Source: Hydnum rufescens UP504 (taxonomy: Eukaryota > Basidiomycota > Agaricomycetes > Cantharellales > Hydnaceae). Taken from it: a stretch of DNA of 64,000 nt. The position numbers and the translations under genes are program-made. The notes beneath the pieces are model-generated. The model worked only from the letters and a program-made list of their open reading frames with translations. It was not told the DNA's origin and did not search any database. Where the stretch lies: contig MU129005.1 in the NCBI GenBank assembly GCA_014904985.1, forward strand, positions 113,798-177,797. Reading direction: 5' to 3'. Positions 1 through 64,000 of this stretch are shown here, in pieces. The first letter of the stretch is position 1. Each line of letters opens with the position of its first letter.

Positions 1-105
1 ACAAGGGTATGCGAGGCCCACCACAAAAAGCCCACCTGAGAAAGGGATAGATAATGGGCGATGATTGCATATTTCAAGGAAATGCGGAGAGACTAACCGT
101 CAGTT

Positions 106-309
106 TCAACGGCCTTCTGTCATTTGGGAACGCATGATAATAGCTAGAGGTCTGGATAGTGAGGACGCCCAAACATCTGGCAAATGCGGCGTGAGGTCAG
201 CACTGTCGTTCCCACCCTTAAGGCGGGAGGAGACTGACAAAGCGGTGAGGAGTGTACCAAAGAACAAGCCGCTCAAGATGTTGACTGGCATAACGTCGAC
301 CACCTCCAT
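106..309 (-). CDS. First exon of a DUF6534-like membrane protein gene (paralogue of the copy at 5762)
   Basis: A 67-codon frame read leftwards off the ATG at 309. It shares the pattern NILSGxFFGxLLTALSVS and later SRPLAIIxRSQMxExR with the frame beginning at 5762 on the + strand, although the DNA has diverged. Conservation of the protein-like string suggests the exon was under selection after duplication. The 3' exons would lie left of the window. Assignment to DUF6534 rests only on its paralogue being followed by recognisable DUF6534 exons. The hydrophobic string fits a first membrane helix, but this part of the family is poorly conserved. Confidence 0.35.
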   Translation of the reverse strand: MEVVDVMPVNILSGLFFGTLLTALSVSSRLKGGNDSADLTPHLPDVWASSLSRPLAIIMRSQMTEGR

Positions 310-533
310 GAAGGGTAAGGAGAGGGGGGGGGGATCGGGGAAGGGAATGGATATTCAGATGTGCTATACATCAGGTCTATATACTACAACTAAGTTGAAT
401 AAAGTATGCAGGCGAACAGTATAAGAGATCCGATGATTCTTCACCTCGTGTGCTTCAAGTTGACCTTGAACGGGTTGATCATTCCCCATTTTTCCCCCAT
501 ATCGTTCATCATTGACCGATGAGGGCGGAATTA

Positions 534-1279
534 CAGCTGTTTGCAATTTACAAGGCGCGGCGGAAATTTTACATCCGGGGGATGGGCGCCAATAGTGAAA
601 TCGAACGCAGCCTATATCTTGCCCAATTCCTACGATAAAAATATGAAAAATATACCATTAGATAGCCCTATGTGTTACCTAGCAACACACACTGTTATAT
701 TTGCTTGAACTTCTGAATTGATTGTGGTAGAGGAGGTGTCGACGGGAGCCCACCCTTGACTACACGCAAGCTGGTCTGAAGCCAAATCTCATTGGAATAT
801 TTCCTAAAATATTCTTTAACGTGTAATACAAGTGCTTCTAGCGCCCTGGGGCCTTTTTTTTGGATCTTTGTATTTCTTGCACACAGAAAGGACGTATATT
901 TATCTAGGTAAATACATGTCCTTTCTGTGTACAAGAAATAGAAACGCCCAATTAAAAAAGGCCCCAGGGCGCTAGAAGCACTTGTATTACACGTTAAAGA
1001 ATATTTTAGGAAATATTCCAATGAGATTTGGCTTCAGACCAGCTTGCGTGTAGTCAAGGGTGGGCTCCCGTCGACACCTCCTCTACCACAATCAATTCAG
1101 AAGTTCAAGCAAATATAACAGTGTGTGTTGCTAGGTAACACATAGGGCTATCTAATGGTATATTTTTCATATTTTTATCGTAGGAATTGGGCAAGATATA
1201 GGCTGCGTTCGATTTCACTATTGGCGCCCATCCCCCGGATGTAAAATTTCCGCCGCGCCTTGTAAATTGCAAACAGCTG
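534..1279. mobile_element. Full-length palindromic MITE with TA target duplication
   Basis: Two arms of about 370 bp are near-perfect reverse complements meeting around 904, with only a few mismatches and small indels in an A/T run. The ends are CAGCTGTTTG and CAAACAGCTG, flanked by TA at 532-533 and 1280-1281. The paralogous site in the right arm (about 5540-5550) is empty and reads GAATTAACGA, so GAATTA + element + TAACGA gives a duplicated TA. TA duplication and a CAG-type terminus fit Tc1/mariner or pogo-type mobilisation. There is no transposase inside; the open frames on it are by-products of the palindrome. Confidence 0.85.
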
Positions 1280-1619
1280 TAACGACCAAATATAAAGAGA
1301 TCCCGACCTCTTGTGTTTACATCGGAGAAGCGGATTTTCACGCTGTGTAGCACTGGCCTAAACCGCGGGGGAAGACCGACAATGGCACCAATTTAGCTCA
1401 TGCCTCCATAATTACTATGGGGAAGACAAAAAGAGTGCTCGGACTGTATGTCGCATTTCCTTGAGCAGACGACAGATAGGTCCAGGATCCTTTCCCAATA
1501 AAGAAGTGAAATTTGTCTGTATACAGTTATCAAGTTCCCTGAGCCACTTTTGATGGCTAGATCGTCCCGTCCATGTCCTCCCCCTGTTCCTCTCGGTCGC
1601 ACCATTGAGCGCGATACGA

Positions 1620-1630
1620 TATATATAAAT
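1620..1630 (+). promoter_or_regulatory. TATA-like box, left copy
   Basis: TATATATAAAT lies about 1.3 kb upstream of the leftward ATG at 309 and faces the other way. The same box is conserved in the inverted copy at 5251-5263. Downstream of both boxes the sequence CATCATCAAGTTGCAGC is conserved, which suggests a transcribed leader. No start codon with a long frame follows, so the gene served is unknown. Confidence 0.35.
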
Positions 1631-2492
1631 CCCAAAGAATTCGGTGCATCATCAAGTTGCAGCGGATATCGGAGGTTCCACCGGCAAGATGCCTTTCCAC
1701 CCGTGTTCCCAATCAACCAACCGCAATATTAGACGCATCAGAGCATGCAGTTTCACAGGATCCCTTCTAGTTCTATTACAGCGGAACCCCGTTAGACCTG
1801 TCTCGAGACCGCTATCGGCGGTTTGGGGTTGGAAAGTCGTCAAAAAGAGAACACGCGTAGTGAATCTGCACGGGCAAATCAGCCTTCGCCCACGTCAATT
1901 GCGACTGGGGTAAAAGCAGGATGCTTCTCCAATGCACCTATAACGCGCTTGTCCACAAAAGATAGTAAGGGGCCGAACAATCAGCCGCTGAAGGCAGGAA
2001 TGATATAGTAGGAGGTATAGATACACCCCCATTTCCCTCGTTATGTTACTCTGGATGTTGATCAAACCCAGAGCCGAAGGGCTTAAGGTTTTGAAACTCC
2101 GTCAAGCGGATGTTGCTTCCAACGGCGTTATCGTGGACAGCATCAGGATTCAAAATTCGCCCATCGAACCGAATAAGCGCCATACCGCATCAATGGGTCC
2201 TTGATACTTGAGATCAGGCGCTCAGATGACGTTAACTCGGTCGCTGGCAGGGTCCACAAACGACTTGGCTGGTTTCGGACTCAACCCACATCAAGCCTGA
2301 GCCTTCGGGAATACTACGTCTGGTATGACACTACATGTCCTCAGGCGGCCTCCATCCAAGTTAAGATTGGTACGCCGGTCCCGCCACTTCTGATATGTTC
2401 GCTTACCAGCAGGGGAAGTCTGCTTGTCTGAGCTCCCGAGGACTGATGTCGCTCATCTCCGCTTCCCCGGTAATAATGGTGATGTAGTTCAT

Positions 2493-2860
2493 TCAGACCA
2501 GCAAAGTACCGATGTTTCCCTGATCACTTGATGCTTCCATCCTCGACGATTCTTCGTTAACAGTCATGCCAGCTTCTTGGAAGATGGGCACCCTATGGAT
2601 GATCGCGTTCCATACCATCGTATCCAGCGATATCGATGATATAGATCTCGCCCGCTTTTCGACGACGTTCTTACGCGCTTGTATGGTTTCAGCCACCTCC
2701 CGCCCCTAAGGGAATCATTCTTGTCTCCAATTTCCGCACTACCTGTTGCTCCGCCCTGACTTTCAAGATGAAACCGAAGATCGAAGGCCGGCTCACTTGG
2801 ATCACAAACGACGGATCTTCATCTCCTGGACTTGACACTTTGACAAGATCTTCTTGATGT
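2493..2860 (-). pseudogene. Decayed coding trace, unknown
   Basis: Reading leftwards, two overlapping frames give protein-like text. One contains FVIQVSRPSIFGFILKVRAE and the other, from 2696, begins MAETIQARKNVVEKRARSIS. A single frameshift near 2700 would join them. Composition looks coding (mixed charged and hydrophobic, little low complexity) but I cannot assign a family. It may be a remnant of one gene broken by a frameshift. Confidence 0.25.
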
Positions 2861-3281
2861 CTCTTTTCTCGCTTCTCCGCTCTGAGCCTCTAAGCAACGG
2901 CTAATGGGGAGACTCGCACCTCTTATTCGACTGCAATCTCTTGTCCAGATTGTGATCACGATCCTGCACTTCAAGCTTTCTCTTCCACGGTTGTGATGCC
3001 CTACCACCATTGTCAGCCCTGATTTTCTCCCGGTCGTTTTTTATTGATCTGTCCAGGTTTGCCTGACAAGGTGTGCGGGCCGTCCTCTGATGTTCCTTTG
3101 GCCTAGTTCATAGTTCGTTTGCTCCAATATTCTGGCACGTTGTCATTTTAGCGTTGCATGGAGGAATATCTATTCTCGTGAAATCGATGATGTGACTCTA
3201 TTCTGAGGCCTCCCAGTTCTACGGGTCCCTGTGGTCTTGCGCATGAAGGTATAATCATCATGGGTCCCCGTCTCTGATTCA

Positions 3282-3884
3282 TTGCTTTCTTGTTTTGGGA
3301 GCGTCTCTCTTCTGCGCTGCTACCTGCCTTCTTGGTATCGTCTGGAATGGTTTTTGGTTTTTGGTTTCATAGACCTTGTTGTTTTCCTTGGATGGTTCTT
3401 CCTTCTCGCCTTAAATCGTGTATCTCATGTTGTCTGGATGAAGTCTACATATTTCGTGGGATGCGCGCCTGCAATGGGTTCCTTCCCCGAACTCGATTCC
3501 TCTCCTAAGCGTTACATTATCCATCACTCCCTGTTCCTTTTCTCATTAATTGCCTCCTTCCATCTACGCTACCATCCTCCGCGACCCAACGTCGATGACG
3601 AGCGAGAGGACAGGCAGTGCGAGAACAGATCAACCAAAGCAGCCAGCATATTACCTTCTGGATCTGAGACTGCTGTCATTGTCAAGAAAAGACATGAACA
3701 CGAAATACAATGGGACCTTGGCTCGGCCGATCGGGCTCAAGTCGACTCAAACCTAAATCTTTGGCAACACTATTGCCATGAACTGACCAGATCTTGCGAC
3801 TTGCGACTTGAATCGAAGTCCCCCGCGGTCGCGAAATTAGGAACTGGGCGACTTGACTTGATCTCGTCGTGCCTCAAATACTAG
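3282..3884 (+). CDS. Hypothetical open frame of 200 codons
   Basis: An uninterrupted frame with a hydrophobic N-terminal third (a run rich in F, L, V and W around residues 20-50) followed by a polar, charged C-terminal half. No family is recognised. Length alone is weak evidence in this CpG-containing region, and no flanking intron or conserved copy supports it. Confidence 0.2.
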   Translation: MLSCFGSVSLLRCYLPSWYRLEWFLVFGFIDLVVFLGWFFLLALNRVSHVVWMKSTYFVGCAPAMGSFPELDSSPKRYIIHHSLFLFSLIASFHLRYHPPRPNVDDEREDRQCENRSTKAASILPSGSETAVIVKKRHEHEIQWDLGSADRAQVDSNLNLWQHYCHELTRSCDLRLESKSPAVAKLGTGRLDLISSCLKY

Positions 3885-4043
3885 TGATTCTAGAGGTTGG
3901 GGCTCCTGCCCATAGCAATTCGAGGTTGACTTGAAAGCGGATGTAACTCATCAGTCGACACTGTCAGTGCCACTCGTGGCATGATGTCAACCACCAGTTT
4001 TTCTCAACCAAACTTCATCAGATCTATCAGTATGAAGCAAAAC

Positions 4044-4097
4044 GTGAGTGCCTTGTGAGTTACCTCGTTTATTCCTCTCTAAACATTGTCTTTTCAG
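4044..4097 (+). other. Possible spliceosomal intron
   Basis: A 54-nt segment starts GTGAGT and ends TTTTCAG with a CTCTAAAC branch-like site 17 nt before the end. The upstream piece reads from an ATG pair near 3981. The downstream frame soon stops, so the gene it would belong to is unclear. Confidence 0.25.
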
Positions 4098-5059
4098 CAG
4101 TATCGTCCCATTGCTGTTTGCAAAACATGATGAATATGTGTGTAAAGGGTGTCTATCTACCTCAACTCGCCAATTTCTGCAGTAGCCTCTTGGCTCCCGA
4201 ACCCGTCTTTGTACGAGTCATGGATTTCGTCTGTTCCATTTTTGATATATTGCAGACTGGTGTTTGGTTGCCTTTCATCCCCGACATGTTGCGAGGTGTG
4301 GGCGCTCATTCCTCGTGCTGTCCAGCGGTAATGGTACATGTCGCATTGCATGCGTGGTTTGGATCCCCGGGATGGGCAATCTGGAGGAGGCCAGGTGGGC
4401 TTCACTTGTGCGCTCTTACAACTCGCCAGTCAACTTAATAGACTGTCAATTGATGAGATGCTTGATTCAGAAGTCCATATTATCTATTAAGTGAGTGAAT
4501 CTATAAGGCCAGGCTAATATGGAATACAATAGACTGAGGGCGGGAGAAGCGGGGTCCGGAAGCAACTCCAATGGTAGTTGCCGATCGACTCAACGCCGCT
4601 GTCGGGTGTCGTGCCTGTGGCCCGAAACTAAGAATAAGCCAGCTTCATGAAAAATATCCACATGACACCCTGCTTAAGAGATTGGTGCTTGAAGCCGCCA
4701 CCCAATCAGATATAGGAGAAAGGATATGATGGGCGCTTACTATCATAGGGTAATATATGGTTCCAGGAATTACCAACAAGATCGAAGCTACAGTAGGCTC
4801 CTGATTCCATTCAGTGGATCATAGCTACCAAATGGAGAGAGAGAAATCTGGAGCCGTATACCACATAGGCAGGGTTTACCGAGAGCAATCCATGGTAGCA
4901 CTACCTAAGGCTTTACAGTGGCTAAATGCATGGTCAAGGCAATGCATCACAATGGCGAAAAAGTTGGAAAAAATCCCTATCTATAATTTACCAGCCACAG
5001 CATAGTTCCCCACGCATGGCCTTGTTTTGAATAATGGGCCATGACTCCCCTGCCTGAAA

Positions 5060-6050
5060 ACGTCCATGATGCTCTGGAAAAAGGTGTAACCGGATTCCGC
5101 TGGAATCAAACTGAAAGGGATCCTGTGTAAAGCTCATCCGTTGATCCGTTGAACATCGTGATTGGTTGATTGGGAACGTGGGCAGGAAGGCATCCTGGAG
5201 GTGGTGGATCCTCTGATATTTGCTGCAACTTGATGATGTACCAAGTTCACATTTATATATATTGCTCATTGGTGTGGCTGAAAGGGGTGGGGTGACGGAC
5301 CAATCTAGCCACTGAAAGTTTCTGAGGGAAGTTGACTACTATATACGGAGAATTTCACCACCTTCTTGGGAAAGGAACCAGGATATATCTGTGGTCTGCT
5401 AACATAGCACTCTTTATGATGAATTGGAGGCCCCCGCACCCGGAAGCAAATGATGACGGATTACGCCGGCGCTGCACAGCCATCGAAACACAGCACTTCT
5501 CCCATGTAAATACAAAAGTCTGGGATCGCTCTATATTTCATCGTTAATTCTGTCCTCGTCGCCATGGTGGATGATATGGGGGTATTGAGTCGAGTTATCA
5601 CAATCTGTGGCGTCGCCGAAAGTCAAGCACGCGAGTTCACCGGATCTCCTCTACAGTTCAACTTGCTACTTCATTTAGCTCGGTTCTAATAAATCGAGCA
5701 GATTGTAGCTCACCTGAGCCTTTATTTTATTTTCTGATCCCCCCCCTCTGTGCCCTTCATCATGGAGAAATCCACCATCACCCCGGGAAACATATTAAGT
5801 GGCTCGTTCTTTGGTAATCTCCTCACTGCTTTGTCAGTCTCCACCAGCCCTAAGGATGGGCACAACAGCACTGAGCCATCATATTTGGTAGGTGCTTCGG
5901 TGTCCTTACCATCCAGGCCTCTAGCTATTATCGCGCGTTCCCAAATGATGGAAAGCCGGTGAAACTGGCGGTGCGTCTCCATATTTCCTTTAAATGTGCA
6001 TTCATCGCCCATTATATATCCCTTTCTCAGGTGGGCCTTTTATGGTGAGC
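5060..6050. repeat. Right arm of the large inverted duplication
   Basis: Reverse-complement partner of 1-1830. It lacks the palindromic MITE and so preserves the empty insertion site (GAATTAACGA on the minus strand near 5545). It includes the ATATATATAAAT box (5251-5263, minus) and the first exon of the rightward DUF6534-like gene. Confidence 0.8.
5251..5263 (-). promoter_or_regulatory. TATA-like box, right copy
   Basis: AATATATATAAAT on the minus strand, the counterpart of 1620-1630. It faces leftwards, away from the gene starting at 5762, consistent with a copied divergent promoter. Confidence 0.35.
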
Positions 6051-8076
6051 ATTGCACACACTCATCTTTCGAGGCATATTCCTCACGTTCCGTTGTAAAG
6101 GTCTTTCGAAGCCTTTCAACTGTTGGTATCTCCTTTTCGGTTCTCTCCCACTGTTTCCAGGAAGTAATGTGCAGGCTTACTGTTGGCCGGTACCATGCAC
6201 GTTGTACAGTGCATGCATTACCAGATCTTCATATTGGTGGTTTGTTGCAAATTTTCATAATCATTTCACTTCGGGGCGGGCGACATGGTGCGTACCGGGT
6301 GTCTCGTGGCCGTTCGCTGGTCCTTCCCCTGCCGACCCCCTCTACCCATGAAATCGTTGCGTATTTATAGGGAATTCTTAATATTTCAAATCAACACAGT
6401 GAGTACTGAGTCGGTTCTTCTTGTGGATACCCTTGCCTTGACTTTGGTATTATCTACTTACAAGGTCTGCTCATCCTTTACCGTCCAGACGTTTTTTGCG
6501 TATCGCATTTATTCTTGTGGGTTTTGCCGCATATCCTTTCCAGCGAGGCCTCGTGTTCATAATCCCCCTTGATTTCCTTAGTGAGCGGCAATCTCTATAT
6601 GGGAGTGCTTGTGGTATGCTGTGGCCCTGATGTCATAAACGATCAGTCTGAAAGTCGCACACTATGGCTTTGTAGCAAGTCCTTGTGTTGCTTCAGTTTG
6701 GTTAGTCTTTCCCGATCACGATCGCTTTCCGATGTATTTATTCTGTCTTATTCTTCACGCACTAGGATTCGGTGTCGGTTAGCACACATTTTCGTATGCT
6801 CGATGGACCGTGACTTATTAAACCCCGACCAAATCGATGTTCTGGTGTGCTGTAGGAACCTCCGTCAAAGCGTGTGTATGCCCGTATTCTCTTCAGCCAG
6901 GCCACGGCCAACAACTCGTTGGTCTGATGCGTTTGTATGTCTCACTGTTGTAGGAACATGACACTAGATTTCCAAGCGATGGTTAAGGAGTGTACATGGC
7001 TCGTTGTGGCATGGCTCACTATTCAAGTGTGTCTTGGTCACAATCTATCCCCCTTCGTTCTAACACCCACTCTTTCCTTCACCGATGCATGGTACCTGGT
7101 GTCACTATGTGGCTTTCAGGCAATCGCGGATATTGTGATTGCAACATTTATGTGTCTCTCATTGCGACGTCGGCGGACCGGATTTTACAAGTGCGCATCC
7201 TGGTATATTTGCGATATCACATTCATGCACTGAATGAGGCCCTCTGTCTGATTAATCATCTCATGTGTCGTCGCGTGGCACAGGACTGATTCGGTAATCA
7301 ACCGTATGGTATTGTACACCATTGGTACGGGGTTGATCACTAGTGTTCTCTCGTGTTTCCTTCTTGTGATTGTGCGTCTCAGAAATTTCCTTTCGTTTTG
7401 CAGTATGATAATGTTGGTGCTGAGCTAATTATGGGGACAGTTTGCCAAATATGGGTTCCATATTAGTGAACTTACTCTCGGCATGGTAGGTTATTCGGAT
7501 GCTCGAGAATCAGGATACGTCTATATAAGACTAATCCCTTGATTCTGTTACAGCCTCTGGGCACATGCTATTCCATCACCATGCTCGCCAAGTACGTACG
7601 TTCCTGTAGTGTGGCATTATACATGCCAGGCTGAACAACTTAATTTTATCTTCGACCTTGCAGTCTACACATGCGAACGACACTCCGGGCGAGGTTTACT
7701 ACATCAAGTCCCGTTGAGCTACTCAGAATAGTGGATCATGGAAGTGTACGTCGTAGTGCATATATCGTGACTTCGTAATGTCAAGGGGATGAAGTGGTGC
7801 TCACTGACAGCGATCGGGACCCGTCCTTTTTTCTAGGAACCGCCGTTCCGGGCTACTAGGATAAATATCACTACCGAGGTGGTAAGCGATGCGGCGGATA
7901 TAAAACCTATGGTTCGTATTGGATGCAGCCTACATTTTTCATACTGTTCATTGATCCATTTTTATCGTGGTGGCTCTCGTAGAACCGTGACACAAAAGTT
8001 CGGTTTGCTGCGGGTCAGGGCCCTGTTTTGGAGGAGACCTGACCCGGAGCCCAAGATTTCGGTGTATCCGCGATGA
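5762..8076 (+). CDS. DUF6534-type seven-helix membrane protein gene (5' half uncertain)
   Basis: The 3' half is clear and splices in frame: exons 6954-7190, 7284-7371, 7441-7485, 7554-7591, 7664-7745 and 7837-8076. Introns have GTGCGC, GTGCGT, GTAGGT, GTACGT and GTACGT donors and CTAAT/CTGAC branch sites. The spliced protein contains IADIVIATFMCLSL..RRTGF, then after splicing KTDSVINRMVLYTIGTGLIT, then LGTCYSITMLANLHMRTTLR. These are the helix 5-7 signatures of the agaricomycete DUF6534 family. An upstream piece at about 6412-6515 gives LLVDTLALTLVL and TVQTFFAYRIYS, matching helices 2-3, but the loop between them is missing, and the link from the ATG at 5762 is not resolved. Members are multipass membrane proteins of unknown function, numerous in agaricomycetes. 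The gene may be a decaying 5' half joined to an intact 3' half. The last 40 residues are atypical and may not be native. Confidence 0.62.
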
Positions 8077-9231
8077 GTAACCGGTTTTGAGGTTAATATT
8101 TGTATGACTTTGAGTGTGTAGAACTAGAGAAATTCTCCCTCCAAACACAGGCGCCCCTTGCGATAAATCCTTAACGCGACACTTTGCATGCAATAAAATC
8201 TAGGCTTTCCTTCTGCTCTATCCGACCCCTGCACGTATATTCCCAATTAAGCTAGGGCGCTGGTGTCTAAGGTTACATGAGCACGTACCGATGGCCTAGC
8301 AATCCCTTGGCCGTGGCACAGTATATTATACCTGTGACAGTCGTTTCACGCCCCTTGCGGGGGAGTCTGCGTTAAGTGCACAGCATGTCGTACGAAACGA
8401 ACACGCCAAACGCCTAGAGTTTCCCTGAAATCCGAAATAGGGAAGATGGGCATCGTATAGGCGGGTCTTTCACCCATGGTGAGGACGGGCAGAGATGAGG
8501 AAAGGACAACTACAGTACTTTACTAGGTACGCACATGAGCTGGCCAACTCCTGGGGCTGACTCAATTTATGCACAGTATCAGGAAATCCAATGGAAAGAA
8601 ACTCTTGTTTGGGGTCGCTAGCTGCGCGATCGAAGCAGTTAGTGGGCCCATCCCACGATATCAATTGTCAACTAAAATCCGTCCCTATTGGGCATATCAT
8701 AAGCAACGATGTCGAACGTCATCCAGTGAGCGATTTTTTGTATTACGTGCCACCCAAGTCCCTTGAGTGTGGACAAGCAACTGTCACGATTGTCGGGTGA
8801 CACGGCGGTCACGTCGCTAGTGGATAATATTACGTAATGAACTTGTTTGCTATTAATCACCCTCCATTACAAATCCTCTGCCTGGTTTATTGTACAGCGG
8901 AATCATCCCTTGCTAACACTATGTCTGCCCAATTCTAAAATCCGAGTCGCGGAACATAAACTTTTGAGAAACTTTTGGATAGATTATTCTGGAAAAAGTT
9001 ACCGAAAATATGAGTAAGAATTGAACAGGATCATTAGGGGTGTTCATGCTGGCAAAAGTAAAATTAAAAGTGGGACAAAAGTGAGACAAAAGTGCACTGA
9101 CTTTCAGTCTCAGTTTTTGCATCACTTCTAGTCAACTTCTACTTTTCCTAAAGGACATTCACGCTAGAAGCTCAAAAGTGAGCCTCGGAAGCACGCTACC
9201 GTGACAGATTCATGTGACGTGACATCTGTCT
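8077..9231. other. Intergenic, no gene seen
   Basis: No long frame, tRNA or rRNA is recognised. Near 9036-9165 a segment starting AGGGGTGTTCATGCTGG is followed by runs of AAAAGTG and a loosely inverted match, possibly a degenerate hAT-type MITE; I do not call it. This is the last CpG-containing stretch before the CpG-poor repeat region. Confidence 0.4.
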
Positions 9232-11340
9232 ATGCCATCCATCAGCCGTCGACAACAAGTCATTCTGGCAACACTCGCCCATGCTAAATTCCTACATGAC
9301 CGTTATCACACAAACCAGAATTGTTTTGTCTCAGCTTTATTGGATTCATCTGATTCCCTATCATCTAATTCTGAGACTTCATCTACCACAACCTTGTCTT
9401 CCTCTTTGTCTTCCTCCTCCAGCACTTGCAGCAGCAGTGGTGATTTGAGTGCTTCAGGAGCATCAAGCTGTGATAGTTGTGATAGTTATGATGTGAGAGG
9501 TGCTATAGCTCAGCAGCAGTACAATGTGGCAATGAGGTGCATTCACTCATTTTTAATCCTGCTTCTCTCCACTTGAATCCTCTTCCCCCATGAGGTTGAG
9601 AAAGCTATCCAACTTGGACTAGTCCTTATCTTTTATAAGGAAGATGACTCATTTCGATTTTGGCAGAACCTTCAAGTTGCACCATGTACCTTTGATGGCC
9701 TTCTCATGCTTATTGAAGATGACCCTGTATTCTACAGTATGGGAATTACCCCACAGATCCCTGTCCCCTATCAGCTGGCCATCACCCTCTATTGATTTGG
9801 CCACTATGGCAGTGCTTCATCTGTTGAGGCCATTGCTCAATGGGCAGGATGCAGCAGCAGCATTGTGGTGAAGTCCACATGAAGGGTGATGCTTGCGTTT
9901 ATGCCTCTCCACAATTGGGCTATCCAGTGGCCTATGAGGGTTGAGAAGCAGAGGGCTTCTGACTGGGTGGAATCAGTTGCATGCAAGGCATGGCGCCTGG
10001 GATTTGCTATGGTTGATGGCATGCTTATTCTGTTACACTGCAAACCTGGCCATCATGGTGAGCAGTTTTATGATCACAAATATAACTACTCTTTAAGCCT
10101 TACAGTTATGGTTGCCACAGTCAGGTTTTGGTCAGGTTTTGCCCAATTTGGGCAAAACCTAAACCTGACCAGGTTCCAAAATCACCCATGAGGGCAAAAC
10201 CTGAACCTGACCTGAGGTTTGGTCTCATTCAGGTCAGGTTCAGGTTTAAACCTGGTTTAAACCTGAAACCTGAGGTATGAGGGAAGCCAACATTTTCAGG
10301 GGGTATTACAGAATATCTATACCCTCTGCTCAAGCCTCTGCCTCTGCCACTCCCTTTACATCCTGCTTTAGATCCACATCTCCTTCCTAGCCCCCTTTCA
10401 CTTCAATTTACTGCTCACACATCTTCTGGAGATGGTATTTAGTCACTACATTCTGTCATGTGACTTGTGACCTGCACCAATTACCTCATTTGATGGCCAA
10501 GTCATGTGACTTCTGACTCCAGAACTATAGTCACATGTGTAAATTGCCAGATTTGGTGCCAGAATAGTGGTCAATTTACATGGAATGGAACCTACACCCT
10601 ACCTTTCAGGTTCAGGTTTAAACCTGGTTTGAGACTGGTTTTTGGATTCAGGGAAAGGGCAAAACCTGAACCTGACCTGAAGAAAATGAAATGAAACCTG
10701 ACCCCAATGGAACCTGACCTGGGTCAGGTTCAGGTTTAAACTCAGGTTCCACAGGTTTAAACCTGAACTGCAGCATCCATACTTACAGTATGTTATCTGT
10801 GCCACCAGTGTTCCCCTTGTACTAATGTGAATATTCAGCTCATTACAACACCAGATCTTTGTATTATTGATTACGTCCTAGGCCCCCTGGGGAGTGTACA
10901 TGATTCCACAGTGTTTCGAGAATCATGGGCCTTCAAGGAGTCCGAAACACTCTTTCATGAAGGTGAGTGGCTCTGGGCTGACTCAGCTTACAGCCTGGCT
11001 TCATGGTGTGTTACACCATACAAAAGGTCCCTTTTGCTCATCCCAGAGAATCACCAGTTCAATTATCACCTCTCCTGGGTATCTTCTGTTTGTATCTATA
11101 TTACCTGCATGTTCTAATCCATTGAATTAGGTTCGTATATGCTCAGAGCATGCAATGGGGTACCTCAAAGGGTGATTTCAATCTCTGTGTGGCCTACAGC
11201 AGAACATCAACTCTGAACAAGACTTTTGCTGGGCACTTGCATGGGTTTGTGTTTGTCTTGTAATTCATTCACTTGTGGCACAAGTTGAAGATGTAGGGGA
11301 TGAGGAATTCTGGGATTGGGTATGTGTCAGACTTGTCAGG
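9232..11340 (+). pseudogene. PIF/Harbinger-type transposase pseudogene (DDE_Tnp_4)
   Basis: An N-terminal Ser-rich segment (9232-9530) is followed by a transposase core. Visible pieces are EVEKAIQLGLVLIFYKEDDS, FDGLLMLIEDDPVFYSMG, the first catalytic block MVDGMLILLHCKPGHHGEQF, KYNYSLSLT, then after an intron (10788-10838, GTATGT..TACTAAT..CAG) ITTPDLCIIDYVLGPLGSVH and WLWADSAYSLASW. After a second intron (GTATCT..TTCTAATCC..TTAG) comes VRICSEHAMGYLKGRFQSL. In-frame stops are three TGA (near 9793, 9880 and 11172), each where Arg is expected. The first intron holds a 675-bp MITE. The family normally moves with 3-bp target duplications; I could not define the termini. Confidence 0.8.
10107..10781. 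mobile_element. hAT-like MITE inserted in the Harbinger intron
   Basis: The element is flanked by an exact 8-bp duplication CTTACAGT (10099-10106 and 10782-10789). Its ends are imperfect inverted repeats: TATGGTTGCCACAGTCAGGT on the left and, read inward from the right, TATGGATGCTGCAGTTCAGG. The interior is built of inverted and direct copies of CAGGTTTAAACCTGAACCTG-like words. An 8-bp duplication is the hallmark of hAT transposition. Removing the element restores a 51-bp intron with a perfect GTATGT donor directly after codon ACA. Confidence 0.85.
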
Positions 11341-11875
11341 ATCAAATTGACATTTGCTTCCGCCTAAGGACTTACCCGTTAGAGTATCATTCTTCATCGA
11401 CCCTATCATATGGCGCCTACTTCCTCAAATGCTCTTGTCTCCTCTCTCCCTCCATTCACTACGGGGGTTATTGTCATCCTTGCCATTATTGGCATTTCTC
11501 TTATTATTATTGCCCTCATTCTATCAGGCCTCGGCCAGCAGGCTATGGGCTGGGTAGTCAACCAGTGGGAGCATTGGCGCCCTTCTCAGCACCTGTCGTT
11601 CCCTCGCTCCCCACATGAGTCCATGGAGTTGCCAATCCAGACTCCCCCTCCTCCTCCTCTACCCCCAGTCCCTGAATCCACATCACCTGTCCCAATCCAT
11701 ACTCCATCCACATTCATTACAGTCATTTGACACTTTGGACACCTTTGGAGTACCCAGGCGTACACTGCCTTGGAAGTACATACAGCTAAGGGGGATACAT
11801 ATGGAAGTTGGGCATAGCCATGTGGAGGTGTGCACAGGATTCGTAACACGGCTGCATCAGCTTAGTGAGGCTTAG
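11333..11875 (+). repeat. Repeat R2, copy 1
   Basis: Direct repeat of 63474-63990, about 52 kb away in the same orientation. Both share TCAAATTGA..TTTGCTTC..AAGGACTTACC and then the coding segment starting ATGGCGCCTACTTCCTCAAA. Copy 1 follows directly on the Harbinger remnant. Confidence 0.8.
11410..11730 (+). CDS. Small single-pass membrane protein, intact in R2 copy 1
   Basis: A 106-residue frame: polar N-terminus of about 20 residues, one strong hydrophobic helix (TGVIVILAIIGISLIIIALI, residues 19-38), a short basic or aromatic stretch, then a Pro-rich tail (PPPPPLPPVPEST). No known family is recognised. The second copy at 63550 has several one-base indels that break the frame, so this copy is the better preserved. 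It could be an accessory gene of a mobile element or a host gene picked up by a repeat. Topology is inferred from hydrophobicity only. Confidence 0.4.
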   Translation: MAPTSSNALVSSLPPFTTGVIVILAIIGISLIIIALILSGLGQQAMGWVVNQWEHWRPSQHLSFPRSPHESMELPIQTPPPPPLPPVPESTSPVPIHTPSTFITVI

Positions 11876-12156
11876 TGATGGTGGCTGTGGAGGCTGACTG
11901 ATGGGCTGCGGAGCTGGCATTCTAGGAGGATCCAGAAGGTTATGGAAGACGGCGGAAGGCTCTGGAAGGTTGGAGGCTGTGTGCAGGAAATAGTATTTAT
12001 AGCCCTTCGCAGTTGGGGGATCACCAGTTTTGATCTCTCAGGATTCCCACTGTGATAGGTGTGAGACTTGTGTGTCCCTTGTTGTGTGGTGTATACTCAG
12101 GATTCCCACTGCGATAGGTGTGTCGTGTGGTTAATTAATCTCTTTCCTCTTTCTGT
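11876..12156. repeat. Short duplicated words before the copia remnant
   Basis: About 280 bp without a gene. The phrase CAGGATTCCCACTG(T/C)GATAGGTGTG occurs twice, near 12040-12060 and 12100-12120. A run of GGAAGGTT-like words precedes it. No LTR or primer-binding site is evident. Confidence 0.4.
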
Positions 12157-15100
12157 TTGTGGCTTCGATGGCAGTGTCGCCCTGACAAAGGCCCTCCAAA
12201 GTGGGACAAGAAAAAGGACAAAAAGGCAAAAGTTGTGAACAAGACCAGTACTTTGAATACTGGATCCAACTCTTCAAAACCAATTGAGCTCTTCATGGCA
12301 ACCATCAGCGATGAAAGTGACTCCACCACTGATGAGCATATTGAATTATGTGTCACCAATAAGCTCACATCCCCAAAGTGCCTCCAAACCTGGATTGTGG
12401 ATTGTGGAGCTTCCACCCACATGTCCTCACAGCATGACTGGTTCACCACCTACCAAGAGATCCACCCTCCACAATGTGTCTGGCTTGGTGATCATCAGTA
12501 TATTGAAGCAGTGGGTGAGGGTTGCATAATGGTCAATATGCATGTCAGGACAAAGGACCCCATACCTGTGGCTGTCTGCTCAGTCCTATATGTCCCTGAC
12601 CTCAATGGCAACTTACTCTCCATGCGACAGCTTGGCCACTCTGGTCACTCAATACAATTTACTGGGAGCAAGTGTACAATCTGAAACTCAAAAAACAAGG
12701 TTGTTGGTCATACCTCAATTGATGGCAATCTCTATACACTGCAAGTCTCTGTTCACACACAAGAGTCAGCCCATATTAGTACTGTTAATCCCTCCAATGA
12801 GTTTGGACTTGCAATTGGAATGACCTCACCTCACACATCTATGGAAACTTGGCACTGATGGCTCAGCCACATGCACTATGACTCTGTCCATCATATGGTC
12901 AATAAAAACCTTGTCAAAGGCATGGAAATCCAATCCAGAATGAAGGAACCATCATCAGTGTGCAAGCCCTGTGTCGAAGGAAAGCATGCATGCACCCCCA
13001 TTCCTAAAGAGACCTCAACACATGCTGACATGTTACTTGGCCATGTATTTTCCAATGTCTGGGGTCTGGCACCTGTTGCTACACCTTCAAATCAGCACTA
13101 CTACAGTCTATTTATCAACAATAAATCATGCCAGATTAGTGTTGCGCTCTTAAAGAAAAAGAGTGACACCTTCACCAAGTATAAATCCTTTGTTTCTCAC
13201 ACTGAGACAGAGACTGGCATAAAGGTTAAGGCCCTGTGGACCGATGGTGGAGGGGAATATGGGTTGAATGAGTTCTCAGCCTATCTCAAAGAGAAAGGGC
13301 AGAGGCATGAGATTACCAATCCCAACACTCCCCCTGAAAATGGTGTATCTGAACATGTGAATGGATACTTAATGGGCCATGCCCAGTCCATGCTCCATGA
13401 TGCTGGACTTCTGAAAGTCCTCTGAGGTCATGCTGTCCAACATGCAGTCTACATTCACAATATTACCCTGTCTAAAGCCTTACCTGGGAATATCACCCCC
13501 CATGAGGCATACTTTGGTCAAAAACCTGACATCTCGCTCCTTTGAGTCTTCGGCTGTAAAGCCTATGTTCAAGTCCCTGCCAAATACTGCAATAAATTAA
13601 ATGCTTGTAGCATTGAGTGCATCTATCTTGGCTATTCGGAAAATAAAAAAGCCTACCAAGTATATGACCATAAATCCAAGTGCTTTTATGAGTCTCGCAA
13701 TCCAATATTTGACAAAGGAACAGGGACAACAGAACAAATCGAGCTTGAAGTCAGTTCAATGGTCGAAAGGGGGGAGGCTGATGGGCAAGGAGAAGTTGGA
13801 ATGTGAAAGAACTCACAATCTCAACTACCAAGCGAAATGCCCAGTGTTCAACCACTGCCTGACAACTTGACAATCTTATGCTGTTCAGCTTGAACAATTG
13901 TTAAACCCATGTGCAATGATGAAAATCCCAAACTTTCACTTACCTCCTACACCTGATCCAAACCTTTTCTGGTACCAGAAAACCCAACTACAGATTCAGT
14001 GGGCAACAATCATGCAAAACTCACTATGGCACATGAGCCCTCTAGCTATAAACAGGCAATGGCCTTGCCAGAAGCCCCGCAGTGGCTCGAAGCTTGTGTA
14101 TATGAAATAAACATGCTTACAAAGATGAACACGTTCAAGTGGGTAGAAATACCACCACCAGAACAGCAAGTGGTGGGAAGTTGCTGGGTCTTCAAGGTCA
14201 AATGGACTTCAAGTGGTGAAATCAAAAAATTCCATGCTCAGGTAGTTGCAAAAGGATATACAGAAGTTTCTGGGGTCAACTTCTTTGAGACATATGCCCC
14301 AACCATCCGAAAGCAATCATTTCTTGTTATCTTGGCTCTAGCTGTGAAACTCGATCTAGAGCTTGTCCACTTTGATGTAAAATCAGCTTTCCTAAATCTG
14401 GTCCTCAAGCAGCTTATTTACATGGAACCACCACCCGGTTTCCATCCACCTAAGCCTGGACTCATATGGCAACTCCTTCAGAGTCTTTATGGCCTTAAGC
14501 AGGCAGCATGCGAGTGGTACCTGGAAATGAGAAGTGAGTTCTCTAAAATTGGTTGGACTTGAACAGATGTGGACTATACTGTCTTTGTCCAACAAGACAA
14601 AAATGGGATGAGTATCCTTGGTGCCCATGTTGACAACATCTTACTAGCCACACCAAAACTCTCTCTCACTCACTGGAAGACCAATCTCCTTGGTACCTTC
14701 GATATGCACTATATGGGAGAAATTGAGTGGTTTACTGGAATTCAAGTTGTATGTGACTGCACCTGATGAGCCATCACCATTTCCCAAGATCTTTATACTC
14801 GTGATATCCTCGAGTACTTTGGGATGGATAAAGCCCATCCTATGGCCACTCTGATGATAGCTAAGCTTAAACTGGAAAAGTTGAGCTCACCTGCTGTCAA
14901 CACTCAATTCTACCAGTCTATGCTGGGGTCTGTAATGTATGCCATGACAGGAACCTGGCCAGACCTCGCCTTTGCCATTGGCTATCTTAGCTGACATGCT
15001 GCAACACCCAGAAACGAGCATTTGGCCACCCTAAAACAGGTGTACCAGTACCTCCTCAAAACTAAAGATGTGAGTCTCACCTTTGATGGAATGAAACCTG

Positions 15101-15582
15101 GTGTCCTTGAAGGGTTTACAGACTCAGATTGGGTGGGTGACCTGACAGACCAAAGATTGATTATGGGGATCTTGTGGACCCTCTGTGGTGCACCCATTGG
15201 CTGGAGTTCTTGAAAACAGTTGACAGTTGTATTGTCCAGCATGGAAGCAGAATATATCGCAATGACCCAAGGGACTCATGATGCCCTGTGGTTCTGCCAC
15301 CTGCTCAGTGACCTTGATTACCCTATGTCCCAGCTGACAGTTATCCAAGTAGACAATCAGTCAGCAATAGCTCTTGCCCAAAATGAGAAATTCTTGGAAT
15401 GTACTAAGCACCTTGAGGTCAGACACCATTTTGTGCACAAGAAAATTGAGGACAGCTCCATTTCTCTTGAGTACATTCCAACTGACAGACAGCTTGCCGA
15501 CATTCTCACAAAGCCCTTACCGAAGCACCAATTCCAGGTCCTGGCTGAAATGATTGGCCTCAGCGGTATCTGTTCCCCTTGA
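12157..15582 (+). pseudogene. Ty1/copia polyprotein (5'-truncated), stopped by 12 TGA codons
   Basis: A single 1142-codon frame runs without any frameshift from a basic zinc-knuckle-like remnant to the RNase H end. It contains the protease WIVDCGASTHMS, the GAG-pre-integrase WHxWLSHMHYDSV, the integrase core (ALWTDGGGEYG and PENGVSEHVNG), the reverse transcriptase (VKWTSSGEIKKFHAQVVAKG, FDVKSAFLN, LYGLKQA) and RNase H (TDSDWVGD, SSMEAEY, KHLEVRHHFV). In-frame stops lie at 12682, 12856, 13423, 13543, 13804, 13891, 13954, 14560, 14764, 14767, 14992 and 15211, and all are TGA. The reverse transcriptase box reads HVDN instead of YVDD and the first integrase Asp is Asn, so the enzyme is dead. The 5' LTR and most of gag are absent. 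Confidence 0.92.
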
Positions 15583-15590
15583 GTGGGTGT

Positions 15591-15880
15591 GTTGGAAATA
15601 AAGAGTCACATGTATAGCTTAGTCATTTCCCCTTTTGGGTAGCCTCCTCTTTTTGGCAACCACTATATAGTTGTGGTATTCCCCAATGGCTTTCCTCAGT
15701 CCTCTTATATGAGACTGAGGTAAGCCGACCCCCATTAGTACTCTACCTGTGGTCTAATACTTATCCTGTATATAGCCTATTCTCTTAGGTATTATATACT
15801 TGACTCAGTCCTCTTATACAAGACTGAGCCTATTCTCTTAGTCTTCTGATACAATTCTCACCTGTTGCAGCCCATATCTG
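15591..15880 (+). repeat. Putative 3' LTR of the copia element
   Basis: The sequence after the stop codon is a purine-rich GAGTGGGTG and then TGTTGGAAATAA, a typical copia LTR start. Inside are two copies of CTCAGTCCTCTTATA..AGACTGAG (near 15694 and 15803), each able to fold, and TATATAG elements. The right end is not defined because no 5' LTR is available for comparison. Confidence 0.55.
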
Positions 15881-17228
15881 GTACTTAGGTGCAGGCAGTA
15901 TATATATAGGGCTCTGTGCAAAGAGAACTCGAAAAATCATGAAATTGTTGCTTCTTTACAGTACATTACTCTTGAAAATGATGAGAATTTAATGGTCTTG
16001 AAGTGCTTTAGTAAGTCAACAAGCCATTGCACTGGGAAAATATTGTCTTTGAGCTGTGGACTACCCTTCTAGCAAGTCATAAATGAAATACCAGTCATAC
16101 TGGAGGTGAATTGGGGTTGTAAATGTCTGAAGGATCATGTGATTGGCTTGCCACCAGAACAACCTCATGCCTAATTACCACCACCTGCAGTCCCATCCCA
16201 GAGATAATCAATCCCCCATCACTTCCCTCACCAATGGCCTCAATTGGGGCCAAGACCTCAATGGCTAGGAGCCCATATGTGCTTAATGGAATTTTATATT
16301 GAGTCTGGACAAGTACAATACATGATAGACCAGATAGTGATATATCCAGGTCTACCACCCCTCTGACTCATGTCTCCAAGCTCAGAAATACTCTAGATAA
16401 AGGTATAGCAAGGGTTCTATCAGTGTCAAGTGGTGGAAAGGAATGGCAGCAACTACCTGATATCATGAACTTGCCATTGCCAAAATGACCACTTGACACG
16501 GATCCCTTCCAAAACACTCAATTCTCCATATATTCCTCCCTAATTTTTAGACCCTGTGTAGAGTATCATTTACTATGTTTCTGCCAAGTTTGAGCACAAT
16601 CTGAGCTCTCTAGCTTGTGCAAGAGCTTTTTTTCTGACTTTGCAGCAAGTACCCAATAATGAATAGTATGTGTAGTAGTGTAGTAAAATAAGCAAAACTG
16701 TTAGAGGATGAGGGCAATTACTGAACAGGGTCCATTTTGGCTGTTTATTGCAAGCCATGCTTGTGACCTCAACCACATAAGCAAGTGCACTGTGGCTAAC
16801 TCATGATCACATGACAACTCCTCCTCCTTGCCCCTTAATTGTGCATTGTATCACCCATTGCCCCATTATCATTTATTGTGCCACACCATTTATTGAACCA
16901 TCCTTTAAATAATTCCCTTTAACCTTTTAGTATATAAGTAGCTATATTTTGTACTCTCACTCCATAGGAGATCAAGAATATATTGACTTCAGTTGATCTC
17001 ACTCTCATGAAAACTCTCTTCATTTTGCAACTCTGTCTCAAAGTTCCCTCATATTGAGTCTATTCCTTTGCCTTCACACTTACATAATCTTTGTTTGTGA
17101 GCTCTCAGTCAGCTGTCTTAAGGACTTTTCATTTGTACTCAACCTGATTACTTAATCACCTCCTTGTACTATGAATGACCCTTAACAGTATTCTCAATCT
17201 AAACAACTGATTCCCTCTGAAACTCAAT
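15881..17228. other. Gene-free stretch with a possible LTR or leader near its end
   Basis: No coding region is supported. From about 16920 the sequence has a TATATAAGTAG box and a pyrimidine-rich leader with repeated CTCACTC words leading into the frame at 17229. This resembles an LTR/leader before gag, but no second LTR copy is seen. Confidence 0.35.
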
Positions 17229-17960
17229 ATGCCTTCCACTCAACAAAACCCACAGCTGGTCTCTGATGACTATTGTGATGACACAGCCACCACCAAGGAT
17301 GAATCCCACCCATCCTCCCCAGTCATCCTTGACACCCTGATGACCCCACAGACAGTGCATCCTGCAATGCAAACCCTGCCCAGCACCATGCAGGGTCCCC
17401 CAATGGGAAATCCTCCCACTGCCACTCCACCACAGAATGATAGCACAATGCTCTTGAGCATTCATTGCATAATGCAACAAATGCAGGTGGACATGGCAAA
17501 CTCCAACACTTGCATTGCAGAACTCAAGCAATGGAATCAAGAACTGCAAGACAAGACCACCATGATCCACAATTTGCAATTGCTGACCTGCAAGGCAAAT
17601 GTATGACTGCAACAAGCAGCCCAGCCTGACAACAAAATTGAAAACCAATGGGACTCCCTGACACAAGCCATGGACAGGTACTATCCAGCAGGACCCAACT
17701 GAGTGGACCCTTCATCAGTGCACCTGACCCTCCTGCCTTCTCACCCCCAAGTGGTGGGCCACAGACCATTCATAAACACTGCAGATGGCTCCTGGAAAGA
17801 AGCCCCCATAATCCAACTAGGCTCCTTCTCCATTAGGCTGGACCAGCTGCAACAGAGCAGAATTAGAAATGGCATGTGCAGGATCCAGTGGAGCTCAAAG
17901 GTGAGCCATATGCTTGGAAATACATTGAGACCAACACTGGGGTGCTTACAATAGCAATGA
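17229..17960 (+). pseudogene. Gag-like remnant
   Basis: The frame 17229-17606 (125 codons) has a Pro/Thr/Met-rich first half (repeated TPQ, MQG, PPM words) and a helical, coiled-coil-like second half (IMQQMQVDMANSNTCIAELK, then LKQWNQELQDK). It stops at TGA. Similar text continues in the same frame (NKIENQWDSLTQAMDRYY) and then in another frame to about 17960. The disordered segment plus coiled coil following a leader-like region fits a Ty3/gypsy gag, but no zinc knuckle, protease or polymerase follows. Confidence 0.4.
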
Positions 17961-18374
17961 GGACTCATACCTGAATGATTGACAGGGACACCAGTCCCAA
18001 CATTAGGGCTGTCATCCCACCAGACTGGGGGGCATTGTTAGTGGTGTATAAGTCCAGCAGGCATCCAGCCTTAGTATCATTGCTGCATATGTACATGCAA
18101 TGTATCTCCCTTCTCTCCTTTACTTTTTTCTCCTTTCCTCCTTCTCAAGCCAACCTGGTGGAAAGCTTCTCCACTGGAGTTTGGTGCTGCCCTGGTTGTA
18201 GTTAGCTTTGTCCTTGTTTATGTAATTGACTTGGATAGCTAGCCATGGGAATACCCAGGAATGGATCCTTTTTTGACTCTTCATTCAGGCTGCTGCCCAC
18301 AGTGTACTGTTTCAGTACACTCCAGACTCAGCACTGCATGATATTACTGTTAACACACTTCTGCTAACTACCTC

Positions 18375-18677
18375 ATGGCTAACCCCAAGAAAGTAGAGCT
18401 ACAACTGAGTCCAACTCTCCCATCTCCTTCCACTATGGCTCATGAGATGGCTCAACCCCAAATCAAGAGTTCTAATGGACTAAAGCCTAGTCTGGAACCC
18501 CAACTGGGATTACTTCATCATACTAAGCTTAATCTGGATACTACTGAATTAACAAATACCAAGGTCCTTCCTGCTCTCATAAAACCTTTCATGATGTATG
18601 AGAAGATGACCCAATATGGATCAGTGGTGTTATCTGCTGTAAATGGTGTTGAACATTACTTCTGCAATTGCTTATGA
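18375..18677 (+). CDS. Hypothetical 100-codon frame
   Basis: An open frame rich in Pro, Ser, Leu and Thr with no recognised domain. It lies just upstream of the KDZ fragment and could be its decayed N-terminal region; there is no direct support for that. Confidence 0.2.
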   Translation: MANPKKVELQLSPTLPSPSTMAHEMAQPQIKSSNGLKPSLEPQLGLLHHTKLNLDTTELTNTKVLPALIKPFMMYEKMTQYGSVVLSAVNGVEHYFCNCL

Positions 18678-18759
18678 AAACAATCTCTAACTATAACTTG
18701 TGTCTATCTTGATCATTAGTTCAATCCCATCACTACCTTATATTTGTTAATGAAGTTTG

Positions 18760-19452
18760 TCTAGGGCTTGAAGACATCACACTTGAGGTTTGTGCATGCA
18801 AACCTGCAGCAGTACAACTTGTCAATCATGGTGTTTTCCCCTGTGCACCAGTACATCCCACACTTGCTGTTGATATTGGCATGCTAGAGTTGGTGGCAGG
18901 GTTGTTTGTCCACTTAGCTCCAAACAAGCAGGCATGGATGGAAAACCTTTATTCATTTTTGAAAAAGAGGCACTACTGGTTGCACACCTCAGTACATGTA
19001 ATATCATGTGATATTCTGACTTAAATCCCATGTCTATTATATCTATCAATTGGCATTATTAGGATTCTCTGCATTGACATTTTGGAAATGCATTGGCACA
19101 ATATCAGGTCCTGGTTCATTTAGTTGATGCCAAGGTCTCACACTCAGTTGAAGCTGCCCAGACTGCCCTTCTTGCTCCTTCAGAACTCCCACCAGATGAT
19201 ACAATTCCTTCCATTTTGGACCAACTGCCACCACTTGATAGTAAAACCCCCATTTTTGAGGACAATTTCCTGAATGCTCAAGGTTCTAGTGGCCACATCC
19301 CAGAAGAGAAGGCTGGAGAGCCTTACAAGCACCCAAGCATGTATCTACATTCAAGATGTGCCACATATTTTGGCAGTCCTGGTCAGATGCCATCTTTTGA
19401 TGGTGGAACATTAGTGTACCACCTAATGCACCCTCAAAATAGTACCTCTTAG
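18760..19452 (+). pseudogene. KDZ transposase N-terminal fragment (cysteine-cluster region)
   Basis: The first part reads LEVCACKPAAVQLVNHGVFP then PTLAVDIGMLELVAGLFVHL. It aligns residue for residue with the complete KDZ copy at 51-53.7 kb (GIQLVCQGFFPCSPLAPTLA, SLDMLEFVSDLFVNMAPNER). After a decayed stretch a second frame (19093-19452) gives AQYQVLVHLVDAKVSHSVEA and PSMYLHSRCATYFG, matching the next segment of that protein. The fragment ends just before the catalytic DDE domain. Upstream, GTTTGTCTAG is a plausible intron end. Confidence 0.75.
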
Positions 19453-19490
19453 GTGGTTTGAGTTTGCATCTGCAAACCACCTAAGAGGTG
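19443..19490. repeat. Hairpin closing the KDZ fragment
   Basis: TACCTCTTAGGTGGTTTG and CAAACCACCTAAGAGGTG form an 18-bp inverted repeat with a 12-nt loop. It overlaps the last codons of the KDZ fragment and begins the TGTCTA-rich repeat region. Confidence 0.7.
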
Positions 19491-20280
19491 TTCTGAGTAT
19501 AGGCATGTCTAAGACATGCCTGAGGGGTATTTTTGGGGAATTTTTTTTCTAAGTTCCCTATATAGACATGTCTAAAATAGCCCACCACAGGTGCTGCCTG
19601 GGAGGGTTTGTTCACTGGCTGGAGAGTGTTACAGGTCTAATTTAGGCATGTCTAATAAGATATTTTCTGGAGCCTTAGAGGTGTCTATCATCCTTACTGT
19701 GTGTCTACTGGTGTCTAAATCAACATTTTGAGCCCAAGACTCTGGTGGCAGTACTAATAGGTGTCTAATGTTGTCTATATCCAATAATAATCCAATAATA
19801 ATGGTGCTATTGTGGATGCATGTCTACTAGTGTCTAAATTAGAACAAAGGCATCTGCTCAGGGGGAGATCATTGGATGGTGTCTAATGGTGTCTAATTCA
19901 ACACTTGTGGTACTCTTGTGGATGTGTGCACAGTAATGTCTAAATCAAACTTTTTGACATAAGGGCCCCTGCTCAGGTGACATCATTAGGTGGTGTCTAA
20001 TGGTGTCTAAATCAAACATTTTGACATAAAGGCACTTGCTCAGGTTGCAATGTCTAATGGTGTCTAGATCAATAATTGTGGGACCATTGCAGATGTGTGT
20101 CTACTAGTGTCCAAATCAAAACAAAGGCAACTGCTTGGACAACATCATTAGGTGTCTCATGGAGTCTAATGCTGTCTAAATCAATAGTTGCTCCTGTGCA
20201 TGTCTGTCTACTAGAGATGTCTAGAGATGTCTAGAGATGTCTCAGCATGTCTAGACATGTCTAGACACATCTAGTCATGT
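19491..20280. repeat. TGTCTA-rich degenerate repeat region
   Basis: The word TGTCTA(A) recurs more than 30 times, often as GGTGTCTAATGGTGTCTAAA with a spacer like CAACATTTTGA. Near 20210-20280 it condenses to back-to-back ATGTCTAGAG and ATGTCTAGACATGTCTAGAC. GGCATGTCTAAGACATGCC near 19501 is a perfect palindrome. No coding capacity is seen. Arrays of one short word next to element ends often act as transposase-binding subterminal repeats. Confidence 0.65.
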
Positions 20281-20549
20281 CTACCATGCAATATTGATTG
20301 AGTTATTCAAGAAATATTCTAGATCTATTCAATTTGGGGGTTAGAGGTATGGTATGTAGTGAAATTTCACTACATACCATACCTCTAACCCCCAAATTGA
20401 ATAGATCTAGAATATTTCTTGAATAACTCAATCAATATTCCATGGAATGTTCTGAAATTTGAATCATACACTGTTACATACTACTACTACAGATGGCAAC
20501 AGCTTTCATACAGATTGGATCACTGAGTGAAGCAGGGGGAGGGGGGGAT
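20281..20549. repeat. Fold-back repeat fragment, left piece
   Basis: A near-perfect palindrome of about 150 bp (arms about 77 bp, centre GAAATTTC near 20363) is homologous to the centre of the fold-back element at 47.7-50.8 kb (its 49084-49235). It is followed by CATACTACTACTACAGATGG and ACTGAGTGAAGCAGGGGGAG, also found at 49264-49330. The match then breaks at the LTR insertion and resumes at 25944. Confidence 0.8.
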
Positions 20550-21091
20550 TGTAACAAAGTGCCTCCCAGTTCAGGAGGGCACCTGTTGTCATACTTGGAC
20601 AAAGTGGAGTTGACAGGGGAGGGAGCAGGATAGGGGAGAATAGGAGAAGAGGTAATCACACCACCCTTAGCACTAGCTTCAGGTGGGGGAGCCAGACACA
20701 GAGCTAGGCACTGGCTTTGCTCTGAGTCTGGGGGAAAAGGTTGCGAGGGAAAGACAGTCATGATGAAAGGATATAAAGTAGTGACTGGCCAAGTGGCACA
20801 GTCACTAACTAAGGAGAGAGTGGGGGGTCAGTGAGAGGAATGGGCTATCCCACTCACTGCTTTCCCAGCTAGGGTCCAAAGGCACAGTTCCAAAGCCAGG
20901 GAAAGGGCTAGTATTGATGGCTACTAGGGGCCAACTGGATATCCAGATAGAAGCAGAGGCAGAGGCAGAGTATCACGGTTTCTCACTAGGTGACGAAGAT
21001 CCAGGCAAAGGTTAACTTGATTCATCCCGGCAACTGCCGTATATACATGACTTTTGAGTCCTAACTTAATTATGTAATACACTATATTACA
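20550..21091 (-). repeat. E1 LTR (3' LTR in element orientation)
   Basis: 542 bp, TGTAACAAAGTG..CACTATATTACA. It shares with the other LTR the words GGCACTGGCTT, CTGGCCAAG, GATTCATCCC(G/A)GCAACTGCCG and the terminal 60 bp TATATACATGACTTTTGAGTC..TTACA. Confidence 0.8.
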
Positions 21092-23489
21092 GTGCCCCCC
21101 AGTTTGGACTCCAAAAGTCTCAACTGAGCACCTGGACATAAGGAAGGTGGATAAAGCAGAAAGAATGTGGGGATGTTAGACAAAAGCAAAGAAAAGACAG
21201 GATTAAATGAGAGTTTATAATCCAGCAGTGGGCTTTGAATTTTAAAACAATGAATCTTAGCCTTTGAATGGGGGCAGATGAAAAGAGGCAAAAGAAAGTG
21301 GTGAGGAAGATGAAGAGAAAAGGGGAGGAGGAAGGCCAAGTGTTGTGGCCTTATCCAAATGTCTTCAAGCCTCTAAGATCCTTCTGCACCATGGCTGCTG
21401 CCCCCCAGGCTTGATGGCATTGGATAGCATTGGGTAGGACACCAAAGACTGGGAGGGTGGGTGGGCAAAGTCTTTGGTGGGACTATGGATTGCCATTAGC
21501 CCACTAGCTGTAAAGTCCCATAGCCTATATGTAGAGGAAGGCTGAGCAAGCAGAGCCCAGGCCCTGGAAGAGCATCAGGGCAAGGCTAGGCCATAGGGGA
21601 GGACTAAGCTGCAGGGAAGGGTAAAGCCACAGGGAGGGGCAAGGCCATGGGGAAGGGCAAGGCCACAGGGAAGGGTGAAGCCACAGGGAGGAAGGCCATG
21701 GCAAGGGACAAGGCCATGGCAAGAGCAAGGCCACAAGGAGCAAGGCTATGCTAGAGGCCACATAGGTAGGCACCACATCCTGGCCAGGCAATAGGGATGG
21801 GTTGGGCCACAGGGCAAGACCAGGGAGGAAAGCCAAGATGCCATACAGGCTGGACTGCATAAGGGGGGGTTAGGCTGCAGTCCATAGCCTGGGGCTAGCT
21901 GTAGCATCAAGGGGGCTGGCCTGCCACTGTATCTGGTGGAGGTGGCTGTGGCCCTAGAAGCAGCTGCGCCTGACATAGTGATGGGCTGCAAGGGCCACAG
22001 TGATACAGAGGTGGCAGCCACAGCTGAGGTGAGGCTCTGGTGAGGGCTAGTGCTGTGGCCATGGCCATGGCCACAGGAGAGGTCCCTGAGGCTAGGGCCA
22101 CATTCCCTGAAGAGGCCCACACCTGGGAGATAGCTTCCATTCCTGGGAAGCTTGCCTATTGCAGGATGTCCCATCCTGCCTAAGTCTGCCCTACAGCCAG
22201 GGGCCTGTCGTTGTATTCCCATCCTGGAGGCCCATAGGACAATTCCCCTTATACTACTAGGTACCCCCTACTGCCCCCCATTTTTTTTGGTGTTGATTTC
22301 CTTCCACACCAAAAGAAATCTTTCCCAGAGTATCCATAATGCTGGGATAGGGGCATATTTCTGGGGTTTGGTGGGTGGGATATGATTGGGAGGGGCCTAA
22401 TGAAGTGGGGGTGTTGAGTAATTGGATAAGACCATTTGGGAGTGATGTGGTATAGGGGTAGATCTGGGGAAAGAGATCTAGAGGAGGGATTTTGAAATTC
22501 ATGGACTGAAGCACTAGCTTGACAGTCCAAGAATTGGGAATGGCCAATGGGGGAAGAAAAGAAAGAAAAAAGTTCTTTTGGGAAAGGGAATCATCTTTTG
22601 CTTTTGGAATGAGAAAAATCCATTAAAATTTGGTAGAGATGGAAGGGGAATAGGGTTTGGGGCAAAGGGGGAAGAGGTGGTGGAGAGAATGTTCAACATT
22701 GTTCCAATAGCTGCACCAAAGCCTTTGCCTATATGGACATATGTGGAGATGAAGCAGATGTACCCATGAAAATTGAAATCATGTAAATTGGGCCAGAATT
22801 GAAGAAGATATGGCAGGACTGGTGGGGAAGTCCAATTGAGCCTAAAGTGAGGGAAGAATGTCCCACTATTCTGCAATGGGAGCTCCAAATTCCAAGATCA
22901 AGACGAATTATGGAATATTTTGATCTGACACTTCCATGAAAATTTAAATCATCCAAATCCATGAGGAATTGAGGTGGATACAGGCAAATTGGCAGGGGGC
23001 TTCCAATGTGCTGGGGTGAGGAGAAGAGTATCTCTTTACTCCACAGGGGCTGGGCCAAAATTTCCAAAATAAATTGATTATGGAAGACGGAAATTTTGCA
23101 TATCCATGATATCTGAGATCACCCAAATTGGCCATGAATTGGAGGAGATATGGGAAGACTAGTGGCCAAAGGAGACCCATTTAAATATGCACTGCCAAGC
23201 TCTCAATATTTGTCCCATCAACCTGGAGATAGGCCAAATGCGAAGATGGAAAGCATAGCTTTATGTGGAATATAATTGCATGGCAATAGGTGGAGAACTC
23301 AGGGAGAATTGAGTGAAGGAATGGAAGGGGTACCCATGGTTTGCCAAGAGAGATGTTTATGATGGAAGGAATATGGACAGAGGGCATGAAATTGGAAGCC
23401 TTGTAGAAGTATGCTCCATAGATTAGGAATATATGTGCTGTTGCATTATGTAGTTCATCCCTTGAGGAAGTAGTCCAATTTGATTCCAG

Positions 23490-23770
23490 GATCAAGTGAT
23501 TTGGACTGCAGAGCGAGGTTACAGTTCTGGAATTATGTAATCAAGAGTCTTCAGAGTGGCACTGTGAGTACTGCACAAATTGCCGCATTTGGTTCCAGAA
23601 TTATGTAATCAAGACTCCTCAGAGCGACACTGACAATGTCGTGCAAACTGCCGCATTTGCTTCCGGGGTCACATGTCCTAGACTCCTCAGAGAGCCACTG
23701 TGAGTACCGCGCAAATTGCCACATTTGCTTCCGGAATCATGTGATCTAGACTCGCAGAAGTGCCCTCCTT
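23490..23770. repeat. 68-bp tandem repeat inside E1
   Basis: Four units with starts near 23532, 23600, 23669 and 23737. The consensus words are AATTATGTAATCAAGACTCC, TCAGAGCGACACTG and GCAAATTGCCGCATTTGCTT. A tandem array of similar unit length but different sequence sits at the matching place in the second copy (35030-35330). Confidence 0.75.
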
Positions 23771-24565
23771 GGGGTCACTCTGGAAACTGCCGAACTCGAT
23801 TCCAGAATGGATGCAGGCTTATCCTCAAAGATTTGGCCAATGTACTTGGGCTTGTTGGAAGGGGATAGACTGTATATTTCTGTTGAATGTACAATAGTGA
23901 TGGAGAGAGGAGTGTGGCCCATATACAAGGGGATGAGGAGGGGGTGAAGGGACTTCCAGTAAAATGATGAGTTCTCCTGTAATCTCCAGCCAATCATCTT
24001 GAAAGTGGGCTATTGGAAGGCCACAATTGGGGGTTTCCAATCAAGTATAAAGGCAAGGGGATATGCAGGGAATTCATGCATGAACTGGGAGAAGGGGGAA
24101 TGGATTTCAGGGCCCCCCAGCGTCATGCACCTGCCGGGCTGGTAATTCTTGCCAGATTGTCCAGAAAAGGCCCTCCTGGTGATCATGAGGTGCAGGGGCA
24201 CATTCTGGATGCACTCCTGGGGCAATTAGAGGCCATTTCCAGGAAGGGGAATGGGAAAGGCCATATTGGAAAGGGATGAGGAGAGCATGACCACTAGGCC
24301 TGCAATACTCATCCAATCCACTTGTGCTTGGGGTCATGGGGGAGCCTCTGTTAGGGGTATTCTGGGGAGAATGGTGATGAGGCAGAATAGTGAGGTTCCC
24401 AAATGACTGGGGGTGAGGAAGAGAAGGGGATGGCTGTCCTCCTAGATCCAGCAGCTGTGTGGATTCCTGGATGATATTGATGATGGGAGGGGGAATCCTT
24501 GCACACAGGGGCTGCAGATGAGGGAGGGGGAGACCTGCTGGAGGAATTGGTGGTCCAGGGAGCCT

Positions 24566-25543
24566 TCATGCTGGTCCAGGTGCCTTAGGAGTTCCTCCAC
24601 TGGGAGTAGTCCCTAGCTGCTTGCCACCTTGTACCAAAATGAGGGGGCATAGTCTGCTCTTGGGTGAAGGTTCCTGAGCTGGGGCTTTCCAGGCCACCTG
24701 TAGACTTCCACAGGGCTCCAAGGGGAGGAAGAAAGAGCTCTTGGGGACTATGGGAGAAGCCCAACTGAGACCCTTATGCAGTCTCTCCAGCTTCTCAAGG
24801 CGAGCAAAGGCCAACTGAACTCGAAGCTTGAGCAGCTTGTCAGCTGTCCTTAGTTCCCTTAGATCCTTAGCCCTCCATAGCTTCTCAGATAGTTCCAAAC
24901 CACAATCTATTTGGAATTCTGGGCCATCTGTTCCTACAAGGGCCATAGTATCCCTAATGACAGCCTGGAGCTTCTCTAAAGCCAGCTGTACAGCAACCAT
25001 CAACCTCCTATCCATATACCATCCACCTAGGTCCTCATCAAATAGGAAGTAAGAGGAGGGGCACTCCCTGGGTATGGGGCTGGCCCAGGTGACAAGGAAC
25101 TGATATGTCGTGAGGGGAGGCCCTGAGGAGAAGGGGGAGTACTCATCCCTAGGCTGATCTAGATGCCTGAGGATCTCCTGGAACTGGTGTGGAGAGCAGA
25201 GGTGGGAAGGGATGAAGGTACACTCATGGGTTGTGGGATGGTAGATGACAATCTCCTGGGATGGCGCAGAGAAGGAGAGGGGAGAGCTCCTGGGCTGGCT
25301 AGGCCTCCACTTCCTGATAGAGTAGACAGCAGAGGAAGTGGATGGAGGGGAGAGTGTTGGTTCAACCACTTTGTCGGCTAGAGGGAACCAGTGTAATAAC
25401 GTGGTCCTCGACTTCAAGGGACCGTGGTATTTGTTGTCATTAGACGAGGCAGATTCGGCGTATCTGTGAATAGAAGAGGAAGGATACTCCAACTGTTCTA
25501 AGCACTGGCTTCGAACGGGAGGACCACGAACAAGGCTAGGCAC
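24566..25543 (-). CDS. Gag-like protein of E1
   Basis: A 325-codon uninterrupted frame. Residues about 85-190 look globular (IVIYHPTTHECTFIPSHLC, then YFLFDEDLGGWYMDRRLM). Residues about 180-260 form a long amphipathic helix (VQLALEKLQAVIRDTM, LLKLRVQLAFARLEKLERLH). The tail is Pro/Gly-rich. No catalytic motif is seen. The frame begins inside the LTR, so the true start may lie further in, but no internal ATG precedes the globular part. Position directly after the LTR and the helical content suggest a capsid-like role; I do not recognise the family. Confidence 0.5.
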   Translation of the reverse strand: MPSLVRGPPVRSQCLEQLEYPSSSIHRYAESASSNDNKYHGPLKSRTTLLHWFPLADKVVEPTLSPPSTSSAVYSIRKWRPSQPRSSPLSFSAPSQEIVIYHPTTHECTFIPSHLCSPHQFQEILRHLDQPRDEYSPFSSGPPLTTYQFLVTWASPIPRECPSSYFLFDEDLGGWYMDRRLMVAVQLALEKLQAVIRDTMALVGTDGPEFQIDCGLELSEKLWRAKDLRELRTADKLLKLRVQLAFARLEKLERLHKGLSWASPIVPKSSFFLPLEPCGSLQVAWKAPAQEPSPKSRLCPLILVQGGKQLGTTPSGGTPKAPGPA

Positions 25544-25938
25544 TGGCTTCGCTTTGGGTGTGGGAGAAACGAGAGGAGAGGAGGGGATTGGAGAATGGGA
25601 GGTGGTAGTAACTGGCCAAGGGGCTCAGTTACTATCTAGGGAAGAAGTGGCGGGTTAGTTTAGATCCTAAAAGGTGGCACTCACCTAGTAGAGTCGCGCT
25701 CGTATGCGACTCTCCTTATCTGTCTCTGCCCGTGCTCTATGGCGACGGATCGTGTGTCTTGATGCATTATAGATGTTACGCGACTCAGTTGCGGGGTCAA
25801 GGCGTGGCTGCGTCGGTTTCACAGTTTGAGCATGAGCTGCAAGGTCTGGGCAAAAAGGTAAATTTGATTCATCCCAGCAACTGCCGTATATACATGACTT
25901 TTGAGTCCTAACTTAATTATGTAATACACTATATTACA
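25392..25938 (-). repeat. E1 LTR (5' LTR in element orientation)
   Basis: 547 bp, TGTAATAACGTGG..CACTATATTACA. It includes CpG-rich text (GAGTCGCGCTCGTATGCGAC) absent from the other LTR, which points to unequal C-to-T decay or gene conversion between the two. Confidence 0.8.
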
Positions 25939-25943
25939 GGGAT

Positions 25944-26900
25944 CTTGATCATGTGACCAATGTCAAAAGTGCTTAGAATGGGCTGAAATTTTGGGCCTGA
26001 GCCTCAAATGGTGGCCGGGTGTGGCCTACAAAAAATGGGAGTGATTGGAGCTCTGGAAGTGCCCCAATTGGGGGGGTATGTCAGTGAAACTTGAAAATAT
26101 TATGGAAACTCTCACACTGGAGTCATGAATCTGAAATTTTGGGGAATGTTATGAATGTAGTTGGATGACCTAAGGGTGAATTTTTAGGGCCATTGCATGG
26201 ATGGAAGGCTCTGGGGAGGAAATTATTATTTAGGGGGGAGTGCTGTGGAATAGTGCCTAGATGGAGTCCAATCAGGCTGATATTTGGTATGTATACTCCC
26301 CATATATGTATTAAACTATTGGTATTATATTAGAGCAACCTCTGCTCTACATCTTATATAATTGACTTTTGATCTTCCTCCCCCTCCCCCTGAATTTCAA
26401 CCACTTCCACACATCCAATGTATTTCATTTTTGGATATAGTCAGTGTTATAATATTCTAAGCCTATTCCACTTAGTTTGGTCCTAATGTGGAGTTTTCTA
26501 CATTTATGGTAGGCTTTTGTTCCCTTTTTGCCTGAAAAGGGAGTTCAATGCCTAGAAGTAAACAAAATAAGCTGATTCTTGGCACATATTTATTTGATTA
26601 CATGGTCATACTCCATGTAAAATTTCAAGTCCATATCTTGTCTGTAGGGGGAGTAAATCAATTTTCAAGGTTGAAACCTATTTGCCTCATATCTCTGTAC
26701 CTACTCCATGGATTTGGCTGAAAATTGAATATTTTCTTTACCTGAGCAGTGTCTAATCACATGCCAAGTTTCAGAATGGTCTGTTCATTGGGTATTTTTT
26801 TTTGGCAATTTTCACTGCCTCTGGTATCCATTGTCCAGTTCCCTACCTTAAAGTGGGTGGATTGGGAAAATTTTTGGCACATAATTAGTACATTATATTA
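25944..26900. repeat. Fold-back repeat fragment, right piece
   Basis: Continues the match to 49345-50300 exactly where the left piece stopped: GATCTTGATCATGTGACC, CTTGAAAATATTATGGAAAC, ACTCCCCATATATGTATTAA and so on. It is non-coding. With 20281-20549 it reconstructs most of one arm of the 3.1-kb fold-back family. Confidence 0.8.
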
Positions 26901-27410
26901 TCAAGTGTTTGGATGAAAGAGGTGAAAGGTTGAGAGGTTGATGGATAGGGCTAAAGTGTGAGAAGGGTGTGAAGTTGATCAAGAACTTAGGTAAGACTTG
27001 TTACAGGTTACTAAGGGCCTTAAATCCTCTCCAAGTGTACTGAAGATCTTCCTCTTGATAAGCTGTGGTAGAATTATTTATGCTAGGCTTAAGCTATTGA
27101 GGGCTTGGTCTTCCAATACTTGTGAAGTCAGATTTCTCCTTTTCTACTGTAGAACTTAGTCTAGTGTGGCTAAGGTGATCTGAATGTGTGAAGAATAGAG
27201 TGAATATTGGGGAATCCCCTCTTTTTCTTGTCTTTCTACCTAAGATTCCCCTCCTTTTATGCCTGTCAGAGAGCCCCTATTACAAAGCATTCCCCTGTCT
27301 AGTTATAGAAGGATGGGAAATGAACCTTTTGTTCTATCCTAAAAATAACCTATGACTCATCTATGACTCATATATGACTCATATGCCCTATTGTTCCTAA
27401 GTGAACTTAG
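26901..27410. other. Intergenic, nothing recognised
   Basis: CpG-poor, no gene. Three nearly identical words CTATGACTCAT, CTATGACTCAT and ATATGACTCAT stand in a row near 27350-27380. Confidence 0.4.
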
Positions 27411-30120
27411 TACCTGGGATTTACAGAGATGCTGGGCAGCTGCCCTGGGCCGCAGCCATGGAACCAGATAGAAATTATATTATAATATATGGTCCCCCAT
27501 ATAAATACTATATAAATATATATTATTATATTAGGTAATATCCAATTGAGATTCAGATTCATCATGTCTTGCAGGTCTGCTTTACAAGGGCACTTGTTCA
27601 GTGCCAGCAATTGCTGGCATTTGAGTTGCATCATCCTCAAACACAACTCCCCACAGTGAACTGAGGAAAAGGGACCACACACCCACTGCAGTGGGTGTGT
27701 GGTCAAATAAAGGTAAGTCTTCCCCCCCTGTAGATACAGCTGTGCAAAAAGAGCAGCAAAAGCTGCTCTTTTTGCACTATTTACTAATGTATTTTTCTCA
27801 AATTCCAGGTGTTCTGACACCAAACTGAATGCCATGTGAACCCCTGTATGAAAAACCAGGCACAAGCCCTTATGGACCCCACCATCCAAAAAGGTATGTT
27901 TTTTTTTAAATCTAATTTTCTATGCATAAGTGATGCAAAAAGGGCAGCCCAAGCCACCCTTTTTGTGTCACTTCTAACATATATTTCTTCTATTCTAGAT
28001 CACATGACTGACATCACCTGAGCCCGAATGCACCACCACCTGAACCCCCTGCACCTGCCTCTCAACACCAAACCAAACCCCATACAACCCCCATATGACA
28101 AACTGGGCACAAGCCCATATGGACCCCACCATCCACATGAATGACAAAATGTGGTACCACACACCTGCTGGAGTGGGTGTGTGGTACTAAAAGGTATGTT
28201 TTTTTAATCTAATTTTCTATGCATAGGTGATGCAAAAAGGGCAGCCCAAGCAGCCCTTTTTGTGTCACTTCCAACATATATTTCTTCTATTCTAGATTGC
28301 GCAACTGACATCACCCAAGCCTGAATGCACCACCACCTGAACCCCCTGCACCCGCATCTTGACACCAAACCAAATCCCATACAACCCCCATATGACAAAC
28401 TGGGCATGAGCCTGTATGGACCCTGCTGTCCACATGAATGACAAAACACAGTACCACACACCCACTCGAGCAGGTGTGTGGTACTAAAAGGTATGTTTTT
28501 ATTATTATCTAATTTTCTATGCATAAGTGGCACAAAAAGGGCAGCACAAGCTGCCCTTTTTGTGTCACTTCTAATATATATTTGTCCTATTCTAGATTGT
28601 GTGACACACATCACCCAAGCTTGAATGCACCACCACCCAAACCCCAGTGACAAGAACCCCTGCACCCACATATCGACACTGAACCAAACCCCATATGACC
28701 CCTGTATGACAAACCGGGCATGAGCCCATATGGACGCCGCTGTCCACATGAATGACAAAACATGGTACCACACCCACTCCAGCAGGTGTTGTAAAAGGTA
28801 TGTTTTTTTACTATCTAATTTTCTATGCATAAGTGGTGCAAAAAGGGCAGTGCAAGCTGCCCTTTTTGCATCACTTTTTGAATTTATAACATTCTATTCT
28901 AGATCGTGCGACAGACACCCAAGCCCCTGAATGAAATACCAATCCCCAAATGATGAGGACCCATGTGGCCATACAGACCCCACCATCCACATGAACGATG
29001 CAATGTGAGGTACCATGCACCCATTACTGTGGGTGTGTAGGTGAGTTTTTTGTTGAAGTAGATACAGTGGCACAAAGAGAGCAGTGAAAGTTGCTCTTTT
29101 TGTGCTGGTTTTCATCCTCAAGTACTAACATATTTTTTTTAAAACTCTAGGTGTACCTAAACCCCTGCATGAGACTGTGGTATCACCCCCTGCATCTGTG
29201 TATCGATTTGGATGAAACCCTGTGTGACCCCCATATGAAAAACTGGGCATGAGCCCATATGGACCCCTCATCGACACAAGGGACTCAATACAAGTACCAC
29301 ATGCCCGCTGGAGTGGGTGTGTGGTACTAAAAGGTATGTTTTTTTTTTAATCTAATTTTTTGTGTGTAAGTGATGCAAAAAGGGCAGTGCAAGCTGCCCT
29401 TTTTGCATCACTTCTAACATATATTTCTTCTATTCTAGATCACATGACTGACATCACCCGAGCCCGAATGCACCACCACCTGAACCCCCCAGCAATGAGA
29501 ACCCCACACCTGTGTATTGACACTGAACCAAACCCAAACTGGGCACAAGCCCATATGGACCCCACTGTCTACATGAACAACAAAACACGGTGCCACACAC
29601 CTGCTCCAGTGGGTGTGTGGTACTAAAAGGTATGTTTTTTTAAATCTAATCTTCTATGCACAAGTGATGCAAAATGGGCAGCACAAGCAGCCCTTTTTGC
29701 ATCACTTCTAACATATATTTCTTCTATTCTAGATTGTGCAACCAACATCACCTGAGCCCAAATGCACCATCACCCGAACCCCCCAGCAATGAGAACCCCT
29801 GCACCCACATATTGACATCAAACCAAACCCCATATGACCCCCACACAACAAACCAGGCACAAGCCTATATGGACCCTGCTGTCCTTGTGAATGACAAAAT
29901 GCAGTACCACACACCCGCTGGAGCAGGTGTGTGGTACTAAAAGGTATGTTTTATTATTATCTAATTTTCTATGCATAAGTGGCACAAAAAAGGGCAGCAC
30001 AAGCTGCCCTTTTTGCATCACTTCTAATATATATTTGTCCTATTCTAGATTGTGTGACACACATCACCTGAGCCCAAATGCACCACCAATTGTGCAAGAA
30101 AAGCAGCCACACAGGCTACT
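27411..30120 (+). repeat. Array A1: nine tandem exon-intron modules with hairpin introns
   Basis: Nine introns lie at 27713-27808, 27894-27998, 28194-28295, 28491-28595, 28798-28902, 29041-29150, 29334-29438, 29630-29732 and 29944-30048. Each has a GTATGT, GTAAGT or GTGAGT donor, a CTAAC/CTAAT branch site (TACTAAC in the sixth) and a TAG or CAG acceptor. Each encloses a hairpin of the type GCAAAAAGGGCAGC..GCTGCCCTTTTTGC; the first has a perfect 16-bp stem, 27742-27757 with 27762-27777. Just before each donor a second hairpin CCACACACCC..GGGTGTGTGG ends the exon-like segment. Donor-to-donor spacing is about 300 bp. Exon-like segments are 138-211 bp, two of them exactly 195. Splicing is predicted, not shown. 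Confidence 0.88.
27999..28193 (+). pseudogene. Exon-like repeat unit (example of a 65-codon module)
   Basis: Read in phase 0 from acceptor to donor, this 195-nt unit is a full 65 codons. Only TGA, TGA and a final TAA interrupt it. Its core, MTNWAQAHMDPTIHMNDK then YHTPAGVGVWY, recurs in the units at 28296, 28596, 29439 and 29733 in the same frame despite many C/T differences. The TGA codons stand where other units have CAA or where CGA would fit. It may once have coded a protein of 65-residue repeats, one per exon. Alternatively the frame is an accident of amplification. Confidence 0.4.
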
Positions 30121-30205
30121 CTTAGGTGCATGGTGAGCCCACCAGGTCAACTGATGTAAATAATATTATAGCTGGGGCCCCAGGGGCCCCAGGGTCTGAT
30201 ATCTA
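30083..30205. repeat. Inverted repeat left of the recombinase gene
   Basis: Contains a hairpin variant (AAGAAAAGCAGCC..GGCTACTCTTAGG), GGTGAGCCCACC and GGGGCCCCAGGGGCCCC. The reverse complement matches 33085-33235 over about 55 bp (GGCTCACC..TGCACC..AAGAGTAGCCTG..GGCTGC..TTCTTG) and more loosely over the GGGGCCCC part. Confidence 0.55.
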
Positions 30206-30361
30206 GTTAGAGTATGTAATAAATACTGCCCTTGAAGCATCTAATTAGATGCAGATAATTGGCTGACTATGCTGGTGAGCTCACAGTGATCAAAGGTCAT
30301 GTGATCCCTTATCAACAGACAAGGGTATGACTGGCAGAACCAAATAGTGTAGCTGTGCAGT

Positions 30362-32930
30362 ATGGGCCACTCAAAAAAGGTTGGCAAAGCACAAGCAAGG
30401 ACTACATCTGACCAGGTTCCTGTCTCCACTGGTGCCCCATCTAGCTTGGTCTCCACTCATCTCAAGGCTCCAAAAACAAGGCAGACATACAATGCCCAAC
30501 TTAATAGGGGGCGAAAGTGGCTAATTCAACAGGTTGAAGCTCATGCCTCTGCTAGGGCAGCCCCTTCTCCTCATGAACCACCTGTGGTCCTTGATGATGA
30601 ATGGATCCAGAATCCATTTCTCCACCCAAAGTCCATACTGCTCTTGACACCCCTGAAGCATGCACACCTGCCCTGCTGGCTCAGTACATCACACACCAAT
30701 GTGTAACTGAACATCTTTCTGAGTCTACTGCTTCTGCAATTCATGCAGCATTCAAACTAGCATTTATGGAAATGTGAGTGAACACAAAACCCTTTTGTGA
30801 GAATCTGATCACTAAATTCATTGGATGCTGATGGATCCATTGGACTGCAGTCCTGGAGGGAAATACACTGGCCCATGGAGATCCCCCCAATCTTCAGCAC
30901 CTGAAGGGTCTGAATGCTCTGGTAACCCATGTGATGATCTTCTAGTAAGGAATGTGATGAAGTCAATCCAGAATTGGGACCAGGTAGAAGGAGCCCAATG
31001 CCAGCATTCTCGTGCAATGAAACTGCAGGATCTTAGGACTATATGGGAAATCAGCATGAAGCATTGCCCAGGAAATGTTTTGGATTGTGCTCTTGGAGGA
31101 GGTCTTGCTGATTTGGAGGAGAGAGCCCTGGTCTTCAAGCATCTACTTTGGCAGGCTTTTTCATCCCTTGCATGGACCCTTTGGACATGGTATTCTAATT
31201 GATCTCTTTGATATTACCTTGAATACACTGAGTAACATTCTCTTGTCTAAACAGGAACTTTGAAACCACAAACTTCCACTTCTCTGATTTGAATTATGAT
31301 CATCAAGAAGACCATGGTGTTCCACATGTATGAATCACTCTCAGTAACGCATAAGGCTGGCAGAAGAGAGCCCAGAAGGGGGACCCAAACCTGGAGGAGC
31401 TGCGAGGTACTGTGCTAACTGGGAATTTCTAGATACTCAAACTTGGTGAATTAATCATTTGCATATAGGACATACATATAACATTTACCCAAAATTGGAT
31501 GAGCCCTGCATTGATGCTTACATCAATGTTCAATCCTGGCTTCATTTTCTGCAACTCTACTATTTCTCTGGCAATGATCTCCCATCATCACAATTTATCT
31601 TTCCCTCAGTGAACACTGCAACATACAATATCAATATGGATCAAGAGATGTCCAGTAATTCAGTCAATGAGATGATCAAAACATTTGCTAAAAATGCAGG
31701 TCTTATCCATGGCAACAACTCAGATATTACAACATTCACTACACATTGTTTCAGGCAGGGTGGTGCACAACATGCCTTTATGTATGCTCCAGTTGGTGAG
31801 CGCTGGACCTTGGCTCTGTGTTGCTGGTGGGGTGGATGGGCACCTGGTGAGAGTGTCAGTTTTCTGGACACAAAGTTGTTGCCTTGTGGTGCCTGATCCA
31901 CCATATCAATCCCACTAGCAAAACACACTGATGCATTACCTACTGGATGAATTGCAAACCTATGAGGAGGACTACAGTGACATACTTGCTCCCATCCACC
32001 GTGGCCAACATGAGTCACTTGTGGGGGAGGCTGCCTCCCTCAGCTATCTCACTGCAGAAGAAAGTCGTGCCTGGCTGGATCTTGTATCTGCACGCTTGGA
32101 TGCTGTCCAGACCCAACTGTCCCAACTGACACTCTCACTGAACAACCACCTGACCCAGAACCCACCAAGTATGACCACATTCTAATATGCAAACCTTCCT
32201 TGGTACTCAATATGTTCTGCAGAACTGTCTCAGAGTGATAAGGATGAAATTATTGAATCCCTTCGATCAGAAATTCGCACAATTCTCATCAATGTTCATC
32301 AGGGTATGTGTTCTTGATTCATATATTGTGCACTGGGGAGACTAATGGTATCTCCCTCTGAAAGAGGCTGGGAATTCAAACCCTGGTATGTTCTCCAGTT
32401 TATGCTGTGTCCCCTGTCCCCAATGTAGGTTTGGTTCTTAGATCCCCAGCCAACTGAACAAGAAGTGTCCAATGTCAACCCAAACCCAACACCAATGGCA
32501 CCCAAAAGACCATTACCCCCTCCCTGTGGTACTGTTCCTGATGCAGATACCTTGGACCAGTGGTTGAAGGACTGGAATGTGGCCCAGCCACCTCATCTTA
32601 CCATGGCACTGAAGGAATGGGATCCCTCATGGGTCAAGGGGGAATATAAGGCATTGCATGGTATGAAGTACCATTCACGCAAGGTAGTAGGTCAAGAGCA
32701 TGAGAGGTTTGTGAATTTTCTGTGGCAAAATGTATGTTGTGGCACCCTCACTAACTAATTTTCTGGCTTAGGCTTGGTGCTGAGGAGTTTGCTCAAGTGT
32801 ATGCTGATGCCATCTCTACTGGACACCCCACAAAAGTCCTGAAGGCCATAAATGCTGCCAATCCCATGTGCAAAACATGGAAGAGCAACAAGAAAATAAT
32901 TGTAGAATAACCATTGATGTTGCATTTGTC
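30362..32930 (+). pseudogene. Crypton-type tyrosine recombinase with GCR1_C-like tail
   Basis: Exons joined by clear introns (30774-30850, 31190-31254, 31407-31468, plus later ones) give a protein with a basic N-terminus, SAIHAAFKLAF, GKYTGPWR, HSRAMKLQDLRTIWEISMKH, then across introns TLWTW|NFETTNFHFSDL and GWQKRAQKGDPNLEELR|GHT. The catalytic region reads TTHCFRQGGAQHAFMYAPVG (the HxxR motif), WWGGWAPGE and LMHYLLDELQTYE with the likely nucleophile Tyr. The C-terminal part (32465-32890) gives TLDQWLKDWN, MALKEWDPSWVKGEYKALHG and KYHSRKVVGQE, as in the GCR1_C-like DNA-binding end of basidiomycete Cryptons. Family members cut and join DNA through the Tyr, without a DDE site. A frameshift near 30645 and a few stops (for example TGA near 31333 and TAA near 31350) make this copy inactive. 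Confidence 0.82.
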
Positions 32931-33084
32931 TCAACCCAGTCACCCAAAAATGTATATCTAGTTAGATATTATGAGCCTTGCATTTATATACTCTCAGCCT
33001 GGTCACTTTTCCACATCATATTAGGTATAGTGAGCATTGTATTTAACTAGGTCTTTACATGTGGAGGCCCCCAGGGGCCCCTGC

Positions 33085-33235
33085 AGTACAATCAAGGGAC
33101 CCCCAAGCAGCCCAGGGGCCCCTGGCAATTTGATTGTTTATTATTATTATTATATTATGATTTCTATATGCATTGATAGGCTCACCCATACACCCAAGAA
33201 GAGCAGCCTGTGGCTGCTCTTCTTGTAATATAGTG
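33085..33235. repeat. Inverted repeat right of the recombinase gene
   Basis: Partner of 30083-30205. It has CAGGGGCCCCTGG, an ATT-rich run, AGGCTCACCC and the hairpin AAGAAGAGCAGCC TGT GGCTGCTCTTCTT, a perfect 13-bp stem that is a variant of the array hairpin. Confidence 0.55.
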
Positions 33236-33240
33236 TATTA

Positions 33241-34608
33241 TGTTGTAAGTGGGAAGCAGAGGTTGAATCCAGCCACAGTCCACAAAATGGAAATGAGGAT
33301 GAAGAGAGGGGATCATGGGTTCAATCTGTAGGTTGAGGTCTGAGGGAAAGAGAGGTCTTTGGACATGTGGAATTGTCCTGTATAGAGAGAGCCTATCCAG
33401 ACAATAAATGAAGGGGTTGTTAAATCAGGGAATCACACTTTAGGTCCTCCTCTTGAGAGCCTATCAAAAGTGTGATTAGTGGGGGTTGAGTTGTGGAATT
33501 TACCCTGACACCAGCAGCAGTTCAACTAGCTTTTCAACTGGGGATGGGGGAAAGACAATGGAAATTCGCATCTCCTGCACTTAATATACATCACAGAAAA
33601 ATTCTATAGTAACCGGTGGAAAAGTGGGGTTAAGGCGAATATGATGAAAAAGGAATCAAGTCAAAAGCTTCAAAACTGAAGGAGATATTCAATTAACAAG
33701 TCAGAATAGGGGAATATGGCTTAACCAAGGTATTCCTCCTCTCCTACTGAACAGAATCCCTTGGGGAAAGGTGGAACTGGTCGCCCTAGATGTACCCTCC
33801 ATTGGACATAGGGTGCCGGAACCATAATTGCCCTTAGTAATCAGAAAAGCGGAGATAAAAGTGAAATGAGACATGGGGAGACTAAATTACAGGAAGCCAA
33901 GTTCTAATCCGCTCGTTTTTCCCTTGGTACCATTCAGTGCGGATTTCCAGTTTCCTTCCAGGGGTGGTCGTTTCTAATGAATCGGATCAAAACTGGTGGA
34001 GATATTTGCAAAATACTGAAAGATAGTGTGGAGCATGAGGTAAAATTGACCTGGAGGATGTCAGTTCACATCCGATAAATGCGTGTGTGGTACCGTTTGA
34101 TAGGTATTGATCGTAGCTTTCTGGGAGCTATTTTTTTGAGTCTATCCAATCAAAAATGAGGGAGATATTCGTGAAATACTCCTTGAGAGTATTGGAATAG
34201 CCCCTATTTTACATGTGACTAATCCACGAGTTGGATCCAAAGGATTAGGCAATCTTGATTATATAATTGGGACTCATATATTGCCCTTGAGGCAATGGCA
34301 CAGAACACTGGATTGAGCTTCAATGAAGAGGGCAAGTTGAATTGCCAAAGCCACAATTGGCTGGACTCGAGGTAAATACAAAATCAGGTGGTCTGTTGAG
34401 GACCTGGAGGTTGACAAATAATTGTCTCATATACAAGGTGGAGGAGGAGTGAGTGGGCCACAGTTTTGAAAGAGGGGAATCCATGCTATTTAATAATAAA
34501 AGGAATGATGAGAGATGGAAGAGGCAGAGTTGAATATATTGGATTCGTTTGAGGAGGTAGTTGGGCAGTAATGTGAATTCTACATGGTGGGGATTTATCC
34601 CTCCAACA
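33241..34608 (+). repeat. Repeat R1, copy 1 (possible solo LTR)
   Basis: 1368 bp beginning TGTTGTAAG and ending TCCAACA, so the ends are short inverted repeats of LTR type. It is homologous to 61430-62795 at high identity and to 37000-37960 at lower identity. Shared words include GTCCTCCTCTTGAGA, GACAATGGAAATTC, TACTCCTTGAGAGTAT and GGGATTTATCCCTCCAACA. No coding region is seen. It splits the E1 LTR at GTGTATTA|CATAATTAAG. Confidence 0.75.
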
Positions 34609-35029
34609 ACATAATTAAGTTAGGACTCAAAAGTCATGTACATATGGCAGATTCCAGGGAATCAATAGAAAACCTTTGCCTGGATCTTTGTCACCTAGTG
34701 AGAAACCATGAACCTCTGTCTCTACTCTGCTTCTGTCTTGCTATCTGCTTGGCCTGTCTAGTAGCCATCAATACTAGGCCTTTCTCTAGCCCCCACTTTC
34801 AAGATAATTGGCTGGATATTGTAGGAGGACTTGTCATTTAACTGGAATTCCCTACACCCCCTCCTCTTCCCCTTGTACATGGGCACAATTCCCCCCTCCA
34901 CCATAATTGTACATTCAACAGAAATCTACTGTCTATATCTTTCCAACAAGCCTCCTGGTTTTATGAGGATCACACTCCACAGGCCTTGTACTTCGCCAGC
35001 AAGCCTCACTGCAGTGGGATTGAATTCCT

Positions 35030-35330
35030 ATCACATGACCACTTGATTCATGTGACCTCAGGATGCCAGAGCTCCTGCAGTGCAGGCATGCAAACTGCTG
35101 AAGCTTGATCACATGGCCTCAAGATGCTAGAGCTCCTGCAGTGCAGGCATGCAAGTTGCTGAAGCTTGGTCATGTGACTGAATGTGACCAGAGCTCCCGC
35201 ATTGCAGGCATGCAAATTGCCGAGTCTGGATTACATAATTCTGGAAGCAAATGCAGAAAAGTTGCATAGTGCACTCTGGAGAGCCTGGATCACCTAATCC
35301 TGGAATGAAATGGGACCTCTGCCTGGAGGG
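35030..35330. repeat. About 67-bp tandem repeat in the second E1 copy
   Basis: Three to four units with CAGAGCTCCTGCAGTGCAGG and CATGCAAACTGCTGAAGCTTG followed by a TCATGTGAC-type word. Confidence 0.7.
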
Positions 35331-36999
35331 ATAAATTACCTGATGTAACAACACACTCCTAATGGGCCTAAAGCTATGGAGCACACCTCTAAGGCATCCA
35401 ATTTGTTCATATTCCTCCTACTGTAATCATCCCCCCTGGCAAACCTTTGGGTCCCCATACACTCCTTCCTTCAATTCTCCCTGAGTTTTCCACCTATGGG
35501 CATTTAATTATACTCCACAGAAAGCTATTCTTTCCATCTCTGCATCAAGCATAATTTCAGCCTGATGAAATCAGTATTGCAAGCTTGGCAGTAGCATCTT
35601 TAAATGGGTCTCCTCCTGGCACTCATTCCCCCATATCTCCTCCAATTCATGACAAAGCTATATGATCCCAGATATAATGGATACATATAATCCAATTTTT
35701 CCACAATCTGTTGAGTTTGGAGATTTTGGCTCAGCCATTATGGAGTAAAGGGACACTCTTCTCCCCATCTATGCACACTGGATGCCCCCTGCCAATTTGC
35801 TTGTATCTCCCTCAATTCCTAATGGATTTAGATGGTTTAAATTTCCATGGAAGCAGTGGATCAAGACCATCCATAATCCATTTATACCTTGGAATTTAGA
35901 GCCCCCATTGCAGAATAGTGGGATCCTTTCCTCACATTATCCTCCTTTGGACTCCCCCACCAGTTTGGCCATATCTTCCTCAATTCTGGCCCAATTTACT
36001 TGATTTTAATTTTAATGGGTACATCTGCTTCATCTCCACATATATCCATATAGGTGAAGGCTTTGGTGCAGCCATCAGAGCAATGTTGAACACTCCCTCC
36101 ACCACCTCTCCTCCCTTTGCCTCAAATCCCATTCCCTTTCCATCTCTACCAAATTTTAATGGGTTTTCTCATTCCAAAAGTGAAAGATAGTCTTTCCTGT
36201 CTTATTTTTTTTCCACCATTGGCCATCCCCAGTTCTTGGACTGTCAAGCTAGTGCTTCAGTCCATGAATTTCAAAATCCCTCCTCTAGATCTCTTTTCCC
36301 AGGTCTACCCCTATTCCAAATCACTCCCAAATGGCCCCAATGGATGCCCCCAAACCCCTACTCTCCATTATGCCCCTTCCAATCATATTCCACCCACCAA
36401 ACCCCAGAAACATGTCCCTATCCCAGCTTTATGGATAAATACTCTGGGAAAGATTTCTTTTGGTTTGGAAGGAAATCAACAACATTACAGCCTGCTGGCT
36501 AATGGCAATCCTTAGTCCCACCAAAGACTTTGCCCACCCACCCACCCAGTCTTTGGTGTCTTACCCAACACTATCCAATGCCATCAAGCCTGGGGGGCAG
36601 TAGCCAAGATATTGAAGGATCCTAGAGGCTTGAAGATATTTGGATAAGGCCACAACTCTCTTCCTCTTCTGTGGTTTCCCTCCCTCTTCCCTGCCACTTT
36701 CTTTTGGTTGTTTTCTTCTTCCCAGATTCAAAGGTGACAAGTCATTGTTTTAAAAGTCCAAAGCTTGGAACTGGATTATATTGTTACATTCAGAGTTCAT
36801 TCATTGGATAATTTGGCTCCTACTTATTACCATCTTCTTTGTGTTTTTCTTTCCAAAAATAGTACTATATAGTATTAATTTCATGTCTCTTGGTTCAGAT
36901 GTTGTATCTACCCATTGTAAGGCCTTGCAAGATATATATGGCAAGTAGTGAGGGTGGCATCCATAGGTTATGATCTCCCCCCAATTAGTAAGTGAGCAA

Positions 37000-37960
37000 G
37001 AGTGGATTCAGAGGTTTGGCTGACCTCAGATGGGTGAAGGTCCTTTGGATAAAATGTGGATTTCTGTAGGCAAGTGTTGCCCAAGCAATCAAAGGAAGGA
37101 TTAAAGTTGAAATACAAAACCACACTGGGAGGCTCTTCACTTGAGGCCTGAATCTAGTGAGGTTTTAGTAGTGGTTTTCATGCAGAAATCACCCTAGAAC
37201 CAGGAGCAATACTTCAGTGCTTCAGACTAGGGGAGGGGGAAGACAATGGAATGTTGAGTGTTCCTAACTTAATATACAATTTGGCTATGAGATGGAATAT
37301 CCAGTAGAAGAAGGGACATAGGGCAAGTACACAGGAAAATAAATCAAGTCAAAATCTTGAAAACTGACAGAGATATTCAATTTACAAGTCAAAACAAGGA
37401 AAGAAGGCATAAAATGGCTATTCCTCCCTCCCCTTTGGACAGATTCCCTTGAAGAATGGTGGAATAAGTCCTTCTGAATGTCCTCTCCATTTGATCTAAT
37501 GTATCTGGACAGTAATTGATATTTGAAAATCAGAAGGGGGATTGATGTTCTTCTGAGACATGGGGGAGTTCACATGTAGAAAGCCAAATTCTTCATCATT
37601 TGGGATGCTCTAGACATCTTTGGATAGACAATTTAAATGTCTTTCTGGGCATGGTCATTATGAGTGAATTGGATGCAAAATGGTGGAGAAAATTGAAAAA
37701 TACTCCCTGAGAGTATGTGTCAAATAATAAAATTGTTCTGGAAGCCTCAGTTTTCATCCAATACACATGTAATCACTATCATTCAATAGGTATTGATAAT
37801 AGCTTTCAGGGCACTCTATTCTCAAGTGAATCAGATTAACACTGACAGAGAAAACTGGAGAATACTCCTTGAGAGTGCCGCATTTGCCCCTATATCATGT
37901 GACTAGTCCATATTGGAACAGGAGGGCAATTGCCAGATTTGGATTACATAACATAAACTT
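37000..37960 (+). repeat. Repeat R1, diverged copy
   Basis: Matches 33450-34250 in order (GGGGGAAGACAATGGAA, AAATCAAGTCAAAA, CTGACAGAGATATTCAATTT, ACTCCTTGAGAGTG) but with many small deletions and almost no CpG. No coding region. Confidence 0.65.
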
Positions 37961-38329
37961 GCCAAGGCAGCAGGAAGTGTGTGAAGGAATTGAAGGGGAA
38001 TTCAAGTCCATATACAAATGGGAAGTTGAATTTCCAGTTCACAATAAATTGAGCTTGTGGTAAGACATAAAGTCTCCATGACAATTCATGCTGACCACAA
38101 AATTGCCATGGCAAAGCCATGAATAACATTCAAAGCCTTCAAAAACATTCCAGAACCTGCAGGCACTTTCTATTGATCTACTGGCTGCAGGAAATAAGTG
38201 GGAAAAGTTAGGAAGGCTAGATAAGTGCAACTAAGTGATTGAAAAGAGTGACTAAGCAGACACTAAGTTGGGATTTACTGGATTTACTGGATTTACTGCT
38301 GATTTACTACTAGTAAAATGAGAGATACA

Positions 38330-38820
38330 GCCTGGTCAGCCAATTATCAGCTAGATACTTCAAGGGTTGCATTTATATCTCTAACTAGATATCAGCCCCA
38401 GCCTAGTCAGCCAATTTGCAGCAGGGGAACTGGCAAATATAGTCATGGGGGGAATCAACTGGAGCAGGATCAAACAACATTGTGAGTGGAAGTACATGGA
38501 TATATTAGTTGGGAGGTATCAGGATAGGTCCCGGCAAGCCTAGGAATGCCCCTGAATGGGTGAGTGGGCCATACAGGCTTTTCAGTAATTGGGATTGCTT
38601 CTTTATTACTGTCTGTTCATTCTCATTATTACACATAATTATTCATTTATTATATTATTATTATTATTATTCTACTATCATACATGATGTATCCCCCTGT
38701 CTCCCCCATGTTTTTATTCAGTGGGGTCGCAGGTTTTCAGTCAGCGGGTTTATGAATGGTGGTTGCAGGTTTTGGGACCAGGGGGAGGGGGACCCGTTGG
38801 AGGTAGGTGTAGGCTGTGGG
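38330..38820. repeat. Inner part of the right inverted arm
   Basis: CAGCCAATTATC..ACTTCAAGGG..CTAACTAGATATCAG (38335-38397) is the reverse complement of 30200-30280. Then comes GGAGCAGGATCAAACA..TGAATGGGTGAGTGGGC (38460-38570), which is repeated in the same orientation at 46925-47040, and a TTATTATTATTA run. No gene. Confidence 0.65.
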
Positions 38821-40450
38821 GTCAGAAGAATACCTGGAATAAACACTACATTAGTGAAATAAAAGAAAAGCCACACAAAAGGAGCAGCCTGTGCTGCTCC
38901 TTTTGTGCAATCATACTTGTAGCTTGAAATACATACCTTAAAAATCACCACACCCACTGAAGTGGGTGTGGCTCATATGGGTTCTCAGCATTGCGTCACT
39001 TTGTGTCATCATTGCATGGGTGGTTTTTGTCATCCGCATGGGTCTCGTTCAGTGTGGGGTCCTTGGCAGGTCATCGTTTGTGGGTTTCGTTTGGCAGGCT
39101 GTTGCTTCAGGGGGGGGTTCATTTGGCTGTTCATTCTTAGTTGGTGGCCATTCATTTCATTGGTGGAAGTTCAGGCGATGATCTAGAAAAATCAATAGAA
39201 TTAGTTAGAGATTGAAACCAGTGCAAAAAGAGCAGCACTGGCTACTCTTTTTGCACCATTGGGGGTTACAAATGGTACTTACCTTAGATAGAACCACACA
39301 CCTGCTATGGTGGGTGTGTGGTTTGTTTGGTCACTCAGTGGGTGCATTGTTGTTTGTCATGCTCATCTGCTGCATTGCTGCTGGGGCCCTGGCTGGTTGT
39401 GCTCCTGTGGTTTTGTGGGGTTTCACCTGGTGCCTCAGACCAGTTATGGCCTAGAATAATACAACCATATATTAGTAAAATACTCAAAGCAGCACAAAAA
39501 GAGCAGCTTTTGCTGCTCTTTTTGCGCCACTGTACATATAGGAATTAAAAATGAATGGCCCATAAATTACCACACACCCACCACAGTGGGTGTGTGGTTC
39601 ATTTGGGGCATTCCTGGTTCATGGTTTACACCTTGTTTCGGGTCCTTGTTTGGTGGGTTGCTGTTTGGGGGTTGTGTTTGGCCTGTGTCCATGTGGTGGT
39701 TTGTTGCATTGGGGAAGGGGGCTTGTTTGGTGGGTCTTTACTTTGTGGGTTCTGGTTCAAGTGATCACCTGGGATAGTACATAAGATATTAGTTAAAGAT
39801 TAAAACAAAAACCAGCACAAAAGTGCAGCATTCGTTGCACTTTTTGCACTGTTGGGTGTACTGAATTACTTACCTTACATAGAACCATGCACCTGCCATG
39901 GTGGGTGTATGGTTCATACAGCCACTTGTTGGCTGCATTCTTGCCTACAGTCTTGTTGGTCACAGTTTCATTCATTGTTTTTGCCTCACATGTGTCTGTT
40001 TGGGGTTTGGCCATTTGCATGCCTGTTATTGGGTGGGTCCCACTTCATGCCCTGGATCAGGCCACAATCTAAGAGAATAAAGATTAGTTAGTAAAGAGAT
40101 TTAAAGCAGCACAAAAAGAGCAGCTTTTGCTGCTCTTTTTGCGCTGTTGTATCTATTACAACAGAAAAACTTACCTTGTATGACCACACACCTGCTGCTG
40201 CAGGTGTGTGGTTGTTGGCTTGCCTGTTCAGTGTGTGGCTGCGTAGTTTCAGAGACATGAATGCAATGCTGGCAATAGCTGGTACCCAAAAAGTGCCCAA
40301 GTGCCAGCCCTTCCACTGTTAACTGTTCATTAAAAAAATGCTTCCTAAGTCCAGATTGGGCCTCACAAAACTGCAGGGTCCTCGCTGATCTAATATTTTT
40401 CAGGAAGCAAACTGATTTTCCGCCTGGCAACCATGATCTCAGTTCCAACT
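38821..40450 (-). repeat. Array A2: five tandem exon-intron modules with hairpin introns
   Basis: On the minus strand introns lie at 40069-40174, 39769-39873, 39451-39570 (weak donor GTAATT), 39183-39282 and 38834-38936. Donors are GTAAGT or GTATGT, branch sites CTAAC or CTAAT, acceptors TAG or CAG. Each encloses a hairpin; its colour changes with compensation: AAAAGAGCAGC/GCTGCTCTTTT, AAAAGGAGCAGC/GCTGCTCCTTTT and AAAAGTGCA/TGCACTTTT. The CCACACACC..GGTGTGTGG hairpin precedes each donor. The first exon-like segment (40215-40448) resembles the one before the first intron of A1 (GGGCACTT..GCCAGCA..GCAT). Spacing is about 300 bp. Confidence 0.86.
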
Positions 40451-40955
40451 GGGGCTGGGCCAGCCAACCAGGATTACTCCAGATTTACAGGGGTCCACAG
40501 CCATGTCTGGTAAATTGGTCAAAGTGTAGGTACTTATTGTTCTACTCTAAAATATCTTATGATCCACACATTCTAGAAGGGTGTAGCATGGCAATGGTTC
40601 TAGAAGGGTGGAGTCCATGTTCTAGAAGAGCACAGCATCTCCTAATGGTGTTGCTATGGCCCTTAATGTTCCCCTCAATATTGACTACCATTTATGGATC
40701 AAAAGGACTCTTAAGTCTTGAGGCTAGCCTTACCAGGTTACCTAATTACATGTCTAGGTCACCCAGCTTTACTAGTGTGGCTGCCTGGTAAGACTTAGAG
40801 CTGAAATAGCCTAAAAAGTGTTTCTTTGACCCAGATATGCTTGTACTTCTACAAGTGGCACAGACTTTTCATCACAGTCCCTTGTGATCACTGCAGCTTT
40901 ACAAGGCTTTTTGGATGAGTGGAGACTTTTATTGTCTCAAAAATGCAGACTACAT
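40451..40955. other. No gene; short repeated words
   Basis: TTCTAGAAGGGTG(G/T)AG occurs two to three times near 40570-40630. Otherwise nothing is recognised. Confidence 0.35.
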
Positions 40956-42241
40956 CTAGGTATCAAGGTTGTAGTCCTGCAAGGTTCTAACAAAGATAGC
41001 TCTTGGGCATGTCTTGGGGTCTACTTTGTCCTCTACCAAAAGATGTAGGAAAACACTTGCAAAAGGATCTTTTGATTTAGAGTTGAAACCATTGTGGGAT
41101 GACTGCACTTTGTGGCTGTCACTGTCATTGGTATTGGCCTCATCGTTGTTAGGGGTTGTAGGTGGTTCCAAAGTAGTGTCTTCTTGGTTGAAGCAAAACT
41201 TGATGTTGATGATTTGTGCATGGATAAGAGTAAGAGGAGATGTTGTAATGTCATTGGCGAACCAGCCATGATCACCGGTGCAATACTGCAAGTAACATGA
41301 TTGAGGGTTATCAATATCAAGCCTCATCATAAGGTGGGTGTAGATGGATGGTGTTCCTATCCACCAGGTTAGTGTAGGGAAGCTGCCCTGTCCCTGCCCA
41401 CACACACCTTTTTGGATATGGGCCTTGCATGGTTTCTCAGGAGTCGTAGATGTCATTGCTGTAGTTGTTGTTGATGTCTGGCTACTTCATGAGTGTTAGT
41501 TTCTCACCCACCCTTGGTACAGCCTTGGGACTTATGTATCACTGGTGAATGAGAGCTGGAGGAGATGATGTGTTATGGGGTGCAGTTCAGGGCTCTTTAA
41601 GTGCTGGAATGGATATATGTTGGCAGTTAGTTTTCAAATACCTGTATATGGTGGACACACCAATACGATGGTATTTCAATTTCCCCTTAGTACTCATGGG
41701 ATACAGATCTCAGTATATCAATTTTTCTGCTATTTGTATCTCATTTCCAACCCTGGATCTTCTCACATACCCTTCAGAAGAACTTCCTATAGGCACATGT
41801 TATGATGTGTAGGCAGGTTGGGCAATAGTACAGTGGTCAATTGTTTGTGGTGTTGGGCTGGAATATAAGTATTCCTTGTTTGACCTTGGCTTTGGAGTAC
41901 TCACTGGAAGGAATACTCCATTCTAGTGTGACATCACGAAATGGTCTAGGCCCCTGTATTATTTTGATGGTAACTGAAAGTGGGTGGGTCTAGCCATATG
42001 GTATGTAGATCACATCAGTATTGGTCAGGATGTCATTTCAATAGTCAGGGATGCCAAATATGCTATTGAGTGTGATGACACATTGGATATCTGTGGTATG
42101 ATTTTGGTCAGGGTTTATAGGGTTGGAGTAAGAAAATGTGGTGTAGTTGGGTCCAACAGAGGTTCGTGCCATAGACCTGCATGGTTTGGTGGCATGGGCC
42201 ATCATTGTCCTGTGTGCATGAATTTTGATGTGATGTGACAT
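40956..42241 (-). pseudogene. Decayed coding region of unknown function
   Basis: The best frame (41456-40956, 166 codons) contains PSIYTHLMMRLDIDNPQSCY, LQYCTGDHGWFANDITTS and a charged, Asn/Ser/Asp-rich tail. A further frame at 42241-42038 and short pieces between them (DVTLEWSIPSSEYSKAKVKQ) suggest that a longer protein has been broken. Tyr/Cys-rich text looks like a folded domain but I do not recognise it. It could be a capsid-like or host-derived gene. Confidence 0.35.
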
Positions 42242-42837
42242 TATGTGGGTACCTTGTGGTGAACCAGCTGCCTGGCCCTTGGCTTTATACCTATGGCCTG
42301 GGTCCTTATGCTGATCACTTCAGGGTCCCTAAGGATGGGGCTTCTTATTGATTGCCTGAGCAATCAAATATTGATTGCCAATTAGCTGAAGGTTTCCCCT
42401 TGATTCTCTGGTCCCATACTTCCCTCCCTTTTTTTAGAGTTGGCCTTTTTCTGTCTGTGGCTCATCTCTCCCCTTTTTAAATAAATAAAATATATTTAAA
42501 ATGGGGGGGAGGTTTGAAAATAAACAAAGTACCAAAAGGAGAGAAATAAAAATTGAGGAACTGAGTTCCTCCTACTATACAAGATGTTCCAGGCCGGGGG
42601 GAAGAGCAGAAGGGAAAGGAAAAGGAAAGGAAGAAAGAAAAGGGCAGAAGGAAAAGGAAAATAGGAGTACAACCTGAGTCAGGTGATGATACATCAGCTT
42701 ATACCTGGTAGCCTAGGTTGAGGCACTACTGGACATATAGCTATTACATACTATCAATCTTATCTGAGAACACAGTTTCTGGGTGGTACAGCAAATTAAG
42801 AGAAAGAGAAGAGAGAAAAAGAGACAGAGATAGGCAT
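42242..42837. other. Gene-free, with inverted repeat and purine tract
   Basis: CTCCCCTTTTTAAATA..TATTTAAAATGGGGGGGAG (about 42466-42514) can fold. At 42598-42665 almost every base is A or G (GAAGGGAAAGGAAAAGGAAA and so on). Confidence 0.45.
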
Positions 42838-44637
42838 TTAGGAGAGGTTAGATTTCATGGGAGCCTCATGTATGGCTTCAGGGTCAAGGACAGGAAGTCC
42901 CATAGGTTCAACTGTTAGGGTTACCTCAACTTTGAGGGAATTGGTATCAGATGGGGTATATGTTGGAGAGAGAGGCAGAGTTAGTGGGTCTTGGATGGTC
43001 ACATTGAGTAGGTACTTTTCCATCTCAAAGTCCGTAAACAGACCTGGAGCTGCAGCTAACTCTTCTTCTGTTAGTTGACTGTGCAAGCTCCTAATGAGTT
43101 TACAGAACCGAGACAGTTCCTGAGGGGGTGGCAAAATCTTGGGTATGATTTTGAGGTGTTCATGCCGTTGTAAAGTGAGCAGTAGGTATTTGAGGGGTGG
43201 AGCAATGAGATGGTAAATGGCAAATGTGCAAACAGTGCAGGTTTGGATGTTATGTTCCTGGATGATGAAGCCAAGGTGCCAGACAATCAATCTGAGGGCA
43301 GTCAAGGGTGTAATAGGTACAGTAACCATGGTGTCCATGGCTCAGTTGAGTTCCTTAACAAAGTCAGCTAGCTGGGACAGCTGGTTTGCTGTACTATCAC
43401 TAGTTTTGACTACACTTTTGGCACTGCATTGTACTGACTGCAGGAGCTGCTCCTGATCTCCCTTATTGGCCTGTCAGTCCTCCAATACCATCTTTTGACA
43501 ATCCTCAAGGTCCCTGCATGTTTCTGCCAGCAAGTCCACCTCCTGCATATGAGCCCAATCCCAGATCCTTTGACATTGTTCAAACTCATGGATCTGATGA
43601 TTCAATTGGTGCTCGCACTCCACAAGATCACAACAATCAACCCATTTAGGCTTAAATGATGGGGAGAATTGGCAGTTCTCATGGCTGGAGGTCTTGCTTT
43701 GTGGAGCAACAGTGGTAGGCAAGGTGTTTCATGGAAAGGGTGGAGTCAGGTGTCTCATGCTGGTAGTTACTTGTGGGGAGGAGAGGATTGTATGAGGGGC
43801 AAAGGTAATAGTTTGCTGAGTCATGGGAAAGGGAGAAGGATTAATGTTTCCTTCAGCAGGTCTGCTTTCAGGTTGTGTGGGTCCATCCACCATGGTGTAG
43901 CTAGGTCTGAATACACCTGCACAGAAAGCAGGTGAGCCAACAAGACCTGGGTGGACTTGATCACATGGTTTGTTCAGTATGCCTGGCAGGGGTTTGAACT
44001 CCTGGATTGGAGGAAGCCCTATCAAGGTTGGAGGTTTCCTCATGTCCTCCCAAGGGTTTGGGTCAGTGACCAGAGCAGCAGTGTCTGAAGGAGGCATGGA
44101 TGACTCAGATTTTTGGTTAGGGTACATGTTGTGGTTACTAGCTACAAGGTCAGGTGAGGTAGGCAACTTCCCAACAGTTGCTTGCCTCAATGGGCCCTGG
44201 TAGCAGTAACAAGTTCTGTGGGGGTTGCATGAAATTGGTGATTGATTGTTGTTATCATGGTCACTTGAGTCAAAGGACAGCTTGGGGTATACAAGCTTAG
44301 GTGCTTCATCGGGGGAGAGGGATGTTGGTTTTATTGAGAAGGATTGGGCTTGGTGAGGAAATATGGGCTGGGGAGTGAATCGAGTTTGAGGTCACAAAGG
44401 TATCTTCTGGGATGGCGATGCGCCTCTCCCATTCACACTGATTCCATTTTGTGATGCCCAGTCAACAAACTTTTTGATGGTATCAGGATTGCTGTATGTG
44501 GCTGGTAGTGTGGGTTGACTATGAGACAAGAATTCATTGTGATATTCTTTAGCCAACTCCTTAGAAGTCAGGACTGAGAATACATACATCTTGTCTCCTG
44601 AACTTAGCTCAGGCCCTGGCAGGTGGCCATTTCCCAT
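42838..44637 (-). pseudogene. 600-codon frame of unknown function, broken only by TGA
   Basis: Four open pieces (44637-44392, 44190-43729, 43722-43474, 43338-42838) are all in one frame, and the codons between them are open too. The only interruptions are TGA at 44392, 43729, 43474 and about 43345. The N-terminal part has KKFVDWASQNGISVNGRG. The middle is Pro/Ser/Thr-rich. Next comes a coiled-coil-like stretch (EVDLLAETCRDLEDCQKMVL, then QEQLLQSVQCSAKSVVKTSD), then a hydrophobic/acidic C-terminus (LIVWHLGFIIQEHNIQTCTV). No known motif is seen. It may be a gag-like or accessory protein of a repeat family. Confidence 0.6.
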
Positions 44638-44879
44638 TTCTGTATTCCTGGTTCGGTTGAGGTATGCAGGGTGCCTCTTCTGTTTCAGGTCTTGAGCCAG
44701 TGTGTGGAGTCACCTTGGTCAGTCATCTAAGCCTACCTAGTTAGGTACCACTTCCAGGGCAGATAATGGTACCTAAGTAGGTCCCATCACTATTTCGGCT
44801 GAAATGGCCATTTTTATGATTTCACCTCCTGGCCCAGAATTGGCTGAAATGGCTGAAAATTGGCTCAAACTGGGACTTA

Positions 44880-45870
44880 GAGAATCTCAGACTTGCAGTG
44901 GGCCATATGGGCATATCTGGGATAGTTCCATTTATAATTATTTCTTTATTATCACTATTATACATATGCTTACCCCCAGGGTTTTGTTCAGCAGTCCTGT
45001 GTTTTATTCTTATTGACTTGTTTATTTGTATTTATTTATCTAAAAATTCACCACACCTGCTGGTGTGTGGTACCATCTATAGAAATCCAAAAAAAAAAAC
45101 CAAGTAGTACCACACCCACTTCAGCAGGTGTAGTACTGTGCATAGAAATTAAAAAAAAAAAAAAAACTATATACTGTAGTAGCACCACACACCCACTTGG
45201 GTGGGTGTGCAGTACCATCCATAGAAATTTAAAAAAAAAAACTATATAGTAGCACCACACACCCGCTTGGGCAGGTGTGTGGTACTGGGGGTGTGGCTTC
45301 ACACTTCACTGTTGGGCATGGGTTATGGGTTGCTGTTCAGGTAGGTCATCATTTTGGGAGCCTTGGTTTGAATCCTACAATGATAAAGTATGTTAGTAAA
45401 AAAAATTCAAAGTGATGCAAAAGGAGCAGCTTGCACTGCTCCTTTTGCATCATTGTGCATATAGGAATTTTAAAAAAAAAGCTACCTTGTTGTACCACAC
45501 ACCCACTGAAGTGGGTGTGTGGTACTCGTTTGTACTGTGGTTGCATGTTAATTTTGTGTCTGGGGGTGGTCATCATGTGGGTGGGTGGTTGGCTGCATGG
45601 GTTTCTGTTCTCATGTGTTTTTTTGGTGGGGTCATGGGTCTCGATTCTGACAACTTAGGATAGTGAATATGTTAGTAAAAAAAAGAAAAAGAAGAGCCAT
45701 GCAAAAGGAGCAGCATACACTGCTCCTTCTGTGTGGTTGTACTTACCTTAAAATCACCACACACCCGCCAAAGTGGGTGTGGGGTTTGTCTGGGGCTTGG
45801 GTTGTGGTTTTTACTTGTTGCTGTCCACAGGTTCTGTTTGGTGGGTGGGCCCAGGCTGGTCAACCATATT
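44880..45870 (-). repeat. Array A3: hairpin modules with a ladder of exon hairpins
   Basis: Introns on the minus strand: 45375-45485 (donor GTAGCT, branch TTACTAAC) and about 45654-45746 (donor GTAAGT, acceptor uncertain), with hairpins AAAAGGAGCAG/CTGCTCCTTTT. At 45050-45290 four copies of the exon hairpin (CCACACACCCGCTTGGGCAG type) stand about 75 bp apart, each joined to ATAGAAAT and a run of 10-16 A on the + strand; here the intron hairpin is absent. The left edge (44900-45000) matches 38570-38720. Confidence 0.75.
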
Positions 45871-46224
45871 TCCTACCTATGATAGGTATCATATATCAGG
45901 CAATATTTGATACCTAGTTAGGTCTAGCAACAATGGGGTGCCATGGGGGTGCCAATTGGTATTCAATACTGGAAAATGAGAGTAAGTGGGGCCCCATTGC
46001 ACCCCAGTGGGGCCCCATTGCACCCCAATGGGGCCCCATTGTGGCCCCAAAATGTGCCCTTGATGCTCTTTCATATTTTCCACATCACTTGGGGCCCAAA
46101 TGGGGCCCCACTACATGACCTTTCAAAACTTTGTTTTCTGAACATAGTATATTGCAGTATACTGGCCGAAACCTTCATTTTTAGTGTCTAATGTGAATGC
46201 TACATTATGTCAAGTATGAAAGGG
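45871..46224. repeat. GGGGCCCC direct repeats
   Basis: GTGGGGCCCCATTGCACCCCA occurs in tandem (about 45989-46040), with further CAAATGGGGCCCCACT at 46097. No gene. Similar GGGGCCCC blocks occur near 30180, 33070, 33110 and 47380. Confidence 0.6.
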
Positions 46225-46800
46225 TTAATCCTCATGTCCAAGGACAAGATCAAGAGAGGTTAAGAATGTGAGATCTTCTAGCTCAGGTTGCTCCTCTAAC
46301 TCACCATTTTCATCATCATCATCAGAACTTGCTCCCAGATCCCCCTCTTCCCCTTCCCCAGGGGATAAATCCTTCTCTGCTTGTACTCTCCCTTGCCGGC
46401 AGACCCATGCCCTCCTTAAAGGAGGTGGCCAGTCTGGAATGTTCCCCCAATCCAGCTGCCCATCACTACCAGCAAGCCCAGTAGTGTGATGTTGCCAGGT
46501 ATCAACAAGGTCATGCAACTGGTGTAGCTCTATCAAGGCAAAAAATTTAACATCTTCATCTGTTAAAATCCCAGCAGCTGTTAGTTTACAATAATTTAGT
46601 CAAGTCAGAAGGACCACACACCATTGCAGAGATCAACAGTGCACTGGGTAGCAACACATTGCATTGAAAACCAAGACCTTAGGTTGGAGAGTTCTGCCTT
46701 ACAGTGTCTAAGCTCCTCACAGCAGTTCACCAGCTCCTGAGCATGCCAGATGCCACTATGGACTTCCTTGTCTGCAAGCCATGGAGGTACCTTCCACCTC
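46225..46800 (-). pseudogene. KDZ transposase C-terminal fragment
   Basis: Exons 46800-46622 and 46577-46225 flank a 44-nt intron (donor GTGTGT at 46621, ACTAAC branch, acceptor CAG). The spliced text reads VPPWLADKEVHSGIWHAQEL, EELRHCKAELSNLRSWFSMQ, then AAGILTDEDVKFFALIELHQ and ends in an acidic tail (DDDDENGELEEQPELED). The PPWLADK..IRA..EL..C..E pattern followed by helical text and an acidic end is typical of basidiomycete KDZ C-termini. The catalytic domain is missing. Confidence 0.65.
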
Positions 46801-46924
46801 GGTCAGCCACTTGGGCTGACCTTAATAGGCGGGACAAATCCCTCATCTAGTCAGCCTAAGAGGCCTATTTTTTCTTTGATGTCAATTGACAATCCTTGGA
46901 TGTCAAATTGACATCTGGCCATCT

Positions 46925-47600
46925 TTCTGGAGCAGAATCAAACACTGTGAGCAGAAGCATATGGATATATTTGGTTGGGGGGTATCGGAATAGGTCCTGG
47001 AATGCCCGGGGACACCCCTGAATGGGTCAGTGGGCTGGTTGATTCCCAATATGGAAATGTAATTACATAATAGCCTAAATAGGAAATTATGTAATTCACC
47101 CAAAAAGCAGTGACATAATCATACACAGTAGCAGTATTATGTAATGTATTACATAATTAATTGATGACATAATTAATTATATTATATAATACATATTACC
47201 TAATATACATATTATCTAATTAGTCATTACCTAACTACTACCTAATTAATTATATAATATAGGTCACATGACCAGCACTCGTGTGCCAGTCATGCAAAAA
47301 GAGGGGGCACCCCTGCCCCAGACCAACTGGAGGGGTGGGGCAGGGGTCAGAGGTGCCCACCAGAGGGGATGGGGGCCCCTGGGTGAGGAACTAAAGGATC
47401 CTATAATGGGGGGTTGACAGGTTAGTTAAAAAAATCAATAGTAGTGCAAAAAGGGCAGCCAGAGGCTGCCCTTTTTGCACTAGAGTAGCTAAAACTGTAA
47501 TAACATACCTTAACACCACACCCCAGTCTATACTGGGGTGTGGTGGCTTGTCCTGGGCTCTTGGTAGATTGAGGTGGTGGTGTTGTGCAACAGAAAAAAT
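46925..47600 (-). repeat. Array A4: single hairpin module
   Basis: Flank 46925-47040 matches 38460-38570. One intron on the minus strand, 47401-47508 (GTATGT donor, TTAACTAAC branch, TAG end), encloses AAAAAGGGCAGCC..GGCTGCCCTTTTT. It is preceded by the exon hairpin CCACACCCCAGT..ACTGGGGTGTGG, a changed but still paired version. Between flank and intron lies an ATTATGTAAT-rich run with many TACCTAATTA words. Confidence 0.75.
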
Positions 47601-47682
47601 TTTCCAGCAATTGCCAGTAAATTGAACCCGGGACTCAACACCAGCAGTTGCCCAGTTTCAAAGCAAGCCACCTGCTGCTATG

Positions 47683-50600
47683 AAAAAGCCTAAATGCGGT
47701 AACTAGATAGACCAATATAAAAGGGTGGATTAGATGATACTCTATAATAACTTTGGATCATAGCCAATTACATAATACAATGATTCCTATTAAAAAAAGC
47801 CTAAATGCGGAAATTGGATGAGGTACATCCAAATAACCACTGAGCAGATCATTCTGAAATTTTGTACATAATTAGATGCTACTTCTATGCAAATTATATC
47901 AAAATTTCAGCCAAATTGGTGCAGGGGTTATGAAGATATGAGGCAAACAAGTCTGGACATTGAAAATTCATTTCCTCCCCTTGCAGAATAGTTAGAGACT
48001 TGAAAATTTTCACAAATCCATACAATATAATTTACTAATTATGTACCAAAAATCAGCCCAATCCACACACTTGAAGGGAATGAACTGGACAATAGGTACC
48101 AGAAGCACTGGAAATTGCCCAAATGTAAGGAGTGCAAGGATCATTCTGAAATTTGGCATGTGATTAGATACTGTTTAGATGAAGACCATATCAAAATTTC
48201 AGCCAGATCTACTCAGTAAGTACAGAGATATGAGGGAAACAAGTTTAAACATTGAAAATCAATTTACTCCCCCCACAGACAAGGTATGGACTTGAAATTA
48301 GACATGGGTCATGACCATATAATTAAATAGCCATGTGCCAAAAATCAGCATATTCTGTTTACTTCTAGACATTCAACTCCCTTTTCAGGCAAAAAGAGAA
48401 CAACAAGCTACCATGAATGTTAAACAGTTTAAATTACACCCAAAATAGGTGGAATGGGCTTATAATATTATAGCCCTGACTATATCCAAAAATGGAATCA
48501 ATTGGATGTGTGGAAGTAGCTTAAATTGAGGGGGAGGGGGAGGAAGATCAAAAGTGAATTACATAAGATGTAGAGAAGGGGTGGCTCTGATATTACACCA
48601 CTGAGTTAATACATATATGGGGAGTGTACATGCCAGATATCAGCCCAACTGGACTCCATTTAGGCAGTGTTCCACAGGCCTCCCCCCTAAACAACAATTT
48701 CCTCCCCAGAGCCTTCCATCCATGTAATTCCCCTGAAAATGCACACTTGGGTCATCCAAACACATCTATAGCATTCCTCAAAATTTCAGATTTATGACTC
48801 CAGTGTTAGAGTCTCCATAATATTTTCAAGTTTCACTGAGATACACCCTCCAGTTGGGACACTTCCAGGGCTCCAATGACTCTGAATTTTTGTAGGTCAC
48901 ACCTGCTCATCATTTGAGGCTCAGCCCCACATTTTCAGCCCATTCTGAGCACTTTTGACATTTGTCACATGACCAAGATCTTCCCCTCCCCCTGCTTCAC
49001 TCAGTCATCCAATTTGTGTAGATATTGTTTCCATCTGCAGTGGTAGTATGTGACAGTGCATGATTCAAATTTCAGGAGATTCCATGCAATATTGATTGAG
49101 TTATTCAAGAAACATTCTAGATCAATTCAATTTGGGGGTCAGAACAGCAGTATTTCCACTAAATACCGCTGTTCTGACCCCAAATTGAATTGATCTGGAA
49201 TGTTTCTTGAATAGCTCAATCAATATTGCATGGAATCTCCTGAAATTTGAATCATGCACTGTCACATACTACTACTGACAGATGGAAACAATATCCACAC
49301 AAATTGGATGACTGAGTGAAGCAGGGGGAGGGGAAGATCTTGGTCATGTGACAAATGTCAAAAGTGCTCAGAATGGGCTGAAAATGTGGGGCTGAGCCTC
49401 AAATGATGAGCAGGTGTGACCTACAAAAATTCAGAGTCATTGGAGCCCTGGAAGTGTCCCAACTGGAGGGTGTATCTCAGTGAAACTTGAAAATATTATG
49501 GAGACTCTAACACTGGAGTCATAAATCTGAAATTTTGAGGAATGCTATAGATGTGTTTGGATGACCCAAGTGTGCATTTTCAGGGGAATTACATGGATGG
49601 AAGGCTCTGGGGAGGAAATTGTTGTTTAGGGGGGAGGCCTGTGGAACACTGCCTAAATGGAGTCCAGTTGGGCTGATATCTGGCATGTACACTCCCCATA
49701 TATGTATTAACTCAGTGGTGTAATATCAGAGCCACCCCTTCTCTACATCTTATGTAATTCACTTTTGATCTTCCTCCCCCTCCCCCTCAATTTAAGCTAC
49801 TTCCACACATCCAATTGATTCCATTTTTGGATACAGTCAGGGCTATAATATTATAAGCCCATTCCACCTATTTTGGGTGTAATTTAAACTGTTTAACATT
49901 CATGGTAGCTTGTTGTTCTCTTTTTGCCTGAAAAGGGAGTTGAATGTCTAGAAGTAAACAGAATATGCTGATTTTTGGCACATGGTTAGTTAATTATATG
50001 ATCATAACTCATGTCTAATTTCAAGTCCATACCTTGTCTGTGGGGGGAGTAAATTGATTTTCAATGTTTAAACCTGTTTCCCTCATATCTCTGTACTTAC
50101 TGAGTAGATCTGGCTGAAATTTTGATATGGTCTTCATCTAAACAGTATCTAATCACATGCCAAATTTCAGAATGATCCTTGCACTCCTTACATTTGGGCA
50201 ATTTCCAGTGCTTCTGGTACCTATTGTCCAGTTCACTCCCTTAAAGTAGGTAGATTGGGCTGATGTTTTGCACATAATTATACATTGTGTAGTTATGCTC
50301 TGTGCAAATTTTCAAGTCCCCAGCTATTTTTCTGGGGGAGAAAATAAATTTTTAATGTCCAGAGTGTTTCCTTCATATCTCCATAACCTATGCATGAATT
50401 TGGCTGAAATTTTTATATGATTTGCATTGAGGTGATTCCTAATCACATGCCAAATTTCAGAGCGATCTGCCCAGCGCTTATTTCTCGGCAAGTTCCGGTG
50501 GTTCTGGTGATGTTTTTACTGCTCTCATTGTTTCAGGCACTAATCATTGGCCCTGGGCCTGATTTTTTCACTCTATTGGGGTCCCTAGAGGCCCATCCAT

Positions 50601-50790
50601 CTATCCCAGGCACCTCCCCCTGGTCCTGGGCCCCCATTGGGCTGGATGCTTAAATTTTTTTGGATGCACTTCATCCAATTTCCGCATTTAGGCATTTTTT
50701 TAAATAGGAAACACTGTATAATGTAATGGGATATTATCTAATGCACCCACCCCCATTGGGCTATCTGATTACCGCATTTAGGCTTTTTTA
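47683..50790. mobile_element. 3.1-kb fold-back element
   Basis: Left and right halves are reverse complements of each other over about 1.4-1.5 kb, with a centre near 49157. The terminal repeat AAAAAGCCTAAATGCGGTAA is followed inside by a second, nested end (AAGCCTAAATGCGGAAATTGGATG / CATCCAATTTCCGCATTTAGGC). Both halves carry the same ordered words (TATTGTCCAGTTC, CTTTTCAGGCAAAAAGAGAA, CACTTCCAGGGC, TTGATTGAGTTATTCAAGAA). There is no coding region. Fragments of the same family lie at 20281-20549 and 25944-26900. I could not find a convincing target duplication. Confidence 0.85.
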
Positions 50791-51014
50791 TTATACAGTA
50801 TATCTTGTGTATATATTAATTATTAAGTTTGTTGACTGACATTTTGCACAGTGCTCATAAATGAGGCACTCGACATTGCTTGATGTCAAAATATTGTCAA
50901 ATTGTAATTGCCAGTTGTCAAATTCAGCTTTTTGATCATCACTTGACATCAAACTTGATTTCAGCCATTTAGGCCTACCTAAGTCATCAACATGTCCCTC
51001 CTTTTAAGGCCCCT
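50791..51014. other. Short spacer, no gene
   Basis: A/T-rich, with repeated TTGACATCAAA-type words (CGACATTGCTTGATGTCAA and CACTTGACATCAAACTTG). Confidence 0.4.
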
Positions 51015-53736
51015 CTATATGGCTGACCAGGCTGGTACCTTCCCACCTGGAAAATTTGCCATATCCTCATGATGGGGCACTTGCCAAATATCTTCATCTA
51101 CATCAAGCTTGTACACTGATGATGAAATTTCTGGAGGGATATATGCATCCCTTGCAACATTCCCTTTCCCTCTAAGCTTCATCATCTGTTTTTGGATATC
51201 TTCATAGCATTTAAGTGTTGCTTGAATCCCAGAGACATGACCTTTCATTGCCTTTTCCACATGCTCCTTAGTCTTGTGGTCCAGCTGGTGACTTGTGTCT
51301 ACACACTCTAGCCCCACAAGCTCAAATTTACATGCTCTAAGCTTCATCAGGAGCTGGTCCCTCACAACCCTGATATTCAGTTGGAGGTTTATCCACTTGT
51401 TGGTCTTTAACTGCTCCAACTCCTTGTGGGACTTTTGATCAGAAAGATGAAGCTCCTCTGTCTTTTTTGCAATATTACTCTCAAGATGCCACACACTAGC
51501 CCTTATCTCAGTAATATTCAACTGCAGCTCATCCTCCAATGCAACCATTCCAGTATCTGTCACAAGGCCTGCAAGCTCATCAGTAAGCTCCCTTAGATGT
51601 ACCCTGAGTGAGTCTGCAGATTGGGACATAGACAGAATGTGTTCTATTGCACACAATCCCTTTGTCTTTGACTGCCAAGGGATTGGCCTACTTTGGAAAG
51701 TGTGCTGCTCCTTGAACTGGTCCAAGAGATAGTCAATTGAGTCTTCACCAAGTTTTTCCTCAGCCATGGCCTCACGTCCCATGGTGTGCAACACACAATC
51801 ATGAAGCCACTTCCCTGCAGCCTCCTGTTTGAGCTCATCTATATGCTCCACTTGGAGATCAATTATGAACAGTCATCTGTGATACTAAGAATACCAATAA
51901 TCAGTATATCTTATTAACACTGGCTTAGCAAGTGAATGTACATACCCCAGTGACCTGCAGACCAGGAATAAGTCACCTGAGCTCACTCCAGAATCTCTCA
52001 CAACCTTCACCATCAGACAGCCCCCATTTTTCTGACTTCCTGGGGTGGTACCAAAGCTGGCAAGTCCATTGGTGGCTGTATGCATGGAAAACTGATACAC
52101 CAAACTCAATGTGTCCTGTCCATTCAGGCATGATGTTCCACTTGAGGAGACTACAATGGATTTGACAGGCTATGTCATACAGCAGCCCAACTGTCCAATT
52201 GCTAGGTAGATCCCTGAGGAGGGCAGAGATGAGGGCAAAGGCATAGAACTGCTTCTCACCCACAGTATGCATATTGGCAATGTAGATTGGAATATCATGC
52301 CAACAAAGCATAGCCATCAGCCCAGTGTCATCAAAGCATTGAGTAGAGGCCTTAATGCGATCACTGTCTGCTGCAATGAACAAGTCACCACAGATATCAA
52401 GAACAGAATTTGGTACATTCATTCCTGGTTCAACAGCATCATCATCACCTGGTTCACCTCTGTCATCCTCTACCAGCTCATTGGCCTTCCGCTTCCTGCT
52501 GGCTCCAGCTGTGGCCCTCCTTGTTGGTTGGATCTCATTGATCCTAGCAGCCATTGCATCAAGCTCTGCCTGCAGGAGCTCCACCATCCTTGGAGAGTAT
52601 ATCTCCAGATCCCTGCTGCCCATCTGACCCTCAAAACCTTTCCTTCTGTCCTTGTCATGATTGTGTTTGAGTTGAAAATTTGCATCTATGCAGATGATGA
52701 CACTGGCTTGGAGATTGGTTGCATGCCTCCCTCCAAAACAAAGAGCACAGTGAGATTGCAAATATGGGCTTGGACACTCTGGAGCACCATCAACTTTGGT
52801 AGGTCCAGTGGAATTATGGGCATTTGCATATACTCAAGCCAGGATCAGGGTTCTTTTGTCAAGCAGAGGCACAAGAGGGGAGGAACATCCTGGGACCATG
52901 GGAACAGTGGAGGTCAATGATTCACAGAAGAAGTTGGTAATTTTGGTCATTTCTGCCTTCACCAGTTGAACAAGAACTTGGTAATGAGCAAGAGCATTGG
53001 CAAATCATCGACAAAGGGAATCCCCAGTGGAAAATTCATGCCTGCAAGCCTTGAGATATTTTGTAAGGGCTGCTGCCCATGCTCGTTCATTAGGTGCCAT
53101 ATTTACAAACAGATCGGACACAAACTCAAGCATATCCAAGCTCACAGCCAAAGTTGGAGCTAATGGAGAGCAAGGGAAGAACCCCTGACAAACAAGCTGG
53201 ATTCCCACAGGGTGATGAGAGAAAATAACCAACTCAATATCCTCCAGATACTCCATATGGACACAAACCAATTTCAGCAAGCAATGATGTTCTGGACACA
53301 GACAGTGATTGGTCGTCAAATCAACCTGGGCCCCAGCATTCTGCTCTCTTTGGAAACTCATAAACAGATGAATGAGAGATGGGAGGACATCATTACCCCA
53401 CCAGTGAGCCTGTGTGTGCTTCTGTTGTGCATGATGGGAGAGCTTGTCTGGCTCAAGATGGATGGGGGCTGGGGCCATGTCTGGCTTGAAGTCAATATTT
53501 AGAGGATATGATTCAATATATGTCAACCAAGTAGATGGTTTGGCGGTGGACTGCTTCCTTCTTGAGAGACTGGTGATCATCCCACTGGGTGCTTCACCCA
53601 TGACTTCAGCATTCAGGAATTTGGAACAAGGGTGCCTGGGATGAGTAGTCAGTGCTGTGGATACAGAGGGATTGACAGAGAGCTGTGAGGATGATGGCAA
53701 TGAAGTAGAGCTTTGTTTGCAAATCAATCACTTCAT
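51015..53736 (-). pseudogene. Nearly complete KDZ-family transposase, stopped by TGA codons
   Basis: Two exons (53736-51946 and 51884-51015) around a 61-nt intron (GTATGT..TTAG) give 887 codons in one frame. Start: ATG at 53736, chosen because the frame continues upstream to it. Domains in order: Ser-rich N-terminus; cysteine cluster (CLCPEHHCLLKLVCVHMEYL, then FFPCSPLAPTLAVSLDMLEF); the catalytic core with IICIDANFQLKH (first Asp, about residue 351), CFDDTGLMAMLCWHD, YDIACQIH, HAYSHQWTCQLWYHPRKSEK and LSDGEGCERFWSEL (catalytic Glu); then a helical C-terminus. In-frame stops are all TGA (codon 3, 53005, 52834, 51973, 51873), at positions where Arg is expected. KDZ enzymes are DDE transposases abundant in agaricomycetes. 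This is the most complete of three KDZ remnants in the window. Confidence 0.9.
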
Positions 53737-53799
53737 GGTTGTGTTCATTGTGCTGCAAGGGATTTGGTGATTATAGGAGTACTGAGTTTAGTGACAAAG

Positions 53800-54365
53800 G
53801 AACATGTCTGGAAGGGGTACAACACAGACTCAGCTGCTAGACACATCCTTCACCACCATCCATTGAAAAGAGGGCATGATGAACAGGTCTAGAAGGTGCA
53901 CAACACAGACTTGGCTGTTGAGCACGTCCTTCACCACCATGCATTGAAAAGAGGGCATGATGAACAGGTCTAGAAGGCCCACAACACAGACTCGGCCATT
54001 GAGCATGTCCTTCACCACTGTGTTGAAAAGAGGGCGTGATGAACAGGTCTAGAAGGTGCACAACACAGACTCGGCTGTTGAGCACATCCTTCACCACCTT
54101 GCATTGAAAAGAAGGTGTGATAAACAGGTCTAGAAGGTGCACAACACAGACTCAGCTGTTGAGCATGTCCTCCACCACCTTGCATTGAAAAGAGGGCATG
54201 ATAAACAGGTCTAGAAGGCACACAACACAGACTTGGCCATTGAGCACATCCTTCACCACCATGCATTGAAAAGAGGGTGTGATGAACAGGTCTAGAAGGT
54301 GCACAACACAGACTTGGCTGCCAAGCATGTCCTTCGTTGCTGTGGGATGAAAAGAGATTTTAATG
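53800..54365. repeat. 81-bp minisatellite
   Basis: About seven units, with starts of the GAACAGGTCTAGAAGG word at 53881, 53962, 54041, 54122, 54203, 54284 and a degenerate one at 54365. The unit is CAACACAGACT(C/T)GGC..GAGCA..TCCTTCACCACC..GCATTGAAAAGAGGG. At 27 codons per unit the minus strand stays largely open in more than one frame, for example DLFIMPSFQCMVVKDVLNSQ. Confidence 0.9.
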
Positions 54366-54651
54366 AACAGATCTCAGTAGGCAGTGCTTGTTTCTTTGGG
54401 ATGAGAGATGAGTAGTTAAAATAACAGTCTGAAATCATCACAAACCTAGATGTACGTCTCTGCAGCAGGTGAATTTGCGGATGCTGAGAAAGAAGTCCAT
54501 TGAGAAGGCACATAAACGCAGGCAAAGCTGCAATGCAAGTCTCTGCTGACATGGAGAGGTGTTCAGAAATTCCTGCTGTCAAAAATTTGACACTCCCTAC
54601 AGGAATTACCAGTTTGTAGCCCTCCATACGCCTTCTAAGTACCTTGTTCAC
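54292..54651 (-). CDS. Hypothetical frame running into the minisatellite
   Basis: 119 codons: MNKVLRRRMEGYKLVIPVGS, then a Cys/Leu-rich middle and QQRRTCLAAKSVLCTF, the last piece being the first minisatellite unit. It may be the N-terminal part of a protein whose C-terminus is built of the 27-residue repeats. No family is recognised. Confidence 0.3.
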   Translation of the reverse strand: MNKVLRRRMEGYKLVIPVGSVKFLTAGISEHLSMSAETCIAALPAFMCLLNGLLSQHPQIHLLQRRTSRFVMISDCYFNYSSLIPKKQALPTEICSLKSLFIPQQRRTCLAAKSVLCTF

Positions 54652-56280
54652 TGATATCCTCTATTTTTAGATGCCTTGTTGCATCTTTCATAGCAGGGAC
54701 ATGGTCACCAAGTGTTAGCCTTGGCTGATCATGTCCTCCAATGTGACCAGGTACTTCTCATCAAGTCACCCATCCTCTCATTCTCATTTTTCTCCAGGAA
54801 GCAATATGTCTTCATTGACAGAATACCCAGTATTTCTGAAAACTTTCATGTGCACTTGTGGAACCAATCTCTCAGTCTTCTCTGGCTGTATGGGTTAGCT
54901 CATCTCATTGCCTTCTGTCATTGCCTTGAAATGTGCATTTATTGCATCTGGTGGCATCCCCAAGTAGGTTTATTCATTCTCAGGCTTTATTCATGCTTGA
55001 TTTGAGATCCCTCAAAAGTCACAGCTCTACCTACTGCAGACTCTCTGCAATGCATCCCCGATGATTGGATGTTATAATATCAACAATATCATGATCAACA
55101 GTGTTGATCTAGAGAACTGCACCCACATCATTCAGATCCTCCCTTGTAGTTTTGAGACTGACCAGCATGTCAAAACAGAAGGTACATGGTTCAGTCCACA
55201 GGTATGTCCACTAATCACTGACTCTTGCTAAGGATAGGTTTCCACAAGTTATCAGTTGTAATCTGCAGAGGCTCATCTCCTGTTACCACCCTGCCAGGCA
55301 ATTATTGTGAACACTTTCACTCAACTTTGAATAAAATGAAGCCCATTGTGTCCCCACCTCTTTGTCTTCCTTCCATTCTGCAGTACAAGGAGACACCCCA
55401 ACAGTGGTATACCATCCCTGACTCATCTACTGCTTCCTTGCCTACCATCATGCCATCTACTGTCATGCTGTCTACCATTGTGCTGTCTACTGTTGCACCA
55501 TCTACTGTTGTGCCATCTACTGCCGCACCTTCTATCACCTCCTCTGGCTCTGCCACAGAGACAAACAAATGCAAAACCAGCCCATGTCACTACCCATGAT
55601 TCCAGAAATGTCAGAAAGTGGGTGCAAATGACCTGGCTGAGGGTACTGCCAATCTGGATGAAGATACTGTCATGCATGATGAAAGCACTCTTCCACTTGT
55701 CCCCACCCCCATAGCTGAACCCAGCATTGGCTCAGCCACACTTAGTGCTGGTACCTGGGATGCTGGGAGTCTACACCTTACTCCTCATGCACAAATTGTC
55801 CAGGGCAGGCGCATCCTTGCCAAATGCTGGTTCTGGCTTGGTTGTTGAATTTTACTAGGCCTGAATCAGAGGTACGCATTGACCATGTAGTATATAATTT
55901 ATCTCACCCCCCACTCCCACAACTCTTCCCTAAGATTGGTATTTGCTTTCTCCAACATGTCTATCAGCTCCAACGCAGACATCCATTTCTCTCACAATGC
56001 TTTGATTTCCCTCTCTGCCTTCCACAACATTAAACCCTCCTTGGTTTGGAGTGTCTTCACCCCATGATGCGATATTCCAATTTCATCCTCACCCTCATCA
56101 ATTGCATCCCCCGTCTCCTTGCCATCCTGTTCACAATACTCTTTACTGCTGTCATCATTACTCTTGTAGTCCTCATGGACACCCTTTACTTCATCTTCTT
56201 TTGTACCATATTTGTTGTGGCTATTAGCATTGGTGGGCTGTCCTATCCCAGAGCTTTAATTCATGAATGTAGTTAGTTTA
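54652..56280 (+). pseudogene. Unknown decayed coding pieces
   Basis: Open pieces on the + strand at 54712-55005, 55225-55599, 55618-55848 and 56046-56276. The second contains TLPGNYCEHFHSTLNKMKPI and a run of five-residue repeats (STVMLSTIVLSTVAPSTVVP) from a 15-bp minisatellite. The last is strongly hydrophobic (LLAILFTILFTAVIITLVVL). They are not clearly one gene, and I recognise none of them. Confidence 0.25.
55453..55527 (+). repeat. 15-bp minisatellite
   Basis: Five units of the type CCATCTACTGTTGTG, coding (P/L)ST(V/I/A)(V/A/M). Confidence 0.75.
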
Positions 56281-56590
56281 GCTGTCCATAACACCCTAAT
56301 ACTAATTCACTTTTTTTGTACTCGTGCATACCAAGCCTGTCTCTGAGCATTTTGGGCCTCTCTTCAAAGTTCTGAGGTATCATACTTCCGAGGTTGACCA
56401 CAGTGCTTTGTAGTAGTAGAATGATCAGAAGTCATGGTTGAGAAGAAAAATTGTTGCTGAAAATAGTGTTTATGGTACTTTTAATACAGGGGTCCCCAAA
56501 ATAGTATTATAGTACTTCATACTTATATGACCATGGCCCTTGTATCCCATATAGAATTAATCCTTGTTTTCAGATGAATCATCATTAACA

Positions 56591-56969
56591 TTAGTGGCTT
56601 CTCCTATCCCAGTGCTTGAATTCATGAATGTATTCAGCAGTCACTAGGGTTGTGCTCACTAACTGTACCCCAATTGTTTTCAAACATCTCAATACCTTTG
56701 AGCAAAAGGAGGGTCTCAGCATTGGTCCAATTGTCTGTGTGGATGCCATCTGCATACTTGAATTCACTTGTGGATACAAGCCAGATGAAGTCCCCACTAA
56801 ACATCTTGGAAGAAAAGCAACCATTGGCATAACAGGTCAGGCAAAGTTTGAAGTTATTCGATTTTAGGGAGTGATAGCATTCAGGTGTGCACCACACTGC
56901 ATGTGTCACATGTAGTGGCAAGCCCATTTTTACTAGTGGGATTTTCATTTGTGAGCTCTGCAGTACCAA
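56591..56969 (-). pseudogene. Fragment of a SWI3/RSC8-like chromatin-remodelling subunit (ZZ-type finger and SANT)
   Basis: Minus-strand text gives CDTCSVV and, after a one-base shift, CYHSLKSNNFKLCLTCYANG then FSSKMFSGDFIWL. This is the pattern of the ZZ-type zinc finger of RSC8/SWI3/SMARCC proteins. It is followed by WTNAETLLLLKGIEMFENNW and GTVSEH, the start of their SANT domain, where family members have W(T/S)xxETLLLLEGxEM. The fragment stops in mid-SANT. It has a frameshift and is CpG-poor, so it is a dead piece of a host gene that normally encodes a core subunit of SWI/SNF-type complexes. Its setting among repeats suggests capture or insertion-driven fragmentation. Confidence 0.7.
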
Positions 56970-57288
56970 AATTTTGTTGCTGAAAATAGATACATATAGT
57001 ACTTTTAATTACTCTATGACAGCCAACTGTTTGAGTGTGGGTACTTATGGCCCCTAAACCTTTTTACTACATGCAGCACAGACTCCATTAACAGCGATGG
57101 ATGGAGTACCAATGAGGGTACCATATATTATATCAGTCTCACTGAGGAGACTGCACAGCCAGTATAATTATTCTATTTGTGTTGCCAAATTTACTCTTTG
57201 TTGCCTTAAATCAATGAGTATTGCAATCATTCCAGCAAGCACATGAATTGAGAGGATTGGCAGACTAGTACAATTTGGACAAAAAAAA
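56970..57288. other. Spacer, no gene
   Basis: Nothing recognised. Confidence 0.35.
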
Positions 57289-57867
57289 TCAAGAACTAGT
57301 GAGCAATTTCTCCAAGTTGGCAACCAGGTCTTGGTGCCTCTTGTTAGCCAGCCTCAAATCTCCATCCCATTCATCAAGTTCATTGTGGAGCTGATGAAGC
57401 TTGTTACGCAAACCCCTGATTTCGCTTTGAAGTGAGTTGATGAGGGTTGTATCAGAGGTGCCAGAAGGTTGAGAATAGGATGGAGATGCATTGGAGGTTG
57501 AATTGGATGGGGACACATTGGGGATGAAATTGGATGGGGATGCATTGGGGACGAAATTGGATGGGGGCGCATTGGGGATCAGATTGGATCATACAAGATT
57601 GGGATCATCCTCACCTGACCATGCTAATAGAATGTTAGTCACTACATGCCTACGATTGCATGGGATCGCTCACCCCAGAACTTGCATCCAAAAGGTTCCT
57701 TTGAACACTTGAAAAAGCCTCTTCCCATTGACCTCTCCTGGCATGAGTGGAAATGGTGGGCTAGGACAGGGATTAGTGAACTTGGACAGATGTGAAGAAG
57801 GTGTCGAAACATACGAGGTAAGGGGTTGTATGGACAGTGACAGACAAGAACATCGTTGATGTATCAC
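57289..57867 (-). pseudogene. 193-codon frame with nine-residue repeats and coiled coil
   Basis: One frame from 57867 to 57289 with two internal TGA (57670 and near 57590). It reads PPFPLMPGEVNGKRLFQVFK, AIPCNRRHVVTNILLAWSGE, then repeats of PNASPSNFI-type text coded by a 27-bp minisatellite. It ends in a coiled coil (INSLQSEIRGLRNKLHQLHN, then ANKRHQDLVANLEKLL). Unlike its neighbours the DNA keeps several CpG. No family is recognised. The order globular piece, disordered repeats, coiled coil is compatible with a capsid-like or regulatory protein. Confidence 0.45.
57495..57590. repeat. 27-bp minisatellite
   Basis: Three to four units of GAAATTGGATGGGGATGCATTGGGGAC type, inside the minus-strand frame above. 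Confidence 0.8.
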
Positions 57868-58164
57868 AGCTGCAAGGTACTAGGCATTTCGAAGATGAAA
57901 GTTCCAGATGTATTTGGCTGAGACACACTGTAGGTGAGAGCTACAGTACACTGTCAGACACAACAGACTCATCAGTGAAGAGTGAGTGTTGGAGTTTTGA
58001 ACAAGGCTGCCCGGAAAGTTCTGCAGAATTATCCACCTATGGAAACTTTGCACAATCAGCCACTGCACAGTATGTCTGTCACTGTCATTAGCATGGTGAG
58101 GGGCATTTACCCTAGCAATCTGCTGCATCTGTGAACTCTAGGCTCTCAGTATGGCCAAGGTTCT

Positions 58165-59500
58165 TTGCCTGTCGTTTCCTCTAGTGTGGCAGCAGCAGGT
58201 GAGAACTCCTGGAAACATCAACCAGTAACGTTGGCAGATGCAGATGGATCGATTCAGGATCTTCCAGCCAATTCTATTTATTCGGGGGCCCCATACATGA
58301 CCATTAATGACTACAAAACTTGGTCTCATCATTGCCAAGATGGTAAGTTGTATGGAAAATCATTGGGTTGGGACAAGTTTTCTGACCAAAAGCTTTAGAT
58401 TTTATGCTAGATCAGAGGATGTATGATGATAGCAAGCCAGTCCCCATTATCTGATGGATTGAATGGAGTGTTTTGTTTTTGAATAGTTGTTGTCCTTTCC
58501 AATACACATGGCAGTGTCCTCCCAACACAGACTCCATCATTTATGACCAGGATCAGTCTTCTATCTCTTGCTCGTGGTTTTCAAACCAGGATGTGGGTGC
58601 CCTTTATCCATTAGATTACACATGGATTCCCACCATGTATTCGTCACAAATGCCATACCTTGGCTACATCTCGCCTACTCTTGATGATCCAGTTGTGGCT
58701 CATGATGTGAAGGTTGAGCAGGTTTCTGATGGTGTCTGACTGACTGACTCCTGTCAACAACATTTCGAGGGTTTTATCAGTGATAGGCATACTCAGTACA
58801 AGAACTGGTGGTTGGTTGCCCAAAGGATGGACCTTGACAAACAAATGTCTAATATTGTCCACCCTGTGGGGCCCAAATCCTGGCCAACTCCCTGTTTACT
58901 GTCAATCTGTTGTCATCTATGATGAATAATCGCAAGGCTATGGGCCAATTAGTCAATGATTTTCTGCATGCCATGTATGAATATGGTGCTTTGGCCCATA
59001 TGATTATGCACATGTGTATCGATCATATTTGTTCCATGCTTCACCACCCTCATCCTCATTGGAACGATGTATCTGCATTCAGCAACAGGGCCCTGGCTCA
59101 TGAATTTCATATCACATGGATTACCATTGTGGGACATTTGGTTTGGAGATTGCTTGATGGATGTCAAGGCCACTCAACAGTTGGGTGATCACTTCAGTTG
59201 AGAGGAGCTGGAGGCTACTCTGGAGAAGAAAGGCAACAACATAGCCTATCATGATCTTTGCATGCAGCTCATCGTAGAGCATGATTGCCCCTCTCCTTGG
59301 TTTATCACTCCAACCTCCTATCCTGGGGTACCTCTTGGCATGAGTATGGAAGATACAGTTTTCAATGTGCTTTTCTCCAATGGTCCAACATCCCCTTCCT
59401 CTCACATGTATACTTCTCTTTGTCAAATATTTGGTGCTGGGCCCTTAACAAACAAACGTATAAGCCTTTCCACAAGCATCCCAAACATATAAGCCTTTCT
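58165..59500 (+). pseudogene. Decayed coding region of unknown function
   Basis: Consecutive + strand pieces: SWKHQPVTLADADGSIQDLP, then NSIYSGAPYMTINDYKTWSH; FQYTWQCPPNTDSIIYDQDQ and YTWIPTMYSSQMPYLGYISP (58473-58739); FISDRHTQYKNWWLVAQRMD, then FLHAMYEYGALAHMIMHMCI (58910-59188); and, in another frame, HDLCMQLIVEHDCPSPWFIT. The pieces follow one another with TGA stops and at least one frameshift, so they probably derive from one long protein. The family is not recognised. Confidence 0.4.
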
Positions 59501-59659
59501 ATAAGCATCCCAAACGATATATCATTGACTACAGCTAGTCCATATCCCTTCCTATTCTCCACTGAACACCATACACGTCTTACAGAGTGTGATCAACCAT
59601 TGAAGCGAACCAGCCCAATGAATAACAACAGAAATACAGTCTCCCATCCACACACTGGC

Positions 59660-60040
59660 TGAACCAGATTTTGATTTGACAGTCATCGGAGCTCCCAACC
59701 CTTCTTCTATACCATAGTATAGGACCTATGTATAAGTAGTCCAGGGCAAAATCCAATCCAGAGACTCAGCTTTGGTCTCTCAGGATTTCCGCTTCTACTC
59801 CGGACTACAGTCCGAGTACCTTCCAGCTGACTCCGTGAGCTTAAGGACCGCTGTGCTCATTTCCACCTAGTCCCTTCCGGGCTACTGGACCGCCTCTCTG
59901 TCCCATCCTCGTTATCTTGTTCTTGCCCGGATTCTCCCGGACCTAGCCGGACTTACACCGGACTTAGTCAGAGTTATCTGTGTTTATATTTGTTTGGTGC
60001 TCTCGTCACAGCATGGCCCTGACACCCGCCTTATGACTTA
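59660..60040. repeat. Possible LTR fragment
   Basis: CpG-rich compared with its surroundings. It contains many CCGGA(C/T)-type words (CTCCGGACTACAGTCCGAG, CCCGGACCTAGCCGGACTTACACCGGAC), a TATGTATAAGTAG box and an ending CTCGTCACA just before the transposase remnant. No second copy is in the window. Confidence 0.3.
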
Positions 60041-61068
60041 GTGGGTAGATTGGGTTCTCAAGCCTCACATTCAGGATGTCAAGAGACGTCTCTTCCTCCC
60101 TAACTGACAAAAATCAATCCTCCTGATTGATATATGGTCAGTCCATCAATCCAAAGAGTTTACAGGCTGGATGAAAGGACACCACCTGGACATAAAAATC
60201 AGTTATATACCTGGTGGATGTATGTGTCTGCTAGTGAGTTATTGCACGGTTGACCTTAATTATAGCCATGAATAGGTACTGGGAAATTCCAGCCAGCTGA
60301 CATAGGGCTACAGCAGCCCATCAAGCACCACATTAGATGTCAATGCCTTGAGGACCTTGTGGCCTACATTGAGGATGAGCTTGATAATGGGGTGGGTCCT
60401 GGAAATATCCACATGCCAACTGATATCAATCGGCTACGAAATGCAACTGCTGTATGGATAACGAAGACATTTAAGTGGCTTCAGGACAAACCAAATCTCA
60501 TAAAATCAGTGTGTTGAATCAGTCCATATGCCTGACTCTAAGATTTACTATTCCTCAGGCATGGGGGTTGTGCACTGTCAAGAATTGGAACCTGTCCTAT
60601 GAATGCTTGACCAGTGCAGAGGTGGTCTCAACAGTGGCTGAGCGCTATGATGAGGATCCATCATTTGCAATGCAGGTCACCCCACTTTCAGACAGTACCA
60701 ATATTTCCGACGATATAGATCACCCCGAGAACACCAACTTCGACCAAGATGATGATACATCTCTCCCCCCCTCTCACCTTGCCCAATTACATCTCGACCC
60801 CAAATACACAACTCTGGCACTAAAGACATTCAAGACAAATGGCAACCTCTTCATAATGGATGAGTCTGACAACAGTTACCAGATTGTCAGTCCATTTGAT
60901 GACAAGCTCACCAATGGGGATGCTGACAGTGAAACAGACCCAGAGGCAGCTGGCAAGTCTGAGGTTGAAGGGGAGCAAAATACTCGAATTTGGTCGAGTC
61001 GCTACCAGGCACCAGATATTCAAGTGCCTTGGGAATTGGTTGGACAGGTGCTTGCTATTGATGATTAG
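60041..61068 (+). pseudogene. DDE_1 (pogo/CENP-B-like) transposase, 5'-truncated
   Basis: Exons to 60219, 60276-60508 and 60559-61068 join in frame across introns 60220-60275 (GTATGT..AATAG) and 60509-60558 (GTGTGT..CTCAG). The protein reads WVDWVLKPHIQDVKRRLFLP, then ILLIDIWSVHQSKEFTGWMK (first catalytic Asp in LLID), YIPGGC|TGKFQPADIGLQ (second Asp), KTFKWLQDKPNLIKS|AWGLC and NWNLSYECLTSAE, followed by an acidic, disordered C-terminus ending near LAIDD. These are the standard blocks of basidiomycete DDE_1 transposases. The N-terminal DNA-binding half is missing, and a TAG near 60050 and a TGA near 60107 interrupt the first exon. The C-terminal 197 codons are intact. Confidence 0.85.
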
Positions 61069-61429
61069 AGCACATTTTAGTAATACCTCAACGAGTTTCT
61101 TTTGCCGTGGAATGCCCATTTCAATTCTCTGGCATCCGAGACAATTTTCAAGCCATTATGCCAGATTTAGGACATATGAAAGCCCCCTGGGCTGTTACAT
61201 TATTTCCCATATCGTTACACTTTCATACATATCATGGGAGTACAGTATACCTTGTCTCTAAATTGCAATGTGGATTATAAGGCAGTAGTTAAGAACTATT
61301 ATTTATTAAGGCAGCCACCTGGGTCTAATCATGTATTTAACAAAATCTACCAAGCAAAGTCTATGGAATGAAATTAAACAAAAAGAAAATTAAGGGTGAA
61401 CTTGTTGGAGTGGGGAGGAAAAGCCTATT
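61069..61429. other. Spacer, no gene
   Basis: May include the 3' flank of the DDE_1 element. No terminal repeat could be paired because the 5' end is lost. Confidence 0.35.
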
Positions 61430-62795
61430 TTAGGAGGGTGGTGTAAGCAGGAATTTGAAGTCGACTCCAGCTACAGTCCATGATATGAGATCGAGAATGA
61501 AGAGAAGGGATCACAGGATCAATCCAAGTATTCAGGTCCTTGAGAAGGAGCAGTCTTTGGATGGGAGAAATGTACTGCTCTGATAGACACTATCTAAACA
61601 GTGAATGAAGGGATCAAATTACACACTAAGTCCTCCTCTTGAGAACCTATCAAAAGTGTGATAAGTAGTGATTGTGTTGTGGAGTTTACCCTTGGACCAG
61701 TGGCAGTTTGTTAAGCCTTCAAAACTGGGGATGAGGGGAAAGACAATGGAAATTCACATCTCCTGCACTTAATATACATCGCAGAAAAATTCTATGGTAA
61801 CCAGCAGAAAAGTGGGATTAAGGCAAAAATGATGAAAAAAAAATCAAGTCAAAAGCTTCAAAACTGAAGGAGATATTCAATTAACAAGTCAGAACAGGGG
61901 AATATGGCTTAACCAAGGTATTCCTCCTCTCCTACTGAACAGAATCCCTTGGGGAAAGGTGGAACTGGTCGCCCTAGACGTGCCCTCCATCGGACATAGG
62001 GTTCCGGAACCATAATTGCCTTTAATAATCAGAAAAGCGGAGGTAAAAGTGAAATGAGACATGGGGAGACTAAATTACAGAAAGCTGAGTTCTAATCTGC
62101 TCGTTTTTCCCTTGGTACCATTCGATGCGGACTTTCAGCGTCTTTTCAGGGGTGGTCATTACTAATGAATTGGATCAAAACTGGTGGAGATATTCGCAAA
62201 ATACTGAAGGATAGTGTGGAGCATGAGGTAGAATCGACCTGGAGGATGCAGTTCGTATCCGATAAACGCATGTGTGGTACCGTTGGATAGGCATTGATCG
62301 TAGCTTCTGGGCGCTATCTTTTCGAGTTGATCCGATCAAAAATAAGGGAGATATTCACGAAATACTCCTTGAGAGTATGGGAATAGCCCCTATTTAGCAT
62401 GTGACTAATCCATGAGTTGGATCCAGAGGATTAGGCAATCTTGATTATATAATTGGGACTCGTATATCACCCTTGAGGCAATGGCACAGAAGACTGGATT
62501 GAGCATCAATGAAGAGGGCAAGTTGAATTGCCAAAGCCACAATTGGCTGCACTTGAGGTAAATACAAAATCAGGTGGTCTGTTGAAGACCTGGAGATGGA
62601 CAAACAATTGTCTCATATACAAGGTGGAGGAGAAGTGAGTAGGCCATGGTTTTGAAAGAGGGAATCTGTGCTATTTAATAATAAAAGGAATGACAGGAAA
62701 TGGAGGAGGCAGAATTGAACATATTGGATTTGTTTGAGGAGGTAGTTGGGTGGTGATACAAATTCTATGTGGTAGGGATTTATCCCTCCAACAGC
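61430..62795 (+). repeat. Repeat R1, copy 3
   Basis: Homologue of 33241-34608 with high identity (for example GCACTTAATATACATC(G/A)CAGAAAAATTCTAT and GGAACTGGTCGCCCTAGA), ending GGGATTTATCCCTCCAACA. It keeps CpG that the 37-kb copy has lost. No coding region. Confidence 0.8.
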
Positions 62796-63239
62796 GGAAA
62801 ATGCCCGAACTATATACATGAATGTATTAGGTAATCAGGTGCAGTTTGTTGTCCCCAACAGAACTGGATGAGAGCAACATGCTCATAAGAGCCCAGCAGG
62901 AGTGCCCAGTAGTAGATCTTGATTCTCAAAAATATCCAGGTCTGGAAACTGTGAGAAATCAATGTCCACCTCGGTCAACCACTTAGAGGGGCCTTAATAG
63001 GTATGTCAAACTGTGTCAAATCAAAAGCCTAGCAGGCATCAGAATCCTTTGATATCAAATAATTTCAGGAGGGTGACCTTAGGTCAATCCATAAGTCTGC
63101 CCTCGGGGATTTTGATATCAAACTCACAACCTCCAAGGTTTCTCATGGTATGGCAGCAGATATCAAGTCAATTAATGTGTTATATACATAGAGCAATTAA
63201 CAAGAAGTCGAGTTCTTCAGAGATTAAGAAATTAAATCC
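62796..63239. other. Spacer, no gene
   Basis: Nothing recognised beyond the word TCCACCTCGGTCA(A/G)CCACTT, also seen near 46794. Confidence 0.35.
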
Positions 63240-63473
63240 AAGAACACGAGTGTGGGCCATGAGTGGGCTCATGAGGGTGGCTCAGGGGTGGGCTCACAGG
63301 TGTGGGTTGGGGTGGGTTGGGGGGCTGGCGAGGTGTGGGCTCGAGTGGCTGGCGAGGTGTGCTGCGGAGGCAGCTCAGGAGTGGGCTCACAAGGTGTGGG
63401 CTTGGGGTGGCTTGTGAGGTGTGGGCTTGTGAGTGGCTGGGAAGTGGCTCTTTGAGGCGCAGGCTCAGGAGGA
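63240..63473 (+). repeat. GC-rich degenerate minisatellite
   Basis: Imperfect repeats of GTGGGCTC..AGTGGCTGGCGAGGTGTG. The period is irregular (about 30-60 bp). Confidence 0.6.
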
Positions 63474-63990
63474 GTGTGTCAGGTCAAATTGAATTTGCTT
63501 CTGCCAAGGACTTACCTGTCAGAGTATCATTCTTCATTGACTCTATCATATGGCGCCTACTTCCTCAAATATCTTGTCTCCTCTCTCCCTCCATTCACTA
63601 GGGGTTATTGTCATCCTTTGCCATTATTGGCATTTCTCTATTATTATTGCCCTCGTTCTATGTGGGCCTTGCCCGCAGGCTATGGGCTGGGTGCCAACCA
63701 GGGCAGCATTGGCGCCCTTGTCAGCACCTGTCATTCCCTCGTTCCCCACTGGAGTCCATGGAGTTGCCAATCCAGACTCCCCACCCCTCCTCACCCCCAG
63801 TCCTGAATCCACATCACCTGTCCCAATCCGTACTCCATCCACATCATTATGGTCCTTTGAACTTTGGACACCTTGGAGTACCCAGGCATACACTGCCTTG
63901 GAAGTACATATGCTAAGGGGATACATATGGAAGTTGGGGCATAGCCATGTGGAGGTGTGCACAGGTTTGTAACAAAGCTGCATCAGCTTA
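63474..63990 (+). repeat. Repeat R2, copy 2 (frame of the small membrane protein broken)
   Basis: Matches 11333-11875. The membrane-protein frame starting ATGGCGCC at 63550 has one-base indels relative to copy 1 (for example AAATATCTTG against AAATGCTCTTG, ACTAGGGG against ACTACGGGGG, TCCTTTGCC against TCCTTGCC), so the product is shifted into other frames. Confidence 0.8.
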
Positions 63991-64000
63991 GTGAGCTAGT

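Follow-up and report, generated by a model that had tools for sequence, protein, structure and literature searches.

The stretch of Hydnum rufescens UP504 analysed here (64,000 nucleotides of contig MU129005.1, hereafter the window) contains tandem arrays, termed A1 to A4, of a recurrent module. Each module starts with an exon-like unit that carries a hairpin close to its 3' end, some 12 nt upstream of a GT donor, and continues with an intron-like stretch of about 105 nt that comprises the donor, an 18-bp stem, a branch site and an acceptor. For array A1 (27411-30120), the original prediction had described nine GT-AG introns, each with a stem and a branch site. GT donors (seven GTATGT, one GTAAGT and one GTGAGT), AG acceptors and an enclosed stem are indeed present in all nine predicted introns, which measure 96-110 nt; eight of the stems were flagged by computation and the ninth (28798-28902) is visible in the sequence. 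The branch site is less uniform than claimed, with CTAAY readable in seven introns, CCAAC in the third and none in the fifth. Tandem Repeats Finder returned periods of 297 and 294 bp, in agreement with the proposed spacing of about 300 bp. The alternation of hairpin-bearing exons and introns holds for eight of the nine introns, the exception being the one at 27894, which has no exon hairpin upstream. Comparison of the fold of a single module with shuffled sequences gave a z score of -7.95. The central observation on A1, hairpin-bearing GT-AG introns in tandem exon-intron modules, is thereby confirmed.

Eight further introns had been proposed on the minus strand in A2, A3 and A4. Seven of them possess a GT donor (four of five in A2, two in A3, of which one is the weak GTAGCT, and one in A4), while in A2 the donor of the intron near 39562 is lost. 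A1 and A2 are parts of one mobile element of 13.1 kb, A4 lies within a separate 4.2-kb element, and A3 adjoins a KDZ (Kyakuja-Dileera-Zisupton) transposon (Table 1). At the end of A3 (45070-45290), shortened modules repeat the exon hairpin and the start of the intron without the intron stem and the acceptor. A tRNA scan of the 64-kb window found none.

Table 1. Features of the window and related complete elements; coordinates refer to the window.
Feature	Coordinates	Strand	Remarks
A1 arm	27405..30274	+	element end to terminus-like motif (30260-30274, 2 mismatches)
A1 predicted intron 1	27713..27808	+	GT, stem, branch site, AG
A1 predicted intron 2	27894..27998	+	exon hairpin missing before intron
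A1 predicted intron 3	28194..28295	+	branch CCAAC
A1 predicted intron 4	28491..28595	+	stem, splice signals, fold test
A1 predicted intron 5	28798..28902	+	without clear branch site
A1 predicted intron 6	29041..29150	+	stem, splice signals
A1 predicted intron 7	29334..29438	+	stem, splice signals
A1 predicted intron 8	29630..29732	+	stem, splice signals
A1 predicted intron 9	29944..30048	+	stem, splice signals
13.1-kb mobile element	27405..40536	+	ends ACTTAGTACC and GGTACTTA; A1, A2 facing inward from both ends
Tyrosine-recombinase-like gene pieces	30353..32182	+	open pieces 30353-30703, 30816-31199, 31450-31893, 31919-32182
Stretch missing in C48 copy	33244..34611	.	C48 goes from 33243 directly to 34612
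A2 arm	38328..40536	-	terminus CAGCCTGGTCAGCCA at 38328
A2 predicted intron 1	40069..40174	-	stem, splice signals
A2 predicted intron 2	39769..39873	-	splice signals
A2 intron 3	39451..39562	-	donor lost
A2 predicted intron 4	39183..39282	-	stem, splice signals
A2 predicted intron 5	38834..38936	-	stem, splice signals
Empty target site GTACTGAA of 5,628-bp element	39858..39865	+	element present in C310 copy
A3 arm	44711..45851	-	terminus-like motif at 44711
A3 predicted intron 1	45654..45746	-	stem, splice signals
A3 predicted intron 2	45375..45485	-	weak donor GTAGCT
KDZ transposon	45852..53727	-	terminus CAGGCTGGTCAACCA at 45852; KDZ domain 51973-52833; CxC1 53005-53727
Complete array element holding A4	46795..51034	-	4,240 bp; duplication GTACCTTC; inserted in KDZ transposon
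A4 predicted intron	47401..47508	-	stem, splice signals
Complete array element, L031			5,325 bp; C48:143968-149292; 8-bp duplication CCTTACAG
Complete array element, L032			5,628 bp; C310:40115-45742, in C310 copy of 13.1-kb element; 8-bp duplication GTACTGAA

Modules of this type are abundant in the genome. A profile built from 16 window modules matched 220 modules in the window and loci L009-L032, and 271 in the window and L009-L036; the latter are distributed over 27 of 29 stretches, with one to about eleven modules per arm. Most loci had been picked by their likeness to A1, and those taken instead from the top of the hairpin-pattern lists (L033-L035) carry the same arrays. Across the whole 63.2-Mb genome, the exon hairpin was matched with at most one mismatch 4,495 times on the forward and 4,487 times on the reverse strand (reversed control, 0), corresponding to some 4,500-9,000 hairpins, because one near-palindrome can count on both strands. 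The intron stem gave 2,742 forward and 2,779 reverse matches, again with none for the reversed control. On the long contigs heading the match list, exon-hairpin matches are mostly clustered. Among the exon hairpins of 144 modules, 37 distinct loops were counted.

The boundaries of the 13.1-kb element are defined by comparison with its relatives. The copy at C310 matches the window piecewise over 27403-40536. The left end recurs with no more than two mismatches at ten places, nine of which are shown with different flanks. For the right end there are seven further strong matches, including C310, and five of these begin at 40536-40538. Both ends carry the short direct repeat ACTTA. Empty sites with a single ACTTA were found for the window copy (exact at two places, 34 within three mismatches) and for the C310 copy (three places with 1-3 mismatches); the controls gave 0 in each case. 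One of the two exact sites lies on contig C158, which may be a second copy of the window region, since it repeats the window's KDZ end and its flank. Based on its absence from the C48 copy, we take the stretch 33244-34611 to be a later insertion into the element; similar DNA is also present near window positions 61442-62793 and in other loci. Another repeat, of about 950 bp, forms an inverted pair in the A4 element (48024-48980 and 49336-50286), occurs once to the left of A1 (25941-26899) and also adjoins the left element end in L016.

Between its two arrays, the 13.1-kb element harbors a gene that is in pieces in all copies seen. Its blocks HCFRxGGAQ and WWGGW are common to proteins some of which are named integrase by one source. 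The window piece matched Pfam below the cut-offs, three of 13 relatives matched Phage_integrase (best E 0.0005), and a PDB search gave a weak match to IntI4 (E 0.056). Eight interior pieces of the element had no above-cut-off match in Pfam, and a structure model of the recombinase piece was set aside (pLDDT 47.5). Given the weakness of this family evidence, the gene is likely, but not firmly, a decayed tyrosine recombinase, and such an enzyme likely moved the element. Relatives of the gene (P0001) are encoded at seven places, five close and two diverged. As the arrays far outnumber them, the arrays are not tied to the recombinase-like gene.

A different architecture is seen at 13 of 23 loci and at all three loci of a further set, where an array on the minus strand precedes one on the plus strand, such that both point outward from a core. 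This core is palindromic, 360-1,070 bp long and with 83-98% similarity between its arms, at six of ten compared loci and at the three further ones; among the other cores, that of L031 has arms only 72% alike, that of L020 has 150-bp arms, and two lack a palindrome. Two arms of one locus often resemble each other more closely than arms of different loci do (72-93%), although L022 and L023 depart from this pattern. Outside the arrays lie CAGGCTGGTCAG-type termini, a motif with 263 + 237 matches genome-wide (control, 0). In the window and L009-L036, where many stretches are too short to hold both ends, a search for termini that pair through matching 8-bp flanks identified three complete array elements of 4.2-5.6 kb with exact 8-bp target duplications. 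The largest of them sits inside an A2-type intron, and the window provides the empty site of this element.

The termini also link the arrays to KDZ transposons. The terminus of the KDZ transposon in the window is also that of three similar KDZ copies, among which the C158 copy duplicates the window flank. The distance from the KDZ domain to the terminus is 1,825-1,845 bp in three other copies and 1,873 bp in the window after removal of the A4 element and one 8-bp duplicate. Moreover, the KDZ gene at C5, a locus selected because a terminus lies close by, has about 100 bp of terminus in common with the array elements. The opposite end of the KDZ transposon in the window was looked for and not found, nor was a complete element with a KDZ gene and both ends. 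Zisupton and Dileera are reported to generate 8-bp duplications (PMC12730594). Because the array elements and the genome's KDZ transposons have this terminus in common, we regard the former, on sequence grounds, as likely non-autonomous KDZ elements. Elements of the hAT group, which also make 8-bp duplications, were set aside for the array elements, as the terminus shared with KDZ genes favors KDZ. The KDZ protein of the window has its best named matches in Hydnum rufescens UP504 (62-93% identity over 48-92% of the query among the named rows high in the list). Genome-wide, 136 KDZ-like places were scored, many of which carry in-frame TGA. Copies often differ by CG to TG or CA changes, which fits the decay of methylated CpG.

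KDZ transposons are not the sole carriers, because a side family (L025 type, at C166, C233 and C174) has its arrays inside an element with other ends, TAGGGTATTGCACGGGG (TAGGGT). Its C233 copy has CTAAGTAC on both sides; matching flanks were not seen in L024. By their motif alone, these ends and this duplication may be of hAT origin. The stretch between the two arrays in L025 (around 4800-5200) and L026 reads by eye like a fragment of what we take to be UDP-glucose 6-dehydrogenase, as if a piece of a host gene had been captured. The C166 copy (L024, 2967-5378) forms a 2,414-bp palindrome, its arms 98.7% identical, with an array intron hairpin precisely at its centre. This arrangement suggests that hairpins seed inverted duplications and that folding can matter to rearrangement.

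We consider it probable that the arrays serve as arms of DNA transposons whose movement likely depended on a KDZ-type transposase. Two of those in the window in addition make up both ends of the 13.1-kb element, for which a tyrosine recombinase is the likely agent of movement. A separate issue is whether their intron signals are in use. Among the 271 modules, 212 could be scored because the stem core was located. On the sense strand, 173 of the 212 have a donor with 7 or more of 8 letters matching before the stem, as well as a branch site and an acceptor after it; on the antisense strand, 1 of 212 does. The 173 introns placed in this manner have a median length of 105 nt, which falls to 67 nt when the hairpin is removed (172 introns); the median length of the 90 internal exons is 168.5 nt. 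When the 150 best of 516 matches were aligned with a CM, both sides had changed in 19 of 29 pairs, in the exon as well as the intron stem, and 95.4% of cells pair, although such an alignment is fitted to the structure and leans towards it, and the modules are mutually related. None of 500 shuffles reached the observed covariation. Comparison with known RNA families gave nothing beyond four miRNA matches that fell far under the gathering scores (best E 0.021).

Alignment-free counts are consistent with a role at the RNA level. G-U outnumbers A-C by 259 to 114 in the intron stems of 265 modules, where 23 loci lie above parity, 3 below and 1 is tied, and by 119 to 79 in the exon stems of 245 modules, where the corresponding numbers of loci are 17, 6 and 3. 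Such an excess is expected if sense-strand RNA pairing matters, whereas a mere DNA palindrome would produce equal numbers. Part of it may be mutational, because CpG differences outside the stems lean likewise (575 CG/TG versus 483 CG/CA, in pairwise counts that reuse sequences). These data bear on the possibility that the repeats act as DNA only, as subterminal transposase sites or cruciforms, with inherited but unused intron signals. The arrays do adjoin element ends, one palindrome is centred on an intron hairpin, and the tandem repeats in the arms of Galileo have been proposed to serve as secondary transposase sites (PMC3573991). However, neither the conservation of donor, branch site and acceptor on one strand only nor the excess of G-U over A-C is needed for a function as DNA alone, and we regard this explanation as unlikely. 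The intron grammar and the covarying stems instead make splicing likely, and splicing of the array introns is strongly predicted from these sequence features.

Could the arrays be the remains of a protein-coding gene with tandem repeat exons? The lengths of 40 of the 90 internal exons are divisible by three, and many in-frame stops are TGA, which the decay of CGA can generate. Yet stops are not depleted in any of the three frames of the internal exons (182, 169 and 181, versus shuffled means of 162, 154 and 143), and no long open frame was found across spliced A1 in three frames. The exons therefore look non-coding, and a decayed gene appears very improbable.

The original prediction had inferred that splicing or folding matters to the spread of the modules. 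Movement of modules from site to site in the manner of introners is not supported: the mobile ends are CAGGCTGGTCAG-type termini with 8-bp duplications and ACTTA repeats with empty sites, and a check of the copy boundaries found them unrelated to the GT and AG positions, an outcome that the original prediction itself had named as counting against it. While similar folding introns are numerous and introners with target duplications and inverted repeats have been described (PMC9860276), it is hardly credible that each intron or module is itself mobile, given sharp boundaries and duplications at element ends rather than at GT or AG, the mostly clustered matches on the top-listed long contigs, and the lack of copies of the one exon-exon junction pattern tried, which leaves no sign of spread via spliced RNA. 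The unit hairpins, in their thousands, probably travelled within whole transposons rather than jumping as single introns.

The arms would most likely be transcribed from the core towards the element end, giving rise to multi-intron non-coding RNAs. Their introns would then be spliced, with the stem looping out about 40 nt and thereby bringing the donor close to the branch site. The KDZ enzyme would act in trans on the array elements, and the transposase or the recombinase would move whole elements, not modules, whose number may be altered by DNA recombination between repeats. Our leading guess on the benefit of this arrangement is that efficient splicing keeps element transcripts from silencing. 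In Cryptococcus, siRNA production can be triggered by stalled spliceosomes, as described in PMC6643885, and by analogy one may guess that well-spliced introns could spare an element from siRNA silencing. It is tempting to go further and envisage a transposon lineage with a non-coding splicing-array body, whose hairpin-assisted introns, up to a dozen or so in each arm, splice well enough for its transcripts to evade splicing-coupled silencing and whose shield was adopted by further mobile elements, the 13.1-kb element and the L025 type among them, although we rate this full scenario as quite unlikely.

Our results present intron arrays as building parts of transposons rather than as units that move by themselves. 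Should splicing occur, the related hairpin introns, thousands in a single genome, would offer a natural library in which to study the influence on splicing of RNA structures located between the donor and the branch site. They would also allow a test of whether efficient introns help transposons against splicing-coupled silencing. In addition, empty sites and nested insertions make the history of the elements readable.

Among the papers listed in searches of the open-licence PMC literature, we found no description of such an element, but several known systems share some of its features. Like KDZ transposons, the arrays are associated with 8-bp duplications and have a terminus in common with the KDZ genes of this genome; unlike them, they contain no internal transposase, and their arms consist of non-coding hairpin-exon/hairpin-intron modules and in many cases flank a palindromic core. 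Long inverted arms with variable numbers of tandem repeats are reminiscent of Drosophila Foldback and Galileo. The divergent arrays display both hallmarks of foldback elements, long inverted arms and tandem repeats, whereas the 13.1-kb element has inward-facing arrays. In contrast to Foldback and Galileo, the repeats described here carry spliceosomal intron signals, the modules point outward from the core, and the transposase group indicated by the terminus is KDZ rather than P. Cryptons are reported to have short terminal direct repeats (PMC3212892). The 13.1-kb element resembles them and MarCry-1_FO, which itself joins a Crypton with a DDE transposon, in its recombinase-like gene and short terminal direct repeat, but differs in having arrays with KDZ-type termini at both ends and a gene in pieces. 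Finally, introners and introner-like elements likewise comprise many similar, foldable introns, whereas the introns of the arrays are internal parts of a larger mobile unit whose boundaries lie away from the splice sites.
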